Assembly (NCBI GenBank): GCA_947500445.1
Contig: CANMSB010000012.1
Span: forward strand, 1 to 64,000
Length of the DNA stretch: 64,000 nucleotides
Reading direction: 5' to 3'
From: an uncultured Flavobacteriaceae bacterium
Lineage (GTDB): Bacteria; Bacteroidota; Bacteroidia; Flavobacteriales; Flavobacteriaceae
Made by a program: the position numbers and the translations under genes. The notes below the pieces were generated by a model that did no database searches, was not told the origin of the DNA, and was given only the letters and a program-made list of their open reading frames with translations. Positions 1 through 64,000 of this stretch are shown in pieces. Numbering within the stretch: the first letter of the stretch is position 1; each line of letters begins with the position of its first letter.

Positions 1-47
1 TTACATTCATAAAATGTCATATTTTATCGCAGCTAAAAGCTTCATTA

Positions 48-74
48 CGAAGTTCTAATGCATAATCCGGGTTT
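48..74 (+). repeat. Dispersed intergenic repeat R2, copy A
   Basis: Core ACGAAGTTCTAATGCA followed by taatCCGGGTTT. The same core appears near 14399-14425 and 30955-30981, always in the same orientation and always outside genes. This copy lies immediately before the terminator hairpin at 87-130. Read on the minus strand, the three copies give similar short peptides (xKPG/NPV...LR..EG), so the repeat may derive from a decayed coding element or be a transcribed structural repeat. Confidence 0.55.
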
Positions 75-86
75 AAAAACAGAAAT

Positions 87-130
87 AAAAAAGGGGTGTA
101 AGGTTTTACCGTACACCCCTTTTATTTTTT
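87..130. terminator. Bidirectional Rho-independent terminator
   Basis: Ten-base perfect stem (AAGGGGTGTA at 91-100 with TACACCCCTT at 112-121) around an 11-base loop. It is followed by a T-rich tract on the plus strand, and A-rich sequence before the stem gives a T-rich tail on the minus strand. It lies about 105 bases downstream of the acyltransferase stop codon, so it is the likely end of the minus-strand Kdo operon. No plus-strand gene is visible upstream of it within the window. Confidence 0.8.
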
Positions 131-235
131 TGCCCATCATATGATTTAGGAATGCGCAGTTGGTCGGAACAACTGTAGTGCTCGTCACCGTTTCCATACT
201 GTTCAAAAAAAGTGGTCCGGAATCACTATAATTGG

Positions 236-781
236 TCAATAACTGTATTCGGGCACATATCCTTTTACCCCTTTAAAGAACGCTTTGTATTTTTTGAAAT
301 CGGCCTCTTTGTCATCGGAGGTCAGATAGGGTTCCGATACCTTTACCTCTTTCTTTCCAAAATCAAAAGCGACCAGGATAACGGGAACTTCCGCGGCTTT
401 GGCAATATAGTAAAACCCACTTTTCCATTCGGTGACCTTTTTGCGGGTACCTTCGGGGGCCAAGGTAAGCCGGAACATTTCCCTAGACTTAAAAATTGCC
501 GCTGTAGCGCTTACGGTATCCCTGTTTTTCGTTCGGTCGACGGGCGCGCCGCCCATCCACCTAAAAAACCATCCATAGGGCCGTTTAAACAGGCTTTTTT
601 TTCCTACATAATTAATGGGTTCGTTCCATACCTTTCGTATCAGAACGCCCATCAAAAAGTCGACCCAACTGGTGTGCGGCACCACAATGATCACGCATTT
701 TTTTAGATGACGTGGAAAGTCACCTTTGAACTGCCAACCCAAAAGCTTGAAATAAATAAACTTCGCAAGGGCATGTAACAT
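236..781 (-). CDS. PlsC-like 1-acyl-glycerol-phosphate acyltransferase family protein
   Basis: 181 residues. It carries the two diagnostic motifs of glycerolipid acyltransferases: H36-T-S-W-V-D41 (the HX4D catalytic motif) and an APEGTR motif at 108-113 (the phosphate/acceptor-binding EGTR block). The short length and lack of long hydrophobic segments fit the small soluble or peripheral lysophospholipid acyltransferases common in Bacteroidota rather than full-length PlsC. It is the last gene of a minus-strand run headed by DUF4126 and kdsB, about 100 bases after kdnB. That context hints at envelope lipid or lipid A work, but the acceptor cannot be read from the sequence. Family confidence is high; exact substrate confidence is low. 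Confidence 0.8.
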   Translation of the reverse strand: MLHALAKFIYFKLLGWQFKGDFPRHLKKCVIIVVPHTSWVDFLMGVLIRKVWNEPINYVGKKSLFKRPYGWFFRWMGGAPVDRTKNRDTVSATAAIFKSREMFRLTLAPEGTRKKVTEWKSGFYYIAKAAEVPVILVAFDFGKKEVKVSEPYLTSDDKEADFKKYKAFFKGVKGYVPEYSY

Positions 782-885
782 AAGGGAATCGGAATTTGAG
801 GGTTTTTTAGGGTCGTTTTAGCGCTTTACCTAAGCGCGAACAAAAGCAAAACGTGGGTGATGGCAAAAAGGTATGGTCGGGTCTG

Positions 886-2013
886 TTAAATTTTTTCGTA
901 AAGTGTCCGTAACCGAGCCGGTGTCATTTTGGAACGCCAATCCTTTCCCAAGGCATTTTCCCATAGCGGCTCCATTTTCAGGGATACCGCCACCATCGTG
1001 TCAAATGCTTCATCGGAAAGTCCGGCACAAACGCCTTCGGGCAAAGCGATATGATGCTTTGCCATCATTTGTTTAAATAGGGCTACCCCCTCGGGATAGT
1101 AGTCGTTCAAATGCTGAAACACCAAACAGTTTCCGATACCGTGCTTTACCCCTAATAGAAACGATAGGCCGTAGCTCATGGCGTGCGCTACCCCTACCTG
1201 GGAATAGGCAATGCTCATACCACCATGCCAAGAGGCCATCATCAACTTCTCGCGGGCGTCCGATGGGGAAAGGTCCCCTAAAAAAACTTCCGTGCAAAGG
1301 TCCATGGCCTTTTCGCCATAACTCTGGCTAAAGGCGTTCAAATACGTACCGTTCAATGATTCCACGCAGTGGATAAAACAATCCATACCGGTGTAAAACC
1401 ATTGTTCTTTGGTAACGCCCTCGGTCAAATCCGGATCTAGCAGTACCTGATCAAAAATGGTGAAGTCCGAATTGATACCCAACTTTTTTTCGGGCCCCAA
1501 CAGTACCGTTGTACGGCTCACTTCCGCTCCCGTACCACTTATGGTGGGTATGCCTACATGGTACACCGCCGCCTTGCGTACAAGGTCCCAGCCCTGGTAA
1601 TTGGCCGCATTCCCGGAATTGGACAAAAGTATGGCCACTGCCTTTGCCAAATCGAGCAAGGTGCCCCCTCCGATACCGATGATTGCGGAAGGCCGTTCGG
1701 AAAAGTCGTGTTTTATCTTGGATACCAAAGCATCTACCTGATCTGTTTTAGGTTCCTCCTCCGCGGAAATAAAAATGACCTGATCATTAAATATCAACGG
1801 GATCCTATTGACCAAGGATGTTCCTTCGAATACGTCATCCACCAAAAAAATACAGGGGGCATCGGAATTTTTGCGATGGGGCATCAATACCGCGCCCAGT
1901 TCCGAAAAACTGCCACGCCCATAAACGACCCTGGGCACCATCGGAAAATTTCGAAAGGACGGTGCCGAAGTTGAAGCTGTGTTTTTAATATCGAACTCTT
2001 TATTTAATTTCAT
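886..2013 (-). CDS. kdnB: Iron-containing alcohol dehydrogenase, probable Kdo 8-oxidase KdnB
   Basis: 375 residues. Group III iron-dependent alcohol dehydrogenase fold: an N-terminal dinucleotide-binding domain with GIGGGTLLDLAK at 113-124, and a C-terminal metal domain with the expected ligands D211, H215, H277 and H291. KdnB oxidises the C8 hydroxyl of Kdo (3-deoxy-D-manno-octulosonate) to an aldehyde, which KdnA then aminates to 8-amino-Kdo. The assignment rests on the family plus position: it follows kdsB and a HAD phosphatase in one operon with a 9-base gap to the HAD gene. The partner aminotransferase kdnA is not in the window. If the context is misleading, it is a generic iron-containing alcohol dehydrogenase. 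Confidence 0.72.
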   Translation of the reverse strand: MKLNKEFDIKNTASTSAPSFRNFPMVPRVVYGRGSFSELGAVLMPHRKNSDAPCIFLVDDVFEGTSLVNRIPLIFNDQVIFISAEEEPKTDQVDALVSKIKHDFSERPSAIIGIGGGTLLDLAKAVAILLSNSGNAANYQGWDLVRKAAVYHVGIPTISGTGAEVSRTTVLLGPEKKLGINSDFTIFDQVLLDPDLTEGVTKEQWFYTGMDCFIHCVESLNGTYLNAFSQSYGEKAMDLCTEVFLGDLSPSDAREKLMMASWHGGMSIAYSQVGVAHAMSYGLSFLLGVKHGIGNCLVFQHLNDYYPEGVALFKQMMAKHHIALPEGVCAGLSDEAFDTMVAVSLKMEPLWENALGKDWRSKMTPARLRTLYEKI

Positions 2014-2021
2014 ACAATAAT

Positions 2022-2720
2022 TTAGACGTACGCTAAAAGTTTATCGATCGCAGTAAGTGTCGGGTACTGCCGTACCGTTTCATCTACCGTAACTTCTTCA
2101 TGCTGCCAAGTGGTATGGAAGGGAACATGTATGGCCCGGGCACCAATATTGATGATAGGCAACACATCCGATTTCAGGGAATTCCCGATCATTAAAAACT
2201 CGGCAACGTCAATTTTAAGATGTTCCAACAACCGAAGGTAATTTTCTTCTTTTTTATCGCTCAACACCTCTACATGATGAAAATACTTGGAGAGGCCCGA
2301 GCGTTCCAATTTACGTTCCTGATCCAATAGATCTCCTTTGGTCAGCACTATCAATCGATATTTTTTGGACAATTCCTCCAATACCGTTTCTACACCGTTC
2401 AACAGTTCTACCGGTTTTGAGATTATTTCTTTTCCAAGGTCCAAAATTTGTGCCAGGGTTTCCTGCGAAACCGTATTGTTGGACAATTGGAGTGCCGATT
2501 CTACCATGGAAAGCACAAAGCCCTTGACGCCATATCCGTACAGTTCCAAATTTCGCATCTCCATTTTAAAAAGCTCTTGATCGATGGTGTTTTTGGTCTC
2601 GTACTGTTCCAGCATCCCGGCAAAGGCGGCTTCTGCCTCCCTAAAATAGGTTTCATTCACCCAAAGGGTATCATCGGCATCAAAGCCGATCACATTTATG
2701 CCTTTTACATCTATTTCCAT
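2022..2720 (-). CDS. HAD-superfamily hydrolase
   Basis: 232 residues with all four HAD motifs: DADDTLW (D14 nucleophile, D16 general acid), T127 in LTKGD, K156/K157 in SDKKE, and D185 in the IGNSLKSD block. A helical C1-type cap lies between motifs I and II. HAD enzymes of this size dephosphorylate sugar phosphates or nucleotides. The gene overlaps kdsB by 10 bases and is followed within 9 bases by kdnB, so a sugar-phosphate substrate linked to Kdo or LPS synthesis is plausible. It lacks the cap-less tetrameric architecture of KdsC, so it should not be called Kdo8P phosphatase without testing. Confidence 0.8.
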
Positions 2721-3439
2721 GCTTCTTTTGCCTTGATCAGGTCTTCCGGGGTATCAATTTCTATTCCGGTGACGTGGGTTTCCACCATTTTTATCTTTTT
2801 TCCATACTCCAAGTAGCGGATGGCCTCTATTTTTTCCGTGGCCTCTAGCGGCAGCATCGGAAGCCGCTGGAAATCCATCAACGCCCTCTTTCGAAAAGCG
2901 TAAATCCCCTTGTGTTTGTAATAGGTGGCCAAGGTATTTTTTTCCCTTGGATACGGTATAGGCGATCTTGAAAAATAAAGGGCAAAATTCCGTTGGTCGA
3001 CAATTACCTTCACCGTATTCGGGTTATTGATCTCCTCCTCATCCGTAATCTTCACCATGAGGGAGGCCAAATCGATTTCCTTTTGAACGTCCTCTTCAAA
3101 AACCTCGAGTACCCCTTTTAGACTTTCCTTATCGGTAAAGGGCTCGTCGCCCTGCACGTTCACAATAATATCAACATCCATACCACTTACGGCTTCCGCA
3201 ATACGGTCGCTACCACAGTCATGCTCCTTAAGGCTCATTATGGCCTTGCCCCCGGCATTTTGGATCACTTCAAAAATGGGCTCACTATCGGTCACCACAT
3301 ATACAGCATCAAAAAGCCCGGTTTGTAATGCGGCTTCGTAGGTGCGCAGTATAACCGGTTTTCCGTGCAGGTCCTGCATCAGTTTTGCCGGAAACCTGGA
3401 CGCCGCATAACGGGCGGGTATCATTGCTATTGTTTTCAA
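2711..3439 (-). CDS. kdsB: 3-deoxy-manno-octulosonate cytidylyltransferase (CMP-Kdo synthetase)
   Basis: 242 residues, normal length for KdsB. It activates Kdo with CTP to give CMP-Kdo for inner-core LPS. The N-terminal nucleotide-binding motif [14 protein letters not shown] and the following [11 protein letters not shown] segment are diagnostic, and NVQGDEPF (metal and CTP binding) is present in the middle. It starts 4 bases after the DUF4126 gene and overlaps the HAD gene. Its pairing with a kdnB-like oxidase suggests that it activates 8-amino-Kdo in this organism, as known for Shewanella-type kdn operons; that part is inference. Confidence 0.93.
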
Positions 3440-3443
3440 GGTA

Positions 3444-4028
3444 TCAGTTGTTTGGTTCCGAACTCTTTTTTCTGGGTCTCAGTTTTCTATAAATGCTAAA
3501 AATAATGCTCAAGATGATAATGACCAATACCGCGGCAACAATGGGTGCAAAAATGGAAGCGGTGGACACTACCACGGCCGTACCCGTTTCCACCGTAGAA
3601 ACAATGGGGTTCGCCAATCCGCCCGTAGAAGCGGTAGATGCCAACCTTCCCGTGGCACCGGCGCCCTTTATGGCCGTGGCCGTTCCCCCACCGGCAATTA
3701 TGGCCAATGCCCAGGTAACCACCGGGTCAAGGTCTGCAACCGTGGAAACCATTACGGCGGTACCGGCTATCGCGGCCAACGGCACCGCAATACTGTCCAG
3801 TAGATTGTCGACCCAGGGAATAAAATATCCAAAAATTTCAACGAACATGGCCACACCCAAAGTGATAACGGCCGGCAAACTACCGATCCATTCCCAACTT
3901 TCATTGAGGTCCCATACATTAAAATAAGCGGCCAAGCTTAGGGCGAACAAGGGTAAAAACACCCTAAAACCCACCGAAGCGGCCAAGCCTATACCTAAAA
4001 AAATACTAATAACGGTATCTGCTGTCAT
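3444..4028 (-). CDS. DUF4126 family integral membrane protein
   Basis: 194 residues. It has several hydrophobic segments (about 6-35, 50-70, 80-115 and 150-182) and glycine/alanine-rich stretches such as [20 protein letters not shown], and ends in a basic cytoplasmic tail. This matches the DUF4126 family, small multi-spanning proteins of unknown function found across bacteria. It is the first gene of the minus-strand kdsB operon, with only 4 bases to kdsB. A role in envelope biogenesis or transport is possible but not shown. Confidence 0.75.
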
Positions 4029-4058
4029 GGTTTAGAAAAGCTAATGGTCGTGTTTATA

Positions 4059-4250
4059 TCATACCATTTTAATTTTGAAAATGGTATAAAAAATCCAATA
4101 GGCCCAGGGTGCGCGCTTTTTTTGATCGGGAAAGACATAGGGAATATCATGTAACCCTATTACGTCTTTACGGAATAAAACCGAAATACCCCCATCATAG
4201 GAGACGCGGACCCACGTAGCATTTTGGATGGCTTCTTTGCCAAAACGAAT
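4059..4250 (-). pseudogene. Start-less open frame, possible gene remnant
   Basis: Between the helicase stop and the DUF4126 gene, the minus strand is open for about 60 codons with protein-like composition (for example SYDGGISVLFRKD and YVFPDQKKRAPWAYWIFY) and ends in TGA at 4059-4061. There is no ATG, GTG or TTG in frame after the preceding in-frame stop. The palindromic repeat at 4061-4087 forms its C-terminal end. The simplest reading is the 3' remainder of a lost gene, perhaps cut by repeat insertion. Non-coding coincidence is not excluded. Confidence 0.3.
4061..4087. repeat. Dispersed palindrome R1, copy 1
   Basis: ATACCATTTT at 4061-4070 and AAAATGGTAT at 4078-4087 form a perfect 10-base inverted repeat around AATTTTG. 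The same element occurs at 8076-8101, as both ends of the 185-bp element at 17159-17343, and as a half copy at 12438-12450. It sits just upstream of the DUF4126/kdsB operon. Confidence 0.75.
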
Positions 4251-4255
4251 TTAAT

Positions 4256-5695
4256 CTATTCCGAATCAACAAAAAAATCGCTTTTGAAACCGATAAGATA
4301 GAGCCTTTTCTTCGCACGCGTAATCGCAGTGTACAACCACCTCAAATATTCCTTGCCTACCCCGTTCGGAAGATAAGGCTGCTCCACGAAAACCGTTTCC
4401 CATTGCCCCCCTTGCGATTTGTGGCAGGTAATGGCATATGAAAACTTTACTTGTAGGGCGTTAAAAAACTTGTTGCTCTTTACCGCCAAAAACTTTTTGT
4501 ACTTGGAGGTTTCATCGGCATAGTCTTCCATTACCGCCTGGTAAAGCCGGTTGGACTCCTCGTAGGGAAGTGATGGCGATTCGGCCGTTATGGTGTCCAA
4601 CAACAGTACGGTCTCAAAGGGTTTTTGGTTGGGATAGTCGACCATTTTCACCCGCACCTCGGCAAATTTAAACCCGTACAGCTCCTGTATCGTAAATATT
4701 TCCAATACCTCTATAATATCGCCATTGGCAATAAAACCTGCTTCGGTATTGGGCGATAGCCAAAAATAATTGTTTTTTACCACCATCATATAATCGCCTA
4801 CGGCAAGTTCATTTTCCAAGTAGAGGATACGGGAGCGGATGTTCTCGTTATACAGATTGGCCCTTTTGTTGGATCGGACGATAAAGCTGGTTTCCTCCTT
4901 TCCGTGGTCGGCATAGGCCTGTTCTATGGCTTCTAGAATTTCGTGTCCGTCGATGAGGCGGACAATATCCCGATAAGGAGCGATATCAAATTGAAAATGA
5001 TCAAAAAATTCCTGTTGCAGCTGTTCACGCAAATTGGTGGCGTTCATTAGAATACCGGAATCTTCCGATTGCCGCACCACTTCGTCCAACTCCAACTTGC
5101 TTACCTCCTTCAGGTAATTGAGCGATAATTTGTTCCCGTCCAAGGCCGGACTCAGATCCAAATGTACCGGAGGCAATTGTGCGGTATCGCCGACCAGCAT
5201 GAGTTTGCAATGATGCCCGGAGTACACGAACTGTATCAAATCGTCCAACAACGAACCGTTTTCCAACAATTTGGAGTTGGTAGGGGTATCGGGGATCATA
5301 GAGGCCTCATCAACGATAAAAACGGTATTGCGGTGCTTGTTGGGCGCCAGCACGAACTGTACGGTACCACCCGCTTGCTTTTTGGGGAAATAGATTTTTC
5401 TGTGGATGGTGAAGGCCTCCGTTTTGGAATAGCCCGACATTACTTTTGCCGCCCTTCCGGTCGGGGCCATCATCACCGATTTTAGCTTGCAATGCCAAAG
5501 GTTGCTCACCAAGGTACCGATCAAGGTCGTTTTACCGGTACCTGCATATCCTTTTAATAAAAAGAGCCGGTCTTTTTCCTTTGACAACACAAAATCGGCC
5601 AATTGCTGTAAGGCAATATCTTGATTGACGGTAGGCTGGTGCGGAAACTTTTCCTTTATCAATTTGTAAAAAGCGGCGGCTGTCATCGGTTCCAT
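4256..5695 (-). CDS. RecD-like ATP-dependent DNA helicase (AAA_30 / UvrD_C_2)
   Basis: 479 residues from the chosen ATG (a second ATG three codons later is equally possible; an in-frame upstream ATG at 5803 adds a low-quality basic extension). Superfamily 1 helicase core: Walker A GYAGTGKTT at 49-57, MMAPTGRAA motif Ia, Walker B IVDEASM, QLPPV motif III, and C-terminal motifs YAITCHKSQGGQW and LYTAITRAKKRLYLIG. This is the compact RecD2/Dda-like helicase typical of Bacteroidota, without RecB or RecC partners. It is divergent from the gene at 5937. Its substrate and direction are not visible; a role in DNA repair or replication restart is inferred from family. Confidence 0.88.
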   Translation of the reverse strand: MEPMTAAAFYKLIKEKFPHQPTVNQDIALQQLADFVLSKEKDRLFLLKGYAGTGKTTLIGTLVSNLWHCKLKSVMMAPTGRAAKVMSGYSKTEAFTIHRKIYFPKKQAGGTVQFVLAPNKHRNTVFIVDEASMIPDTPTNSKLLENGSLLDDLIQFVYSGHHCKLMLVGDTAQLPPVHLDLSPALDGNKLSLNYLKEVSKLELDEVVRQSEDSGILMNATNLREQLQQEFFDHFQFDIAPYRDIVRLIDGHEILEAIEQAYADHGKEETSFIVRSNKRANLYNENIRSRILYLENELAVGDYMMVVKNNYFWLSPNTEAGFIANGDIIEVLEIFTIQELYGFKFAEVRVKMVDYPNQKPFETVLLLDTITAESPSLPYEESNRLYQAVMEDYADETSKYKKFLAVKSNKFFNALQVKFSYAITCHKSQGGQWETVFVEQPYLPNGVGKEYLRWLYTAITRAKKRLYLIGFKSDFFVDSE

Positions 5696-5894
5696 AGAAC
5701 GGTAAAGATACTCAGGATTTTCTTTACCGTTGGGTCGCCCCCGAAGCGTTTGCAACCTACTGGAACGACACGGTAGGTTCGACTGTCCGACCGATGCGAA
5801 CAAGGCAACAACGACCGTTTGCGGTCATTTTCAGCTAGTGGTCGGGCATGGCGAAATCCGATGGTAAAAAATTAGGCAGTTTGCAAAAAAATTG

Positions 5895-5902
5895 TAGATT
5901 TG
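5895..5902 (+). promoter_or_regulatory. Bacteroidota -7 box upstream of 5937 operon
   Basis: TAGATTTG matches the TAnnTTTG -7 consensus and lies 34 bases before the ATG of the three-gene operon. No good TTG -33 element is seen at the usual 18-20 base distance. Confidence 0.45.
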
Positions 5903-5936
5903 TGTGAACCGTTATAGTTAACTAACACTTAAGGAA

Positions 5937-6587
5937 ATGAAGACCATAATACAGATTGTACTTTGGATAGCTTGTATCGTTTTTGGGTATCTTATTTACA
6001 AATCCGTTACCGGCCCGATCGAATTTAATAGGGTCAAAGAAGAACGTTATGCAAAGGTAATCTCCAAATTAAAGGACATTAGGGTTTCCCAGGAAGCGTA
6101 CAAAACAGTAAACGGAAAATATGCGCCGGACTTTAACAAACTGGTCAAGTTTGTGGAATCCGGACAATACACCATCACCCAACAGCGGGATTCTTCTTTT
6201 AAGTATTTTGACGAGGCATATCAAATCGACCAATATAAAGATACCGTGCTCATCGACACCTTAGGGACGGTATCGGTTCGGGATTCGTTGTTCAAAAAAG
6301 ATGATCGTTTTAAGGCAATGATGGAAATTCCGGGTGCGGCAAATGGGGAAAAAGTGACCATGAAGGCCGATATCATCGATAAAGGAGGCTATAAAGCTCC
6401 GGTGTTCGAAGCCAAGGTCGACAAGAAGACCATCCTCTTCGATCAACCCAAAGACCTATTGGCCAAGGAAATGACGGAATCAAGCGTTGAAGAAGTTAAC
6501 GGACCGGCAATTGTAGTAGGTTCTCTGGAAGAAGTAAGTACCAGTGGAAACTGGCCTCCGATCTATGACAAAAAAATCGACCAATAA
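5937..6587 (+). CDS. Membrane-anchored hypothetical protein conserved in Flavobacteriia
   Basis: 216 residues. There is one N-terminal transmembrane segment (about residues 3-22) followed by a soluble domain with the pattern KDIRVSQEAYKTVNGKYAPDFNKL. That pattern recalls the post-helix region of pseudopilins, where a hydrophobic helix is followed by a 'YP/YAPDF' stretch. No function is recognised. It overlaps the DUF3822 gene by 23 bases, and rsmD follows, so the three genes are probably one transcript. ATG at 5937 is preceded by AAGGA and by a TAnnTTTG box. Confidence 0.7.
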   Translation: MKTIIQIVLWIACIVFGYLIYKSVTGPIEFNRVKEERYAKVISKLKDIRVSQEAYKTVNGKYAPDFNKLVKFVESGQYTITQQRDSSFKYFDEAYQIDQYKDTVLIDTLGTVSVRDSLFKKDDRFKAMMEIPGAANGEKVTMKADIIDKGGYKAPVFEAKVDKKTILFDQPKDLLAKEMTESSVEEVNGPAIVVGSLEEVSTSGNWPPIYDKKIDQ

Positions 6588-7398
6588 ACAGCATATCGAT
6601 TCGTCGAAGGATTTTTTAAGACTGTCCATTCAAATCGGTTTGAATGGACTTTCTTTTTGTATTCTCGATACGTTGCATACGGAAATTATTTCTTCGGAGC
6701 ACCGAACCTTTGCCGAAACCTTAGATCCCTTTCAGGTACTAAAGGAATTAAAAAACCTCATGGAAGCCGAGGGAATTACAAAAACGGCTTTTGCAGAGGT
6801 CGTTGCCGTGCATCGCAATACCCTGTTCGGCTTGGTCCCCAAGGCCCTATTCAAAGAAAACGAACTGCCCAACTACTTGCAGTTCAATGCCAAAATTTTA
6901 GCGAACGATCATATTACCCACGATGAACTTGAGGGATACGACATCGTAAACACCTATGTGCCTTTCGTAAACATCAACAACTACCTTTACGAGCTTTTCG
7001 GGGAGTTTACCTTTAAACACCATGCCACGGTATTGGTTCAAACCTTGTTGAACGAGCACAAAGGGGCGAAGGGTCCTGTAGTATATGCCAATGCCTATCA
7101 AAAGGAATTGGATATTACCATAATCTCCCAAAAGAAGTTGTTGCTTTTCAACAGCACCTCTTTTGACACGGCCGATGACTTTTTGTACCACTTGCTCTTT
7201 ACCATGGAACAACTGGAACTCGATACCGAGCAGACCCAGGTATACCTTTTGGGGGATATTAGGGAAAAGGACGCGCTGTATGCCAAATGTTACGAATATA
7301 TTTCCAAGCTTTCCATTTTTGTTCCCGCGACAACTTCTTTCTCCGGCGGGGCAACGGCAACGGAAACCATGGATCTCACCTTATTAAACGCGCTCTAA
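6565..7398 (+). CDS. DUF3822 family protein
   Basis: 277 residues from the ATG at 6565 (a GTG at 6544 is also in frame but overlaps the upstream gene more deeply). The sequence has the DUF3822 pattern: an actin/ASKHA-like fold with LSIQIGLNGLSFCILD near the N-terminus and an FNSTSFDTADDFLYHLLF segment in the second half. The family is Bacteroidota-specific, has no known biochemical role, and is regularly found directly before rsmD, as here (the stop at 7396-7398 abuts the rsmD ATG at 7399). The conserved pairing suggests a link to ribosome assembly or to phosphopantetheine metabolism neighbours, but that is conjecture. Confidence 0.8.
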   Translation: MTKKSTNKQHIDSSKDFLRLSIQIGLNGLSFCILDTLHTEIISSEHRTFAETLDPFQVLKELKNLMEAEGITKTAFAEVVAVHRNTLFGLVPKALFKENELPNYLQFNAKILANDHITHDELEGYDIVNTYVPFVNINNYLYELFGEFTFKHHATVLVQTLLNEHKGAKGPVVYANAYQKELDITIISQKKLLLFNSTSFDTADDFLYHLLFTMEQLELDTEQTQVYLLGDIREKDALYAKCYEYISKLSIFVPATTSFSGGATATETMDLTLLNAL

Positions 7399-7950
7399 AT
7401 GCGAATTATATCCGGAAGCCATAAAGGGAGGCGTATTACCGCTCCAAAAAAATTACCGGTACGGCCAACGGCCGACCGGGCCAAAGAAGCGCTGTTCAAT
7501 ATTTTGAACAACCGTGTTTATTTTGATGAACTATCGGTCATCGACCTTTTTTCCGGTACGGGCAATATTGCCTACGAGTTTGCCTCAAGGGGCGCCGTTC
7601 GCATTACTACGGTGGATGCCCATGCGGGTTGTACCGCTTTTATCGCCAAAACTGCCGAAATGTTGGGCTTTCCCATTACCGCTATAAAAGGTGATGCCTT
7701 AGGTTTTTTGCAGAAAACGCCTATGAAAGCGGATGTTATTTTTGCGGATCCCCCGTATGATCTGGAGCTACAGGTATTTACCGATATTCCCAAAATGGTA
7801 TTGGAGCGGAAGCTATTGAACGAAGGTGGCGTCCTGATTATCGAACATTCGGACAAGACCGACCTATCGGACCAAACCGGGTTTCAGGAACAACGAAAGT
7901 ATGGTGGAAGTGTGTTCAGTTTTTTCGAAAATGATAGCGGGGAGGTTTGA
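7399..7950 (+). CDS. rsmD: 16S rRNA (guanine(966)-N(2))-methyltransferase RsmD
   Basis: 183 residues, the usual length. N-terminal MRIISGSHKGRRI and RPTADRAKEALFN are RsmD signatures. SAM-binding motif I is DLFSGTGNIAYE at about 52-63, and the catalytic N-methyltransferase motif is FADPPYD near residue 115. The enzyme methylates G966 of 16S rRNA in the assembled small subunit. It is the last gene of a plus-strand operon with the DUF3822 gene. Confidence 0.93.
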   Translation: MRIISGSHKGRRITAPKKLPVRPTADRAKEALFNILNNRVYFDELSVIDLFSGTGNIAYEFASRGAVRITTVDAHAGCTAFIAKTAEMLGFPITAIKGDALGFLQKTPMKADVIFADPPYDLELQVFTDIPKMVLERKLLNEGGVLIIEHSDKTDLSDQTGFQEQRKYGGSVFSFFENDSGEV

Positions 7951-8075
7951 TCTTCGGATTTAAGCTTACACGCATTATGGGATGGGATACTTCCCCTTAA
8001 AAAGGTTCAAATCGTTCTATTTTCGTTCCGCATTTGGGCTTGTGCAGCGGTTACCATTATTGCATTGTGGTTATT

Positions 8076-8101
8076 ATACCATTTTAACTTTGAAATGGTA
8101 T
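8076..8101. repeat. Dispersed palindrome R1, copy 2
   Basis: ATACCATTT (8076-8084) and AAATGGTAT (8093-8101) form a 9-base inverted repeat around TAACTTTG. It ends inside the stop codon of the gene at 8101-8661 and lies between convergent genes. It is near identical to the terminal inverted repeats of the element at 17159-17343. Confidence 0.75.
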
Positions 8102-8661
8102 CAGTTGGGAACGCCAACAATTTTAAACGTTTGAAATAAAGATAAAATTTCCGATTTGCTTATTTCATTCATATCGGCATAACTTCCAACGGCATCTAGC
8201 AAATAACCGATGGTACCCTCAAAGTAGAATAACGTTCGAGAATACATCTTTTTGTCCGCTATCGTTATCACCATTTCCACATCGGCAAATTCTTTACCAT
8301 CGATTACTTGATTTCCTTTTTTGAGCGTACGGATTTCCATTTTTGCGTTTGACCGATATCGTTTTAGTTGTTCATCCCGATACCAATTGGCATCTAACTT
8401 TTCTTTGAAGTCATCAACTTTCACCATAAAGAAGACATCCATTAGCGCCGTTGAATCCCTATTTTTCGGAACAACAGTAAAGTAGTTCGTACTCTTTTCA
8501 ACCGTAAAATTATCATGTGGCAAGCATAGCTTTACATTCATTTGTTTATCCATAACGGGATAAGCACAATTCAACTCGTCATTTGTATGAGTTTGACCTT
8601 GCACCTGTGTACAGAACATTATAGTTGCTAAAAAAAATGATAAGCAAAGTATTTGATTCAT
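8101..8661 (-). CDS. Secreted hypothetical protein
   Basis: 186 residues with a clear Sec signal peptide (hydrophobic residues 3-16, then QVQGQT). The mature part has no motif I recognise. It contains predicted beta strands and an FYFEGTIGYLLDAVGSYADM segment, reminiscent of the small periplasmic proteins of the PsbP/DUF1795 type that carry a single alpha/beta sandwich. It stands alone between two gene deserts, and its stop codon overlaps a palindromic repeat. Function unknown. Confidence 0.65.
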   Translation of the reverse strand: MNQILCLSFFLATIMFCTQVQGQTHTNDELNCAYPVMDKQMNVKLCLPHDNFTVEKSTNYFTVVPKNRDSTALMDVFFMVKVDDFKEKLDANWYRDEQLKRYRSNAKMEIRTLKKGNQVIDGKEFADVEMVITIADKKMYSRTLFYFEGTIGYLLDAVGSYADMNEISKSEILSLFQTFKIVGVPN

Positions 8662-8701
8662 GGTTTCTAAACGAAGTACAACGGTTAATTTAAAATGCGT
8701 T

Positions 8702-8896
8702 TTAATGTATTTTAACTAGTATCGCAGTGTCTTTATTTACTGCTAACAATTTTTTAAAAAATCCCGTTTTAGGTTTTCCATTAATTTTTGGTTCCCCTAG
8801 CAAACTACCTAAAAGCCAAAATTGGCCATGAACAACTCCACGAACTTTTAGGTCTAGGATTTTAAAAGAACCTAAGGTACGAGAGAACATCATCAC
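8702..8896 (-). CDS. Possible small protein downstream of the SH3b gene
   Basis: 64 codons beginning immediately after the stop codon of the 444-residue gene (stop at 8897-8899, ATG at 8894-8896). The sequence is basic with a hydrophobic middle (HGQFWLLGSLLGEPKING). Nothing similar is recognised. Translational coupling makes expression possible, but composition does not strongly separate it from a chance open frame. Confidence 0.3.
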   Translation of the reverse strand: MMMFSRTLGSFKILDLKVRGVVHGQFWLLGSLLGEPKINGKPKTGFFKKLLAVNKDTAILVKIH

Positions 8897-10231
8897 TTAA
8901 AGTTTTTGTAATTGTATTTTATAATACCCTTTTTCAATTTTTAACAGCATGGTATTATCGTCTTTCCAAGAATATTTTTCCATATAATCCATCGGGATAA
9001 GACTTGAAAAATTCAACAAATATTCTGGTGCAAGGTTTTTATTCATTTTTTCCAAAAAATGAACATTTGATTGCCCACTGTAGTACCCATTTAAACGAAA
9101 AGTGTTTTCCGGAGATGATCGGTAATAGTTTGGATTTCCTATTCGGTTAATATCATCTTTGCCATTTTTTAAGTTTATTAAATAATCTGAGGAATGGCCA
9201 CATTCCAATAACAAATAATGGTATTGGGGAAAGTATTCGGTAATTCCGCATTCGTTTAGATCTGAACGAACTTCCTTCTGGTTATCCGTCAATATTTTTG
9301 TTACCGTATAATAACCATCTTCATCAAATTCGCCTACTAATTGATCTTTTAAAACACCTTCTATTTTTTTGATATCCGTAATTTTTTCTACGGACGGGTA
9401 ACTATCTTTTTTGTTTTCTTCCCTATCAAAATCTTCTTTTGAAATTTGATCAAGAATCACTTTATAGTCGTTAGTGATTATCTCGGTGTGTCTTTTTGCA
9501 AAAGCGCCAAAAACATATCCTAATTGCTGCAAAGAATCTTTCTTCGCTATTTTTATCCAATAATCCCTTAAATATTTTCCGTTGTCCAATACTGATGTGG
9601 AATCTATTTTGGAATCGTTGGATAGGTAATTGAAAACGGTTGAATTGGGTACGGAAGCAACAACCTCACTGGTTATAGTCGGTTTGTTACGAACTCTAAT
9701 TCCAGATGGCGCTTTTATGATAACTTGATTTTTGATAGGTTTAAAACCGGTATCAGTAATTGAATATTGTTTTACGGTACGCTCAGGGTCGTTGTATATA
9801 TTATGAATATTCAAAGTCATAATATTATAGTTTATCCACGAGTTTACTTCATAAAAACCTTCTTCGTTGTAATACGCCGTTTCATACAGCCTATCTATTA
9901 CATTCAACGATTTATCTAAAAGTATGGCAAAATGAATATTCTCGGAAATCCAATATTTTGAAAAGAAAAGAACCATCAGGTTATTTATCGCATACTTACC
10001 AGTAATATAATATTCGCTATGCTCCAAGGGTTCCAGTTTTAATCTTTTTAAAATTTGTGTTTCGTGTTGTATTGAAAATCCTTGCTTTTTTTCAGCACCA
10101 TCGTAATAACTAAAAGGTGAATAATAGCTTTCATAAGATGGCGTGTCACTAATAATCTGTTCCAATGTTTTTTGCCCTAAAACAGATTGAAATTGAAACA
10201 GTGAGAGCAGTACTAATATAATTTTCATCAT
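8897..10231 (-). CDS. Secreted protein with bacterial SH3 (SH3b) domain
   Basis: 444 residues. A signal peptide (MMKIILVLLSLFQFQSVLGQ) is followed by an unrecognised N-terminal region to about 170. Then comes an SH3b-like module at about 173-245 (SGIRVRNKPTITSEVVASVP ... YWIKIA ... GYVFGAF), a form that usually binds peptidoglycan or mediates periplasmic contacts. The C-terminal 190 residues are unassigned. It is AT-richer than the surrounding core genes and followed only by a possible 64-codon frame. The first of two adjacent ATGs was used. A cell-envelope role is inferred from the signal peptide and SH3b module only. Confidence 0.7.
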   Translation of the reverse strand: MMKIILVLLSLFQFQSVLGQKTLEQIISDTPSYESYYSPFSYYDGAEKKQGFSIQHETQILKRLKLEPLEHSEYYITGKYAINNLMVLFFSKYWISENIHFAILLDKSLNVIDRLYETAYYNEEGFYEVNSWINYNIMTLNIHNIYNDPERTVKQYSITDTGFKPIKNQVIIKAPSGIRVRNKPTITSEVVASVPNSTVFNYLSNDSKIDSTSVLDNGKYLRDYWIKIAKKDSLQQLGYVFGAFAKRHTEIITNDYKVILDQISKEDFDREENKKDSYPSVEKITDIKKIEGVLKDQLVGEFDEDGYYTVTKILTDNQKEVRSDLNECGITEYFPQYHYLLLECGHSSDYLINLKNGKDDINRIGNPNYYRSSPENTFRLNGYYSGQSNVHFLEKMNKNLAPEYLLNFSSLIPMDYMEKYSWKDDNTMLLKIEKGYYKIQLQKL

Positions 10232-10810
10232 AAATAAATGGTTGTGTATTTTGAATACTTTTGAGGTTTTTTAGAACAACTGCCGACGATAGGTGTACCA
10301 TAAACGGCCCTTACTCAGGCAAATTGGTTTTAAGCCATTGGACTTTCCAAATTCAGTTGAAGTATTGATAAATGCCTTCTGATAATTTTCATTCATGTTC
10401 AATATTCAGTGCGTATGGTCAAGTACCGCTAGCGGTTCGGGATGACCAGTTGCGGAAATGTCCGCTAAAATGGTTCCTGCGCGTTATGAAGATAGTAATA
10501 ATTATTAACGATTTTCCATGTGGGAAATAGGCACAGTTCGTTATCGTGAAGACTTCAATAACGGCAACAATTAATTCATTATCCCGTTACATCAGGCCGC
10601 TGTTAATATAGCTTTTTGTTCAGAAACTTTATGAAGATCCTTCTTACGATTTAGCTGAATTCCCCATCGTGTAGTATTTTAAAGTCAGCAGTGGTTCTTT
10701 CAAATGTAATGTCGCGTTAATTGGGCTATTGTGAACACTGTAGCCCAGGCAGTCCATTGACAAGACAGTCCTGTTGGGGTGGGTATCATCTGTTTATTCT
10801 GACATGTTTT
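10232..10810. other. 579-bp gap with no convincing gene
   Basis: No supported gene. The minus strand holds a 41-codon frame (10271-10396, starting MNENYQKAF, ending YRRQLF) and short peptide-like fragments around 10670-10730, which together suggest decayed coding sequence such as an old insertion element. A TAGCGG/CCGCTA hairpin lies near 10430-10475. No tRNA or terminator was recognised. Confidence 0.4.
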
Positions 10811-11104
10811 TCACGAAAACCGTCTAATGCCAAAAACCAAAATCGGTATCAAAACACAGTAAGAAAGTCCCAATTGGTATATTACCTTATGGTAATGGCA
10901 TAGCTTCCTCTTTTTATAATTTCGATACGCTATTATTCCCATTATGATGGGCGCTACTAAAATCAGATAAAAAGTTACTATAGAAGCCATTCCAGACCAC
11001 TTCCAGAAAAGCTCGGTCAATATGATAAATAGTAATGCCCCGTAGTTTAAAAAGAGGAAGAATAAGTCAATTATTGGGCGTTTTTCAACTTTTTGCCTTT
11101 TCAT
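10811..11104 (-). CDS. Small three-helix membrane protein
   Basis: 97 residues from ATG 11104; an upstream in-frame ATG at 11131 would add nine residues encoded by a poly-A/T tract and is less likely. There are hydrophobic segments at about residues 12-32, 38-58 and 72-92 of the chosen frame, with a basic loop (YRNYKKRKLCHYHK) between the second and third. No family recognised. It stands alone on the minus strand. Confidence 0.5.
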   Translation of the reverse strand: MKRQKVEKRPIIDLFFLFLNYGALLFIILTELFWKWSGMASIVTFYLILVAPIIMGIIAYRNYKKRKLCHYHKVIYQLGLSYCVLIPILVFGIRRFS

Positions 11105-11317
11105 TTTTTTCGAAAGTAAAAAAAAAAGCAACCATAGCGATTATAGGCAATACGATATGGATTAAAACGGCTATAATTATTTCGGAATTGTACATTAGTC
11201 AAAATGTGGACTATCGGTTCAGCTATGAATAGCTTCGGACTTTTCTAACCGAAAATGTTAAATTATGCTTAAAGATAATTGATCCAAGGAATTTAAATTT
11301 GGAAATTCCGACCGCAA

Positions 11318-11812
11318 TTAATGATACACCTCCTTGTGCTTAGTGTATTTTGTAGCATACCAAATAATTAAAATTCCAATAATACTCCAAAAAAATCCAG
11401 TAATCATCATTTTGGTATATAGTTCATTACTAAAAAGGCTTCCAACCAAGTTTGTTACCTCGTGTGTTAGTCCAGAATTAAAGAGCCCAATTGGAAATAA
11501 AGCAAAAACGAGTGCCAAAGCCAAGACGGTATCCATGAGTCCTTTCTTTTTGTTTCTCCAAAGTTTTAACGTGCCGATTAAAATCGACACTATAAGCAAA
11601 GCTCCAAAGCCCCACCAAAAAGTGTCCATAACCAATTCACCAATACTATGTGCTCCTAACTGATCAAGTTTATCGCCGTCCATTTTAAACATGGCTCTAT
11701 ATTCCTCGGAGTAGAACGAGATTTGAATTTTTTCACTTCCGAGGATAATAAGAATCATTGCAAGTGATTCCAATAGTATGTTTTTCGGGGCGATTTTCAG
11801 CTTTTTCAACAT
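11318..11812 (-). CDS. Multi-pass membrane protein, hypothetical
   Basis: 164 residues from the ATG at 11812 (an alternative ATG at 11824 adds MLCL). Four hydrophobic segments: about 14-27, 65-84, 96-112 and 138-155. Basic linkers such as KLWRNKKKG suggest cytoplasmic loops. The region between the first two helices is acidic and probably extracytoplasmic. No family is recognised, and the neighbours (a small membrane protein and rnpB) give no clue. Confidence 0.6.
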   Translation of the reverse strand: MLKKLKIAPKNILLESLAMILIILGSEKIQISFYSEEYRAMFKMDGDKLDQLGAHSIGELVMDTFWWGFGALLIVSILIGTLKLWRNKKKGLMDTVLALALVFALFPIGLFNSGLTHEVTNLVGSLFSNELYTKMMITGFFWSIIGILIIWYATKYTKHKEVYH

Positions 11813-11980
11813 TAAACACAGCAATTGAGAGTACCATTTACTTTACCTAAACACCCTTATTTGACCTATAGCCCTTAACCTGTTCATAATAACAGAACCC
11901 GGTTTTCAGGAGCCCCATAAGAATGAAACAACTGTCTTCCTGCTATAGGACCACCAAAAGGAAACAAAACCATCGTATAA

Positions 11981-12300
11981 AAAAAGCAGGCCATAAGCCG
12001 GATTCTGTTGCGACCGATATACGGTCGCCCCTTATCATTTATCTCGACCTTTGATTGCCCAAAGGCTCTAACCGCCTACCCTTCGATTCGGACGTGCCGC
12101 CCTCAAACACCGATTTACATGACGTTTCACCGCATAGAGTTTACCTGGTTTCACTACAGCCGAACTGTACTTGCTTTCTGTTGCACTGGTCCTTTTCCGA
12201 ACGCTGTTCGGAACGACGGGCGTTACCCGCTATGCTGCACTATGGTGTCCGGACTTTCCTCCCCGGCCGAACGGCCGGAGCGATAAGGTGGCCTGCTACG
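11981..12300 (-). ncRNA. rnpB: RNase P RNA component
   Basis: About 320 nt on the minus strand. The universally conserved 5' block GGAGGAAAGTCCGGACACC is the complement of 12244-12262, and the 3' block ACAGAATCCGGCTTATGGCC is the complement of 11989-12008. The ends pair as P1 (GCAGGCC near 12293 with GGCCTGC at 11986-11992), followed by a T7 tract that can serve as terminator. Bacterial type A layout with the expected P3/P4 and the GGGTAACGCCC and GTGAAACC segments inside. It is the catalytic RNA that matures tRNA 5' ends with protein RnpA. Ends are accurate to a few bases. Confidence 0.93.
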
Positions 12301-12301
12301 C

Positions 12302-12309
12302 CAAAGGTA
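12302..12309 (-). promoter_or_regulatory. rnpB -7 promoter box
   Basis: On the minus strand TACCTTTG matches the Bacteroidota TAnnTTTG consensus. It ends two bases before the deduced 5' end of rnpB, so initiation would place the transcript start at the P1 stem. A clear -33 TTG at the usual distance was not found. Confidence 0.6.
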
Positions 12310-12824
12310 CATCAAACCCAGTAAGGAACATATTTCGGCAGCATATTTACCTTTTGTAGTTCAGGCCGTTTATTACCAAAGTACGAAAAGTAAAAGACCA
12401 GCTCGGTAGCAAACCCGCCAATTATGAATCGTATCTTATACCATTTTAAATAGTCGATAACGATATGCACCAATAACGAAACGGCACTTTTAGGAAGGTT
12501 TTGGGAAGCTACTGAAATGACATATCATAATCTTTGTTTTTTGCCGGAACGTAGGGTCATTTTAGAACTTTGTTATATCTCAAAAAACATCTCGATTTCT
12601 TTAAGCTTGCTCGTTTTTGTAACTTTAAACAACAGAAGTGATTTAAACTTTTTCTTTTACCTGCCCCCGAGGCGTCGGGGTCGCATTTTGCAGCCTGACT
12701 TTGCCTTTTTTTGAATCCCGTAGCTAAGGCTATGCCCTTAAAAAATGACTTCATCAGGCTACAAAAGCCTTCATTTTCGGTTCCAAACAAAAAGTTTAAA
12801 CCACTTCATTGAAAAGGAATTCGT
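12310..12824. other. Gap holding repeat fragments
   Basis: No supported gene. It contains a half copy of palindrome R1 (ATACCATTTTAAA, 12438-12450), a CCCCGAGGCGTCGGGG hairpin near 12664-12680, and an 18-base match in inverted orientation (12718-12735) to the interior of the MITE-like element at 17255-17272. Just before the next gene, AAAGTTTAAACCACTTCATTG (near 12791-12811) resembles a stretch beside cmk at 49324-49344. It looks like the remains of several small mobile repeats. Confidence 0.5.
12438..12450. repeat. Half copy of palindrome R1
   Basis: ATACCATTTTAAA matches one arm of the R1 palindromes at 4061 and 8076. No facing inverted arm was found nearby, so it is probably a truncated copy. 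Confidence 0.4.
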
Positions 12825-14033
12825 ATGAAACGATTTATTTTGGTAGGCCTTGTAGCCCTATTGGTACTTTCCTCTTGTAAACAAGAGAAGAAAATTCAGG
12901 AACCCTCAACGGAACAAACAGCAAACGAGACGGAGGAGGAAACTGCTTTTTTTGTTGCCGATCCCCAAGCAGTGCCGGCACAGGAAGTGTCGACGCTCAA
13001 AATAGGTGAAAAAGCCCCCGATTTTAGCTTGCCGGGCGTAGACGGTAAATTCCACTCCCTAAACGATTATGATACAGCGGAAGTTTTGGTCGTTGTCTTC
13101 ACCTGTAATCATTGCCCAACGGCACAGGCATATGAAGACCGTATCATACAATTGACTACCGATTACAAAGACAAAGGAGTGCAGCTTATCGCCATTTCCC
13201 CAAACGCTGTCAATGCACTACTTCTTAAAGAATTAAGCTATAGTGATTTAGGGGACTCCTTTGAAGATATGATCGTTCGGGCCAATGACAAACGCTATAA
13301 TTTCCCTTATTTATATGATGGGGACACCCATGGGGTTTCCTTAAAATTTGGCCCGGTCGCCACTCCGCACACCTTTGTTTTCAATAAAAAACGGGAGCTT
13401 ACCTACACTGGCCGATTGGATACCTCGGAGAAACCGGGAACTGCAAATGCTGAGGACCTTCGCAATGCCATTGAGCGTACTTTAAAGAATGAACCCGTGG
13501 CCGATGCGGTAACAAAAACCTTTGGGTGTTCTGTAAAATGGGCATGGAAAAATGAATACCGTAAAAAAATAAATAAAGAATGGGCAGCAAAAGAAGTAAC
13601 CCTGGCACCCGTTGATGAAAACGGAATCAAAGCACTTTTTGCAAACGACTCGGATAAGCTACGACTGATCAACCTATGGGCTACCTGGTGTGGCCCTTGC
13701 GTACAGGAATTTCCGGATTTTGTAGAAATTCATAGAATGTACGAAGACCGTGATTTCGAATTTGTGTCGATAAGTGCGGATAACCTAAAATCAGAAAAAC
13801 GGGCGCTAAAATTCTTGCAAAAAGAACATGCTGCCGTTACCAATTACATTTTTTCGGGAGCCGACAAATACGCCATGATCGAGGCCGTTGATCCCGAATG
13901 GAACGGTGCTTTGCCCTATACCGCTTTAGTGGAACCGGGAGGTACGATCGTCTATCGAAAAATGGGAACTATTACCCCTTTTGAACTAAAAAAAGCAATT
14001 GTAGACCACCCTTTAATGGGAAGGTATTATTGA
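12825..14033 (+). CDS. Two-domain redoxin/TlpA-like lipoprotein
   Basis: 402 residues. Lipoprotein signal peptide with lipobox LSSC (Cys18). Domain 1 (about 57-215) is a peroxiredoxin/AhpC-TSA-like fold with FTCNHCPTAQAYEDR, in which the CNHCP pair sits at the redox position. Domain 2 (about 240-400) is a TlpA-type thioredoxin with the classic WATWCGPC motif. A short KTFGCSVKW linker carries another Cys. The protein would be periplasm-facing on the membrane and act as a disulfide reductase or cytochrome/envelope thiol enzyme, possibly passing electrons between its two domains. It is single copy here, with no ccm neighbours. The fold assignment is firm; the substrate is unknown. Confidence 0.85.
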   Translation: MKRFILVGLVALLVLSSCKQEKKIQEPSTEQTANETEEETAFFVADPQAVPAQEVSTLKIGEKAPDFSLPGVDGKFHSLNDYDTAEVLVVVFTCNHCPTAQAYEDRIIQLTTDYKDKGVQLIAISPNAVNALLLKELSYSDLGDSFEDMIVRANDKRYNFPYLYDGDTHGVSLKFGPVATPHTFVFNKKRELTYTGRLDTSEKPGTANAEDLRNAIERTLKNEPVADAVTKTFGCSVKWAWKNEYRKKINKEWAAKEVTLAPVDENGIKALFANDSDKLRLINLWATWCGPCVQEFPDFVEIHRMYEDRDFEFVSISADNLKSEKRALKFLQKEHAAVTNYIFSGADKYAMIEAVDPEWNGALPYTALVEPGGTIVYRKMGTITPFELKKAIVDHPLMGRYY

Positions 14034-14398
14034 GGTGATATCATTTTGAGTTTTCCAACGGAAAAGGATGTTATAGAAATTATTGTCTACAAGACAGGTA
14101 TGGTTTCCGGCGATTTGATTTTGTTTCTTTAGTGTCTTTTCAATATGGATATGTCTTTTTAAAAGCGCTTCTTCGGATAGTTTTATATAGTACCCTTCCA
14201 AAGTTAAAGTGCTATGCCCATAACTTTGCCAGGGCTTCCTGAAATCAATTTGGGCACACCACTTGTAAAAAGCTACAATGGAATTTGTATGGCCAAGAAT
14301 GCCACTCTAACCCGTTTATGGATTAAAAATTTATTACCGCTCAAAACTGTTACAAAAAAGAACGCTTCGCTATCTTTTTTGCGTCTTCGACCCTCATA

Positions 14399-14425
14399 AC
14401 GAAGTTTTAACGGATAAACCGGGTT
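14399..14425 (+). repeat. Dispersed intergenic repeat R2, copy B
   Basis: ACGAAGTTTTAACGGATAAA followed by CCGGGTTG. It matches copies A (48-74) and C (30955-30981). Similarity to copy C extends upstream through a gaacgcttcgctatcttttt-like block, giving a unit of about 80 bases. Confidence 0.55.
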
Positions 14426-14596
14426 GAAAATTTCACCTTCCACAGTGATGACAAGCGGTAAAATCGGGTAAAAACCCTCTATTCCAGACGCAACATTAGT
14501 AGTAAACACGGTCGTTCTTTTCTAGAGCCCATAGTTTCCTATTGTCGAACAGTCAGCAAGGGTATAGCTAAAGCATTCGTAGGATACCATTGTTTG

Positions 14597-14604
14597 TAAC
14601 TTTG
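14597..14604 (+). promoter_or_regulatory. -7 box upstream of the HupE cluster
   Basis: TAACTTTG matches TAnnTTTG. A TTCG (near TTTG) lies 18 bases upstream at 14576-14579. The box is 69 bases before the ATG of the small Cys/His protein, leaving a leader of about 60 bases. Confidence 0.45.
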
Positions 14605-14672
14605 TATAGGCAAACCTTAGTTTGACTGTATTGGCACTATTATTCCATTACCGTTTTTAGTATCTTCATATC

Positions 14673-14981
14673 ATGTTACAGAAGAAAGGTAACAATACCA
14701 TTTCAATATTTTTCCTTTTGACTTTCCTGATTCTTGGAATAGTCAAGGTACATGCGTACTCACATTTTGCCGAACACGACGGGCAAACACACTGTGAACT
14801 ATGCGCTATGGTGGTAAGTACCGATACCGTACAGACTACCTTGGATGGCGGTTTTGAGGAATCACATACCAGGGCCGATATTATTGTACAGACCTTCACA
14901 TTGCATTTTGCAGGGGCTTCACATCACTACTGTATTACGCTCCCGGAACAGCTTCACAACAAACCTCCTCCGACTCCCTAA
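14673..14981 (+). CDS. Small exported Cys/His-rich protein
   Basis: 102 residues. A hydrophobic N-terminal segment (about 10-28) acts as signal peptide or anchor, followed by a metal-ligand-rich stretch (YSHFAEHDGQTHCELCAM) containing HxxxxH and a CxxC pair. The tail is proline-rich. Proteins of this kind (similar to DUF2946-like small proteins) are often encoded beside metal transporters. It is the first gene before DUF6702 and HupE/UreJ genes on the same strand. A metal-binding periplasmic role is inferred from ligands and context, not proved. Confidence 0.6.
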   Translation: MLQKKGNNTISIFFLLTFLILGIVKVHAYSHFAEHDGQTHCELCAMVVSTDTVQTTLDGGFEESHTRADIIVQTFTLHFAGASHHYCITLPEQLHNKPPPTP

Positions 14982-15097
14982 TCTTCTTAAACGCATAACA
15001 TGTGCCCTATCTTTTGCCGGCCCGCCCGATTCCCATGGGGCAGTACCGGTCGAGGGTGACGCATCGTTGGTGTTTATACATATTCCATCCTTGCTAC

Positions 15098-15118
15098 GAC
15101 CTAAAGTCTCTTTAGGTC
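15098..15118. promoter_or_regulatory. Perfect hairpin between 14981 and the DUF6702 gene
   Basis: GACCTAAAG (15098-15106) and CTTTAGGTC (15110-15118) form a 9-base perfect inverted repeat with a 3-base loop in the 195-base space between the small Cys/His protein and the DUF6702 gene. There is no clean T-tract, so it could be an attenuator, an RNA processing site or an operator. Confidence 0.4.
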
Positions 15119-15176
15119 CATTCAACCTAATGGAAATTTTCTTTCCCTATTTTCTATTTATATAAAGCTGTTACAA

Positions 15177-15701
15177 ATGAGAACAAAACACCATAAAATT
15201 TTATTAGTCATCCTTGCCTTAACTTTTACCACTGCCTTTATAGCCCCACACCCCATTAAATTAACTTCTTCCTTAATTGAGTATGATACCAAAACAAGGA
15301 GCTTGCAAATGGAGTGCCGTGTTTTTATCGATGATTTTGAAAATAGTGTTCGGAAAAAATTCCAAGGAGAGATCGATGTTGCCGATCTTTCAAAAAGTGA
15401 TCAAAAAATCATTGAAGCCTATTTTCGACGCTATGTGACGCTTATGGTCAATGATCTTAACCTTACCCTTCACTATATTTCGTCCGAGGTCATGGAAAAG
15501 CAAAACGTACTGTCCCTAAAATTTTCGGCGGAGGTAAAGCCTTTAAAAAAAGGAGATGTTTTCTGTATGGAGAATAGGCTTTTCTTTGAGGAATTCGAAT
15601 TTCTCCAAACTAATATGACCACCATACGCATACCCCCCTTAATTTCTGAAAGCTACTTTGAGGCCAAAGAAGATGATTACACCCTACCCATCCAATTTTA
15701 A
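15177..15701 (+). CDS. DUF6702 family exported protein
   Basis: 174 residues. A signal peptide (hydrophobic 9-22) precedes a mature domain starting HPIKLTSSLIEYDTKTRSLQMECRVFIDDFE, the typical opening of DUF6702 proteins, which are predicted beta-sandwich periplasmic proteins of Bacteroidota. They are usually found next to HupE/UreJ-like membrane proteins and M1 peptidases, as here: the HupE gene starts 11 bases after this stop codon. Function unknown; possibly presents or senses a metal for the HupE-like permease. Confidence 0.75.
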   Translation: MRTKHHKILLVILALTFTTAFIAPHPIKLTSSLIEYDTKTRSLQMECRVFIDDFENSVRKKFQGEIDVADLSKSDQKIIEAYFRRYVTLMVNDLNLTLHYISSEVMEKQNVLSLKFSAEVKPLKKGDVFCMENRLFFEEFEFLQTNMTTIRIPPLISESYFEAKEDDYTLPIQF

Positions 15702-15711
15702 TACCGACCTT

Positions 15712-16296
15712 ATGAGCAACTTTAGTTCTTTCTTTGCCAGCGGCTGGGAACATATTGTAGATGTGAAAGCCTACGACCACCTTTTATTTGTAATGACGCT
15801 ATGTGCAGCCTTTACATTGGCACAATGGAAGCAAATATTAGTGATTATTACCGCCTTCACAATTGGACATAGCGGTACTCTTATATTGAGTACCTTGGAT
15901 ATGGTTCCCGCCAATGCGCAGCTTATCGACATGCTTATTCCCTTTACCATCATGCTGACCGCTTTGGCCAATGTGGTGGAGTACGATGGATTTGGAAAGT
16001 TTTCCGATACCAAAATAAAATATGCCATTGCCCTTGTATTCGGGCTTATCCATGGGTTGGCCTTTGCCAGTAATTTTAAATTTATGTTGTTCCAAGACAG
16101 TATTCTGATGCCGCTCTTTGCCTTTAACATCGGTATTGAAGCCGGCCAGCTTTTTATTGTACTGCTTTTTATGTTGGCGTTATGGGGGTACACCAAGTTC
16201 ATCAAGGGAACGCATTTAAAATGGAAGGTGTTTATTTCCGGTGCCGGTTTTGGTATTGCGGCGACCCTATTTTTGAACGCCATTTATGGCAATTGA
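15712..16296 (+). CDS. HupE/UreJ family membrane protein
   Basis: 194 residues from the ATG at 15712, chosen over an in-frame ATG at 15658 that lies inside the DUF6702 gene. Six hydrophobic segments. The N-terminal GWEHIVDVKAYDHLLFV motif, with H and D in the first helix, and the FTIGHSGTL and FGLIHGLAF helix motifs with conserved histidines are the HupE/UreJ signatures. The family moves nickel, cobalt or copper across the inner membrane. No urease or hydrogenase genes are present, so the metal cannot be assigned from context. It is co-transcribed with the DUF6702 gene. Confidence 0.85.
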   Translation: MSNFSSFFASGWEHIVDVKAYDHLLFVMTLCAAFTLAQWKQILVIITAFTIGHSGTLILSTLDMVPANAQLIDMLIPFTIMLTALANVVEYDGFGKFSDTKIKYAIALVFGLIHGLAFASNFKFMLFQDSILMPLFAFNIGIEAGQLFIVLLFMLALWGYTKFIKGTHLKWKVFISGAGFGIAATLFLNAIYGN

Positions 16297-16317
16297 ATGT
16301 ACCGTTTATTTTCAGGA

Positions 16318-16911
16318 TTACCACCCATAAAAGCCTTTAGGAACTATCCCATTCAACCGCAAATAAACAATACATTGCCCTCGATGGTGAATAATGTGGT
16401 TTTCCATAGCATAAAAAAGGCGCCAAACAGGAATAGTTTCGCCGGCAAACTCACAATCGGAGAGGAGTTTCTCATCGGATAACTCGGCAATCGATTTTCG
16501 AACAAAGGCGTACATATTGCTCAGTTCCGTAATAACATCGGCTTTGGGCATTTGTACCGGGAGCTTTACATTTTCATAGGGGTTTATAACTCCGGCCCGG
16601 CCCGCAAGCTGACCACAGGTATAAACAACGCAGTGGCGCCATTGCTCGGAGAATGTCATGGCCTCATCGGTATATTTAAAGGTGAAAAAATCAGGAGGCA
16701 TTTGTTTTACGTTAGTCATCGTCATCAATTCCGATCGTTGCCAAGCGGCGATGAGTTCATTTCTCAAGGACTTTGTAGCAACTGCGGCGGGCGTCAAACT
16801 AGACCCGTCCAAAACCGTGTCAGTATCGGTTTTAGTTTTCTCCATTTTACAACCGAGGGTTGAAAAAAGACCTAAACCAAGTATATTTCTTAAAAAAAGG
16901 ATACGATTCAT
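16318..16911 (-). CDS. DinB-family lipoprotein
   Basis: 197 residues from the ATG at 16911; the frame extends further upstream but only this start yields a signal peptide. The lipobox FSTLGC gives a lipidated Cys near residue 21. The mature domain is a DinB-like four-helix bundle: AFVRKSIAELSDEKL and the metal motif MENHIIHHRGQ (paired histidines) near residue 175. DinB proteins are metal-dependent and often thiol transferases. An exported lipidated version is common in Flavobacteriia, but its substrate is unknown. It converges with the HupE gene. Confidence 0.75.
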   Translation of the reverse strand: MNRILFLRNILGLGLFSTLGCKMEKTKTDTDTVLDGSSLTPAAVATKSLRNELIAAWQRSELMTMTNVKQMPPDFFTFKYTDEAMTFSEQWRHCVVYTCGQLAGRAGVINPYENVKLPVQMPKADVITELSNMYAFVRKSIAELSDEKLLSDCEFAGETIPVWRLFYAMENHIIHHRGQCIVYLRLNGIVPKGFYGW

Positions 16912-17158
16912 GCAAAATTTTATAGTGTTTATAACGAACTTATTTGGGCCTTTCAATTTGAACTCGACCATAAAACTCGGAAAGCTTTCGACTGTATTAA
17001 AACCTTTTATCATGGTTCAAATTCAAAAAGTCTTAATGAGCTTACAACAAACGGATAGTATAAGCATACAAATTAAGCAAAAAGAAAAAAAGATACAACC
17101 GAGTTGCATTTAATGTTTGTACTGAAACATGGATGAAGGAGCGGTGTTCGTTATACTA

Positions 17159-17343
17159 ATACCATTTTAACTTTGAAATCGCGCGTATAGAAATTGAATT
17201 ATTTTTTAGTTGTTCGAGGCAAAAAGCCTGTCCCCGGCTTGACCGGGGATCTAAGCATAGCCTTAGCTACGGTTATATTTTTTAACGAAGAACAGCTGAA
17301 AAAGAAACGATTTATTAGTGCTATTTCAAAGTTAAAATGGTAT
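17159..17343. mobile_element. MITE-like / paired-palindrome element with 21-bp TIRs
   Basis: ATACCATTTTAACTTTGAAA+T at 17159-17179 is repeated as its perfect reverse complement at 17323-17343, giving a 185-bp unit with 21-bp terminal inverted repeats. The interior carries a TCCCCGG..CCGGGGA hairpin (about 17231-17249) and an 18-base segment (17255-17272) repeated in inverse at 12718-12735. No coding capacity. The same terminal sequence occurs as solo palindromes at 4061 and 8076. No longer target-site duplication is obvious. Confidence 0.65.
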
Positions 17344-17722
17344 AGTTTAACGCTGAAATAGATTGTCCAAAAACCAGCTTAAATTCCCTCACGGACATTT
17401 CGGAACAAGCAACAGCATCATTTATGGAGTAGGCAATTGAAAGGTGACCGCTCTATTAACCATTCAAATAGCTTGGTCGATTACGGTAAAGTATGATACC
17501 GATATTGTGTTCAATAAGCCGAATGCTCTGGCCCTATAAAAGCGGTCACTACATACCGTTGGAAACACCCTATTTGGTGTCGCGCACGATTTTAGCGCTG
17601 CTGAGGGAAACCACTGTACAAAAAGATACCTTAACGCCCCATCGATACCAAAACGATTCGCCCCTTGTTGATAAATAGGGGTAACTTCATTTCGGTTTTT
17701 CCGTTTAATAAAGGGCAATTTT

Positions 17723-17730
17723 TATCTTTG
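17723..17730 (+). promoter_or_regulatory. dnaX -7 promoter box
   Basis: TATCTTTG matches TAnnTTTG and lies 36 bases before the TTG at 17767. It falls inside the upstream extension of the frame, which supports TTG 17767 over the ATG at 17665 as the start. The -33 region is only T-rich. Confidence 0.6.
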
Positions 17731-17766
17731 TTACACTCGTTTTCAAGAACTAAACACAGTCCCTTT

Positions 17767-19884
17767 TTGGAACCATTTATCGTATCAGCCCGCAAGTATC
17801 GGCCCCAAACGTTTAACGATGTTGTTGGGCAACAATCCATTACCAATACCCTGACCAATGCCATTGACAATAATCATTTGGCACAGGCATTGCTCTTTTG
17901 CGGTCCCCGGGGTGTCGGTAAAACGACCTGTGCCCGTATTTTGGCCAAAAAAATCAATTCGGACGGTACCGAAAGGCCCGATGAGGATTTTGCCTTTAAT
18001 GTGTTCGAACTCGATGCCGCATCCAATAACTCGGTGGACGATATCCGCAGTCTGATCGATCAGGTACGCATTCCGCCCCAAGTGGGCAAATACAAGGTGT
18101 ACATTATCGATGAAGTACACATGCTCTCCCAATCCGCGTTCAACGCCTTTCTAAAGACCTTGGAAGAGCCCCCCAAACATGCGGTGTTCATATTGGCGAC
18201 CACCGAAAAGCACAAAATTATCCCTACCATCCTATCCCGATGTCAAATTTTCGATTTTAAGAGAATTACGGTAAAGGATGCGGCCAATTATCTAAAGTAT
18301 ATTGCCGAGAACCAAGGAATAAGCGCCGAAGAGGACGCGCTCCATATTATTGCCCAAAAAGCGGACGGTGCCATGCGGGACGCACTTTCTATTTTTGACC
18401 GGGTGGTCAGTTTTTCGGGCAAACAACTCACCCGAAAAGCGGTGACCGAAAATTTGAACGTACTGGATTACGACACCTATTTTTCGGCAACGGACTTTTT
18501 ACTGCAAAACGATATCCCTTCAGTGCTTTTACTGTTCAACAAAACGCTTTCGCTGGGGTTTGATGGGCACCATTTTATTAGTGGACTGGCTTCGCACTTT
18601 CGGGACCTTATGGTCTGCCAACACCCGGGCACCATTTCCCTTTTGGAAGTAGGCGACGTGGCGCAGCAAAAGTACATGCAACAGGCCGGCCAGGTCAATC
18701 AATCCTTTTTATTAAAAGCGCTGGATTTGGCGAATACCTGCGACCTACAGTACAAATCCAGTAAAAATCAACGGTTGCTGGTAGAACTGACCTTGATGAA
18801 GTTGGCCTCCATTACCTATAACGGAGAAAAAAAAAATCCTGAGTCGATAGCCCTGGCCAACAAAACGGTCGATTTTATCGCTCCGGCCTCTTTTTTCAAG
18901 GACAGAAGCCCTAAAACGGCAGTCGCTACCGAAATCACCCAAGTACCGCAACCCGACACCGACACGAAAAGTGTTGTTCACCAAGAACAGTTGCCCGCCC
19001 CAGAAACCGAGATGGCAACAGCTAGCGCGGAGAACGTTGCCGCTCCTTTAAAAGCACCCAAACCGGATACGGTTCCACCTCCAGAAGCCGTTTCCGAAAC
19101 GGTACAACCGGTAAGTGCCGAAATAACGCCCCAAACGTTCGGCCCTGTAACACCCACCATAGCGTTAGCCTCACCATCGCTTCAAGAGGAAACCCCGACT
19201 TGGAACAAAACGGATAACCAGCCCGTACCGACCGAAGAGATCGCGCCGGCAACACTGGAAGAAAACGGTAACGTACAACTTGATACGGCGCCCACCATGG
19301 AAGCTCCTGTTCCCGTAGCCGAGAACACAACAGATCCAGTAACAACAAACAGTGCCGCTACGGCCGAAGTAGAAGTATTACCCACGGAAAAAAAAGAAGC
19401 TATTCCCATAGCTATAGCTCCTAAAAGGGTTTCCGGGCTTTCCCTTTCCAGCTTAAAGGCGAAAAAAGAGCATGAGCGTACAAAAAAGGAACAGGTAGTA
19501 GATGAAAAAGACCTGCCAAAAGACCCGTTTACAGAGGAAACGATGCGCGGCCACTGGAACGACTTTGTACAGCAGATAGATAAAAAAGGGCAAAAAATTC
19601 TAGCATCGAACTTGGCTACCGATGTCCCCAAACTGTTGGAGAACCACACGCTTTGGATCGAGTTGCCCAACGGGACCATGAAAAAGGAAGTGGAGCGGGA
19701 GCAATACGACCTTATGGTATACTTGCGAAGCAAACTCAACAACCACTTTATCACCTTAAAGATTACGGTAAACGAGGAAACAGCCAAGAAATTTGCGTTT
19801 ACGCCAGAAGAAAAATATGAAAAGCTTCGGGCCAAAAACCCCGCTATAGACCTATTGCGACAAGAGTTCGATTTGGACCTATGA
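17767..19884 (+). CDS. dnaX: DNA polymerase III subunit gamma/tau
   Basis: 705 residues from a TTG start, giving MEPFIVSARKYRPQTF, the standard N-terminus. AAA+ clamp-loader ATPase: Walker A GPRGVGKTT at 46-54, DEVH at 115-118, sensor-1 LATTEKHKI and the SRC motif at 157-159. The cysteine zinc module between Walker A and B, present in E. coli DnaX, is missing. A long Pro/Ala/Thr/Glu-rich linker (about 390-570) joins a C-terminal polymerase-binding domain. A run of ten A at 18827-18836, after domain III, is followed in the -1 frame by TGA at 18840-18842, so slippage would give a product of about 358 residues equivalent to gamma. It converges with, and overlaps by six bases, the gene at 19879. 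Confidence 0.93.
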   Translation: MEPFIVSARKYRPQTFNDVVGQQSITNTLTNAIDNNHLAQALLFCGPRGVGKTTCARILAKKINSDGTERPDEDFAFNVFELDAASNNSVDDIRSLIDQVRIPPQVGKYKVYIIDEVHMLSQSAFNAFLKTLEEPPKHAVFILATTEKHKIIPTILSRCQIFDFKRITVKDAANYLKYIAENQGISAEEDALHIIAQKADGAMRDALSIFDRVVSFSGKQLTRKAVTENLNVLDYDTYFSATDFLLQNDIPSVLLLFNKTLSLGFDGHHFISGLASHFRDLMVCQHPGTISLLEVGDVAQQKYMQQAGQVNQSFLLKALDLANTCDLQYKSSKNQRLLVELTLMKLASITYNGEKKNPESIALANKTVDFIAPASFFKDRSPKTAVATEITQVPQPDTDTKSVVHQEQLPAPETEMATASAENVAAPLKAPKPDTVPPPEAVSETVQPVSAEITPQTFGPVTPTIALASPSLQEETPTWNKTDNQPVPTEEIAPATLEENGNVQLDTAPTMEAPVPVAENTTDPVTTNSAATAEVEVLPTEKKEAIPIAIAPKRVSGLSLSSLKAKKEHERTKKEQVVDEKDLPKDPFTEETMRGHWNDFVQQIDKKGQKILASNLATDVPKLLENHTLWIELPNGTMKKEVEREQYDLMVYLRSKLNNHFITLKITVNEETAKKFAFTPEEKYEKLRAKNPAIDLLRQEFDLDL
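18827..18836 (+). promoter_or_regulatory. A10 slippery tract in dnaX (possible tau/gamma switch)
   Basis: GGA-GAA-AAA-AAA-AAT-CCT-GAG is the zero frame. A -1 ribosomal shift, or one extra A added by RNA polymerase, reads AAA-TCC-TGA and stops at 18840-18842. The site lies just after the clamp-loader collar domain, where gamma ends in organisms with programmed slippage. Confidence 0.55.
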
Positions 19885-20229
19885 TTTTGAAAATTGTTTT
19901 CGGGCAGCAAACAATAACAGTATTAGCGCGATAATCAACAATCCAAAAGCTTCCCTGCCTTCCTCTACATTTTTGATGTTTCCTTCCCCGATCTCGAATC
20001 CTTCGAACTGCTCGGGATAGCAATATAAAAAACCGCCCAAAGCCACTACTCCCGTAATCCACAAAAGCGCTGACGGCACCTTGTCTACGGCAAAACCCAA
20101 TGCGAGTATCCCCGCCAATGCCCATACAATGATCCAAATGAGGGAATCGGGATCGTTAAATTGCAGTCCCGCGGCAACAAAAAATAACAGCGCAAAAATA
20201 AAGCCGATAGCCTTGAACAAGATTTTCAT
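19879..20229 (-). CDS. TMEM220-family membrane protein
   Basis: 116 residues. Four hydrophobic segments; the AGLQFNDPDSLIWIIVW motif near residues 20-36 is the signature of the transmembrane-220 family. Function is unknown. Its ATG overlaps the eboF stop by four bases (ATGA, 20226-20229), so it is translationally coupled to the ebo operon and forms its last gene. Its stop codon overlaps the dnaX stop from the opposite strand. Confidence 0.75.
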   Translation of the reverse strand: MKILFKAIGFIFALLFFVAAGLQFNDPDSLIWIIVWALAGILALGFAVDKVPSALLWITGVVALGGFLYCYPEQFEGFEIGEGNIKNVEEGREAFGLLIIALILLLFAARKQFSKS

Positions 20230-21611
20230 GTAGTAGCGGTTTCGGTTAATTGTTGTTCTAAAATACGAAATACTTCCGTGGGCGCTATGGTATCGCCAGT
20301 ATTCCCAAGATTACCATCGGAAATGAGTATGGGGTAGTCCGCCTTGTTCTTTGGCTCCGTTCCATGGGACCCTTTGATCAATGTAGCATCCAAAGGAATG
20401 ATATCCATAACCGTTCTAAAACCCAATTTTTTACGAATGAGCTTCCCAATCACCTTTGGCATCACCAAAGGATCGGAGGGATCCGTCATCATTTCTACGG
20501 GATCATAACCCGGTTTTTTATGAATGTCGACCATACGGGCATAATCCGGGGCCTTTGCGTCATCGAGCCAAAAATAATAGGTAAACCAGGCGTTCTCCTT
20601 GGCCAATACCACCAGATCTCCACAACGGTCGTGCAACAGCCCAGCTTCCCGTAGTTCGGCATCGTCCCAAACGGCCGCTACACCCGGTACATTTTTAAGC
20701 AACTGCTTTACCTGTTCCTTTACCGTAACATCGTTTATATAAATATGGGCAATTTGATGGTCCGCCACTGCAAACGCTTTGCTGGCACCGGCATCCAAAA
20801 GCTCCAAACCCCGCTCCCGTCGGATGCCCAACAACCCTTCTTTTCTTAAAACGCGATTCAAATGAACGGGGGTGTCCACATTTACGATTCCGTATTCGCT
20901 CAATAAAACGATGTTGGCGTCCTTTTTCCGGTAATGTTCGATAAGCTGTTGTACAACAGCATCTATTTTCCGTAAATCTTTTGAAATGATGCTAAAATCC
21001 AACCCGTGCCGCTGCAGGTTATAGTCCAGGTGCGGCAAATAGACCAGGGTAAGGGTGGGGTCGTGCAATTCGTCCGTTCGTATGGTCGCATCCGCAATCC
21101 ACTGACTACTACGGATACTGGTCTTGGGGCCCCAGAAATTAAAAAGGGGAAAGGTTCCCAGTTCTTTCTGAAGGGTATCCCTCAACTCGGCGGGATGGGA
21201 ATACACATCCGGAATTTTCCGCCCATCGGCCAAATAGTTGGGGCGTGGGGTTACATTATAGTCCGTGGTGGCATACATATTGTACCACCAAAACAGGTTG
21301 GCACAGGTAAAATCGGGGTCGACACGCTTCATTTTTTCCCAGATTTTTTCGCGCTGGATCAATTTGTTCGATTGCCGCCAAAACTTGACTTCGCACTCGT
21401 CCTTAAAATACCAGCCATTGCCGACAATACCATGCTCGGTCGGGTACTTGCCCGTCAGGTAGGTTGCTTGTGCCGAACAAGTGACCGCAGGAAACACGGG
21501 TTTAATGAAGGTAGCGGTGCCCTTTTTCAAAAAGGCGGCGATATGCGGGGTATGTTCCCCTATTAACCGTTTCGTCAACCCGACTACATTGATTACGACC
21601 GTTTTTCTCAT
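20226..21611 (-). CDS. eboF: EboF-type alkaline phosphatase / nucleotide pyrophosphatase family protein
   Basis: 461 residues. Alkaline phosphatase superfamily (phosphodiesterase / nucleotide pyrophosphatase branch). The N-terminal KTVVINVVGLT and the block PVFPAVTCSAQATYLTGKYP (metal and nucleophile region, probably T44) with EHGIVGNGWY are present; GSHGTEPKNKADYPILI near the C-terminus supplies the metal-binding HGT. There is no signal peptide, so it is cytoplasmic. Sixth gene of a collinear eboABCDEF operon. It would hydrolyse a phosphoester intermediate of the unknown ebo pathway; the substrate is not known. Confidence 0.85.
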   Translation of the reverse strand: MRKTVVINVVGLTKRLIGEHTPHIAAFLKKGTATFIKPVFPAVTCSAQATYLTGKYPTEHGIVGNGWYFKDECEVKFWRQSNKLIQREKIWEKMKRVDPDFTCANLFWWYNMYATTDYNVTPRPNYLADGRKIPDVYSHPAELRDTLQKELGTFPLFNFWGPKTSIRSSQWIADATIRTDELHDPTLTLVYLPHLDYNLQRHGLDFSIISKDLRKIDAVVQQLIEHYRKKDANIVLLSEYGIVNVDTPVHLNRVLRKEGLLGIRRERGLELLDAGASKAFAVADHQIAHIYINDVTVKEQVKQLLKNVPGVAAVWDDAELREAGLLHDRCGDLVVLAKENAWFTYYFWLDDAKAPDYARMVDIHKKPGYDPVEMMTDPSDPLVMPKVIGKLIRKKLGFRTVMDIIPLDATLIKGSHGTEPKNKADYPILISDGNLGNTGDTIAPTEVFRILEQQLTETATT

Positions 21612-21617
21612 GGCGTG

Positions 21618-22808
21618 CTATAGTCTTTCTTTTAACCAATCGATTTCTCGTACTATGGATGCCGATAGTTCCCGTTTTAACGCTTTCGGCAGTACTTCCC
21701 AGGTATAGGTCTCAACCTCCAAATGTTCGGAAACGGGATGCTCCCTTACATACGCAAGTACCTTTAAAATATGATCTTGAGTGGAATGCAACGCATCAAA
21801 ACGTTCCAAAAAAATAGGCACATGAAAATGGGCCCGCAATTCGGTAAAAGCCTTTTTTTCTTGAAGTACCATCGGCAGGTCGTTATAAGTCGTTACCGTA
21901 TCCCCTACTTTTTCGGTTACCTGATGCAGATAGGTGGGTTCGTCAAATCGTGCCAACTCCTCCCAAATGGCGTCCTCATTTTGTGTGTCGTGCAAGATTT
22001 TTAAAGCGGCACTTACCTGTATTTTACCAATGGCGATGCCTTGATCTTTCATCTTTTGAAAGGTGTACTCAGGTTCTTCAAAGGCCAAGGAAAAATGACA
22101 GATATCGTAACAGAGCGTGATGTATCTTTTGATCAGTTTATGCGCGGCATCCTCGGGAATGCCCCGTTCGGTTTTGAGTACCTCAGCGGCGATCGGTAAA
22201 AGATAGGTATTATAAAAATGCACCACTTCCCCACTGTTCTCCAAAAGCCCATCGGGTTCCGGTTCGATATCCAAATGCAGGTACTGTTGTTTTTGCGTTT
22301 CAATGTCCAGCAGTTGCAGTACAATTTGCGCCAGATGCCCGGCCCCGCTCTCAAAAGCCCTTTCGGTAGCTTCGGTAGTTGAAAACCAGTGCTTGTAGCT
22401 TATCGGGGAGGTAGAAATACCTCCGGACATTCCGCTAGGAAGCAATACCGAAAGCTGTTCAAAAAGCCGTTTTGTGTAGACAAGGCGCTCCGGGGTTGTC
22501 CAATCCGGGGCGTGTACGGTATCCTTTACCCGTTCACCATGAAAATTACCGTATGGAAACCCGTTCATGGTAAATACGTACAGTCCATTGGCATCCAGCC
22601 ATTTTTTAAACTGTGCCATACGGGTTTCGGTAAGTTCCTCGCTTGCTTTGTTCGATAACCGCAATCCCAACCCAAAAGGATGATCCGGCGATACCTGTTC
22701 CTTTATTTTTGGGGCAAACTCCTTTAAACTGTTGAAGGTAGTTTCCCAATCGGTACCCGGGTGGATATTGGTGCAGTAACTGACGTGAAAGGTATCGTTT
22801 ATTTTCAT
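21618..22808 (-). CDS. eboE: EboE, xylose-isomerase-like TIM barrel enzyme
   Basis: 396 residues from the ATG at 22806-22808, which overlaps the eboD stop (ATGA). A longer in-frame reading upstream lies inside eboD and is rejected. TIM-barrel family with metal-ligand segments LHLDIEPEPDG and LCYDICHFSLAFE. The N-terminus FHVSYCTNIHPGTDWETT is typical of EboE (annotated as metabolite traffic protein or sugar isomerase-like). The reaction is unknown. Six bases separate it from eboF. Confidence 0.88.
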   Translation of the reverse strand: MKINDTFHVSYCTNIHPGTDWETTFNSLKEFAPKIKEQVSPDHPFGLGLRLSNKASEELTETRMAQFKKWLDANGLYVFTMNGFPYGNFHGERVKDTVHAPDWTTPERLVYTKRLFEQLSVLLPSGMSGGISTSPISYKHWFSTTEATERAFESGAGHLAQIVLQLLDIETQKQQYLHLDIEPEPDGLLENSGEVVHFYNTYLLPIAAEVLKTERGIPEDAAHKLIKRYITLCYDICHFSLAFEEPEYTFQKMKDQGIAIGKIQVSAALKILHDTQNEDAIWEELARFDEPTYLHQVTEKVGDTVTTYNDLPMVLQEKKAFTELRAHFHVPIFLERFDALHSTQDHILKVLAYVREHPVSEHLEVETYTWEVLPKALKRELSASIVREIDWLKERL

Positions 22809-23959
22809 GGGTACCTGCCGTTCAAAAAGGTGACCGCCCGTTCCATTTGGACCATATCGATACGATCGACATCGTGCTTTATTCCTATCCCTGTAATCAA
22901 CGTAATACAAAGTGTACCGCCCAAATGCTCCCGAAACTCCTGAATGCCCTTTAAAAGGGTTTGTATTTCCGCAGCATCCGAGACGGGGATAGTCAAATCG
23001 AAACCGATGCGCTCCAACACGCCGAGTATGCGCTCCAACAGCGGTTCGGTCAATAAACCGGTCAAATGGGCATAGGTAACGTCCAAAGCGATGCCCTTTG
23101 CCACTGCTTCCCCATGCCGCAACCGGTATTGGGTCATTTGCTCCATTTTGTGTGCGGCCCAATGCCCAAAATCCAATGGCCGGGACGAACCGCTCTCAAA
23201 AGGATCTCCTCCTTGCGCAATATGTTGCATGTGCATTTCCGCGCACCTATGGATCAGCAACTGCATGGTTTCCATATTGCGTTCCCTTAAGGTATCGGCC
23301 TTCTCTTCTATGAACTCAAAAAAACTACGGTCTTTGATCAAGGCTACCTTCACCGCCTCCGAAATACCGGCGATCCAATCGCGTTGTTCCAAGGTCGTTA
23401 AAAAATGACTATCGTTTATAATGGCGTACGGCAGGGCGAAAGTGCCCAAAAAATTCTTTTTTTGAAAACTGTTGATGCTGTTCTTCACCCCTACGGCCGC
23501 GTCGTTTTGTGCGAGTACCGTTGTCGGTATGCGTATGCACTTCACTCCCCTATGGGCGATGGTCGCGGCATACCCCACCATATCCACCAATGCCCCGCCA
23601 CCGATACAGACCACAAAGGAATGGCGGTCGATATGGGCATCGTTGATGGCCGTTAGCACTGCATTGAGATGGGCGGTGTCATTTTTACTCGTCTCCCCTC
23701 CCGGTAAGGTCAGCACCTCGGTAAGCAACAGTGTCTTTTCAAAAAAACTGCAATACTCCCGAATAGAAACGATAAGGTCCGGATGGCGTGCCACCACCGC
23801 TTCGTCGATAACGAACAACAAGCGGTTTTGGGTGTCTTTTTTATAACGGGCCAGCACCTCATGGAACAACGGGTTGTCCTTGGAAAACAACTGTTCGGTG
23901 AAGTACAGCGTATATCGGTATTCTACGGCAAACGACTGTGCTATTGGTTTCAACTGCAT
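22805..23959 (-). CDS. eboD: EboD, 3-dehydroquinate-synthase-like sugar phosphate cyclase
   Basis: 384 residues. NAD-dependent sugar phosphate cyclase: LPGGETSKND (NAD site), CIGGGALVDMVGYAA, RIPTTVLAQNDAAVGVKNSIN, GISEAVKVALI and RLRHGEAVAKGI, the last two carrying the zinc ligands of dehydroquinate synthase homologues. It differs from housekeeping AroB in spacing and sits in the ebo operon, so it most likely cyclises a sugar phosphate for the ebo product. Starts 9 bases after eboC. Confidence 0.9.
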   Translation of the reverse strand: MQLKPIAQSFAVEYRYTLYFTEQLFSKDNPLFHEVLARYKKDTQNRLLFVIDEAVVARHPDLIVSIREYCSFFEKTLLLTEVLTLPGGETSKNDTAHLNAVLTAINDAHIDRHSFVVCIGGGALVDMVGYAATIAHRGVKCIRIPTTVLAQNDAAVGVKNSINSFQKKNFLGTFALPYAIINDSHFLTTLEQRDWIAGISEAVKVALIKDRSFFEFIEEKADTLRERNMETMQLLIHRCAEMHMQHIAQGGDPFESGSSRPLDFGHWAAHKMEQMTQYRLRHGEAVAKGIALDVTYAHLTGLLTEPLLERILGVLERIGFDLTIPVSDAAEIQTLLKGIQEFREHLGGTLCITLITGIGIKHDVDRIDMVQMERAVTFLNGRYP

Positions 23960-23968
23960 ACTGCAAAC

Positions 23969-24862
23969 TTAAGTGACCGCAAAAAGTTTAGACAAGCCTA
24001 CGGACAGGGGCCATAAAAGTAAAATAAGCAATCCATACCACCAAGGGGCAAACCCCACGGCAAAAGCGGCATCGAGTACAATTAACGACAATACGCCCGA
24101 AATGACCGCTTTTTTTATGTTTGTGGGCGTATTTTCCTGATAGGCCGCAACCAAAGGCCTATAGACCAACACGGCTAGCATAACCAAAAAGGGGACCATC
24201 GGATACACTTTTCCAGCGGTCAAAAATATACCTCCCACAACGCCCAAAACAACGATCCCGTATAACGTTCCGGCCCATAGTAAATGCTTTTTATTGTTCC
24301 CATGTACTTCGCCCCTACTGATGAGGGTAATGGCAAAGATGTAGATCAGGGGAATACCCGCCAACCAATACAGATCGGGAACGTTTCCCAATAGGGACAT
24401 TCCCAACGCCAGATTTAGGCTTCTGCAAAAGCCCATATTCAAAGGACCCAAAAAAGCGTGTTTTTTTGCCACCCCGTCATATAACACTATGGAAAATGCC
24501 AGTACTAAAGCGATAAAGCCACTGATACTATGTACCAAAAATGCACAGCCGATTCCCAAAATGAGCAATATGGCCCCAAAGCTACTTGCCGAACGCAGCG
24601 AAACCAATCCACTGGGTATCGGTCTTTCCGGCCGCTCCACGGCGTCCAACCGATGGTCGAAAACGTCGTTGAGGACTACGCCACCAGCATATAAAAGTAC
24701 GGAAGCCAACACCAGGCAACTTCCGGGAAACAGCAAACGGGAGGGTAACGTATCCGCTGCAAACATTCCGGCCAACGCCATTCCCGCAAAAATATCGGCC
24801 GCGGCCGTAGGCAGGTTTGCCGGTCGCGCCAAGCGAAAATATCCTTTTAGGACTGCATTCAT
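23969..24862 (-). CDS. eboC: EboC, UbiA-family prenyltransferase
   Basis: 297 residues, about eight transmembrane helices. The first Asp-rich motif, with NDVFDHRLDAVERPERPIPS, matches the UbiA consensus NDxxDxxxDxxxRPxRPIPSG at about 65-85. The second Asp-rich motif is less clear. UbiA enzymes attach prenyl chains to aromatic or polar acceptors in the membrane. In the ebo operon it may make a lipid-linked intermediate. Its ATG directly abuts the eboB stop. Confidence 0.9.
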   Translation of the reverse strand: MNAVLKGYFRLARPANLPTAAADIFAGMALAGMFAADTLPSRLLFPGSCLVLASVLLYAGGVVLNDVFDHRLDAVERPERPIPSGLVSLRSASSFGAILLILGIGCAFLVHSISGFIALVLAFSIVLYDGVAKKHAFLGPLNMGFCRSLNLALGMSLLGNVPDLYWLAGIPLIYIFAITLISRGEVHGNNKKHLLWAGTLYGIVVLGVVGGIFLTAGKVYPMVPFLVMLAVLVYRPLVAAYQENTPTNIKKAVISGVLSLIVLDAAFAVGFAPWWYGLLILLLWPLSVGLSKLFAVT

Positions 24863-25771
24863 TTAAACGATCTTGTCGGAACCGGTTTTGGGTTTTTGCC
24901 CCCGCAGTACGCTATTGTCATTGAACAGCTGCGTTTGGTCCACACCTTCGGGACGCAACCAATCGGATGCTTTCATTTTTCCGTTTTTACCAAAAATATC
25001 CAAAGCGTTTTGGTAGCAGGTCTTGACCACATCTTCCTTGGAAATTCCTTTTTGGAGCATGAGTCCGGCCGTTTTTGGCACTGCTAGCGGATCGCTTACG
25101 CCCCAATCGGCGGAACTATCCACAATAACGTTATCGCTTCCATAGGTTCGCACTACTTCTACCATGCGTTCGTTGCCCATTTTAGTCTTGGGATAAATGG
25201 TAAAGGCGGCGATAAACCCGCGGTCCAATACGGCCTGCACGGTTTCTTCATTATTATGATCGATGACCACCATTCCCGGGTCGATGCCATGTTCCAAACA
25301 TACTTCCATACTCCGTATGGTACCGGCCTTCTTATCGCGGTGCGGCGTATGTACTTGTACTACCATGTTCAGTTCCTTGGCCAACTCCAGCTGCATTCGA
25401 AAATACTTATCCTCCGCCGGAGTCTGATCGTCATATCCGATTTCCCCGATGGCCACTACATTTTCCTTGTGTACATATAACGGCAGTAACTCGATCACTT
25501 GCTCCGCCAAGGCCTCGTTGTTCGCCTCTTTTGAGTTTAGCCCGATCGTGCAATAATGTTTGATACCAAACTGACTGGCCCTAAACGGTTCCCAACCGAC
25601 CAAACTGCTGAAATAATCCTGAAAAGAGCCTACCTGTGTTCTCGGTTGGCCCAACCAGAACGAAGGTTCAATAATTGCGACCACCCCGGCCCTGGCCATG
25701 GCCTCATAGTCGTCGGTCGTGCGCGACGTCATGTGTACGTGCGGATCTATAAATCGTAAGTTCGTATTCAT
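24863..25771 (-). CDS. eboB: EboB, TatD-like metal-dependent hydrolase
   Basis: 302 residues. Amidohydrolase superfamily barrel: the N-terminal HxH metal site FIDPHVHMTSRTTDD, VQVHTPHRDK, VVIDHNNEET and the late Asp in VIVDSSADWG. Resembles TatD nucleases, but EboB proteins form their own group tied to the ebo cluster. Start overlaps the eboA stop (ATGA, 25768-25771). Confidence 0.88.
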   Translation of the reverse strand: MNTNLRFIDPHVHMTSRTTDDYEAMARAGVVAIIEPSFWLGQPRTQVGSFQDYFSSLVGWEPFRASQFGIKHYCTIGLNSKEANNEALAEQVIELLPLYVHKENVVAIGEIGYDDQTPAEDKYFRMQLELAKELNMVVQVHTPHRDKKAGTIRSMEVCLEHGIDPGMVVIDHNNEETVQAVLDRGFIAAFTIYPKTKMGNERMVEVVRTYGSDNVIVDSSADWGVSDPLAVPKTAGLMLQKGISKEDVVKTCYQNALDIFGKNGKMKASDWLRPEGVDQTQLFNDNSVLRGQKPKTGSDKIV

Positions 25772-26631
25772 TCGTAAACGTTTAGTGTATCCCAGCTAAC
25801 AGCATCGTTTGCTACTTGCTGTTGTATTTTGGGGTATTGTTGTAGTAATGTTACAGCGGCTTTTTCCGAAGATTCCACACAACAGAGCGCTCCCGCCAAT
25901 TGTTCCTTGGCATCGGGGCTGTTGAGCAGTCTTTTCATATCTTCCAGCAAGCGGTCGTCCAGAAAGTTACCGACCGGTTTCCAAAACAAGGGATCGACTT
26001 TTCGTGATGCCGCCCAACGCTCGTGCGCATAATCGGAAATAATACGCGCCAGTTCACCATTTGCCCGTTCCTTGACGTCCATTATGGCCGAAAGGTCCCG
26101 TTCCATAAACGCCGCCTTCAAATACATTTGATTCCATTCCTGGTCGTTAAAATATTGGGAAGGATAGGGATTGTGAGCACTAATAGCATCAAAAACCGGT
26201 ACAATATTGGTCCGTAACGCTTCAACTGCAGCCGACCTGTAGGTTTCCGGTTCGGGCAACAATATCAAGAACTTTAAAAATGTGATGAGTTCGCCGGTAT
26301 CGGCCACCTGAATGATCTGCGCTATTTTAGGGGCAAAAAAAGGAGTGTTCCCTTCCAAAACACCAATCAAAAGATACATTCGTGCCAGTTGTAAAGGTGT
26401 TGCCCCCTGTGCTTTCAAATAGGTACCTAGAGGGTTTCCCGGAAAATCGATTTCGGCCTCCTTATCGGAAACTACCTTGCTTGCCAAAAGGCTGTACCCT
26501 AAATAAAGGTCCTTTGTAGCGGCATGGTCCACTACCGATGCTATACGTTGTTGAAGCCATTCGAACGTATCGGGCTTCAAGCTACGCGTCAACAGGGTAG
26601 AAAGATTTTGGGAAATGTCGGTGAATTGCAT
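25768..26631 (-). CDS. eboA: EboA-domain protein
   Basis: 287 residues, soluble, mainly helical by appearance. It contains the EboA pattern with YLGYSLLASKV near 45 and a C-terminal helical-repeat region (LLNSPDAKEQLAGALCCVESS). No enzymatic motif. First gene of the minus-strand eboABCDEF-TMEM220 operon, in which every junction is an overlap or within nine bases. In cyanobacteria, ebo genes are needed to deliver the scytonemin precursor to the periplasm, but no scytonemin genes are seen here. Confidence 0.85.
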   Translation of the reverse strand: MQFTDISQNLSTLLTRSLKPDTFEWLQQRIASVVDHAATKDLYLGYSLLASKVVSDKEAEIDFPGNPLGTYLKAQGATPLQLARMYLLIGVLEGNTPFFAPKIAQIIQVADTGELITFLKFLILLPEPETYRSAAVEALRTNIVPVFDAISAHNPYPSQYFNDQEWNQMYLKAAFMERDLSAIMDVKERANGELARIISDYAHERWAASRKVDPLFWKPVGNFLDDRLLEDMKRLLNSPDAKEQLAGALCCVESSEKAAVTLLQQYPKIQQQVANDAVSWDTLNVYE

Positions 26632-26677
26632 ACGTTATACGGTACCTTACGTTTTTTACCCGTTTGCTCAACTGCTG

Positions 26678-26685
26678 CAAAGCTA
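26678..26685 (-). promoter_or_regulatory. ebo operon -7 box
   Basis: Minus strand TAGCTTTG fits TAnnTTTG, 46 bases before the eboA ATG, in the spacer shared with the divergent miaE gene. No matching -33 TTG at 18-20 bases. Confidence 0.4.
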
Positions 26686-26776
26686 CTTATAAATAAGCGA
26701 TTTTAGGCTTGGAATGCCATATTTTCAAGCGGTGACTTTCCCATATTCTTCCTAATTTTACAAAAAAGGAAATCCA

Positions 26777-27358
26777 ATGCTAGGCTTAAAATTACCGACC
26801 GACCCCAGATGGGTAGATTTAGTGGAAAAAAACATCGACGAGATTTTAACGGACCATGCCTATTGCGAACAAAAAGCGGCCAGTACGGCAATTTCACTCA
26901 TTGTCAATTTTCCCGAATATCCTGAACTGGTAACGGAAATGGTAGCACTTTCAAGGGAAGAGATGGGCCATTTTAAAATGGTGCACGACCGCATTTTGGC
27001 CCGGGGTACCGTTTTGGGCCGTTATAGAAAGGATGAGTACGTTATCGCGCTTATGAAGTTTTTCCCAAAAGGGGGGAGCCGTACCGATCAATTGGTGCAC
27101 CGGCTTTTATATGCCGCCCTGATAGAAGCGCGCAGCTGTGAACGGTTTCGCCTGCTATCGGAACAATTGGCCGATAAGGACCTCGCCGAATTCTATCATA
27201 AACTTATGGTCAGCGAGGCGGGACATTATACCATGTTCCTAAAATTTGCAAGACAGTATGGCGACCGCGAAACGGTCGACCAAAAATGGGACGATTTGCT
27301 ACGCTACGAAGCGGATATCATGAAAGACTTGGGCAAAAAAGAGACCATTCACGGATAA
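26777..27358 (+). CDS. miaE: tRNA-(ms[2]io[6]A)-hydroxylase
   Basis: 193 residues. Ferritin-like diiron protein with ligand motifs REEMGHF (ExxH), EARSCERF and VSEAGHY (ExxH), in the MiaE family arrangement. The family hydroxylates the isopentenyl group of modified A37 in tRNA. It is divergent from the ebo operon and convergent with ppk1. In Bacteroidota the annotation is homology-based and the exact modified base has rarely been tested. Confidence 0.88.
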   Translation: MLGLKLPTDPRWVDLVEKNIDEILTDHAYCEQKAASTAISLIVNFPEYPELVTEMVALSREEMGHFKMVHDRILARGTVLGRYRKDEYVIALMKFFPKGGSRTDQLVHRLLYAALIEARSCERFRLLSEQLADKDLAEFYHKLMVSEAGHYTMFLKFARQYGDRETVDQKWDDLLRYEADIMKDLGKKETIHG

Positions 27359-27403
27359 CCGTACTCCTTCGCACCAAATACGCTGCCTTTACAAATTCAA
27401 GCA

Positions 27404-29470
27404 TCAGGATTTTAGCTGATCCCGGTAGTATTCATATTTTATGAATTGGGAACGAAGCTTTTTACCGCCATTCTTTTTGTAGGCGTTGTCCTGGGCCTCA
27501 TTGAATATTCGTGCTTTCACATTATCGTTCCATGAGATATCGAAAGTATCGAGCAGTTCCCGTTTTACATCCTCATCATATATCGGGCAACCTACCTCTA
27601 CCCTGTAATCGATGTTCCTGGTCATCCAATCGGCGGAAGAGATGTAGATTTTTGGATGGCCGCCGTTGCCAAAGATGAACAGACGGGAGTGTTCCAAAAA
27701 CTTGTCCACTACGCTAATGGCCTCTATATTGTCGCTCATGCCCTTTACTCCGGGTACCAAACAACAGATACCCCTGACGATCAACTGTACCTTCACCCCT
27801 GCCCTACTGGCCTCATACAACTTATCGATCATCTTGTAGGAGGTAAAACTATTCATTTTTATTTTTATATACGCTTCCTTACCTACAATGGCATTGGAGA
27901 TTTCGGTATCGATCAGCTTTTCAAAAACCCGTTGGGTATAATGGGGCGAGACCACCAAATGTTTGTATTTGTGGATCTTATAGGTCGTTTCAAAAAAGTC
28001 GAACACCTTGTTCAGTTCTTTTAAAATGGCATCATGTGCCGTAAAAAGGGTATAATCGGTATAAATTCTTGCGGTAGACTCATTAAAATTACCGGTGCTG
28101 ATAAAGCCATATCGTTTTAGGGCATTGCCCTCTTCCCTTTCGATGACGCATATTTTACTGTGTACTTTCAGCCCGGGAACACCAAAGATCAGTTTTACCC
28201 CTTCGTCCTGCAACTGTTCGGCATACTGTATGTTGGCCTCCTCGTCAAAACGTGCCTGTAATTCTATTTGGACGGTCACCTGTTTGCCGTTTTTTACCGC
28301 GTTGATCAAGGATGCCGCTACTTGGGAGTTGTTCGCCAAACGGTATACCGTAATCTTGATACTTTTTACCGTAGGGTCTATGGCGGCCTCCCTTAAAAAT
28401 TTAATGATGTAGGAGAAAGTGTGGTACGGGGTGTACTGTAGGTAATCTTTTTTCGCGATCTGCTCAAAAATACTCCCCTCCAGCGACAACCCTTTTACAG
28501 GAAGGGCCGTAATTTTCTGGTATAGCAGGTCGGTCCTGCCCAAACTTGGGAATCCCATATAGTCGCGTCGATTGTGGTAGCGCCCACCGGGAATCACACT
28601 ATCGGTATCCTCTATGTTCATCTTCTCTTTTAAAAAGGAAAGGGTGTCCTTTTCGATGCCCTTATCGTAAACAAAACGCACCGGATCGCCTATTTTACGA
28701 TCGGCGACACTGGCCGAAATCTTCTCGATAAAGCTCTTGCTCAAGTCGTTGTCCATATCGAGTTCCGCATCCCTCGTAATTTTGATCATGTGGGCCGATA
28801 TGGATGTATAGTCGAACATAGTGAAAATGCTGTCCAAACAATAGCGAATCAAATCGTCCAAGATGATAATGTAGTTTTTCTCGTCCTCTTTGGGGAGCAC
28901 CACAAAACGATCGATCCCTTTTGGAATTTCTATGAGGGCGTACTTTTTTTCTACGGCTTCCTTTCCGGTACGCAACAGCATTTTAATTGCCAAATAGGCC
29001 GCCGTATCCTTGAGGATCGGGAACTCGGCCAAATCGTTCAAGATGATGGTCATTAACTGTGGACTTACGTTTTGTATAAAGTAGTCCTTTACAAAAGTGG
29101 CCTGCAGCTGCGAAAGTTCCGTTTCCCGTAGGATGAAAATATCTTGGGCCTCCAATTCCTTTTCGATATCCCCTAATATTTTAAGACTCTTGGTCTGTTG
29201 CCCGATACAGGTTTGGGTAATTTCCGCCAAAAGATCTTTGGCCGTTTCGCCCCCCAGGGCACTTTTTCCACTTTTTCCGGCTTCGACTATTCGTTTTACG
29301 GTAGCATAGCGTACTTTAAAAAATTCGTCGAGATTGTTTGAAAAAATCCCTAAAAAACGAAGTCTTTCGATCAGGGGTACATTTTTATCGGCACTTTCCT
29401 GTAAAACCCTTTCGTTAAAACGAAGCCAGCTGATCTCGCGATTGATGTATTGGTTTTTTGTTTTGATCAT
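27404..29470 (-). CDS. ppk1: Polyphosphate kinase 1
   Basis: 688 residues from the ATG at 29470 (MIKTKNQYINREISWLRFN), the conserved PPK1 N-terminus; an upstream in-frame ATG lies inside the sixA-like gene. It contains the autophosphorylated histidine motif LKVHSKICVIER, RYGFISTGNFNESTA and QLIVRGICCLVPG. Makes inorganic polyphosphate from ATP at the membrane. Its ATG overlaps the stop of the upstream histidine phosphatase by one base (TAATG), so the two are coupled. Confidence 0.93.
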   Translation of the reverse strand: MIKTKNQYINREISWLRFNERVLQESADKNVPLIERLRFLGIFSNNLDEFFKVRYATVKRIVEAGKSGKSALGGETAKDLLAEITQTCIGQQTKSLKILGDIEKELEAQDIFILRETELSQLQATFVKDYFIQNVSPQLMTIILNDLAEFPILKDTAAYLAIKMLLRTGKEAVEKKYALIEIPKGIDRFVVLPKEDEKNYIIILDDLIRYCLDSIFTMFDYTSISAHMIKITRDAELDMDNDLSKSFIEKISASVADRKIGDPVRFVYDKGIEKDTLSFLKEKMNIEDTDSVIPGGRYHNRRDYMGFPSLGRTDLLYQKITALPVKGLSLEGSIFEQIAKKDYLQYTPYHTFSYIIKFLREAAIDPTVKSIKITVYRLANNSQVAASLINAVKNGKQVTVQIELQARFDEEANIQYAEQLQDEGVKLIFGVPGLKVHSKICVIEREEGNALKRYGFISTGNFNESTARIYTDYTLFTAHDAILKELNKVFDFFETTYKIHKYKHLVVSPHYTQRVFEKLIDTEISNAIVGKEAYIKIKMNSFTSYKMIDKLYEASRAGVKVQLIVRGICCLVPGVKGMSDNIEAISVVDKFLEHSRLFIFGNGGHPKIYISSADWMTRNIDYRVEVGCPIYDEDVKRELLDTFDISWNDNVKARIFNEAQDNAYKKNGGKKLRSQFIKYEYYRDQLKS

Positions 29471-29955
29471 TATCGAATATGCTTTGGAAAAATTGTTTGG
29501 ATAGTAGTTCCCTTTTCGACAGCGGACCAACTGTCGACATCAAATTTCAGTTGCACCAGACCACTGGTCGGCACATTGTCGATATAGGTACTCCCCAAGG
29601 CGTTCGCAATATGGGTAAAGGCATGGTTGTGGCCAAAAAAGAGCACCGTCTTTTGGGACTCCGGTAATTGCCGCAGTTGCAGCAGAACGGACTCGCCGGA
29701 AAAGTCGTAAAGCTGTTCCGAAATGGTCAACAATCGAAAATCGTACGACAGCTGTCGCATAAAGATCATACAGGTGTGCAGGGCGCGGTTGGCCGGACTG
29801 GAACATATGCCCTCTATTGGTTCGCCCTTGTCGGCAAAATGTTGGGACACCAGTAACGCATCGTTGATTCCCCTTTCGGATAGCGGGCGGTCCCTATCGC
29901 TCACGCCGTACTCCCAAGAGGATTTTCCATGGCGTACCAAAACCAGCTGTTTCAT
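29470..29955 (-). CDS. sixA: SixA-type histidine phosphatase
   Basis: 161 residues. Small histidine phosphatase with catalytic RHG (R8-H9-G10) in LVRHGKSSW, CSSPANRALHT with the second Arg, and the second His in LFFGHNHAFT. Matches the SixA branch, known to dephosphorylate phosphohistidine in HPt domains and PTS proteins. It directly precedes ppk1, with overlapping stop and start, so a linked role in phosphate or polyphosphate control is plausible. Confidence 0.85.
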   Translation of the reverse strand: MKQLVLVRHGKSSWEYGVSDRDRPLSERGINDALLVSQHFADKGEPIEGICSSPANRALHTCMIFMRQLSYDFRLLTISEQLYDFSGESVLLQLRQLPESQKTVLFFGHNHAFTHIANALGSTYIDNVPTSGLVQLKFDVDSWSAVEKGTTIQTIFPKHIR

Positions 29956-30057
29956 AGACTACCTTTCTTTAACTATTTTGAACTTCATCGGCACGGTCGA
30001 CGTACAATGGCTATAAGCGGATATGACCTGCCGTAATTTATGTGATACCGCTAAAAG

Positions 30058-30705
30058 CTATGGGGCCAGTCGCTCGCGTTGCCATTTACCAAGTGCTCCC
30101 GTTCGGAACCGTAAGCGATCGTGCAATCTGTTGGGTCTTCCCTGCCAAAACTCCATAGAAACCGGCTTTACCACATACCCTCCCCAGAAATCAGGTCTTT
30201 CCACAGGGCCGTCCTCATGGGCCTTTTCCAAGGCTTCCAATTTGTTTTCAAGGTATTCCCGAGACGGAATAACCGTACTCTGATCGGATACGAGAGCGCC
30301 CAATTGGCTTCCTTTGGGTCGGGATTTAAAATAACTGTCGGACTGCGTGTCCGCAACCTTTTCCGCCGATCCCTTAATAATGACCTGGCGTTCCAAATTC
30401 GGCCAAAAGAAGGAAAGACATACTTTTGGTTCGTTGGCAATGGCCATGCCTTTTTCACTGGAGTAATTGGTATAAAAAACAAATCCTTCGTCGGAAAACG
30501 CTTTTAATAGGACGATCCTACTCTTTGGAAAACCGTCGCTTCCCAAGGTGCTCAACGTCATGGCGTTCGGCTCTTCCACGCCTTTGGCCTCTTCCGTTTG
30601 TCGGAACCATTCTTGAAACAAGACCATAGGATCCTCGGGAGCCGTATGTTCCGTTAAGGCCTCCTTTTCATATGATTTTCTGTATGCGCCTAAATCCTTT
30701 TGCAT
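30058..30705 (-). CDS. pdxH: Pyridoxamine 5'-phosphate oxidase
   Basis: 215 residues from the ATG at 30705 (MQKDLGAYRKSYEK); alternative in-frame ATGs at 30729 and 30801 give atypical extensions. FMN-binding split barrel: SRIVLLKAFSDEGFVFYTNY, SFFWPNLERQVIIKG and the C-terminal FWQGRPNRLHDR motif are PdxH signatures. Oxidises PNP or PMP to pyridoxal phosphate. Single gene on the minus strand. Confidence 0.93.
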   Translation of the reverse strand: MQKDLGAYRKSYEKEALTEHTAPEDPMVLFQEWFRQTEEAKGVEEPNAMTLSTLGSDGFPKSRIVLLKAFSDEGFVFYTNYSSEKGMAIANEPKVCLSFFWPNLERQVIIKGSAEKVADTQSDSYFKSRPKGSQLGALVSDQSTVIPSREYLENKLEALEKAHEDGPVERPDFWGGYVVKPVSMEFWQGRPNRLHDRLRFRTGALGKWQRERLAP

Positions 30706-30808
30706 CGTTTCCAATTCAATATTTAACATGACTAACAGTTGGTGATTCGATGGCGAAAAATCTAGTTTCGCCCGACCGACTATTGGTAACTTAACTTTCA
30801 AAGTTCAT

Positions 30809-30816
30809 CAAAAATA
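30809..30816 (-). promoter_or_regulatory. Putative pdxH -7 box
   Basis: Minus strand TATTTTTG matches TAnnTTTG. It would leave a leader of about 100 bases before the chosen ATG. No -33 TTG at the usual spacing. Confidence 0.35.
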
Positions 30817-30954
30817 ATGAACCTGTATCATAGTTTGTGCTAATAAAAAATTAAAGCTGCTTTAGGTATGAGCAATTCTACTACGGCCCGAAACTGCTTC
30901 AAAACGAAGCGTTTTACTATGCTTTCCGATTTTATTGCATTTTCTGCCCTCCGG

Positions 30955-30981
30955 ACGAAGTTCTAATGCAGAAACCGGGTT
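30955..30981 (+). repeat. Dispersed intergenic repeat R2, copy C
   Basis: ACGAAGTTCTAATGCA-gaaaCCGGGTTA in the space between pdxH and rnz. Identical to copy A over the first 16 bases and very similar in the remainder. Confidence 0.55.
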
Positions 30982-31111
30982 AAAATTAGGTGGGAACCAT
31001 AGCACCTGTCCAGGACCATTTGGAATGGCCCACATCGGTAGGGTCGACAATTTAATAAATTACAACACGACCGCATGGATTATGGTATTCTTGACCACTA
31101 ATTCCCGACCG

Positions 31112-32029
31112 TTAAGAACCTTCAGGAAAATCGAAAAGTTTACCATCATCGCCGAGTACCACATTGGGAAACACGGTTTCCGCTTCCGTTTTAAAAGGGG
31201 CAATGGACTTGTACCGTGTGGAATAGTGCCCTAGGACCAAGGTACCCGCCCCGGCATCTTTTGCTATCGCTGCCGCTTGCATTGCCGTGGCGTGTTTTGT
31301 TTTGTCGGACAGGTGCGCCTCCGATTCCAAAAAAGTGGCTTCGTGGTATAGCACATCCACACCTTTGAGCTGTGGTACCAATTCGGGTTTGTAGGCAGTG
31401 TCGCTACAATACGCGTACGCCATCGGTTTTGGTGGGTCAAAGGTAAGCGCTTTATTGGGGACGAGCGTTCCGTCATCCAAAACAACATCCTTCCCGTTTT
31501 TTACATTGCGAAAGTAGGCCTTATCCACCCCATAACGCTGCGCGGCATCGATGTTCAGCTTCCGTTCAGCCGGTTTTTCCCTAAAAAGAAATCCGTTCGT
31601 ATATATCCTATGGTTCAGGGGTATGGTCTCCACCGAAACCTTTTCGTTCTCAAAAATCGTTTCCGGAACCGTATTGGTAAGTTCATGAAAGATCAGATGG
31701 TAATTCGTCCAAGAGTCGCCCAATTTTAAGAGTAATGTAATGGCCTCCTGTATTCCCTTTGGCCCATAAACATGCAACTCCTTTTTTCGGCCCAACAGCC
31801 TAAAGGTGGAAATAAGTCCGGGAAGACCAAAAAAGTGATCCCCATGCAGATGGGAGATAAAAATATGGTCGATCCTGGAAAACTTCACTTTATTTTTACG
31901 GAGCTGTACCTGTGTACCTTCACCACAATCGATCAAAAACAATTGGTTGCGTATTTCCAATACCTGTGAAGAAGGGTTGGTCATCGTTCGGGGAGTGGCC
32001 GCATAGCAACCCATAATGTGTAACTTCAT
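31112..32029 (-). CDS. rnz: Ribonuclease Z
   Basis: 305 residues. Metallo-beta-lactamase fold: the histidine motif SHLHGDHFFGLPGL (HxHxDH) near residue 60, IPLNHRIYTNGF, YCSDTAY and the late LGHYSTRY. Length and order match bacterial RNase Z, the endonuclease that trims tRNA 3' ends. On the minus strand downstream of the small STAS-like gene and pyrB, a common Flavobacteriia arrangement. Confidence 0.92.
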   Translation of the reverse strand: MKLHIMGCYAATPRTMTNPSSQVLEIRNQLFLIDCGEGTQVQLRKNKVKFSRIDHIFISHLHGDHFFGLPGLISTFRLLGRKKELHVYGPKGIQEAITLLLKLGDSWTNYHLIFHELTNTVPETIFENEKVSVETIPLNHRIYTNGFLFREKPAERKLNIDAAQRYGVDKAYFRNVKNGKDVVLDDGTLVPNKALTFDPPKPMAYAYCSDTAYKPELVPQLKGVDVLYHEATFLESEAHLSDKTKHATAMQAAAIAKDAGAGTLVLGHYSTRYKSIAPFKTEAETVFPNVVLGDDGKLFDFPEGS

Positions 32030-32197
32030 TCGTTTGGTCTTGTTAGTGTTGGGATTTGGTCAGGCCACGGTCCCTATGAACCCGAATCGGTTCGCCTGAC
32101 GATAGTATTCCTACGCGATGATGGATACCGGAATATGGTGCTGCCAAAAATTTTAGGGGACCGCTTTTAATTTACGATCGCTATACCCAAGGGAACA

Positions 32198-32530
32198 TCA
32201 AATGCCTAAATCCCTTTCGATCTCTTCCATCTCAATAATGTCCTTGGCCTCTTGGATGGTGGGTACCACGGTAATCGCATCGGGAACATCCTCATACCCC
32301 ACCTTATCGGTTACCAAAACAAATGATTTTCCATTTGCCGTGTGCGTACGCGCGATGTCAAGAAATTCCAATACGTCCCCGGTTCCCAATTTTGAAAATG
32401 AAAAAAGATTGACGATAATATTATCGCTTTCCAGCTTTGGGTAAGCGGCGTTCAAATTTTCCAAAAAGGCGGGAATCGCTATATTTTCCTGTGAGACAAC
32501 AGTGGTGTTGCCATTTTTATCAAAAATCAT
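32198..32530 (-). CDS. Small STAS-like protein next to rnz
   Basis: 110 residues with alternating strand/helix pattern (DNIIVNLFSFSKLGTGDVLEFLDIAR ... KSFVLVTD), like a STAS/anti-sigma-antagonist fold but without the phosphorylatable DSSG serine motif. Often mislabelled 'ribonuclease Z' in Flavobacteriia because of its position. One base separates it from pyrB. Role unknown. Confidence 0.7.
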   Translation of the reverse strand: MIFDKNGNTTVVSQENIAIPAFLENLNAAYPKLESDNIIVNLFSFSKLGTGDVLEFLDIARTHTANGKSFVLVTDKVGYEDVPDAITVVPTIQEAKDIIEMEEIERDLGI

Positions 32531-32531
32531 A

Positions 32532-33458
32532 TTATTTTATTTTAGAGGCGAGCAGGTACATCACCGCCATACGAACCGCGACACCATTTTCTACTTGGTC
32601 CAAGATAATGGACTGGTCGGAATCCGCTACCTCACTGGTAATTTCAACGCCCCGGTTGATTGGTCCGGGATGCATGATAACGATTTCCTTGTCCAAACTA
32701 TCCAATACCGCCCTATTGACCCCAAACTGCTGGGTATACTCCCGTGTCGTAGGAAAATAACTGATGTCCAAACGTTCGTTCTGTATGCGCAACATGTTGG
32801 CTACATCGCACCAGTTCAATGCTTTTCTTAAATTGGTCTCCACCGTCACCCCAAGGCTCTCGATATGCTTGGGCAACAATGTTTTTGGACCACAGACCTT
32901 CACTTCGGCCCCTTGTAATTTTAGGGCAAAAATATTGGAGAGCGCCACCCGCGAATGCAGGATATCACCCACGATCACTACCTTTTTCCCCGCAACATCG
33001 CCAAGACGCTCGCGAATCGAATATGAATCCAACAACGCTTGTGTAGGATGCTCGTGCGCACCGTCTCCGGCGTTCACGATTGCCGCATTAACGTGTTTGG
33101 ACAGAAATATTCCCGCTCCCGGGTTGGGATGCCGCATGACCACCATATCCACTTTCATGGACAAAATATTGTTCACCGTATCGATTAAAGTTTCTCCCTT
33201 TTTGACCGAGGACTGCGCTGCAGAAAAATTGATCACATCCGCGGAAAGCCGTTTCTGTGCCAGTTCAAAAGACAGTTTGGTACGGGTACTGTTCTCAAAA
33301 AAGATATTGGCAATGGTAATATCACGTAGGGAAGGAACTTTTTTGATCGCCCGATTGATCACTTCCTTAAAATTATCGGCAGTTTCAAAAATGAGCTGAA
33401 TATCCGCTTCGTTCAGATATTTTATCCCTAACAAGTGTTTTACACTCAGTTCACTCAT
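32532..33458 (-). CDS. pyrB: Aspartate carbamoyltransferase catalytic subunit
   Basis: 308 residues. Carbamoyl-phosphate site FFENSTRTKLSFE, the PALA-contact HPTQALLD, and HPGPINRGVE are all intact. Catalyses the committed step of pyrimidine synthesis. Follows pyrR on the minus strand with about 60 bases between. No pyrI regulatory subunit is present in the window. Confidence 0.95.
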   Translation of the reverse strand: MSELSVKHLLGIKYLNEADIQLIFETADNFKEVINRAIKKVPSLRDITIANIFFENSTRTKLSFELAQKRLSADVINFSAAQSSVKKGETLIDTVNNILSMKVDMVVMRHPNPGAGIFLSKHVNAAIVNAGDGAHEHPTQALLDSYSIRERLGDVAGKKVVIVGDILHSRVALSNIFALKLQGAEVKVCGPKTLLPKHIESLGVTVETNLRKALNWCDVANMLRIQNERLDISYFPTTREYTQQFGVNRAVLDSLDKEIVIMHPGPINRGVEITSEVADSDQSIILDQVENGVAVRMAVMYLLASKIK

Positions 33459-33520
33459 TTTTTTCGTGCGCTTTTGTATTCTAGTTGCTATTCCGTTCCC
33501 GTAGGAGCTGAATGGTTTTA

Positions 33521-34060
33521 TTATCTATCGATCAAATGTATGGCATCCTCGCCATCGTTTTCTTCCCACATGACCTTCACCTTTTCGTCGTTAATGGCGT
33601 CCACCTGCCGGCCCCGATAGTTCGGCTGTATGGGCAAGTGCCTACTGAACCTGCGATCGATCAGCACCAACAGCTCAATTTCCGACGGTCTTCCAAAGGA
33701 CTGTATGGCCGTAAGCGCCGCCCGGATGCTTCTTCCAGTGTACAATACATCGTCGATCAACACCACTTTTTTATCCTCTACCAAAAAATCGATCTTCGTT
33801 TGGTTCGCTGCCAAGGTCTTGTCTCCCCGTCTAAAATCGTCCCGATAAAAGGTGATGTCCAGAAAACCGATTTCAATCTCCCGTACACCGTAGGACTCCC
33901 TTAAAATTTTGTTGAGACGTTGCGCCACAAAAGTACCCCGGGGCTGCATGCCCACCAATACGGTATTCTTAAAATCGAGATGGTTTTCGAGTAGCTGACA
34001 GGCCAAACGGTGAAGTATAATGTTTATCTCTTTTGAGGAAAGCAATACTTTTTGACCCAT
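33521..34060 (-). CDS. pyrR: Bifunctional pyr operon regulator / uracil phosphoribosyltransferase
   Basis: 179 residues from the ATG at 34060 (MGQKVLLSSKEI). PRPP-binding motif VVLIDDVLYTGRSIRAA and RPSEIELLVLIDRRFSRHLPI are typical of PyrR. In Gram-positive bacteria PyrR binds attenuators in pyr mRNA; no such anti-antiterminator hairpin is evident in the 60-base pyrR-pyrB spacer, so its regulatory role here is uncertain. It heads the pyrR-pyrB-(STAS)-rnz run. Confidence 0.93.
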   Translation of the reverse strand: MGQKVLLSSKEINIILHRLACQLLENHLDFKNTVLVGMQPRGTFVAQRLNKILRESYGVREIEIGFLDITFYRDDFRRGDKTLAANQTKIDFLVEDKKVVLIDDVLYTGRSIRAALTAIQSFGRPSEIELLVLIDRRFSRHLPIQPNYRGRQVDAINDEKVKVMWEENDGEDAIHLIDR

Positions 34061-34088
34061 GAATTGAACGATGCCTGAATTTGAAAAA

Positions 34089-34096
34089 CAAAAATA
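34089..34096 (-). promoter_or_regulatory. Putative pyrR -7 box
   Basis: Minus strand TATTTTTG matches TAnnTTTG, 28 bases before the pyrR ATG. The -33 element is not clear at the preferred spacing. Confidence 0.4.
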
Positions 34097-34253
34097 GGGA
34101 TTTCTGTACAATTATCCCTTTCGACGGATGGATTCGTAGGGTCATAAATTCCATATGTTTAAACGACCAATGACGACTGTACAACCCAAAACACATTTAT
34201 TCAAAACAATTGTTAGTCGGTTTACGGGTTGTTCGAAATGTACTTGCTAATGA

Positions 34254-36038
34254 CTAATTCTTGATAATTTTCCCTGTGTAGGTATTGTTGAATATGACAA
34301 TATATATCCCGGGCATATCGATATTAAATTTCCAATCATCGTTGACCCGCTCAAAATCGATGTCCAATTTTTGTCCTTGAATATCATAAACGGCTATCGT
34401 TGTAATGGGCTCAATACTTGTTGTTGTAAAATGGTGCCAAGAGGGGTTTGGGAAAACGCCCATGGTTTTAGGAAATGGCTGTAACCCTTCGGTTATGGTG
34501 TCGCTACCTACCGGAAAAACGCAGTTTTTCAAGGCAAGATATTTTGGATTATTAAAATCTTCCATATATTCTTTTACACCCCAACTACCACTTTTATCAT
34601 AATCCCCATGTGAAGAAAAATGCATGAACAATCCACCATAATTGTTAAACCAGTGACTGAAATATTCACAATATACCTGTTGCAGGTTACGGTGGCGATT
34701 GGCAGCCGTTAACTTTTCGGTAAGCAGTACATTATTCTTTAAAGGCCCTACTGCGACTAAATGTTGTCCACCTTCGTAGGCAATGAGTTCCAAGTCATTT
34801 TCTTTAGCGATAAGGTCCTGATTTTTCATATTGTTGAATGCTTCGTCCAAACCATCTTTCATTCTATTTACGATTTGGCGAGGCGTTATCGATTCAAGAA
34901 GCCCTTCCTCCACAATCTTGTTCGCGCCACCTTTAAAATATGGTGCTATTGCCAAAGCATCTGCTTCGATACCGGAAGGATTGTATTTTGGGCTATTGAA
35001 AAAACCAATAATCTGTTCGGACAACCATGGAACTGTTGCTTGGGTAGGCAGTACTTTAACTATTCTATCATCCGCGTTGAAAACGTCCTCAAAAATAGTA
35101 AAGATATCTGCCGAGCGTTTTGCATTGTATTGTGCCGCTAGGCCATAGCTATTTCCTTCATAGCCTTCTTCGCTGGCAAGATCCGCTATTTCCTTATGAT
35201 GGCCGAAACCACTGTTCCATACTTCGTTGCCATATTCCACGTGAATTTTCAAACTTGGTTTCAGTTCACCTTTGAAAAATAGGGCCAACTGACGAACGTA
35301 ATCATCATCGGCCAAATGAGGTATGTTCACCCAAAGGTCGGTATTTAGCTCGTTGCTCAAAGCAATAACATTTTCCCACGAAACCCCTTTAGCCGTAGTT
35401 TGCGTGTAATAGTCATGCTTTGCCCTGTCCGACCATTTTGACACCTTTGAATTATTGGTACGGGTCCAATCCATAAATCGTATACAGGTAAAATCCTTTA
35501 AAAAGTCCTTCAGCTCATCCGTAAAGATGTTCTCTTTGTAGGTATCCACATATTCGGGGCGAATAAATTTGATATCGGTAATAGGGTCGGTCACCTTGGA
35601 TTCATCTATATGCAGTATTACCCTGTTAGAGACCGAAACCAATGTATCTACCGGAGTATCAAAATTGCCAGAGGCACCGGAAGTGAGCCGTACTTTACCG
35701 CTTCCTTGTACAATCAACCGATACTCCCCGGACGGAATTCGATCTTCAAACCCCTCAAAAAGCAGGGTCTTCACAATTTGAGGTTTGTGCGTTCCATCGC
35801 TATAAGGTATTTTCTCTGGATAGCCATTTGCCAACAAGGGAACCGTCAATTTGGAATCCCAATTCCCCCTATCCGCATCGCTAGTAATCCACTCACCACC
35901 CTGTTTCATAACATCCGTAAATGCTATTTCCGTGGACCAGGAATGGTTCGCGATGAGATTGATGCCAATAGTGTTCTTTTGCTGAGCAAAGGACATTGAG
36001 ACAAAACTAAGTAGGATAAAGAAAGTTGACTTTTTCAT
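34254..36038 (-). CDS. T9SS-secreted candidate clan GH-A glycoside hydrolase
   Basis: 594 residues from the ATG at 36038 (signal peptide MKKSTFFILLSFVSMSFAQ). Barrel-like core about 25-510. IHVEYGNEVWNSGF places an Asn-Glu pair (E272) where clan GH-A enzymes hold the acid/base, and LELIAYEGGQHL offers E422 as nucleophile. C-terminal 80 residues form a Por/T9SS sorting domain (VFPNPSWHHF ... IVIFNNTYTGKIIKN). I do not recognise a named GH family. It lies with sulfatase, esterase and GH106-like genes, so a sulfated or acetylated polysaccharide is the likely substrate. Catalytic residue assignment is inference. Confidence 0.65.
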   Translation of the reverse strand: MKKSTFFILLSFVSMSFAQQKNTIGINLIANHSWSTEIAFTDVMKQGGEWITSDADRGNWDSKLTVPLLANGYPEKIPYSDGTHKPQIVKTLLFEGFEDRIPSGEYRLIVQGSGKVRLTSGASGNFDTPVDTLVSVSNRVILHIDESKVTDPITDIKFIRPEYVDTYKENIFTDELKDFLKDFTCIRFMDWTRTNNSKVSKWSDRAKHDYYTQTTAKGVSWENVIALSNELNTDLWVNIPHLADDDYVRQLALFFKGELKPSLKIHVEYGNEVWNSGFGHHKEIADLASEEGYEGNSYGLAAQYNAKRSADIFTIFEDVFNADDRIVKVLPTQATVPWLSEQIIGFFNSPKYNPSGIEADALAIAPYFKGGANKIVEEGLLESITPRQIVNRMKDGLDEAFNNMKNQDLIAKENDLELIAYEGGQHLVAVGPLKNNVLLTEKLTAANRHRNLQQVYCEYFSHWFNNYGGLFMHFSSHGDYDKSGSWGVKEYMEDFNNPKYLALKNCVFPVGSDTITEGLQPFPKTMGVFPNPSWHHFTTTSIEPITTIAVYDIQGQKLDIDFERVNDDWKFNIDMPGIYIVIFNNTYTGKIIKN

Positions 36039-36596
36039 GTACGGTAGATTTATGTGCATTACTAATTTGGAGCTATTGGTAATCGTATTGATTTCCTTTT
36101 GAATTTTATAAACGAGCCAAAAAATTGCTATTTCAATTCTGTTTTCACTTTCTAACCGATCTAAAACTTCAAAATTTTCCCTCGATCAAAAAGGGTTAGA
36201 GAAGTTCGTTAAACTATTCTCTATGGTAACCCGACGATGGCTTTTGTTGTGGCTCATATTGATACGGTTACAAAAAGAAAAAGCACCGAAAATGTATACT
36301 TCACCCTGTTGCTATTGCTGAAGCGATTTAGAACAACTCCTTTCACTAGCTGAGTTTTTATACGTACCATCGTTAAGCTTAAAGATCATTAAAATTCTAG
36401 AATGGGTTGTCATGCCTTGTCAGGTGTTCATCTAACAAATTGTTTTTGCATTACGGAATGGGATTCCTACGTACGATCAAAAACGCTTGCTTTTTCCCTT
36501 AATGCGGTCCAGAAAACAGATTATTCTTTTATAACAAAAGTATTTGCCCAGGAACGATATATCGGCCATGTCAAGAAGGGAGCCACATGAAATTCA
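36039..36596. other. 558-bp gap without a supported gene
   Basis: Short open frames only, none protein-like. No repeat copy or terminator hairpin was recognised. It probably contains the promoter of the 34254-36038 gene, but no clear TAnnTTTG/TTG pair was found. Confidence 0.4.
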
Positions 36597-38234
36597 CTAC
36601 CCGTTGATCAAACCTTCTTCCCTATAAATTTTGATAAAGCGGTTGTCTAAAGCGGTAGAATCCTTATACTTTTTTCGAAGTGCCCGCAGTTTGGATTTTA
36701 ACTTTTTTACCGTTTCGGAATATGCGGGATTGTCATAAACATTGTTCATTTCATGGGAATCCTTTTTTAAATCATAAAGTTCCCACTCGTCCGTATCATA
36801 ATAAAAGTGTACAAGCTTATAATTTTGGGTGATAACGGCATAGTGCCGCATAACCATATGTTCCGCAGGATACTCGTAATAGTGGTAGTAAACGGCCTCG
36901 CGATTCCATTGTTCTTTTTTTCCGGTAAGAAGTGGAATAAGACTCTCACCCTGCATGTCATCTGCAGCGGTAATACCGGCCGCCTCGAGAAAGGTTTGGG
37001 CGAAATCCAGGTTTTGTACCATTTCGTTTTCCGTAGTATTCGGGGTGATGACATTGGGCCACCGTATCAACAAAGGTATCTTGAACGATTCGTTGTAAAC
37101 AAAACGCTTATCGAACCAACCATGTTCGCCCAGAAAAAAACCTTGATCGGAGGTGTAGACTACCATTGTATTTTCTGCCAATCCGTTCTCATCTAGATAA
37201 TCGAGTACGCGCCCGACATTATCATCTACCGAAGAAATACACCCTAGATAATCCTGCATATATCTTTGGTACTTCCAAATCATTTTTTCCTTAGCTGTCA
37301 TCTTTGGCCAATTCGTCTTAAAATCAGCAGCTATGGCATCCAATATCGGATCATATAAGCTGCGTTGCTCATCACTTACCCTGTTGTCAAAGGTATCTTC
37401 CCATGCCGTTCCCAATTTATCGATTTTGGGTATCACCTCCTCCATTTCCTTTAGTACCGATGGCCTTACTTTGGAATCATAGCTATAGTACATATGTTGG
37501 AGCAAGTTCATTTTGGCCGTTTTCGCAGCGGTACCACGATTTTCGTAACTATCAAAAAGAGTCTCCGGTACTGGAAATGTTTTTTTGGAAAATTCCTTAA
37601 ACTTATCCGCACGAGGCCACCAGGGCCTATGAGGGGCTTTATGGAGGTACATCATCATAAAAGGTTTGGAACTATCCCTCTTTTTGGTAAGCCAATCCAG
37701 TGTCAGGTCCGTAATGATATCGGTGGCATACCCTTTGATATTTACAGTGTCTCCGTTGGTGTCAATAAAATCTGGATCTAGGTATCGGCCCTGTCCCGGC
37801 AGGATCATAAACGTGCCTACTCCCTTTGGCTTGTTCCCAAAATGTAGTTTACCGAACATGGCTGTTTGGTAGCCCGCCTTTTGAAAAAGTTGTGGAAAAG
37901 TGACCTGGGTGGTATCGAAGGGCATAAAATTATCGATCTTACCGTTGAGATGGGTGTGTTTTCCGGTCAATATGACCGCACGCGAAGGAGCGCATATTGA
38001 ATTGGTTACGCTCGCATTGGAAAACAGCATTCCCTCTTTGGCCAAACGATCAATGTTGGGTGTCGGTATTAAACCGTCATTATAAGCACTGATCGCCTGG
38101 TAAGCGTGATCGTCGGACATAATAAACAGGATGTTGGGCCGCTTTACGTTTGCCTTTTTTGAATTTTGGACGCACTCCTCACATGATAAGAGCGCTACAG
38201 ATAAAAATGTCAGTAGCAATATTTCTTTTCTCAT
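36597..38234 (-). CDS. S1-family sulfatase (lipoprotein)
   Basis: 545 residues. Lipoprotein signal peptide with lipobox ALLSC (Cys18). Formylglycine motif CAPSRAVILTG with C81 as the residue converted to formylglycine; metal ligands D41-D42 in MSDDHAYQ and the later TSDQGFFLGEHGWFDK. Hydrolyses sulfate esters on polysaccharides. The modifying formylglycine-generating or anSME enzyme is not in the window. Belongs to the PUL-like cluster on the minus strand; sulfation site and substrate cannot be read directly. Confidence 0.92.
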   Translation of the reverse strand: MRKEILLLTFLSVALLSCEECVQNSKKANVKRPNILFIMSDDHAYQAISAYNDGLIPTPNIDRLAKEGMLFSNASVTNSICAPSRAVILTGKHTHLNGKIDNFMPFDTTQVTFPQLFQKAGYQTAMFGKLHFGNKPKGVGTFMILPGQGRYLDPDFIDTNGDTVNIKGYATDIITDLTLDWLTKKRDSSKPFMMMYLHKAPHRPWWPRADKFKEFSKKTFPVPETLFDSYENRGTAAKTAKMNLLQHMYYSYDSKVRPSVLKEMEEVIPKIDKLGTAWEDTFDNRVSDEQRSLYDPILDAIAADFKTNWPKMTAKEKMIWKYQRYMQDYLGCISSVDDNVGRVLDYLDENGLAENTMVVYTSDQGFFLGEHGWFDKRFVYNESFKIPLLIRWPNVITPNTTENEMVQNLDFAQTFLEAAGITAADDMQGESLIPLLTGKKEQWNREAVYYHYYEYPAEHMVMRHYAVITQNYKLVHFYYDTDEWELYDLKKDSHEMNNVYDNPAYSETVKKLKSKLRALRKKYKDSTALDNRFIKIYREEGLING

Positions 38235-38461
38235 TACAAATTATCTTACCTAATCCTTGAAAATCCCAACCTGGTATATCGTTTCTTTCATTAAATCACT
38301 TGCTGCCTGATCGAAGGCTCCACCAGTAAAGACTATCGATACAAATTTTATGTACAATGACCGTGTCCGTAAAATATCATTCAATATTCAAGCTGTTATT
38401 TGCGTTTGGTTTTGTGTCATTCCCATATCGTTTCACCCAGTGCGTATCAATTAAAAATAAC

Positions 38462-40372
38462 CTAATTTTTAGTTGGTTTAAAATCGTCGGTTCGAAAAGG
38501 AACTGCGGGGAGTCCTGCAGCATTATATAAATTAACTATGGGGTTTCTTGCCCAGGCGTACCGAACATATTTTGGCTTCGTAACTTGAGTGCTCGATAGA
38601 TAAATTTGAGCGTTTTGAATTGTAGCTACGGCTTTATGAAATTCTCTATCTTCCCCTGCGATAACAAAACTCTGTGGTGCTTTACCATCCTTGGTATATA
38701 GCCTTTCCGCATGGTGAAAAGTAAGCAAAACAGTATCGTCCTTAATTGTCATTTCATGGAAACGAGGCCCGTTCGCCACCACATCTTTCCTATACAGCTG
38801 CTCCAGAGCAAGTAACGCAAGCCGTTCACCAACAGTTTTTTTATCCTTTGGGTGTATATCGTATGGTTCTCCAATATCGATGGCAACTGCCATACCTGTA
38901 TTTGGGAGCGTTAAGGCCATATCTTGTGCTTCACGCAAAAAGGCCCAATCATTTTTCGTTTCCGCCAGTTGTGTAGGAACGCCAAAATTCGCTAACTGCA
39001 CGTAGAGGAAAGGAAAATATCCCTGTTTAAATCGAATACGCCAGTCATTGATCAATTCGGGAAAAAGTGCGCGATAACGTTCGCCTTCATTTCCCTCGGT
39101 TTCACCCTGATACCAAATTACCCCTGTTAGCTGACTATTAAGAATCGGATGAATCATGCCGTTATATAAAGCACTTGGACTGTGTTGAACCGAATATGTT
39201 TTTTCTGGAATGGCTTCCAACTTGTCCGAATACTTCCAGTCCTTCCCCAAGTCAAATAGTAGCGATCCTTCGGTACATTTTAAAACCGGGGAGTCTTCGT
39301 TTATCAAAAAAGGGGATCGCCACGGATGTCCCAAACGTAAGGTGATTAAGTTCTTTCCCTTTTTTAGTGCCTGCGGTGTTAACTTCCTCTGGAACACCGC
39401 TAATTTTGACTTACCGATATGTTTGCCGTTTATATAGGCATCAATGAACATACCAGGCTTGCCCAAATACAAGACCAAGGAATCGTTGGGCACCTTATCC
39501 AAGTATAACTTTTTGCGAAACCAATACACCCTATTATTCTCGCCCGACCAATTTAATAGCTCGGTAGTTTCCCAACGCTCATCATCATATCCCCACTTGG
39601 CAACTCCTTCTTTAAGACCTGAATACGCATTTTGTCCAATATCAAAATTACGTGCGATCACTTTTGAGTTGATCGCCGAAAATTCCGCCAAGGTAAATTT
39701 GCCCGACCGTACCTCCGGAATTTCTATTGCCGGCCTAGCGGGCAATCCCTTTAAAACTTCCTTGCTCATCCAAGCTTCGACACTACTGCCGCCCCAGGCG
39801 GAAACTACTATTCCTATGGGGACACCTACCGCTTTATGCAAACGTTCGGCAAAATAATAAGCTACGGCAGAAAATTGGCTAACGGTCTGTGGAGAACAGA
39901 CTTTCCATTTTCCTTTCAAAGTTGTTTTTAAAGGAACATCCGACGGGTTCGCATCCAGCGTAATCATTCTTATTTTTTCGTAATTCGCATTTTTGATTTC
40001 GCGCTCCCAATTAAGTACCCCAGTCCCCATTCTGTAGGCCATATTTGATTGTCCGGAAGCCAACCAAACATCTCCAAATTGGATATCACTATAACTAATG
40101 GATTCTTCTTTTGACTGGATTTCCATATCAAAAGGTCCCCCTGCGGAATGTCCGGTAAGCCTTACCTTCCATTCGCCCTTATCATTGGACACCGTGCCGA
40201 CTATTTTTCCTTTCAGTATACACCGCACCACTGTATTCGGAAGTGCCTTCCCTTCAATGGTAAAGGCCCTGTCTCTTTGAATAACCATATGATTCCCTAT
40301 CAGGCCGTTGACTTCAAGATGGGATTCTGGAGCCTGAAAAAAAAGCGACAAAAGTAGTATTACAATTTTCAT
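38462..40372 (-). CDS. Sialate O-acetylesterase-like (SASA/SGNH) esterase
   Basis: 636 residues from the ATG at 40372 (MKIVILLLSLFFQAPES, Sec signal). SGNH hydrolase: block I WLASGQSNMAYRMG with the catalytic Ser, IWYQGETEGNE (block III), and the C-terminal DIHPKDKKTVGERLA with the Asp/His pair. A beta-sandwich insertion (about 270-380) is common in this family. Removes O-acetyl groups from glycans; in PULs it usually acts on acetylated pectin or xylan rather than sialic acid. Confidence 0.88.
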   Translation of the reverse strand: MKIVILLLSLFFQAPESHLEVNGLIGNHMVIQRDRAFTIEGKALPNTVVRCILKGKIVGTVSNDKGEWKVRLTGHSAGGPFDMEIQSKEESISYSDIQFGDVWLASGQSNMAYRMGTGVLNWEREIKNANYEKIRMITLDANPSDVPLKTTLKGKWKVCSPQTVSQFSAVAYYFAERLHKAVGVPIGIVVSAWGGSSVEAWMSKEVLKGLPARPAIEIPEVRSGKFTLAEFSAINSKVIARNFDIGQNAYSGLKEGVAKWGYDDERWETTELLNWSGENNRVYWFRKKLYLDKVPNDSLVLYLGKPGMFIDAYINGKHIGKSKLAVFQRKLTPQALKKGKNLITLRLGHPWRSPFLINEDSPVLKCTEGSLLFDLGKDWKYSDKLEAIPEKTYSVQHSPSALYNGMIHPILNSQLTGVIWYQGETEGNEGERYRALFPELINDWRIRFKQGYFPFLYVQLANFGVPTQLAETKNDWAFLREAQDMALTLPNTGMAVAIDIGEPYDIHPKDKKTVGERLALLALEQLYRKDVVANGPRFHEMTIKDDTVLLTFHHAERLYTKDGKAPQSFVIAGEDREFHKAVATIQNAQIYLSSTQVTKPKYVRYAWARNPIVNLYNAAGLPAVPFRTDDFKPTKN

Positions 40373-40487
40373 AGTATTTCTACACAGTTTTAACTTTCGA
40401 CAAAAACTAAATTGGTCCGATCGACCCAAATATATAAATCGTTTCAGTAGCGCAAAGACATAGCAAACAAGTCCTTTTAAAACGCTT

Positions 40488-41510
40488 CTAAAGACTTTGT
40501 CTCAAGTTCAGTTCGGCCATAGCCCTAAAACTGTGTTTATTGTTATTTTTAACCGCGGCCACGATATGATTTCCAAGTTTTTTGTTAAACCAATTTAAAG
40601 AGGTTATCTTTTTTGAAAGATGTTGAAAGTAGGGTCTTTCAAATAAGGCCAATACACCTATATCCTTGCCAATTTCAAAATTGTTTTGACGAATACCGTC
40701 CAAAACACCAAAAAGTGACTTTTCGTCAATTACCAAATAGGTATTTCCATACTCGACCGTACCGAAATCTTCGATTAAATTACCCTTCTTGCAAAAATGA
40801 TCGCAGTATTTAAAAAAACCGTTGATGAGCTTGAAAGGAAAGTATTCTGTAGCTGGAAGCAAGAGGTTCAATACGCTGTATCGTGCTAACCGATCGGACA
40901 ATTGTTCCAACCCGTTAAAAGTGTCTTGTTCAAAATCAAAAAGAATGTGCTGTCCTTCCGAACCATCGTTTCGATCGTTCAAAAGTATAACGTTGTCGCC
41001 GACCACTTTACTTTTTAATATTACCGCCAATTTATCAAATGAAAATAGTTGAGGGTCAATAATAAACGTATGGTAATGCCCCGCGGCTTCATCCATAAAA
41101 AGGGCCAGTCTCTCAGAGTTGTTACGATAAACCCTAAAATCGGATTGAACATTATGGTCCTCCAATAACCCTGAAAGCATTTGATAAAATAAACAGTTAG
41201 CGGTATTTACCTGCCCGGTCAGCAATAGTACTTTTTTCAAAGGCAGGCCCGAATCGGGGACAGCTACAAAATACCCTTTTCGATAAATAGAGGTCAAAAA
41301 TCCTTTGTCATATAAATTTTTGTACGCACGGAACACCGTATCTTTTGAAATATCATATGTGGTACTTGAATTGATAATAGAAGGTAGCTTTTCTCCTGTT
41401 TTTAGTTCCCCGCTTTGTATCTTACCAAGCAGTAAATTAATAAACCGGTGGTACTTGGGCAATTTAAAGTTGGTGTCCGATGACAATGCTGTAGTTCCCA
41501 TTTCATGCAA
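40488..41510 (-). CDS. GntR-family transcriptional regulator with sugar-sensor domain
   Basis: 340 residues (ATG at 41510; another ATG three codons later is possible). The N-terminal winged helix (about 18-85: LLLGKIQSGELKTGEKLPS ... FRAYKNLYDKGFL) is typical GntR. The C-terminal domain (about 92-340) looks like a LacI/periplasmic-binding-type effector domain (KKVLLLTGQVN..., DKLAVILKSKVVGDNVILLNDR). Probably controls the adjacent catabolic genes. It sits divergently from the AraC gene across a 373-bp space. Confidence 0.88.
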   Translation of the reverse strand: MHEMGTTALSSDTNFKLPKYHRFINLLLGKIQSGELKTGEKLPSIINSSTTYDISKDTVFRAYKNLYDKGFLTSIYRKGYFVAVPDSGLPLKKVLLLTGQVNTANCLFYQMLSGLLEDHNVQSDFRVYRNNSERLALFMDEAAGHYHTFIIDPQLFSFDKLAVILKSKVVGDNVILLNDRNDGSEGQHILFDFEQDTFNGLEQLSDRLARYSVLNLLLPATEYFPFKLINGFFKYCDHFCKKGNLIEDFGTVEYGNTYLVIDEKSLFGVLDGIRQNNFEIGKDIGVLALFERPYFQHLSKKITSLNWFNKKLGNHIVAAVKNNNKHSFRAMAELNLRQSL

Positions 41511-41883
41511 TTTTTCGATAAATCCGTTACTATTGTTACTATTCTAAATTCTGGATACGGATAACTTGGAACAGATAGTTCCGACTTCCACCCCAAAAAG
41601 AACTGGATACTTGAAATGTTGCATTGGTTGGTCTATACTTCCGGGATATCTTAAAAATACGCGCTTTGGATTCACCTTAATCAAAACTGATTTACCCCGA
41701 ACTCCTTTTGCGGTATACTTTAATAAAAAATCTATTTTCTAAAAAGATCAAAATACCCCATTGTTCGCACAACAAATTATACTTTTACAATATATTTATC
41801 GCAAGACACAATTTATTCTCAAAATAATAGCATAACTATTATATAGTCCATACACAAACTGACTATCTTTTATCCATTTTGAC
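41511..41883. promoter_or_regulatory. Divergent regulator intergenic region
   Basis: AT-rich 373-bp spacer between the GntR and AraC genes, probably with promoters in both directions. It contains a perfect inverted repeat ATAATAG-CATAA-CTATTAT at 41824-41842, about 40 bases before the AraC ATG. That is a fair candidate operator for either regulator. No gene is seen inside. Confidence 0.5.
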
Positions 41884-42762
41884 ATGAAAGTTTTTAAAAG
41901 ATACATTGGTTCTGAAATCAAAGACAAAACCGAAGAATTTGGGGTGCAGATATTGAATATTGGCCATAACATTCATCCCCCGAATAAAAAGTACCCCGAC
42001 GAGGATCATCCTAAGGGCTATTACTTTAATTGGGAAAAAGGGAGGTATTTGAAAGAGTATCAAATTATATTTATTTCTAAAGGAAAAGGAATTTTTGAAG
42101 GAAATGGACTTGCTTCGCAAAAAATCGGTCCCGGTACAATATTTCTACTATTCCCTGAAATGTGGCATCGATTCAAACCCGACCCGAATACTGGATGGGA
42201 GGAATATTGGATCGGCTTCAATGGGGACTATGTAAAATATTTACTTGAAAAGAAGTGTTTTAGTGCTGAAAACCCTATAATCAATGTGTTTTTTATTCCC
42301 GATTTTTTAGAAATATTTTCAAATCTGATAACCTCGATCGAAACCGAAGATCCGCTACAACGTAAAATGGCATCTTTTCATTTGATAAACTTGCTTAGCA
42401 TTGCTTATGCCTCGGTACTCAAGCAAAATAATGGTCTCTCGCATAAAAAGCAAATTATCCATAAGATGCAGAATGAAATTCATAAAAATTGGAACAATAC
42501 CATTGACTTTGAGCGTCTTTGCAAACAATTCGATGTCAGTTATAGTTGGTTTCGAAAATCCTTTAAGGAAATATTTGACACCCCTCCAAACCAATACTTG
42601 ATTTTACTAAGACTCCGTAATGCTGCCCGAATAATCCAAGAAACGAATCTCCCGATTTCTCAAATTGCGTATGAGTGCGGTTTTCATTCTGAACATTATT
42701 TCTCTAGGGTCTTTAAGCAAAAAATGGGCTTGAACCCGACCGATATTCGAAAAAAGAAGTAA
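41884..42762 (+). CDS. AraC-family transcriptional regulator
   Basis: 292 residues. N-terminal cupin-like effector domain (about 20-150, with KEYQIIFISKGKGIFEGNG and PEMWHRFKPDP) and C-terminal double helix-turn-helix (about 195-290: IDFERLCKQFDVSYSWFRKSF and LPISQIAYECGFHSEHYFSRVFK). Typical activator of sugar catabolism. It is the only plus-strand gene in the 34-46 kb cluster. Its ligand is unknown; a breakdown product of the cluster's glycan is the obvious candidate. Confidence 0.9.
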   Translation: MKVFKRYIGSEIKDKTEEFGVQILNIGHNIHPPNKKYPDEDHPKGYYFNWEKGRYLKEYQIIFISKGKGIFEGNGLASQKIGPGTIFLLFPEMWHRFKPDPNTGWEEYWIGFNGDYVKYLLEKKCFSAENPIINVFFIPDFLEIFSNLITSIETEDPLQRKMASFHLINLLSIAYASVLKQNNGLSHKKQIIHKMQNEIHKNWNNTIDFERLCKQFDVSYSWFRKSFKEIFDTPPNQYLILLRLRNAARIIQETNLPISQIAYECGFHSEHYFSRVFKQKMGLNPTDIRKKK

Positions 42763-43098
42763 CACATCCATCTCCAGAAAACCGTCAAACTTTTCCAAAG
42801 TGAAGGCTTGTCCGGTGCGAAATCTAAATCTTAGGGACATTAAGCGCAGATATAGCCGTTTTCCGCTTTGGTGTTTTAACTTCCAAACATAAAACAATCT
42901 TATCGAAGTGCGAACACGTTTCGATCTTAGCATCGAATTCAGTTTCAAAAACAAGTTTTAGGGGCGTTTTGCCCCAAGCAGCTTAAGCAATATTGATAAA
43001 AAACGCTATTTAAAGCAGTAGTACCCGGGGTTCTAATTACAAAAAGATTGAACCCGTTATTTTTAACGTTCAATACCTTCGAATTGAAAAAGTATTAT
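42763..43098. other. 336-bp gap between convergent genes
   Basis: Space between the AraC gene (+) and the GH106-like gene (-). No gene-like frame with recognisable similarity and no strong terminator hairpin seen. Confidence 0.4.
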
Positions 43099-46080
43099 TC
43101 AATACGGATTCGATACGGCATCAAATCGTTTTCTTTTTTTAAATATTATTTTGACCGGCCCGATCAAACCAGAAGGTATCAACGAAAGTTTCTCAAGAGG
43201 GGTTTGCCATGCATTGGGACCTTTGGTGATGTTAGTATGTGTTCGTTTTTCCCCTTCTTCCCTATGCGCATCATATATAAGTTGGTTACGCCATGTATTG
43301 GCCACTTCTATAACCAAATGGTTCTCGCCCTCCCTTACGGCATCGGAGATATCCATTTCATAAGGGGCATGCCACAGCACGTCCAAGTGCCTTCCGTTAA
43401 GGTATACATCGGCCACCTCACATACCTTTCCAAGGTCGAGGGTCAATGACATGTCGCTGGCCACTTGGTTCTTTTTTAGTGAAAAAGTCTTATGATAAGC
43501 AGCAATTCCCGAAAAATGCTTAATTCCAACATTGTCTGAATCCGGCCAAGAAATCAACTCTTCAAAAATAGTACGCTGCGGAGCGCCCCAACCAAAGGGA
43601 AAACGGACTTCCCAGGGCCCGGTAACATCTAACCGTTTTTCAATAGACGCAACACGTACAGTTTTAGCATTCCCGTTCACGGAAAAAAATTGATATGCTC
43701 CGGGTTTTGAAAAAACCCATTGCCCATTATTGACGGTAACATTGAAATCCTTTGTGGTGCCAGGAAAAACCTTTTTCCCATTTTGGGCAATACCAACTAT
43801 TTGGTTATCAATTTTTGTATTCCTAAAAACGATGAAAGTGGAACCCTTAGGCTGCAATATCAAAGGAAAAGTAGTCGTTTCATCATTTTTGACAAATATC
43901 CGCTGTACCGTCCTTGCGCCAGTAACCTGATTCCAAACCTCCGGGGCACCACGGGTAGAACGCACCGTACAATCAAAAGCAAGTTCACTGTTTGTCTTAT
44001 TGCGAACAAAATAGATATCCTCGGTTTCTGTAGCACGATGAATAAAATCGAGTTTATCCTCGGGATCATCAAGATTTGTACTTACGTCCGCTAAAATATT
44101 TTGGGAATTCAAAACATCCACGATATCATACTTTCCAGAATAGACCATACCTTTTCCAAAAGATGATTTTCTGCCCTTTCCCCAAATTTTTTTTGCAAGC
44201 GCGCGTATGGCCCGATTGTTTTCCGCGTAGTTTAAAAGACCGTGTGTACGTATGGGAGGATTGCCCGACAACGTACCCCCTTTTTGCACAAGATCGCCTA
44301 ACTTTTCGAGCACTTCAATATCCATGGCTTCACTGTCGGGAAGCACCAGCACTTTATATTTTTGCCCATGTGGCAGTACAAAATAGCCATCCTTCACATC
44401 AAGATGATTCAAGATAATATCCGAATTTGTAAAGTCATAATCGAAACCGAAACCAAGCGCTGCCTCTACCCTGAGAGGATCGACAAAATTTGGTGCACCG
44501 TCACCGTAATAATAGAGCACATCACCAACAAAATTGCCTTGTTGCAGCATAAATGAACTTCTCGCAATATACTCATGAAAGTTTGCGGATTTTGACCACC
44601 AAACCCGGGAGGTGTTTATCAATGTACCGAAATTATAGACCCAACCGGGTTTCCCCGCTTCTGGAGGTACATGTGGAGCCGTATGATAAACGAAACGCGT
44701 AAGACCATCGCAGAGCGCCCGATCAGCTGAAGGTTTTAAGGCTCCAGGACCAAACTGCCATAACAATGTTCCGGTAAATGCCTCCGCCTCAACCCAAGGC
44801 CGACCGTACAAGTGAGCTGCGCTTGCGGGGCCCTTCACAATCTGTAACGTGTCTATGAAGCCATCGGTTTGCAAGGTATCGAACCAAAACTCTCCTCTTG
44901 GTACGGTAAGGCTGCCCAAGGCCTTTAAGGATTCAAATGGAACGTTATGCAGAGGAGGTCCCGGTCCGCCAGCTTCGGCGATAAAATCCAAACCCTTGTC
45001 ATTGCATACTTTTTTCCCCAAAGTATAGTGATTTTCAATAATCAGGTCCGAAAGCGTCTTATTAAAATCAAATAAAAAGCGTTCGCTGATTTCTGCATTA
45101 CCTACTACTTTTCCTTCTAAAACCGGAAGATACGGAACAAGGTCGTAGCCAATTTTTTTCTTAAACTCATCGGGCATCGCACGGGTCCAATTGGAACTGT
45201 TGGCTTCATAACTATCGTTGTATAAATAGTCAAGTCCCGACTTGCTTAAATCCCCCAATTCCCCTTCAAGCTTTTCAAAGAAAAACATCAAATGTCGTTG
45301 CTGTGCCTCCGCGCTAAAATGGTCGATCATTAAACCGTTCGAATTGGGGCTTGGGCGCATAACTGGCTGACCTGTTCCCGTGGCCACATAACGAACGATA
45401 TGCCATTCACCTTTTGGCACATCCCATTTTAATACGCCTTCACTAAATTTCGAACTGAGGTCTATTATACTAGTTTGGGCTATTATCTCCGTATTACCTT
45501 TTTTCTCATACGCCAATACCGCAACGTCTTCAAAAAAGGTGGGCAGGCCCTGAGCGTTCTTTTTAAGTAGCATGGGTGTCCCATTTTTATAGGTATCGGG
45601 AATTATGGGGAAATCAAGGACTTGATTTACGACGGCGGGCCCTTTGATTTTTTTATGCGACATAAAAAGTCCCATCACGCCATCTTCCGGCCTTACCCAA
45701 TCACCGCCAGCGTTCCAACTACTAGCTGTAATTAGGCCTGCTTCAAGGTTCAATCGTTTTGCCTCACGGATACCATGTGCAATAGCCTGCAATGATTTAT
45801 CGCCCATAAAAGCCGGACCCGCCGGAATAACTCCGTTCGGGTCTACCCATCCTGCAACATCCCAGATGTCGATGCCGCCCATACCTTTGGCCTTATACTC
45901 CTCAAGTTCCTCGGACATTTTCGAGAGGCTGTAATTGCCGTTTATAAGAACCCAAAAAGCTTTGGCCCGTGCCGAAACAGGAGGTTTGGAAAAACCCTTC
46001 TCCAGACCTTGACCATAACCGGTAAACGGGAAAAGCAAAGCTGAAAGAACAAGATATCTAAAGAAAATTTTAAACTGCAT
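43099..46080 (-). CDS. GH106-like alpha-L-rhamnosidase
   Basis: 993 residues from the ATG at 46080 (MQFKIFFRYLVLSALLFPF signal peptide); an in-frame ATG nine codons earlier gives a poorer signal. N-terminal catalytic barrel region (PPVSARAKAFWVLINGNYS ... MGGIDIWDVAGW ... LDYLYNDSYEANSSNWT), then beta-sandwich domains, and a C-terminal galactose-binding/GH2-like sandwich (DVYLNGRHLDVLWHAPYEMDI). This is the GH106 architecture. Releases rhamnose from pectin, rhamnogalacturonan or algal glycans. No T9SS tail, so it is probably periplasmic. Confidence 0.8.
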   Translation of the reverse strand: MQFKIFFRYLVLSALLFPFTGYGQGLEKGFSKPPVSARAKAFWVLINGNYSLSKMSEELEEYKAKGMGGIDIWDVAGWVDPNGVIPAGPAFMGDKSLQAIAHGIREAKRLNLEAGLITASSWNAGGDWVRPEDGVMGLFMSHKKIKGPAVVNQVLDFPIIPDTYKNGTPMLLKKNAQGLPTFFEDVAVLAYEKKGNTEIIAQTSIIDLSSKFSEGVLKWDVPKGEWHIVRYVATGTGQPVMRPSPNSNGLMIDHFSAEAQQRHLMFFFEKLEGELGDLSKSGLDYLYNDSYEANSSNWTRAMPDEFKKKIGYDLVPYLPVLEGKVVGNAEISERFLFDFNKTLSDLIIENHYTLGKKVCNDKGLDFIAEAGGPGPPLHNVPFESLKALGSLTVPRGEFWFDTLQTDGFIDTLQIVKGPASAAHLYGRPWVEAEAFTGTLLWQFGPGALKPSADRALCDGLTRFVYHTAPHVPPEAGKPGWVYNFGTLINTSRVWWSKSANFHEYIARSSFMLQQGNFVGDVLYYYGDGAPNFVDPLRVEAALGFGFDYDFTNSDIILNHLDVKDGYFVLPHGQKYKVLVLPDSEAMDIEVLEKLGDLVQKGGTLSGNPPIRTHGLLNYAENNRAIRALAKKIWGKGRKSSFGKGMVYSGKYDIVDVLNSQNILADVSTNLDDPEDKLDFIHRATETEDIYFVRNKTNSELAFDCTVRSTRGAPEVWNQVTGARTVQRIFVKNDETTTFPLILQPKGSTFIVFRNTKIDNQIVGIAQNGKKVFPGTTKDFNVTVNNGQWVFSKPGAYQFFSVNGNAKTVRVASIEKRLDVTGPWEVRFPFGWGAPQRTIFEELISWPDSDNVGIKHFSGIAAYHKTFSLKKNQVASDMSLTLDLGKVCEVADVYLNGRHLDVLWHAPYEMDISDAVREGENHLVIEVANTWRNQLIYDAHREEGEKRTHTNITKGPNAWQTPLEKLSLIPSGLIGPVKIIFKKRKRFDAVSNPY

Positions 46081-46605
46081 TACAATTACACTTATCCGTT
46101 TGACCACCTACCAATTTAGGTCTTTAAAAATACCTTTTAAAATAGAATCAAGTGTACTGTGCTGTTCGGAGGAAGAAAAGCTAAAACAGCTAATTTAACG
46201 GCTATTAGCCAAAATTTAAATTTTAATCAGTAATTGAAAATTCGTTTAAAAACACAGAAATTATTTTCAAATAGGTGTAAACCCCTATCAAAGCTCTTTT
46301 GCATTTGAAACGGATGGATTAAAATCACACTAAAGACAGGCTAAGAGTAAAAAATTAAAAGCCATTGATCATACCTCCTTGATGGCAAGTCAAATAATAT
46401 TGAAAAAAACGATGCAGCACCCCCTAAAAGACAAAAATCGAATAAGCTTTTGTAAAAATCATTTTACGGAAAAATTGGTGCCCATAAAAAGCACAATAGT
46501 AAACTGAAGAACAAAATTTTAGCATAAATCCCGCAACCTAGAACAGCAAAAAAAAGTTCCCAACCTAAGGCTGGGAACTTTTTTGATATGAATAGTATTT
46601 CGGGC
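46081..46605. other. 525-bp AT-rich gap
   Basis: No gene supported. The left part precedes the GH106-like gene and would hold its promoter. The right end contains the rpsA terminator (46551-46584). No R1 or R2 repeat seen. Confidence 0.45.
46551..46584 (-). terminator. rpsA terminator
   Basis: GTTCCCA (46556-46562) with TGGGAAC (46572-46578), extended by A/T and CC/GG pairs. The minus-strand side ends in a T-tract (complement of AAAAAAA at about 46549-46555). It begins about 20 bases after the rpsA stop. Confidence 0.8.
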
Positions 46606-48435
46606 TTACTTTTTGCCTTCCATTTTATCCTTTAAGGCCTGCAGTTGTTCGTTGGCGTCACCGAGTGTCGGTTTCGCTTCGTCGCTACTGGCTTTGGCTC
46701 TCTTGACGGCAGCTTTTACGTTACGAGCTTCTTCTTCCCTAAAGATCGCGGTGTGACTGGCAACCACTCTCTTAAAGTCTTTATTGAACTCGATGATCTT
46801 AAACTCTGCTTCTTCGCCCTTACCAAGCTTTTTACCATCTTCTTTCTCCAAATGACGTTGCGGTACAAAAGCCGTAATATCCTCGTTGAAATCTATAGTA
46901 GCTCCTTTGTCGACGATTTCGGTAATCGCAGCTTTGTGAACCGTATCCAAAGCAAATTCCGCTTCGTACTTGTCCCAAGGATTCTCGGTAGTTTGCTTAT
47001 GACCAAGACTTAACTTACGGCCATCAACATCCAATTCCAATACTTCCACCTCTAGCTTGTCGCCTACGGTTACGAACTCGGATGGATGCTTGATTTTCTT
47101 CGTCCATGAAAGGTCGGAGATGTAAATCAACCCATCGATACCTTCTTCCAACTCCACAAAAACACCGAAGTTGGTAAAGTTTCTAACGATACCGGTATGT
47201 TTGGAACCTACAGGATACTTAGAAGTAATATCGGTCCATGGATCTGGACTCAATTGTTTTACGCCCAAGGACATTTTTCGGTCTTCGCGATCGAGGGTCA
47301 ATACGACCGCTTCGATTTCGTCACCGACCTTAACAAAGTCCTGCGCGGAACGTAAATGCGTAGACCATGACATTTCGGATACGTGCACCAATCCTTCAAC
47401 GCCTTCTACAACTTCGATAAACGCACCGTAATCCGCAATGACCACGACCTTACCTTTTACCTTGTCGCCAATTTTGATTTCATCGCTCAAGGCATCCCAT
47501 GGATGTTTCTCCAATTGCTTCAATCCTAATTGGATTCTGGATTTGTTTTCGTCGAAATCCAAAATTACTACGTTCAATTTCTGATCCAGGTCGACCACCT
47601 CGTTCGGGTGATTGATCCTGCTCCAGGAAAGATCGGTAATGTGGATCAATCCGTCTACACCACCCAAATCGATAAAGACTCCGTAAGAAGTAATGTTCTT
47701 TACAACACCTTCCAATACCTGGCCTTTTTCCAACTGGCTGATAATCTCTTTTTTCTGCTCTTCGATATCCGCTTCGATCAACGCTTTATGCGACACAACA
47801 ACGTTCTTGAATTCGTGGTTGATCTTGACCACTTTGAATTCCATTGTTTTGTTCACGTACTGATCGTAATCCCGGATCGGTTTCACGTCGATCTGTGATC
47901 CCGGTAGGAACGCCTCGATACCAAAAACATCGACAATCATTCCCCCTTTGGTCCTGCACTTCACAAAACCACTGACTACCTCTTCGTTGTCATGTGCCTT
48001 GTTCACACGTTCCCAGGCCATAATGGTACGCGCCTTACGGTGCGATAATACCAATTGACCACTTTTATCTTCTCTGATGTCGATCAAAACTTCAACCTTG
48101 TCCCCTACACTTAGTCCTGGGTTGTATCGAAACTCGTTCAAGGAAATGACCCCTTCGGATTTCGCGTTAATGTCAATGATCGCTTCTCTGTCGGTAAGGT
48201 ATACTACGGTACCCGTTACTACCTCCTCATCGGCGGTGTCGACAAAATTTTCTGCTACCAGTTTTTCGAACTCCTGAAGTTTGGTATCGTCTACGCGCTC
48301 GATTCCCTGCTCGTATTTTTCCCAATCAAAGTTTTCCAGAAATTCCTTTGGGTCCTGAACCGGAGCCGCTACTGCTTTTTCTTCTTGTGCCGGCGTAGTT
48401 TCCTCTACTTGGGCGGTGGTGTTTTCTTCAGCCAT
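46606..48435 (-). CDS. rpsA: 30S ribosomal protein S1
   Basis: 609 residues. A run of S1 RNA-binding repeats (for example EGVVKNITSYGVFIDLGGVD, KGKVVVIADYGAFIEVVEG, TGIVRNFTNFGVFVELEEG), preceded by an acidic/alanine-rich N-terminus typical of Bacteroidota S1. Binds mRNA on the small subunit; important in this phylum because Shine-Dalgarno sequences are weak. Has its own strong promoter and terminator. Confidence 0.95.
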   Translation of the reverse strand: MAEENTTAQVEETTPAQEEKAVAAPVQDPKEFLENFDWEKYEQGIERVDDTKLQEFEKLVAENFVDTADEEVVTGTVVYLTDREAIIDINAKSEGVISLNEFRYNPGLSVGDKVEVLIDIREDKSGQLVLSHRKARTIMAWERVNKAHDNEEVVSGFVKCRTKGGMIVDVFGIEAFLPGSQIDVKPIRDYDQYVNKTMEFKVVKINHEFKNVVVSHKALIEADIEEQKKEIISQLEKGQVLEGVVKNITSYGVFIDLGGVDGLIHITDLSWSRINHPNEVVDLDQKLNVVILDFDENKSRIQLGLKQLEKHPWDALSDEIKIGDKVKGKVVVIADYGAFIEVVEGVEGLVHVSEMSWSTHLRSAQDFVKVGDEIEAVVLTLDREDRKMSLGVKQLSPDPWTDITSKYPVGSKHTGIVRNFTNFGVFVELEEGIDGLIYISDLSWTKKIKHPSEFVTVGDKLEVEVLELDVDGRKLSLGHKQTTENPWDKYEAEFALDTVHKAAITEIVDKGATIDFNEDITAFVPQRHLEKEDGKKLGKGEEAEFKIIEFNKDFKRVVASHTAIFREEEARNVKAAVKRAKASSDEAKPTLGDANEQLQALKDKMEGKK

Positions 48436-48554
48436 TTGCTGATTAATAATTTGTATTTCGAAATGTTACAAGGGTAAAACGGTACTTTCGAAAGCTGTTA
48501 TATTTATTTCAATATCCTCTCCTTTTTCTCTTGATTATCCGTAAAAAAGGAGTG

Positions 48555-48585
48555 CAAAAGTACGGTTTTTTGGTCGATATACCAA
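48555..48585 (-). promoter_or_regulatory. rpsA promoter
   Basis: On the minus strand, TTG (48583-48585), 20 bases, then TACTTTTG (48555-48562), an excellent match to the Bacteroidota TTG / TAnnTTTG pattern. It leaves a leader of about 110 bases before the rpsA ATG, which may allow autogenous control by S1. Confidence 0.7.
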
Positions 48586-48634
48586 CATACCGGGCCGAAG
48601 CTTTTATCTTTTGTAGTATTTTAGCCATTTCAGG

Positions 48635-48663
48635 TTGAAATATGGCAATATTTAGTACCTTTA
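48635..48663 (+). promoter_or_regulatory. Promoter of the LysM gene
   Basis: TTG (48635-48637), 18 bases, then TACCTTTA (48656-48663), one mismatch from TAnnTTTG. It lies 35 bases before the ATG at 48699. Divergent from the rpsA promoter. Confidence 0.6.
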
Positions 48664-48698
48664 ATTGCGAAATATTAACCAAATAAAAATAGACAACT

Positions 48699-49079
48699 AT
48701 GAGCGTTAAAGCAAAGTACCAAGGCGTTTTGAATCTTGGAGAACAACTTGGGATAAAGAACGGTGACATTACCGAAGACGGTGGTGTGCTGAAAATCAAG
48801 GGAGAGGCAAATACACCTTATGAAAAGGATTTGTTATGGGACAAGATCAAAGAGTTGGGTGGTGAAAGCCCTTCGGATATCAAGGCCAACATCTCCGTTT
48901 CCGATAGCTCGGTATACCACAGACATACCGTTAAAAGTGGTGAATCATTAAGTAAAATTGCAAAACACTACTACGGTGACGCCATGAAGTACCAACAGAT
49001 TTTTTCGGCGAACACCAATATTTTGAGCAATCCGGATGTTATACAGCCCGATCAAGTGCTCGTGATTCCAAATCCGTAA
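48699..49079 (+). CDS. lysM: LysM-domain protein (YgaU/LysM family)
   Basis: 126 residues, no signal peptide. An N-terminal BON-like half (GVLKIKGEANTPYEKDLLWDKI) is followed by a C-terminal LysM module (HRHTVKSGESLSKIAKHYYGDAMKYQQIFSANTN). Matches the YgaU-type small potassium/peptidoglycan-related proteins. Stands alone between promoter and terminator. The physiological role in Bacteroidota is not established. Confidence 0.88.
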   Translation: MSVKAKYQGVLNLGEQLGIKNGDITEDGGVLKIKGEANTPYEKDLLWDKIKELGGESPSDIKANISVSDSSVYHRHTVKSGESLSKIAKHYYGDAMKYQQIFSANTNILSNPDVIQPDQVLVIPNP

Positions 49080-49119
49080 TCGTTTGAGATATCGGCTAAG
49101 GCCGATGACATGATAAACA

Positions 49120-49147
49120 AAAAAGACGTGCTTTGCACGTCTTTTTT
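49120..49147 (+). terminator. LysM gene terminator
   Basis: AAAAGACGTG / CACGTCTTTT stem around a short CTTTG loop, followed by TTTATT. It is 41 bases after the stop codon. Confidence 0.85.
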
Positions 49148-49338
49148 ATTACCGTGGTTTTGAGCTTTTGGTTTAAACCGAAACTGACGGCTTTTGTGAC
49201 TTTCTAAACCATTTTTTAATGTGAGTTCGACATCAAAATGATCATCATGATAAAATGAATGCTGTTAATCAGCATTTACCCTTTCATTTGGGGGCCTTTC
49301 ATTTGTTTTGTTTGTCCAAAAGAAACGTTTAAACTACT

Positions 49339-50028
49339 TCATTGTGCCACTGTTTTGGCAATGATCCGTTGTGCAAAGTTGTAGATGCGTTCAAACTGTT
49401 CTTCCAGGCCCATGTCCGTATTATCGAACTCTACGGCGTCCTCGGCCTTGCGCAAAGGGGAAACCTCCCGATTCGAATCGATATGGTCCCGCTTTTGAAC
49501 ATTGGCAAGCACATCGGCATAGGATACGTCCTCGCCTTTGTCCAACAGTTCCTTATACCTTCTTGCAGCCCGTGCGTCGGAAGAAGCGTTCATAAATATT
49601 TTAAGTTCGGCATCGGGAAAAACTACGGTACCGATATCCCTACCATCCATCACCACACCTTTTTCTTTTCCCATTTGCCGCTGTATGTCCACCAATTTAT
49701 GGCGTACCTCTGCAATTTTGGAAATATCGCTCACATGTCTGGAAACCTCTAAAGTCCGTATCTCTTTTTCCACATTTTCGTTATTGAGATACATTTCAGC
49801 ATCTTTTGAACGTTGGTTGAGCACAAACCGCAACGCAATATCGGGCAAGGACGCTACCAACTCCCGTGGGTCCGTCAACAGTCCCTCCCGCATGGCATAA
49901 AGGGTAACGGCACGGTACATGGCACCGGTATCGACATACAGATACCCCAACGACTTGGCCAATTGTTTCGCCAAGGTACTTTTACCCGTAGAGGAAAACC
50001 CGTCGATTGCTATGGTTATCTTTGCCAT
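49339..50028 (-). CDS. cmk: Cytidylate kinase
   Basis: 229 residues. P-loop GFSSTGKST, YVDTGAMYRAVTLYA, MDGRDIGTVVFPDA and DARAARRYKEL are the CMP kinase hallmarks. Phosphorylates CMP and dCMP. On the minus strand downstream of lon with about 80 bases between. A stretch resembling one near 12791 (AAACGTTTAAACTACTTCATTG) overlaps its stop codon. Confidence 0.95.
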   Translation of the reverse strand: MAKITIAIDGFSSTGKSTLAKQLAKSLGYLYVDTGAMYRAVTLYAMREGLLTDPRELVASLPDIALRFVLNQRSKDAEMYLNNENVEKEIRTLEVSRHVSDISKIAEVRHKLVDIQRQMGKEKGVVMDGRDIGTVVFPDAELKIFMNASSDARAARRYKELLDKGEDVSYADVLANVQKRDHIDSNREVSPLRKAEDAVEFDNTDMGLEEQFERIYNFAQRIIAKTVAQ

Positions 50029-50110
50029 ATTTCAAAAATAAGTAGAAAATACAGGAATTGTTCCATTTCACCCGGTTTCCCATATACTATTGCAACTGGA
50101 CATTACCACC

Positions 50111-52561
50111 TTACAACTTTTTTGCGTTTTTTACTTTTTGTTTGGTTACGGCGATATCGATTACTTCGTACATTTCGGATACATAATGAAACTGGAGCCC
50201 TTTTAAATATGCGGGCTTGATTTCCAAAATGTCCCGTTCGTTATCCTTACAAAGGATCAACTCTTTGATCCGTGCCCTTTTGGCCGCCAGTATTTTTTCT
50301 TTGATACCTCCTACCGGCAGCACCTTGCCCCGCAAAGTGATTTCTCCTGTCATGGCAAGGCTCTTTTTCACTTTCTTTTGGGTAAATAGGGAAACCAATG
50401 ACGTAAGCATGGTGATACCCGCACTTGGTCCATCCTTAGGTGTAGCCCCCTCCGGTACGTGAATGTGTACATTGTATTTTTCAAAAATGGTTGCATCGAT
50501 ACCGAACCGCTCTGCATTGGACTTGATGTATTCCAAAGCGATCGTGGCCGACTCTTTCATCACCTTTCCCAAATTTCCCGTAATGTTCAACGCGCCTTTA
50601 CCTTTGGACAGGATAGACTCTATAAAAAGAATATCGCCCCCTACGCTGGTCCACGCCAAGCCGGTAACGACACCTGCCACCTCGTTGTTCTCATATTTAT
50701 CGCGTTCCAACCGGGCAGGTCCCAAAACTTTTTCTACCATCGCGCTGGACACCTTTACCTCGTAGTCCTCTTCTATGGCAATGGATTTTGCCGCATACCG
50801 GACCATTTTGGCGATTTGTTTTTCCAAGGTCCGTACCCCCGACTCCCTAGTATAGCCCTCAACTATTTTTTCTAGTTGGGGTTTTCCTATCTTCAAGTGC
50901 TTCGTATTGAGGCCGTGCTCTTCCAATTGTTTGGGAAGCAGGTGCCGCTTGGCGATTTCCACTTTTTCCTCAATGGTATACCCGGTAACATTGATGATTT
51001 CCATTCGATCCCGTAATGCGGGCTGTATAGAAGCCAAGCTGTTGGCCGTAGCGATGAACATTACCTTGGATAGGTCGTATCCCATTTCCAGAAAATTGTC
51101 GTGAAACGCTGCGTTCTGCTCGGGATCGAGCACTTCCAACATAGCGGATGATGGATCGCCCTGATGGCTATTGGACAGCTTATCGATCTCATCCAAGATA
51201 AACACCGGATTGGACGTTCCTGCCTTCTTAAGACTTTGCACGATTCGCCCGGGCATGGCACCAATATAGGTTTTGCGATGGCCCCGTATCTCGGCCTCGT
51301 CCCTTAGGCCTCCCAAACTCATCCGTACATATTCCCTTCCCAAGGCCTCGGCGACCGACTTGCCCAAAGAGGTCTTTCCCACTCCCGGAGGTCCGTACAA
51401 ACAAAGAATAGGCGATTTCATGTCGTTTCTTAATTTCAGAACGGCCAAGTATTCGATGATTCTTTTCTTTACATCTTCCAGTCCGTAATGGTCCCTGTCC
51501 AGTATTTTTTGGGCTCTCTTGAGATCAAACTTGTCCTTGGAAAACTCGTTCCAAGGCAAATCCAAAAACAGGTCCAAGTAATTTCGCTGTATGGAATACT
51601 CGGCCACCTGAGGATTCATGCGCTGCATTTTCGAAAGCTCCTTATCAAAATGTTCGGATACCTTGTCGTCCCATTTTTTGTCCTTGGCCCGCTTGCGCAT
51701 TTCCTCGATTTCTTCGTCGTACGAAACCCCACCCAGCTCTTCCTGTATGGTCTTCATCTGCTGGTGCAAAAAATACTCGCGCTGTTGCTGGTCCATATCA
51801 TTGCGCACCTTGGATTGGATATCGTTCTTTAGCTCCAACTTTTGAAGTTCCACGTTCATATAGCGCAAGGTGGACAATGCCCGTTCCTGCAAACTTCCAA
51901 TTTCCAACAAGCCCTGTTTTTCCGCCACCCCCAAGTTAAGGTTAGAGGAGATAAAGTTGATCAGAAAAGAGTTGCTCTGAATGTTTTTTATGGCAAAAGA
52001 AGCTTCACTGGGTATGTTGGGATTGTTTTTGATAATTTTTAACGACAGTTCCTTTATCGTTTCAATGATGGCCAAAAACTCCTTATCGTCCTCCGCTGGT
52101 CGGTCCTCTTTGGTATCCATCACGGTGGCGGTCATATAGGGTTTCCGCGTCAATACCTCGGCAATTTCAAACCGCTTTTTTCCCTGTATGATAACAGTGG
52201 TATTGCCATCGGGCATCTGCAATACCCTTAGAATCTTGGCTACGGTGCCCAGGGTATTGATGTCCTTGATATCCGGGTTTTCGGTATCGGCATCCTTTTG
52301 GGAAACTACCCCTATTACCTTGGAACCATTGTTCGCGTCTTTTATAAGGTTGATGGACTTATCCCGCCCAGCGGTAATCGGTATTACCACTCCAGGAAAA
52401 AGTACTGTATTGCGCAACGGCAGTATAGGCAAAGTTTCCGGCAAACTTTCGTTGTTCATTTGTTCTTCATCTTCCGCCGTAAGCAACGGAATAAGTTCGG
52501 CATCTTCATCAAAGGTATCCAACGACATATTGTCAAAATTTGAAAATTTAGAATCTCCCAT
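50111..52561 (-). CDS. lon: ATP-dependent Lon protease
   Basis: 816 residues. N-terminal substrate domain ([19 protein letters not shown]), AAA+ module with Walker [14 protein letters not shown] and [10 protein letters not shown], and protease domain with the Ser-Lys dyad S713 in [10 protein letters not shown] and K756 in VGGIKEK. Degrades misfolded and regulatory proteins in the cytoplasm. Single gene; the acidic N-terminal extension is common in Bacteroidota. Confidence 0.95.
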
Positions 52562-52718
52562 AACAATTTTTCGGTCAATCTGTCAGCTAAAGACAGTATC
52601 AGTTTATAATCTTTTTGTATTAATTGGTGTAAGCCTCCGCCAGCACTAGTGTTCATTACTACAAACGGCACACCCTCGCCCACAAAGGACAATTGTTGTG
52701 CCAATTGCAATAAAAAAG

Positions 52719-52750
52719 AAAACCCTTCCGAAAATCGTTCGAAAGGGTTT
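52719..52750 (-). terminator. Terminator of the PQQ-dehydrogenase-like gene
   Basis: AAACCCTT..CGAA pairs with TTCG..AAGGGTTT across 52719-52750. On the minus strand the stem is followed by a TTTTCTTTTTT tract. It lies about 30 bases after the stop at 52780. Confidence 0.75.
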
Positions 52751-52779
52751 CCTAAATTCTTAGTCTAAAACTGTGCTAA

Positions 52780-55700
52780 CTATCTTTTCACCACCTTTTT
52801 GGTGATTACCGCTCCATTCGACCAAACAGAGACAAAGTAGGTTCCCGTAGTCAGGGTCTCTAAGCTTAAATCGAGCGTGGGTGAATGATCTTGTTTTAGG
52901 GCACGGTATAAAAGCTGCTGTTGTTGCATGTTGGTAACGACCACTTCTACTTCTTTTCCGGCCAGCCCGTATAGGTCAACGGTCACCATTGTACTGGTCG
53001 GGTTCGGATAAACGGAAACCGATGTATTCTCCCTTGCGGAATTTTCAAATTCCCTACCAAACTCATCAAAGGTATCATTCCTGTTTGAGGCGGAATCGGA
53101 AACATATAACTGCAATACCGATCGGCAGCCTTCTGCCGATTCTATAACGTAGAAACCGGCATCCTGGGCACCAACATTTCCTAAGGAATAGTTGTCTCCC
53201 ACAACCTCGCCGTTCGGCAATGTAATCGTTACACGTTTATCGTTGGGCAATGCACTAAGCACCACCTCTTCACCCCGGTCGACCGTAAGCGCATTCTGTC
53301 CGCTTCGCCATACTCCGGCCACTCTATATTCCGCAACCAAAGCATTTGCATCGCAATTTGGTATTTCGTCTACGGAAAGATTGAATGTCCGTGTACAACC
53401 GTTTTCCGAACGTAAGGTATAGCGCCCGCTATCGGAAAGTGAAGCTTGAACGATACTATAATTATCCCCCACAACGGTTCCGTCGGGTTTTGTGATTGTT
53501 AATCCAATATCATTGGGCAACATACTCAACATCAAATTCGTGCCAACGGCAACGCTCAGGTTCTCCTGACCGCTACTCCATTGTCCGTTAACACGATATT
53601 CCGGTGTAATGGCCTCTTCACAGCCGTCAATAGCGCGAAGTTCCAAGGTTTCCGTACATCCTTCTTCAGAGGTCAACACATACGTACCGCTGTCGGCGGA
53701 TGTGAAATTGGTAATTCTATAGTTATCCCCAACTACTTGTCCGTTAGGTCTGGTAATGTTTAGTCCGACGCCATTGGGAAGCATGCTCAATATCACCTCG
53801 GCTGATTCGTTAACGGTCACCACATTATCACCGCTCAGCCAATTGCCGTTGATACGATATTCAGGAATCAATACCCCCCCACAATCCAAAGTCTCTACGG
53901 TCAAGTTCAACTCGGCGGTACATCCATCGGAAGCGGTAAACAGATATGTTCCATTGTCCTCCGGCGTTACCAGTCCCAAGCTATAGTTGTCATTTACAAC
54001 CGTTCCATTAGGCAAGGTAATGGTCAACGGAACATCATTAGGTAAAATACTTAGTATAATATCGGTACCCTGATCTACGGTAATATTACTTTCGCCGCTA
54101 TACCACACTCGGTTCAATCGGTATTCCGGAACAATGTTACAAGAATCCCCAGTGCCCGTTTCTTCTACGTTTATGGTTAATGTGGCCTCACAGCTATCTT
54201 GAGAGATAAAAGTATACGTTCCTTCCTGTTCGGAAGTTATATTTGTCGTTTGATAGCTTCCACTTACGGTTGTACCATTTGGTAATCGTATTAACAGACC
54301 ATCTTGATTATCCACGGTACCTAGCAGCACTTCTGCACCCTGATCGACCGTGATTTCGGTTTGGCCACTACCCGTTTCCCCATTTACGGTATATTCGGGA
54401 ACAATACTTCCCTCTGGGCAGTTTGGCGTATTGGCAATGACACTTATTTCGAAACTGGCCGAACATCCTTCGGCTATCGTGAATAGATAGGTACCTTGTT
54501 GACCGGGTGTAACGGCACCCAAATCCAACAATCCTGATACTTCTTGTTCGGTACCATTTGGCAATGTAACCGTAAAATCCAAATTACCGGGGGCAACTCT
54601 TAGCGCCAATGGTGTTCCTTCATCCACTGTGGTCCTTTCTTCACCGCTAATCCAACCATTGTTACCTATGCGAAACTCTGGAACCACACTTTCCGAAGTA
54701 CAAGGTTCGTCCTCCGTTTCCACTGTAAGTATTAGCGAAATTTGACACTGGCCTTCAGTGACAAAAACATACGTCCCTTCATCCTCTTTGGTTATTTCCC
54801 CTAAACCATAATCACCTTCCGTGGTATTGCCATTAGGCAATGTAATCGAAAAGGTTACTGTATTCGGTAATAAGCTTAATATTAAATCGGTCCCCTCCGG
54901 TAAGGTTATTTCGGTATCACCACTGGACCATTCTCCGTTAATACGGTACTCGGTAATCAATCGTTCATCTCCACAATCGAATGAAAGTGCCCAAACAGCA
55001 AGGTTATCTGCCGTAACATTGGCCGCATTATCGAAAGTACCTCCAGTGTAAAGTCTATTATCATCGGAAAGTGCTAGGGCCCTTACAATGTTATCGGTTC
55101 CTACCGCTCTCGCGGGGCCTAAGGCCTGCCAGCCACCACCACTACTCCAACGCGCACTATTGTTTACAATATAGTCGGTACTGCTATCCTGTCCGGCAGT
55201 CTCAAAGCTTCCTCCTACATATAAATATGTACCGTCATGTTCCAAGGAATTGACGCTACCATTTACTCCATCCCCAAGCAACTGCCATTGGTTTGAATTC
55301 CGATTCCAACGTGCAAGATTGTTTACGGTATTTCCACCAGCCGATCCAAAGGTTCCTCCGGCATAGATATATTCCGAAGTCACTTCAATCGCCTGGACAA
55401 ATCCACTGGTTCCCTCTCCCAAGGTTCCCCAATTGGTTCCATTCCAAGTGGCAATTCTGTTGGCATTGCGACCTCCGGCAGTATCGAAATTACCTCCCAC
55501 GTACAATACGTTGGCATTGTCGAAAGCAATAGACCTAATTTCGTTGTTTGTTCCTGTTCCAGAAGTTCCCGCATCGGTCAGCGCCGACCAACCGTTGTTC
55601 CATCTGGCGATATTCTGCACGGAAATCCCTCCAGCTGTTTCAAAAGCACCTCCTACGTATACATTACCGTTACCGTCAACACCAATTTTCGCAACGGGAC

Positions 55701-57273
55701 CGTTGGTACCTGAACCTAAAGCGGACCAAGAGGCTCCGTTCCATACAGCAACATTCTGCGCGCTTACACCTCCAATTGAAGTGAAGCTACCACCCGCATA
55801 CAATCGACCGTCATCTGCTAAAGCTAGTGCTCTAATGGGACCATTGGCGCCGTTGCCCAGGTTTTCCCATCCACTTTCCTTATTATACCGGGCAATATTG
55901 TTGGCAGCGCTATCTCCGGCATTGGAAAAATTACCGGCTACATAAGTATCTTCTCCCGATGTCACTATTGCTTCTACGGTACCATTGGTACCATTTTCCA
56001 GAGCTCTCCAAACTCCTACTCCATCCACCGCTACCTTGGTAGGGCCTGGAGGCGGCGGCGGCGGTGTTACGTCTCCCCCATTGATTTGATAAATTTTACC
56101 CGAGGTATAGTCAGCAAAGTAAATTTCACCATCTTCATCCAGTCCAAAACTAGAAATCATTCGACCTTCCGCCCTGAACAAGAGATTACTTGTCGCGCTA
56201 TTAGAATTGGAATTATAGTCCAATGCCCATACCCGCCCCGTGACAAAATCTCCGTAAATATATTTTCCCTGAATGTCGGAATTTGTGCTACTTCCCCGAT
56301 ACACATAACCTCCGGTTATGGAGACATCGCCATTACTATGGTTGTAATTAAATACAGGTTTAATATCAGGACTGGTCGCCAATCCAGTTGAGGAATTATA
56401 GCTGTCATTTGCCTCAAATCGATTCCAGCCATAGTTGCCCCCATTTTGAATGATGTTGACCTCCTCATAATTGCCCTGACCTACATCGGCGCCCCACATT
56501 CTATTATTTTGGGTATCCCATGAAAACTTCCATGTATTTCGAATTCCCCATGCATATAGTTCGTCCAAACCACCTTGATTAGCCAAGGGATTGTCCGAAG
56601 GTATCTCGTAATTGCCATTAGGCAAATCCGGATTGCTTTCCAACGGATTGTTTCCATTTACGTCCACATCAATTCTCAGGATGCTACCAAAAATATTATT
56701 TAGGTTTTGCGAATTCCCTTGAGGGTCTCCTGCACCGCCACCATCGCCCATGGACACATACAGGTACCCATCAGGACCGAACCCGATTTTCCCTCCGTTA
56801 TGGTTGTTATTGTTCTGATTTTTATCAAAACTGAAGATTTCCAATCGACTGGAAGTATTTGCCTGATTCGGATTTCCACTACTCACTTGATATCTTGCCA
56901 ACACTATTTCTACAACAATGCCCGGCAACGAACTTCTGCGGGTGTAATACACGTAGAAATAACCATTTTGATTATAATTGGGGTGAAAGGCAAGCCCCAA
57001 TAAGCCTATTTCAAGACCGGAAACAAAACTGACTTCATTAGAAAGATCTAAAAAAGTCTGCTGGGTAGTTGTTTGTCCGTTATTTTGAAAAACTTTGATC
57101 TTTCCCGATTGTTCGACAACAAAAAGTCGATCGGATCCATCGTCGGCATTCTGAATTTCCACAGGAACATCAAAAGTTAGATTGGGAAATGCCTGTTCAT
57201 AGGTCACGTCTTGCGCCATCAATGTCCCGAAAATACAGGTCATTAACAGGAATAGGAATGTAATTTGCTTCAT
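52780..57273 (-). CDS. T9SS-secreted PQQ-type sugar dehydrogenase with propeller and Ig-like array
   Basis: 1497 residues from the ATG at 57273 (MKQITFLFLLMTCIFGTLMAQ signal). Domain 1 (about 22-400) is a glucose/sorbosone dehydrogenase beta-propeller (VEIQNADDGSDRLFVVEQSG, GLLGLAFHPNYNQNGYFYVYYT, GKIGFGPDGYLYVSMGDGGGAGDP). After a P6 linker come about eight delta-60/kelch-like repeats (pattern NxARWN...LGxGxNGxV..YVGGxF), then seven roughly 90-residue Ig-like domains (EYRINGxWxSG ... LPNG ... GxYxxxSxxGC), ending in a Por sorting domain (SVYPNPTSTMVTVDLYGL ... TKKVVKR). It probably oxidises sugars at the cell surface; the Ig-like array resembles that of the next gene. Confidence 0.85.
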   Translation of the reverse strand: MKQITFLFLLMTCIFGTLMAQDVTYEQAFPNLTFDVPVEIQNADDGSDRLFVVEQSGKIKVFQNNGQTTTQQTFLDLSNEVSFVSGLEIGLLGLAFHPNYNQNGYFYVYYTRRSSLPGIVVEIVLARYQVSSGNPNQANTSSRLEIFSFDKNQNNNNHNGGKIGFGPDGYLYVSMGDGGGAGDPQGNSQNLNNIFGSILRIDVDVNGNNPLESNPDLPNGNYEIPSDNPLANQGGLDELYAWGIRNTWKFSWDTQNNRMWGADVGQGNYEEVNIIQNGGNYGWNRFEANDSYNSSTGLATSPDIKPVFNYNHSNGDVSITGGYVYRGSSTNSDIQGKYIYGDFVTGRVWALDYNSNSNSATSNLLFRAEGRMISSFGLDEDGEIYFADYTSGKIYQINGGDVTPPPPPPGPTKVAVDGVGVWRALENGTNGTVEAIVTSGEDTYVAGNFSNAGDSAANNIARYNKESGWENLGNGANGPIRALALADDGRLYAGGSFTSIGGVSAQNVAVWNGASWSALGSGTNGPVAKIGVDGNGNVYVGGAFETAGGISVQNIARWNNGWSALTDAGTSGTGTNNEIRSIAFDNANVLYVGGNFDTAGGRNANRIATWNGTNWGTLGEGTSGFVQAIEVTSEYIYAGGTFGSAGGNTVNNLARWNRNSNQWQLLGDGVNGSVNSLEHDGTYLYVGGSFETAGQDSSTDYIVNNSARWSSGGGWQALGPARAVGTDNIVRALALSDDNRLYTGGTFDNAANVTADNLAVWALSFDCGDERLITEYRINGEWSSGDTEITLPEGTDLILSLLPNTVTFSITLPNGNTTEGDYGLGEITKEDEGTYVFVTEGQCQISLILTVETEDEPCTSESVVPEFRIGNNGWISGEERTTVDEGTPLALRVAPGNLDFTVTLPNGTEQEVSGLLDLGAVTPGQQGTYLFTIAEGCSASFEISVIANTPNCPEGSIVPEYTVNGETGSGQTEITVDQGAEVLLGTVDNQDGLLIRLPNGTTVSGSYQTTNITSEQEGTYTFISQDSCEATLTINVEETGTGDSCNIVPEYRLNRVWYSGESNITVDQGTDIILSILPNDVPLTITLPNGTVVNDNYSLGLVTPEDNGTYLFTASDGCTAELNLTVETLDCGGVLIPEYRINGNWLSGDNVVTVNESAEVILSMLPNGVGLNITRPNGQVVGDNYRITNFTSADSGTYVLTSEEGCTETLELRAIDGCEEAITPEYRVNGQWSSGQENLSVAVGTNLMLSMLPNDIGLTITKPDGTVVGDNYSIVQASLSDSGRYTLRSENGCTRTFNLSVDEIPNCDANALVAEYRVAGVWRSGQNALTVDRGEEVVLSALPNDKRVTITLPNGEVVGDNYSLGNVGAQDAGFYVIESAEGCRSVLQLYVSDSASNRNDTFDEFGREFENSARENTSVSVYPNPTSTMVTVDLYGLAGKEVEVVVTNMQQQQLLYRALKQDHSPTLDLSLETLTTGTYFVSVWSNGAVITKKVVKR

Positions 57274-57605
57274 CGGGTGTGGGGGTTTGTTTGGAATCTT
57301 AAAAAATCGTTTTCGATAAAATACATCTTTAATACGGTGAAATGCGCCAAATAGTCTTCGATAGAACGTGAAAAATGAATTTATTCGATAAAACGCTCGA
57401 AAATTTAACATTTTTAACAAATAGCACCCTCTTTTTAAAATCCGGTAAAAATAAGGCTTATCCCCTTAAAAAACAGTGGTTTTCGTTTTTTTTTCATTCC
57501 TCAAAAAAAACAGGGAAAGGGTGTTAAAATGCTAAAATTCTGCATCAACATGTGTGACTTCTCTAAAGGAAAGGAACAATACCATGTTGTAGCATCCTTT
57601 CCCTT

Positions 57606-60600
57606 TTATTTTTTCATGACGATCGTTTGGACCTCGGTATGCCCATCGGTGTCAAAAACAAGTGCATAAAACCCATCAGGTAAGCCGGTGAGGTCAAGCG
57701 TTTCAAATTCCAAATGGGTCGCCGGAAAGGTATGGGACACAACCTTCTGTTGTAGCATGTTGTAGACGGTAAGCACAACAGCCGTACCCGCACGCCCTCT
57801 AAGATCGATTGAAATGGTTCCTTTTGAAGGATTCGGGAATACCTGTAACTCGTGACGGTCGTCGTCAACACTATCCAGACGGGACTTTAACGCTATTGGC
57901 GTCTCGGCCGTCGTGGCCACGATCAAATCGATCGCCGTGGTACAGCCTTCTACGGAGGTGATCAGGTAGCGACCCTGGTCCGATACGTCCACGGCGCCTA
58001 GGTTATGGTTGTCCCTTACCAGACTTCCGTCCGGAAGGGCAATGGACTCCACGGGGATATCGTTGGGGAGCATGCTGAGCATCAGCACGTCGCCCTCGGT
58101 CACTTCCAGGGTGCCGCTGCCGCTCTGCCACGAACCGTTGATCCGGTATTCCCCGACAATGTTCCCTTCCGGACAGGCCGATAGGGAGTTGACCCGAAGT
58201 TCGATCTCCGTACTACAGCCCTCGGTATTGACAAGGGTATAGGTGCCCGCATCGGAAACGCCCGCGACACCAATGATGTAGGGCACTCCTACGGAAGTAC
58301 CGTCGGGAAGTTCCAGTACCGTGCCCACAGCCGCACCGAGGCCCAGCGTTACCGATACGCCCTCGTCCGCAAGGACCAGCCCTCCCGTTCCGGGAATTCC
58401 GCCCACCTCATGGGTATGTGCCAAACTGTCAGCCGGACAGTCCGCACCGACCACAAGGTCGATCGCCGTGGTACAGCCTTCTACGGAGGTGATCAGGTAG
58501 CGCCCCTCGTCGCTTATGTCCACGGCGCCTAGGTTATGGTTGTCCCGTACCAGACGTCCGTCCGGAAGGGCAATGGACTCCACGGGGATATCGTTGGGGA
58601 GCATGCTGAGCATCAGCACGTCGCCCTCGGTCACTTCCAGGGTGCCGCTGCCGCTCTGCCACGAACCGTTGATCCGGTATTCCCCGACAATGTTCCCTTC
58701 CCGACAGGCCGATAGGGAGTTGACCCGAAGTTCGATCTCCGTACTACAGCCCTCGGTATTGACAAGGGTATAGGTGCCCGCATCGGAAACGCCCGCGACA
58801 CCAATGATGTAGGGCACTCCTACGGAAGTACCGTCGGGAAGTTCCAGTACCGTGCCCACAGCGGCACCGAGGCCCAGCGTTACCGATACGCCCTCGTCCG
58901 CAAGTACGAGTCCTCCCGTTCCGGGAATTCCGCCCACCTCATGGGTATGTACCAGACTGTCCGCCGGACAGTCCGCACCGACCACAAGGTCGATCGCCGT
59001 GGTACAGCCTTCTACGGAGGTGATCAGATAGCGACCCTGGTCCGATACGTCCACGGCGCCTATGTTATGGTTGTCCCGTACCAGACGTCCGTCCGGAAGG
59101 GCAATGGACTCCACGGGGATATCGTTGGGAAGCATGCTGAGCATCAGCACGTCGCCCTCGGTCACTTCCAGGGTACCGCTGCCGCTCTGCCAAGAACCGT
59201 TGATCCGGTATTCCCCGACAATGTTCCCTTCCGGACAGGCCGATAGGGAGTTGACCCGAAGTTCGATCTCCGTACTACAGCCCTCGGTATTGACAAGGGT
59301 ATAGGTGCCCGCATCGGAAACGCCCGCGATACCAATGATGTAGGGCACTCCTACGGAAGTACCGTCGGGAAGTTCCAGTACCGTGCCCACAGCGGCACCG
59401 AGGCCCAGCGTTACCGATACGCCCTCGTCCGCAAGTACGAGTCCTCCCGTTCCGGGAATTCCGCCCACCTCATGGGTATGTACCAGACTGTCCGCCGGAC
59501 AGTCCGCACCGACCACAAGGTCGATCGCCGTGGTACAGCCCTCTACGGAGGTGATCAGGTAGCGACCCTGGTCCGATACGTCCACGGCGCCTAGGTTATG
59601 GTTGTCCCGTACCAGACGTCCGTCCGGAAGTGCAATGGACTCCACGGGGATATCGTTGGGGAGCATGCTGAGCATCAGCACGTCGCCCTCGGTCACTTCC
59701 AGGGTACCGCTGCCGCTCTGCCACGAACCGTTGATCCGGTATTCCCCGACAATGTTCCCTTCCGGACATACAGGTTCTCTCAATAAGTCCAGCGTTATGA
59801 GAACGGTACATCCTTCTATGGAAGTCAATACATAAACCCCGATATCGGCAGGGGTTACCCTTCCGATGGTATAGTCCCCGGTAATGTTGGGAATAGTAGC
59901 TCCTCGTGGGGTGGTAATGCTAAAAGAAAGCTTATCCAAATTTTCAAAGACGTTCGGTAAAATACTTAAACGTACACGCTCATCGAGCGCTACCGAAATA
60001 GTAACATTTTCGCCGGGGTCTCCATGTTGATATGGGTTCGATCCTATCCTCCATTCGGGGCTGATCAGGATGTCCTCGGGGTCGCACTGTTTCACCACGT
60101 TGACGTTCACTACGGTGGCGCATCCCGCCGCCGTGGTGAGCACGAAACTACCCTGGTTCTCAAGGTCCACCAGTCCGTCGTTGCGCTCCGGGCTGTCGTT
60201 CTGGGGGTCGCTCACCCCGGTATCGACCTGATAGCCGTCGGCCTGGTCGAAGTCCGCCGCCGAGCGCAATGTCGGCGCCTCGAAGTCCCGTTGGGCGGTG
60301 GTCACATAATAGGTACCCGCCGTCACGGCCCTGAGGTATACCCGTGAGCCCTCCGGGGCGTTCACGTTGTTGCCGGCGGTCCATTCGCCGTCGTCTATCT
60401 TGAACTCCGCCGCTATGGTCCCCTGGGGACAGTCCGGTACGCCGGCCAGTCCGCTGCCCAGGTCGAAGAAGGCCTTGATCTCTTCGGCCCCCAATGCCTT
60501 GTTGTATACCTTCAGCTCGTCGATACGGCCATCGATTTCGTCGGTCACCCCGCTCTGGTTGTATCCCGCAGCGGTCAGGAAGGGTCCCGCAGGGTCCCGT

Positions 60601-62756
60601 TGTTCGTAGAAGCCCGAGGAGGTAAAGGCGCTGGCGTCCCCCGGGGCGTCGTTGATCACGAAGCCGCCCGTGGCGGTCTGGGTACAGACCTCTATACCGT
60701 TGGCGAACAGGCGCGCGGTGGTACCGTCATAGGTCGCCGCGATGTGCACCCACGACCCCTGCGGGGAATAGCCCGCATAACAGTTCACCGAGCCCTCGGT
60801 GGTGGGGAACTCCCATTTGTATAGGCTGTTGTGGAAACCGAAGAACAGTGCCGGGTAGTCGTGGCTCAGGATGCCCACGTTGTGCACCAGCTCGTCGCGG
60901 TTGACCCAGGCCATTACGGTGACCGAACTCGATGTGGCATCGAAAGTGGCATCGTAGGGCACCTCCAATATGGTATTGCTCTGGAACTCCGCACCGTCGA
61001 ACTCCGCGGCCTTGCCGAAGAGGCCGTTGTCGGTGGCGGGGATGTTGTCGGTACTGGGCACTTTTGTGGCCCCGTTGTCGTCCACATCGTAGAGGAGCCC
61101 GTCGTTGCCGTTGCCGGAGCTGTCCAAAAGGGTACTGGAGCCCTCGGCGTCCTCGAACTCCAGGTGCAGCACCAGGTTGGGGTTGGTGGCAAGGGGCAGG
61201 GCATCGCCCACCATGATGGTCTCGGCCACCGAGGGCACCCCGTCGCCGTCGAGGGCGAAGAGCATGTAGTAGCCCGGGGGCAGGAGGTTGCGGTCCGGGA
61301 CCGATACATTATAGTTTCCGCCGCCACCGGTAAAGGCTACCGGTATACGGCGCTGTTCGTTGTTGGTACTGTGGGTGGCCGATGAAAAACGGATCAGCGA
61401 AAATTCGGTGATTCCGGGGCTGCCGGTCACCGTAATGGTACTGTTGTAATCGGCCTCGTCGGGAGCGGAAATGCTAGGCCTTGCCGCTAACGCCCCGCCG
61501 TCAGTGAACAGATAAGGTGGGCTGTAGATCTCGGCACTCTGGTGGTCGATACAATCGGGAGTAGAATCACAAAGTCCCCCGCCGCCCACGAACACGCGAC
61601 CATCGTTCATCAATATGGAAACACTATGGTAGGTGCGCGCCTCCGACATGCCGGCAACAGTGCGCCAACTATTGGTATGCGGATTATAGATTTCGGCCGC
61701 AAAACGGGCACCTACATCGGAAAAAACCACGGCCCGATCAAGCCCTCCGGTAACCAACACGTCTCCGTTGGGCAGTACGACCGTATTCAACATGGTTCGG
61801 GAAAATTCCAAATGGTTGGCCGTTGGCGTTACCGATACGGCATTCTCCGTATTGATATCGATTACAAAAGCGTTGTCCTTAGCGGGATGATCGCTATCAT
61901 AGGATTCCGCACCGCCTACTTTCAATATTTTGCCGACATCGAACATAACCGTGGTACCCTTCATGGAATAGGTATCGGTTCCCCGTAGTCCGGCACTGCT
62001 AATGCTACCTGTACCCGTAACATCGATCCAGTGCATTTCTTCGCTTGGTCCGGCATGAAATATTTTTCCGTTCGGCGCGGGCCATAACCAAAGATGGTTA
62101 TCAATTCTATAGAGTCCTCTTGCTTCCGTATTCAAATCATTGGCCGTAAAAATATCGGCCCCCAAAATTCCCGGAAGCTTGAACCAACCGGTAAGTGGCG
62201 ACCAAATTTCCGCGTCTTTCTGCCCGTTGGTAGAGGGGTAGTTGCCATCGGCCCAAGATCCTCCCAAGGTAAAAACGGAACCGTCGGAAAGGGTGACGTT
62301 TCCTTGGTAGCCCCTTGGAATGTGCATGGTGGCCGCTTCGGTCCACCGCTCCGTAACAGGATCAAAAATGCTGGTTTTATCGCTCGTAGCCCCTCCCGCT
62401 GCCATAATTCGCCCATCGGGCAGGTTGTTGATGCCCGGGCAGAACATGTCGTGGCGTGTATTCGAGACAAATTGCCCCAAAGCCTGACCATCGGTACCCA
62501 AGGTGGGATCAAAAATTTCCGTATAGGTCGCTCCGGAACTTATCTCTACAAAGGTGGTAGGAGAACTTGCCGCCCAGGTAAGCAATCTACCATCGGGCAA
62601 ATTGGCCACGGCAACGGGCACGATATCGAACCCGATAGGTACGCTCCACTGCCCTTGCGTTTCCGGGGTTTGCCCGGAACCGGTCAGCATACAAATTAAT
62701 AAGAAAAAGGCAAATAACGGCTTAGTGCGAGAGGTATACAATGCTCCCATGGTCAT
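57606..62756 (-). CDS. T9SS-secreted galactose-oxidase-like copper radical oxidase
   Basis: 1716 residues; signal peptide to about 30. Kelch propeller with galactose oxidase residues in place: C106 (HDMFCPG), Y150 (RGYQ) forming the likely Cys-Tyr cofactor, W168 (GGSWADG) as stacking Trp, Y376-H377 (ARTYHS) and H462 (SSATHS), followed by the DUF1929 sandwich to about 515. Then a LamG/concanavalin-like domain (about 525-790), two divergent and seven near-identical Ig-like domains, and a Por sorting domain (QVFPNPSKGTISIDLRG). Predicted to oxidise alcohols or sugars at the surface, making H2O2. The LamG and repeat regions are visibly richer in G+C than the catalytic part. Confidence 0.87.
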   Translation of the reverse strand: MTMGALYTSRTKPLFAFFLLICMLTGSGQTPETQGQWSVPIGFDIVPVAVANLPDGRLLTWAASSPTTFVEISSGATYTEIFDPTLGTDGQALGQFVSNTRHDMFCPGINNLPDGRIMAAGGATSDKTSIFDPVTERWTEAATMHIPRGYQGNVTLSDGSVFTLGGSWADGNYPSTNGQKDAEIWSPLTGWFKLPGILGADIFTANDLNTEARGLYRIDNHLWLWPAPNGKIFHAGPSEEMHWIDVTGTGSISSAGLRGTDTYSMKGTTVMFDVGKILKVGGAESYDSDHPAKDNAFVIDINTENAVSVTPTANHLEFSRTMLNTVVLPNGDVLVTGGLDRAVVFSDVGARFAAEIYNPHTNSWRTVAGMSEARTYHSVSILMNDGRVFVGGGGLCDSTPDCIDHQSAEIYSPPYLFTDGGALAARPSISAPDEADYNSTITVTGSPGITEFSLIRFSSATHSTNNEQRRIPVAFTGGGGNYNVSVPDRNLLPPGYYMLFALDGDGVPSVAETIMVGDALPLATNPNLVLHLEFEDAEGSSTLLDSSGNGNDGLLYDVDDNGATKVPSTDNIPATDNGLFGKAAEFDGAEFQSNTILEVPYDATFDATSSSVTVMAWVNRDELVHNVGILSHDYPALFFGFHNSLYKWEFPTTEGSVNCYAGYSPQGSWVHIAATYDGTTARLFANGIEVCTQTATGGFVINDAPGDASAFTSSGFYEQRDPAGPFLTAAGYNQSGVTDEIDGRIDELKVYNKALGAEEIKAFFDLGSGLAGVPDCPQGTIAAEFKIDDGEWTAGNNVNAPEGSRVYLRAVTAGTYYVTTAQRDFEAPTLRSAADFDQADGYQVDTGVSDPQNDSPERNDGLVDLENQGSFVLTTAAGCATVVNVNVVKQCDPEDILISPEWRIGSNPYQHGDPGENVTISVALDERVRLSILPNVFENLDKLSFSITTPRGATIPNITGDYTIGRVTPADIGVYVLTSIEGCTVLITLDLLREPVCPEGNIVGEYRINGSWQSGSGTLEVTEGDVLMLSMLPNDIPVESIALPDGRLVRDNHNLGAVDVSDQGRYLITSVEGCTTAIDLVVGADCPADSLVHTHEVGGIPGTGGLVLADEGVSVTLGLGAAVGTVLELPDGTSVGVPYIIGIAGVSDAGTYTLVNTEGCSTEIELRVNSLSACPEGNIVGEYRINGSWQSGSGTLEVTEGDVLMLSMLPNDIPVESIALPDGRLVRDNHNIGAVDVSDQGRYLITSVEGCTTAIDLVVGADCPADSLVHTHEVGGIPGTGGLVLADEGVSVTLGLGAAVGTVLELPDGTSVGVPYIIGVAGVSDAGTYTLVNTEGCSTEIELRVNSLSACREGNIVGEYRINGSWQSGSGTLEVTEGDVLMLSMLPNDIPVESIALPDGRLVRDNHNLGAVDISDEGRYLITSVEGCTTAIDLVVGADCPADSLAHTHEVGGIPGTGGLVLADEGVSVTLGLGAAVGTVLELPDGTSVGVPYIIGVAGVSDAGTYTLVNTEGCSTEIELRVNSLSACPEGNIVGEYRINGSWQSGSGTLEVTEGDVLMLSMLPNDIPVESIALPDGSLVRDNHNLGAVDVSDQGRYLITSVEGCTTAIDLIVATTAETPIALKSRLDSVDDDRHELQVFPNPSKGTISIDLRGRAGTAVVLTVYNMLQQKVVSHTFPATHLEFETLDLTGLPDGFYALVFDTDGHTEVQTIVMKK
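57918..59766 (-). repeat. 3.5 tandem copies of a 531-bp coding repeat
   Basis: The same landmark (cgccctcggtcacttcc) recurs at 58091, 58622, 59153 and 59684, exactly 531 bases (177 codons) apart. Each unit encodes two Ig-like domains, A (EGNIVGEYRINGSWQSG...) and B (ADSLVHTHEVGGIPGTG...); the array is A-B-A-B-A-B-A. Copies differ by scattered single bases only, which implies recent duplication or gene conversion. Short-read assemblies could collapse it. Confidence 0.9.
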
Positions 62757-63161
62757 CTCGAATTATACAATGTTTCCAGGGGAAAAAGTTGTTGGTTTTG
62801 GTGCTGCAAATTTTATACTTCTTCGATGAACCTAGCGATTTAATCGTCAAAAATTAAAATAAATCGATTAACTGCATCTTCCGTATAATCAGGAATATGC
62901 ACAGTTGGCATGCCATATGCCAACCAACGACAAGACAGACACAGGCGAACGTCCGGCGACATTCCATAAACCCGTCCTTGGTATTGACGCGGCATCTTTA
63001 TGGACGTATCGATCTTTACATTTTCAATATCAAAAATTACCTGCCTTGGCACCGTTTCCAAAGAAGGTAAGGAACAAGTCCACAGAAGAAAAAGAAATAA
63101 AAAAAAGCAAAAGTGTAACAATCGGGAACTTGTTGCATCTTTACAACAAAACATTCACTTT
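62757..63161. other. Divergent spacer between the galactose-oxidase-like gene and the ECF sigma gene
   Basis: No gene supported; open frames on both strands lack protein character. Should contain promoters for both directions, but no clean TTG/TAnnTTTG pair was found (a TAAAATTTG near 62810-62820 on the minus strand has one extra base). Confidence 0.4.
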
Positions 63162-63713
63162 TTGAGCCAGAAAAGAGAACATATTGATGCATTATTACAA
63201 AGATGTATTGAAGGGAAGCAAAGCGCCCAACTTGAAGTTTACAACCGCTATTATAAAGCAATGTACAATACGGCCCTAAGGATCGTAAAGGACAGCGCGG
63301 AAGCGGAGGATGTAATGCAGGAATCGTTTTTGAACGCGTTTACGAAACTGCACAGCTTTAAAGCGGAAGTTACCTTTGGATCTTGGCTAAAACGAATTGT
63401 AGTAAACAACAGCATCTATCATTACAGAAAGCAACAGAAAAAAAATGAAGTTGCCCTGGATGATATTATGTACAAGGTCGAAGACAACGATGCAGTTGTC
63501 GCTGATGAGGGTTTTACACAATTGAAGGCTCAAAAAGTGATGGAAACCATGAATCATTTAAAAGACAACTACAGAGTTTCTTTGACCTTACATTTAATTG
63601 AGGGCTATGATTATGAAGAGATCAGTAGCATTATGAATATTAGCTATGCAAATTGTAGGACTACGATTTCTAGAGCGAAGGAAAGTTTACGAAAAATATT
63701 GATACACGCATAA
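63162..63713 (+). CDS. ECF-type RNA polymerase sigma factor
   Basis: 183 residues from a TTG at 63162 (MSQKREHIDALLQRCIEGKQ), giving the normal length; the frame runs open further upstream to an ATG at 63000, but that extension is lysine-rich and unlike sigma factors. Region 2 (YNRYYKAMYNTALRIVKDSAEAEDVMQESFLNAFTKL) and region 4 (LIEGYDYEEISSIMNISYANCRTTISRAKESLRK) are clear. Followed after two bases by a membrane protein gene, the usual place for an anti-sigma factor. Confidence 0.87.
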   Translation: MSQKREHIDALLQRCIEGKQSAQLEVYNRYYKAMYNTALRIVKDSAEAEDVMQESFLNAFTKLHSFKAEVTFGSWLKRIVVNNSIYHYRKQQKKNEVALDDIMYKVEDNDAVVADEGFTQLKAQKVMETMNHLKDNYRVSLTLHLIEGYDYEEISSIMNISYANCRTTISRAKESLRKILIHA

Positions 63714-63715
63714 CC

Positions 63716-64000
63716 ATGGAAAAAGAAAAATTGGAACAGCTGTTCGATGACCTACAGGGTTCTTTTGACATAGCATCCCCCGAGGAAGGCCATCAAGATC
63801 GCTTTTTGGCAAAACTCAACAGTTCCAAAGGGGTCGTTGCGCTACCAAAAAGGAAAAAAAGCTGGTGGAAACCGGTTTCGATCGCCGCATCGGCAGCAAT
63901 ATTATTGGCCCTGGGAATCGGTCTTTTTACAAAAGGGCTATCAGTGGCGGAGCAAGTGGCCGAAATTTCACCCGAGGTTTCGCAAAGTCAGTTTTATTTT
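63716..64000 (+). CDS. Probable anti-sigma / membrane protein, 5' part only
   Basis: Starts ATG at 63716, two bases after the sigma factor stop, and runs off the window. 95 codons visible: an acidic-amphipathic N-terminal region (EKLEQLFDDLQGSFDIASPE, HQDRFLAKLNSSKG), a basic stretch (PKRKKSWWK) and one transmembrane segment (about 55-73). Layout and position fit an anti-sigma factor with cytoplasmic sigma-binding part and a single membrane span. No zinc-binding HxxxCxxC motif is visible. Confidence 0.65.
   Translation, partial: MEKEKLEQLFDDLQGSFDIASPEEGHQDRFLAKLNSSKGVVALPKRKKSWWKPVSIAASAAILLALGIGLFTKGLSVAEQVAEISPEVSQSQFYF

Follow-up and report, generated by a model that had tools for sequence, protein, structure and literature searches.

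The DNA analyzed here (positions 1 to 64,000 of contig CANMSB010000012.1 from an uncultured Flavobacteriaceae bacterium, hereafter the window) carries an ebo operon of the ABCDEF type, and on balance it seems probable that the ebo pathway of Bacteroidota usually works with a seventh protein, a member of the TMEM220 family embedded in the membrane. The analysis directly shows the gene content and arrangement, a linkage of TMEM220 to ebo that recurs at several positions, and co-occurrence of the two without linkage. The ebo genes have a role in metabolite traffic, as known from Nostoc knock-outs (PMC6282210), yet they are a poorly understood bacterial gene set, and the genome-wide link between ebo and TMEM220 provides a genetic handle for each as well as a common lead on function. 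The association is new against the published papers found, since searches of open PubMed Central papers for TMEM220 in connection with ebo or bacteria, or for PF15071, returned no relevant report.

Operon layout and genomic context

According to the list of open reading frames and profile searches, eboA to eboF lie collinearly on the minus strand (26631-20226), with the TMEM220 gene next downstream and a plus-strand gene on either side:

eboA, 25768..26631, minus strand: 287 aa, all-helical protein
eboB, 24863..25771, minus strand: 302 aa, TatD-like metal-dependent hydrolase fold; PF01026
eboC, 23969..24862, minus strand: 297 aa, UbiA-family prenyltransferase; NF035940
eboD, 22805..23959, minus strand: 384 aa, sugar phosphate cyclase; DHQ_synthase, DHQS_C
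eboE, 21618..22808, minus strand: 396 aa, EboE family, TIM barrel by model name; NF035939
eboF, 20226..21611, minus strand: 461 aa, alkaline-phosphatase-superfamily member with an altered metal site; PF01663
TMEM220-family gene, 19879..20229, minus strand: 116 aa, four helices; PF15071
dnaX, 17665..19884, plus strand: clamp loader, gamma/tau type; PF13177 122.4 bits, DNAX_ATPase_lid 44.6 bits
miaE, 26777..27358, plus strand: divergent flank; PF06175 152.2 bits

The order A to F on one strand and the tight junctions (a 4-nt overlap for A/B, abutting genes for B/C, a 9-nt gap for C/D, a 4-nt overlap for D/E and a 6-nt gap for E/F) are those of an ABCDEF-type ebo operon. The eboE gene starts with the ATG at 22808, which overlaps the eboD stop; a longer reading frame from 23162 was rejected as an open-frame artefact. 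The initial annotation, made from the sequence alone, had claimed six collinear genes matching the Ebo families, joined by four-base overlaps or gaps below ten bases, and both statements are borne out, as is the coupling of eboF to the TMEM220 gene through a 4-nt ATGA overlap (20226-20229).

The dnaX gene, whose real start may be later than 17665, is convergent to the TMEM220 gene with 3' ends overlapping by 6 nt, and the dnaX and miaE flanks are both kept at the same site in relatives. A Pfam scan covered 47 window proteins, 40 of them besides the seven operon genes. These 40 comprise housekeeping, redox, regulatory and polysaccharide-related proteins, several being without a match, and no biosynthetic cluster, scytonemin-like or otherwise, is evident among them; nor were scy genes recognised beside ebo among the 47 proteins, within which the earlier statement that such genes are lacking nearby holds.

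The Ebo proteins A to E and the possible product

The Ebo profile search suggested in the initial annotation confirms the families for the most part: scores exceed the cut-offs of NF035938 for EboA (149.8 bits, cut-off 50), NF035940 for EboC (367 bits, equivalog cut-off 250) and NF035939 for EboE (477.9 bits, equivalog cut-off 250), whereas EboA falls short of the subfamily model NF035937 (163.5 bits, cut-off 320). The AlphaFold2 model of EboA is all helical (pLDDT 95.4), and Foldseek found nothing similar in the PDB at E<=0.001. EboB scores above the cut-off for PF01026 TatD_DNase (70.3 bits, cut-off 27) and below that of the TatD DNase subfamily TIGR00010 (42 vs 206); six positions, which we take to be metal ligands, are conserved in 114/114 rows, and the best sequence match in the PDB is the archaeal AF_1765 (3guw). 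EboC also matches UbiA (64.6 bits, cut-off 34.2), and the Asp-rich prenyl-diphosphate motif ND..D...D expected of a UbiA prenyltransferase is conserved in all 109 rows. EboD matches DHQ_synthase (119.1 bits, cut-off 24.2) and DHQS_C (113.8 bits); it stays below the cut-off of the AroB model TIGR01357 (229 vs 305) and exceeds that of NF004852, also named 3-dehydroquinate synthase (545.2 vs 333). A separate AroB is encoded elsewhere in the genome (contig C55, TIGR01357 321.8), and a search for a sugar-cyclase active-site rule gave none usable for EboD.

In the proposed pathway, EboD would cyclize a sugar phosphate, EboC would attach a prenyl group, at the inner membrane, to an acceptor that is either polar or aromatic, and EboB, EboE, EboA and EboF may process or hold intermediates. 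The product may be a cyclitol lipid, as the initial annotation suggested. An isoprenoid-cyclitol product and pathway has already been proposed for ebo (Yurchenko 2016, PMC5133447 section 3.7), and so has a lipid carrier (Klicki 2018, PMC6282210). A prenylated quinoline-type aromatic in place of the cyclitol lipid is possible, if on balance not probable: the sole flavobacterial EboC assay found showed farnesylation of quinolines, with 8-hydroxyquinoline-2-carboxylic acid as the acceptor used by the EboC proteins of Maribacter, Zobellia and Algoriphagus after expression in E. coli, but the acceptor panel comprised 14 aromatics (PMC9235831), and the operon encodes a sugar phosphate cyclase although AroB is supplied separately.

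Co-occurrence and linkage of TMEM220 with ebo

TMEM220 is found in 24/31 genomes with ebo against 26/364 without in the phylum sample (Fisher p 1.2e-18), in 23/24 against 10/135 in the sample of the window's family (p 6.6e-19) and in 31/39 against 6/79 in Runella's order (p 3e-15), kinship being ignored in all three tests, the samples partly overlapping in genomes, and hits below the cut-off being counted as present (G143 and G499 in the 26/364 and the 10/135, G613 in the 6/79). Most of this co-occurrence in Runella's order is without linkage, as 29/31 co-occurring TMEM220 genes are not within 6 kb of ebo on one contig, a count in which fragmented assemblies may hide a few links. Likewise, 49 named ebo loci have no TMEM220 in the fetched DNA; whole genomes were searched for 31 of these, and TMEM220 was found further away in all 31, seven of which (Chitinophaga) carry it on the ebo contig at a distance of 7.8-11.2 kb. 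The association has exceptions: TMEM220 is missing from 7/31, 1/24 and 8/39 of the ebo-bearing genomes of the phylum, family and order samples, respectively, and the 8 kb on either side of EboE in five plasmid-borne ebo loci (four of them outside Bacteroidota) yielded none. TMEM220 is therefore not required for ebo everywhere.

Linked TMEM220 genes occupy several positions, namely before eboA on the same strand or divergent, and after eboF on the same strand or convergent. The adjacency thus recurs across Bacteroidota and is not unique to one genome, and mere accident, which the initial annotation had named as what uniqueness would imply, is set back by the recurrent linkage together with the unlinked co-occurrence. 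It is kept here for the dnaX-miaE site, in the form that TMEM220 is a resident gene of this site and that its contact with eboF only reflects where the ebo block landed or was lost. We regard this as rather unlikely, although the site itself provides evidence for it. In G001, G009, G191, G458 and G544, dnaX, TMEM220 and miaE follow each other without intervening ebo; in G006 miaE and TMEM220 do so up to the contig end; and G004 keeps TMEM220 at the site with ebo located elsewhere. In a tree of ppk, dnaX and miaE, these rows are scattered among rows that have ebo, several branches being weak (7/17 inner branches are well supported, and three rows have less than half of the columns) and G006 being placed outside its genus; the TMEM220 tree omitted G001. 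However, other lineages link TMEM220 on the opposite side of the operon (G011, G457 and G469, as well as Pedobacter, Mucilaginibacter and some Chitinophaga), and TMEM220 accompanies ebo also where the two are unlinked. Because TMEM220 is retained at the dnaX-miaE site in relatives without ebo, it is better called a partner than a strict part of the operon: the extension of the operon by TMEM220 claimed earlier stands as regards the ATGA link and is otherwise too simple.

Tree-based tests and genome size

The rpoB tree used for Runella's order holds 100 of the 118 genomes of the sample, with the sub-cut-off hit in G613 treated as absent. It omits five genomes without an rpoB hit (G657, G660, G665, G666, G672), two of which run against the association (G657 has ebo only, G660 TMEM220 only), and 13 small genomes, all without ebo and without TMEM220. 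By independent pairs, TMEM220 tracks ebo in 6.6/9 with 0 opposite (median p 0.016), the reverse direction gives 6.4/11 with 0 opposite (median p 0.031), and removal of the two linked genomes leaves 5.6/8 with 0 opposite (median p 0.031), the pairs being few and p ranging with the pairing from 0.0156 to 0.0625, or from 0.0312 to 0.125 without the linked genomes. The control gene cyanophycin synthetase gave 0.5 same and 0.2 opposite pairs with ebo, the control pairing of TMEM220 to cyanophycin 1.6 and 1.9, and genome size against ebo 2.5 and 0.2.

It is improbable that ebo and TMEM220 merely both suit large-genomed, free-living aerobes and share no pathway. Genomes with ebo are indeed bigger (median 5.45 vs 4.2 Mb), but when only tree genomes of 4 Mb or more are considered, TMEM220 is still present in 24/31 with ebo and 0/39 without, by which a mere effect of genome size is rejected in part; moreover, neither genome size nor the one control gene tracks ebo as TMEM220 does, and the physical linkage recurs.

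The presumed metal site of EboF

EboF belongs to PF01663 Phosphodiest (213.9 bits, cut-off 23) and resembles NPP-type phosphodiesterases (2gsn and relatives) in this family and in the region around the conserved nucleophile threonine, but differs at the presumed metal-ligand positions. These positions, assigned from presumed ligand roles and through an alignment whose second stretch is weak (6.4 bits), are occupied by V10, Q200, E239 and Y240. The same residues are fixed in almost every row of an alignment of 138, to which five plasmid copies belong; the canonical metal ligands of NPP / alkaline phosphatase superfamily hydrolases were not found. Because of these fixed non-canonical residues, the name phosphatase given to EboF in the initial annotation is doubtful and not supported as it stood, and, judging from sequence, EboF is probably not an ordinary two-metal phosphatase. 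A conventional metal-dependent activity as phosphodiesterase or phosphatase, which the family score and the retained threonine would allow, is very unlikely in view of the four replaced positions, and the changed site is a caution against labelling eboF a phosphatase in pathway drawings.

The TMEM220 protein and its proposed role

The TMEM220 protein matches PF15071 with 63.4 bits (gathering cut-off 27), its AlphaFold2 model has four helices (pLDDT 95.1, pTM 0.87), and N25, D26, W32, E89, R92, E93 and G96 are invariant in 77 sequences. The structure gave no PDB match at E<=0.001 and the profile none among PDB chains at E<=1, so that no activity could be assigned through structural likeness, and no published activity was found in open PubMed Central papers for the human protein after which the family is named. 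Among the recurring neighbors of unlinked TMEM220 genes, no single partner emerged. Identity with EboG of Deinococcus-type operons was also considered and rejected: none of three small proteins encoded at the Deinococcus locus matches TMEM220 at E<=1, and the TMEM220 profile has no hits in the five plasmid ebo loci at the same threshold.

As a partner of the ebo pathway, TMEM220 would act within the membrane on a lipid-linked product via its invariant ND and E..RE residues, either as a late-step enzyme or as a translocation partner. A far more speculative extension, which we hold with little confidence, is that TMEM220 proteins generally serve prenyl-linked small molecules, as enzymes within the membrane or as partners in translocation, with ebo in Bacteroidota as their clearest genetic context and with a related function of human Golgi TMEM220 on a metabolite linked to a lipid. 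The human protein belongs, by its name, to the same Pfam family and is reported to be Golgi-resident and tied to glycoprotein secretion (PMC6979480).

Comparison with known ebo systems

The ebo operon is present in several bacterial phyla and some algal plastids (PMC5133447). Work published in 2016-2018 already described it, gave the ABCDEF gene order for Bacteroidetes and put forward the prenyl-cyclitol idea; the flavobacterial EboC assay dates from 2022. The operon described here has all six genes of the ABCDEF type in identical order, an order called ancestral in Bacteroidetes (Yurchenko 2016, PMC5133447); the main text of that paper is without TMEM220 and treats EboF as a putative hydrolase, with no mention of zinc, active site or catalytic residues. 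The Nostoc punctiforme cluster has the same Ebo families and is required for the scytonemin monomer to reach the periplasm, metabolite passage being blocked in ebo knock-outs (Klicki 2018, PMC6282210); TMEM220 is absent from the main text of that paper, and, in contrast to Nostoc, no scytonemin genes are seen in the window. A further related system is UbiA-297, the EboC of Maribacter, for which aromatic acceptors were assayed in a paper whose main text is without eboF and TMEM220, and which shares with the present protein the EboC family, a flavobacterial ebo cluster and the DXXDXXXD motif (PMC9235831).

Organization of the locus

The initial annotation described a complete, collinear eboABCDEF operon extended by a TMEM220 gene, and this architecture was borne out: identification by Pfam and NCBIfam places the six Ebo families in their published order, followed by a TMEM220 protein. 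The seven genes are joined by three 4-nt overlaps, one abutting junction and two gaps of 9 and 6 nt. Regarding the agreement with Ebo profiles, all six families were identified, with the reservation that EboA matches the broader domain model and falls below the cut-off of its subfamily model NF035937 (163.5 bits vs 320). The block and other features of the window are as follows.

26631-19879, minus strand: seven closely packed genes, eboA to eboF and TMEM220; dnaX is a convergent neighbor, miaE and ppk are further neighbors
26678-26685, minus strand: TAGCTTTG, a short distance before eboA, which we take to match the Bacteroidota -7 promoter element
886-3439, minus strand: adjoining genes for an iron-type alcohol dehydrogenase, a HAD hydrolase and a cytidylyltransferase, resembling a sugar-nucleotide pathway
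11979-12299, minus strand: class A RNase P RNA
36597-46107: genes for a sulfatase and a SASA-family esterase, together with regulators and a GH106 rhamnosidase, a set that may serve to degrade a sulfated polysaccharide

As also claimed initially, Pfam scans of 47 window proteins, 40 of which lie outside the seven, revealed neither a scytonemin-like cluster nor any other obvious biosynthetic one.

Linkage of TMEM220 to ebo in named genomes

The association with TMEM220 recurs beyond this genome, in several positions. From more than 590 candidate ebo stretches in the species collection, we retained the 80 closest to an EboE from Runella; 73 of them carry ABCDEF on a single strand and 31 contain TMEM220, which in 30 of the 31 is no more than 700 bp away from an ebo gene.

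Positions of TMEM220 relative to ebo in named genomes
Before eboA, same strand: Pedobacter, Mucilaginibacter, Daejeonella, Sphingobacterium, Ferruginibacter, Flagellimonas, Salegentibacter
Before eboA, divergent: some Chitinophaga
After eboF, same strand: Maribacter
After eboF, convergent: a Cyclobacteriaceae MAG

A Segetibacter MAG (L242) and a Salegentibacter (L276) each have two differing copies of TMEM220 in the ebo region. For the 49 stretches devoid of TMEM220, 31 whole genomes were searched and TMEM220 was present in every one; in a 32nd, Adhaeribacter, it is located 2.3 kb from eboF. In seven of the 31, all Chitinophaga, it is on the same contig as ebo, 7.8-11.2 kb off and just outside the locus stretch. 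This loose linkage, if anything, favors a partnership. The distance is nearly equal (7.78-7.84 kb) in five of these seven loci (L224, L231, L237, L244, L253, L269, and L271). In the other 24, taken as a group by search coordinates, TMEM220 is farther off or on a different contig. A glucose/sorbosone dehydrogenase-like protein, recognized by eye, occurs within three genes of unlinked TMEM220 at six loci (L132, L133, L137, L139, L144, and L148), and sugar isomerase-like proteins recur beside other unlinked copies.

Co-occurrence of TMEM220 and ebo

The two were counted in three genome samples, which overlap in some genomes.

Co-occurrence of EboE and TMEM220 (TMEM220 above cut-off in brackets; Fisher p ignores kinship)
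Sample; genomes; EboE; TMEM220; both; both within 6 kb; EboE without TMEM220; Fisher p
Phylum; 395; 31; 50 (49); 24; 7; 7; 1.2e-18
Flavobacteriaceae; 159 (158 genera); 24; 33 (32); 23; 21, each on a single contig; 1; 6.6e-19
Order of Runella; 118; 39; 37 (36); 31; 2 (G626 and G664), a few more being possible because some assemblies are fragmented; 8; 3e-15

Kinship was addressed with an rpoB tree that covers 100 of the 118 order-level genomes. Among independent pairs, TMEM220 changed in the same direction as ebo in 6.6 of 9 on average, with none opposing (median p 0.016, range 0.0156-0.0625); for ebo following TMEM220 the figure was 6.4 of 11, again with none opposing. When the two linked genomes were removed, 5.6 of 8 pairs agreed and none opposed (median p 0.031, range 0.0312-0.125). 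Cyanophycin synthetase (above cut-off), a single control gene that gives no distribution, yielded 0.5 pairs in the same direction as ebo and 0.2 in the opposite one, and genome size 2.5 and 0.2, respectively. Among tree genomes of at least 4 Mb, TMEM220 is present in 24 of 31 with ebo vs 0 of 39 devoid of it. We hold the association with considerable confidence, and judge it reasonably probable, as a combined claim, that TMEM220 works as a partner of the ebo pathway in Bacteroidota.

Each can also be found alone. TMEM220 occurs in genomes devoid of ebo, and it was not found within 8 kb of EboE in five plasmid-borne ebo loci, from Deinococcus, Ketogulonicigenium, Azospirillum, Gemmatirosa, and the bacteroidote Aureibacter. 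EboE-like genes are carried by 47 plasmid records, 28 of them from Streptomyces. In G236 (contig C1, 3566071-3567236), eboE appears as two overlapping matches and may be a broken gene or a sequencing error.

In Flavobacteriaceae, five genomes (G001, G009, G191, G458, and G544) exhibit dnaX-TMEM220-miaE with no intervening ebo, and in another (G006) the contig ends at miaE-TMEM220. G004 retains TMEM220 at this site with its ebo operon located elsewhere, and G029 retains eboE alone. The latter locus (L098, about 9055-10254) consists of a single eboE frame between dnaX and miaE, devoid of other ebo genes and of TMEM220, with the usual NGFPYG.FH motif altered. On a tree of neighboring proteins, these rows are interspersed with ebo-containing ones; the six-gene block has therefore probably been gained or lost more than once at the dnaX-miaE site, the tree being too weak to tell which.

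Features of the Ebo and TMEM220 proteins

The six presumed metal ligands of EboB are kept in 114 of 114 rows and the Asp-rich motif of EboC in 109 of 109. In EboD, E201 and H282 are kept in 134 of 134 rows, and the stretch FGHW..H in at least 95% of 37; we assume these residues to bind metal. A separate AroB is encoded elsewhere in the genome. EboA is predicted to be all-helical, and sixteen of its residues are invariant across 33 sequences; a PDB search gave no match at E ≤ 0.001.

EboF was aligned, weakly (15.6 bits for the first stretch, 6.4 for the second), with the NPP structure 2gsn, which puts V10, Q200, E239, and Y240 of EboF in place of the first Asp, one His and both residues of the Asp-His pair, respectively. 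In 138 rows, distinct in letters although overlapping stretches contributed some proteins more than once, V10 is found in 137 (one gap), Q200 in 138, E239 in 137 (one G) and Y240 in 138; T44, D196, and H416 are kept in all, five plasmid copies included. The residue roles in NPP and the placement of H416 are presumed. EboF is thereby set apart from its superfamily. We read the pattern as a site that would no longer bind the usual metal pair and may instead have a different metal arrangement or a non-hydrolytic role.

TMEM220 is predicted by AlphaFold2, at high confidence, to form four helices (pLDDT 95.1, pTM 0.87), and no solved-structure match was found at E ≤ 0.001. N25, D26, W32, E89, R92, E93, and G96 are invariant in 77 sequences, the others being 19-68% identical to that of the window. 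Fixed polar and charged residues in so small a membrane protein suggest a putative catalytic or polar-ligand site.

Proposed mechanism and comparison with known systems

EboD likely forms a cyclitol, to which, or to another ring compound, EboC likely joins a prenyl chain at the membrane, while the soluble Ebo proteins likely adjust or hold intermediates. The product likely helps a small molecule to reach the periplasm, as demonstrated genetically in Nostoc only, and in genomes that have TMEM220 this protein would act within the membrane on the lipid-linked product. Taken as a whole, this mechanism is offered tentatively, as a possibility we would not yet favor.

Human TMEM220 is reported to reside in the Golgi and to affect glycoprotein secretion, the mechanism not being settled (PMC6979480). 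Regarding ebo itself, three papers are pertinent. The operon was named, its ABCDEF order taken as ancestral in Bacteroidetes and an isoprenoid-cyclitol product proposed by Yurchenko (2016; PMC5133447). In Nostoc, deletion of eboA, eboB, eboC, eboE, and eboF led to the conclusion that they are required for the scytonemin monomer to reach the periplasm, and a prenylated carrier was suggested (Klicki, 2018; PMC6282210). EboC from Maribacter farnesylates quinoline compounds, 8-hydroxyquinoline-2-carboxylic acid best, and the enzymes from Zobellia and Algoriphagus also farnesylate the latter (Amiri Moghaddam, 2022; PMC9235831). Since these papers already report them, neither the flavobacterial ebo operon nor the prenylated cyclitol-type lipid pathway of the initial annotation is new.
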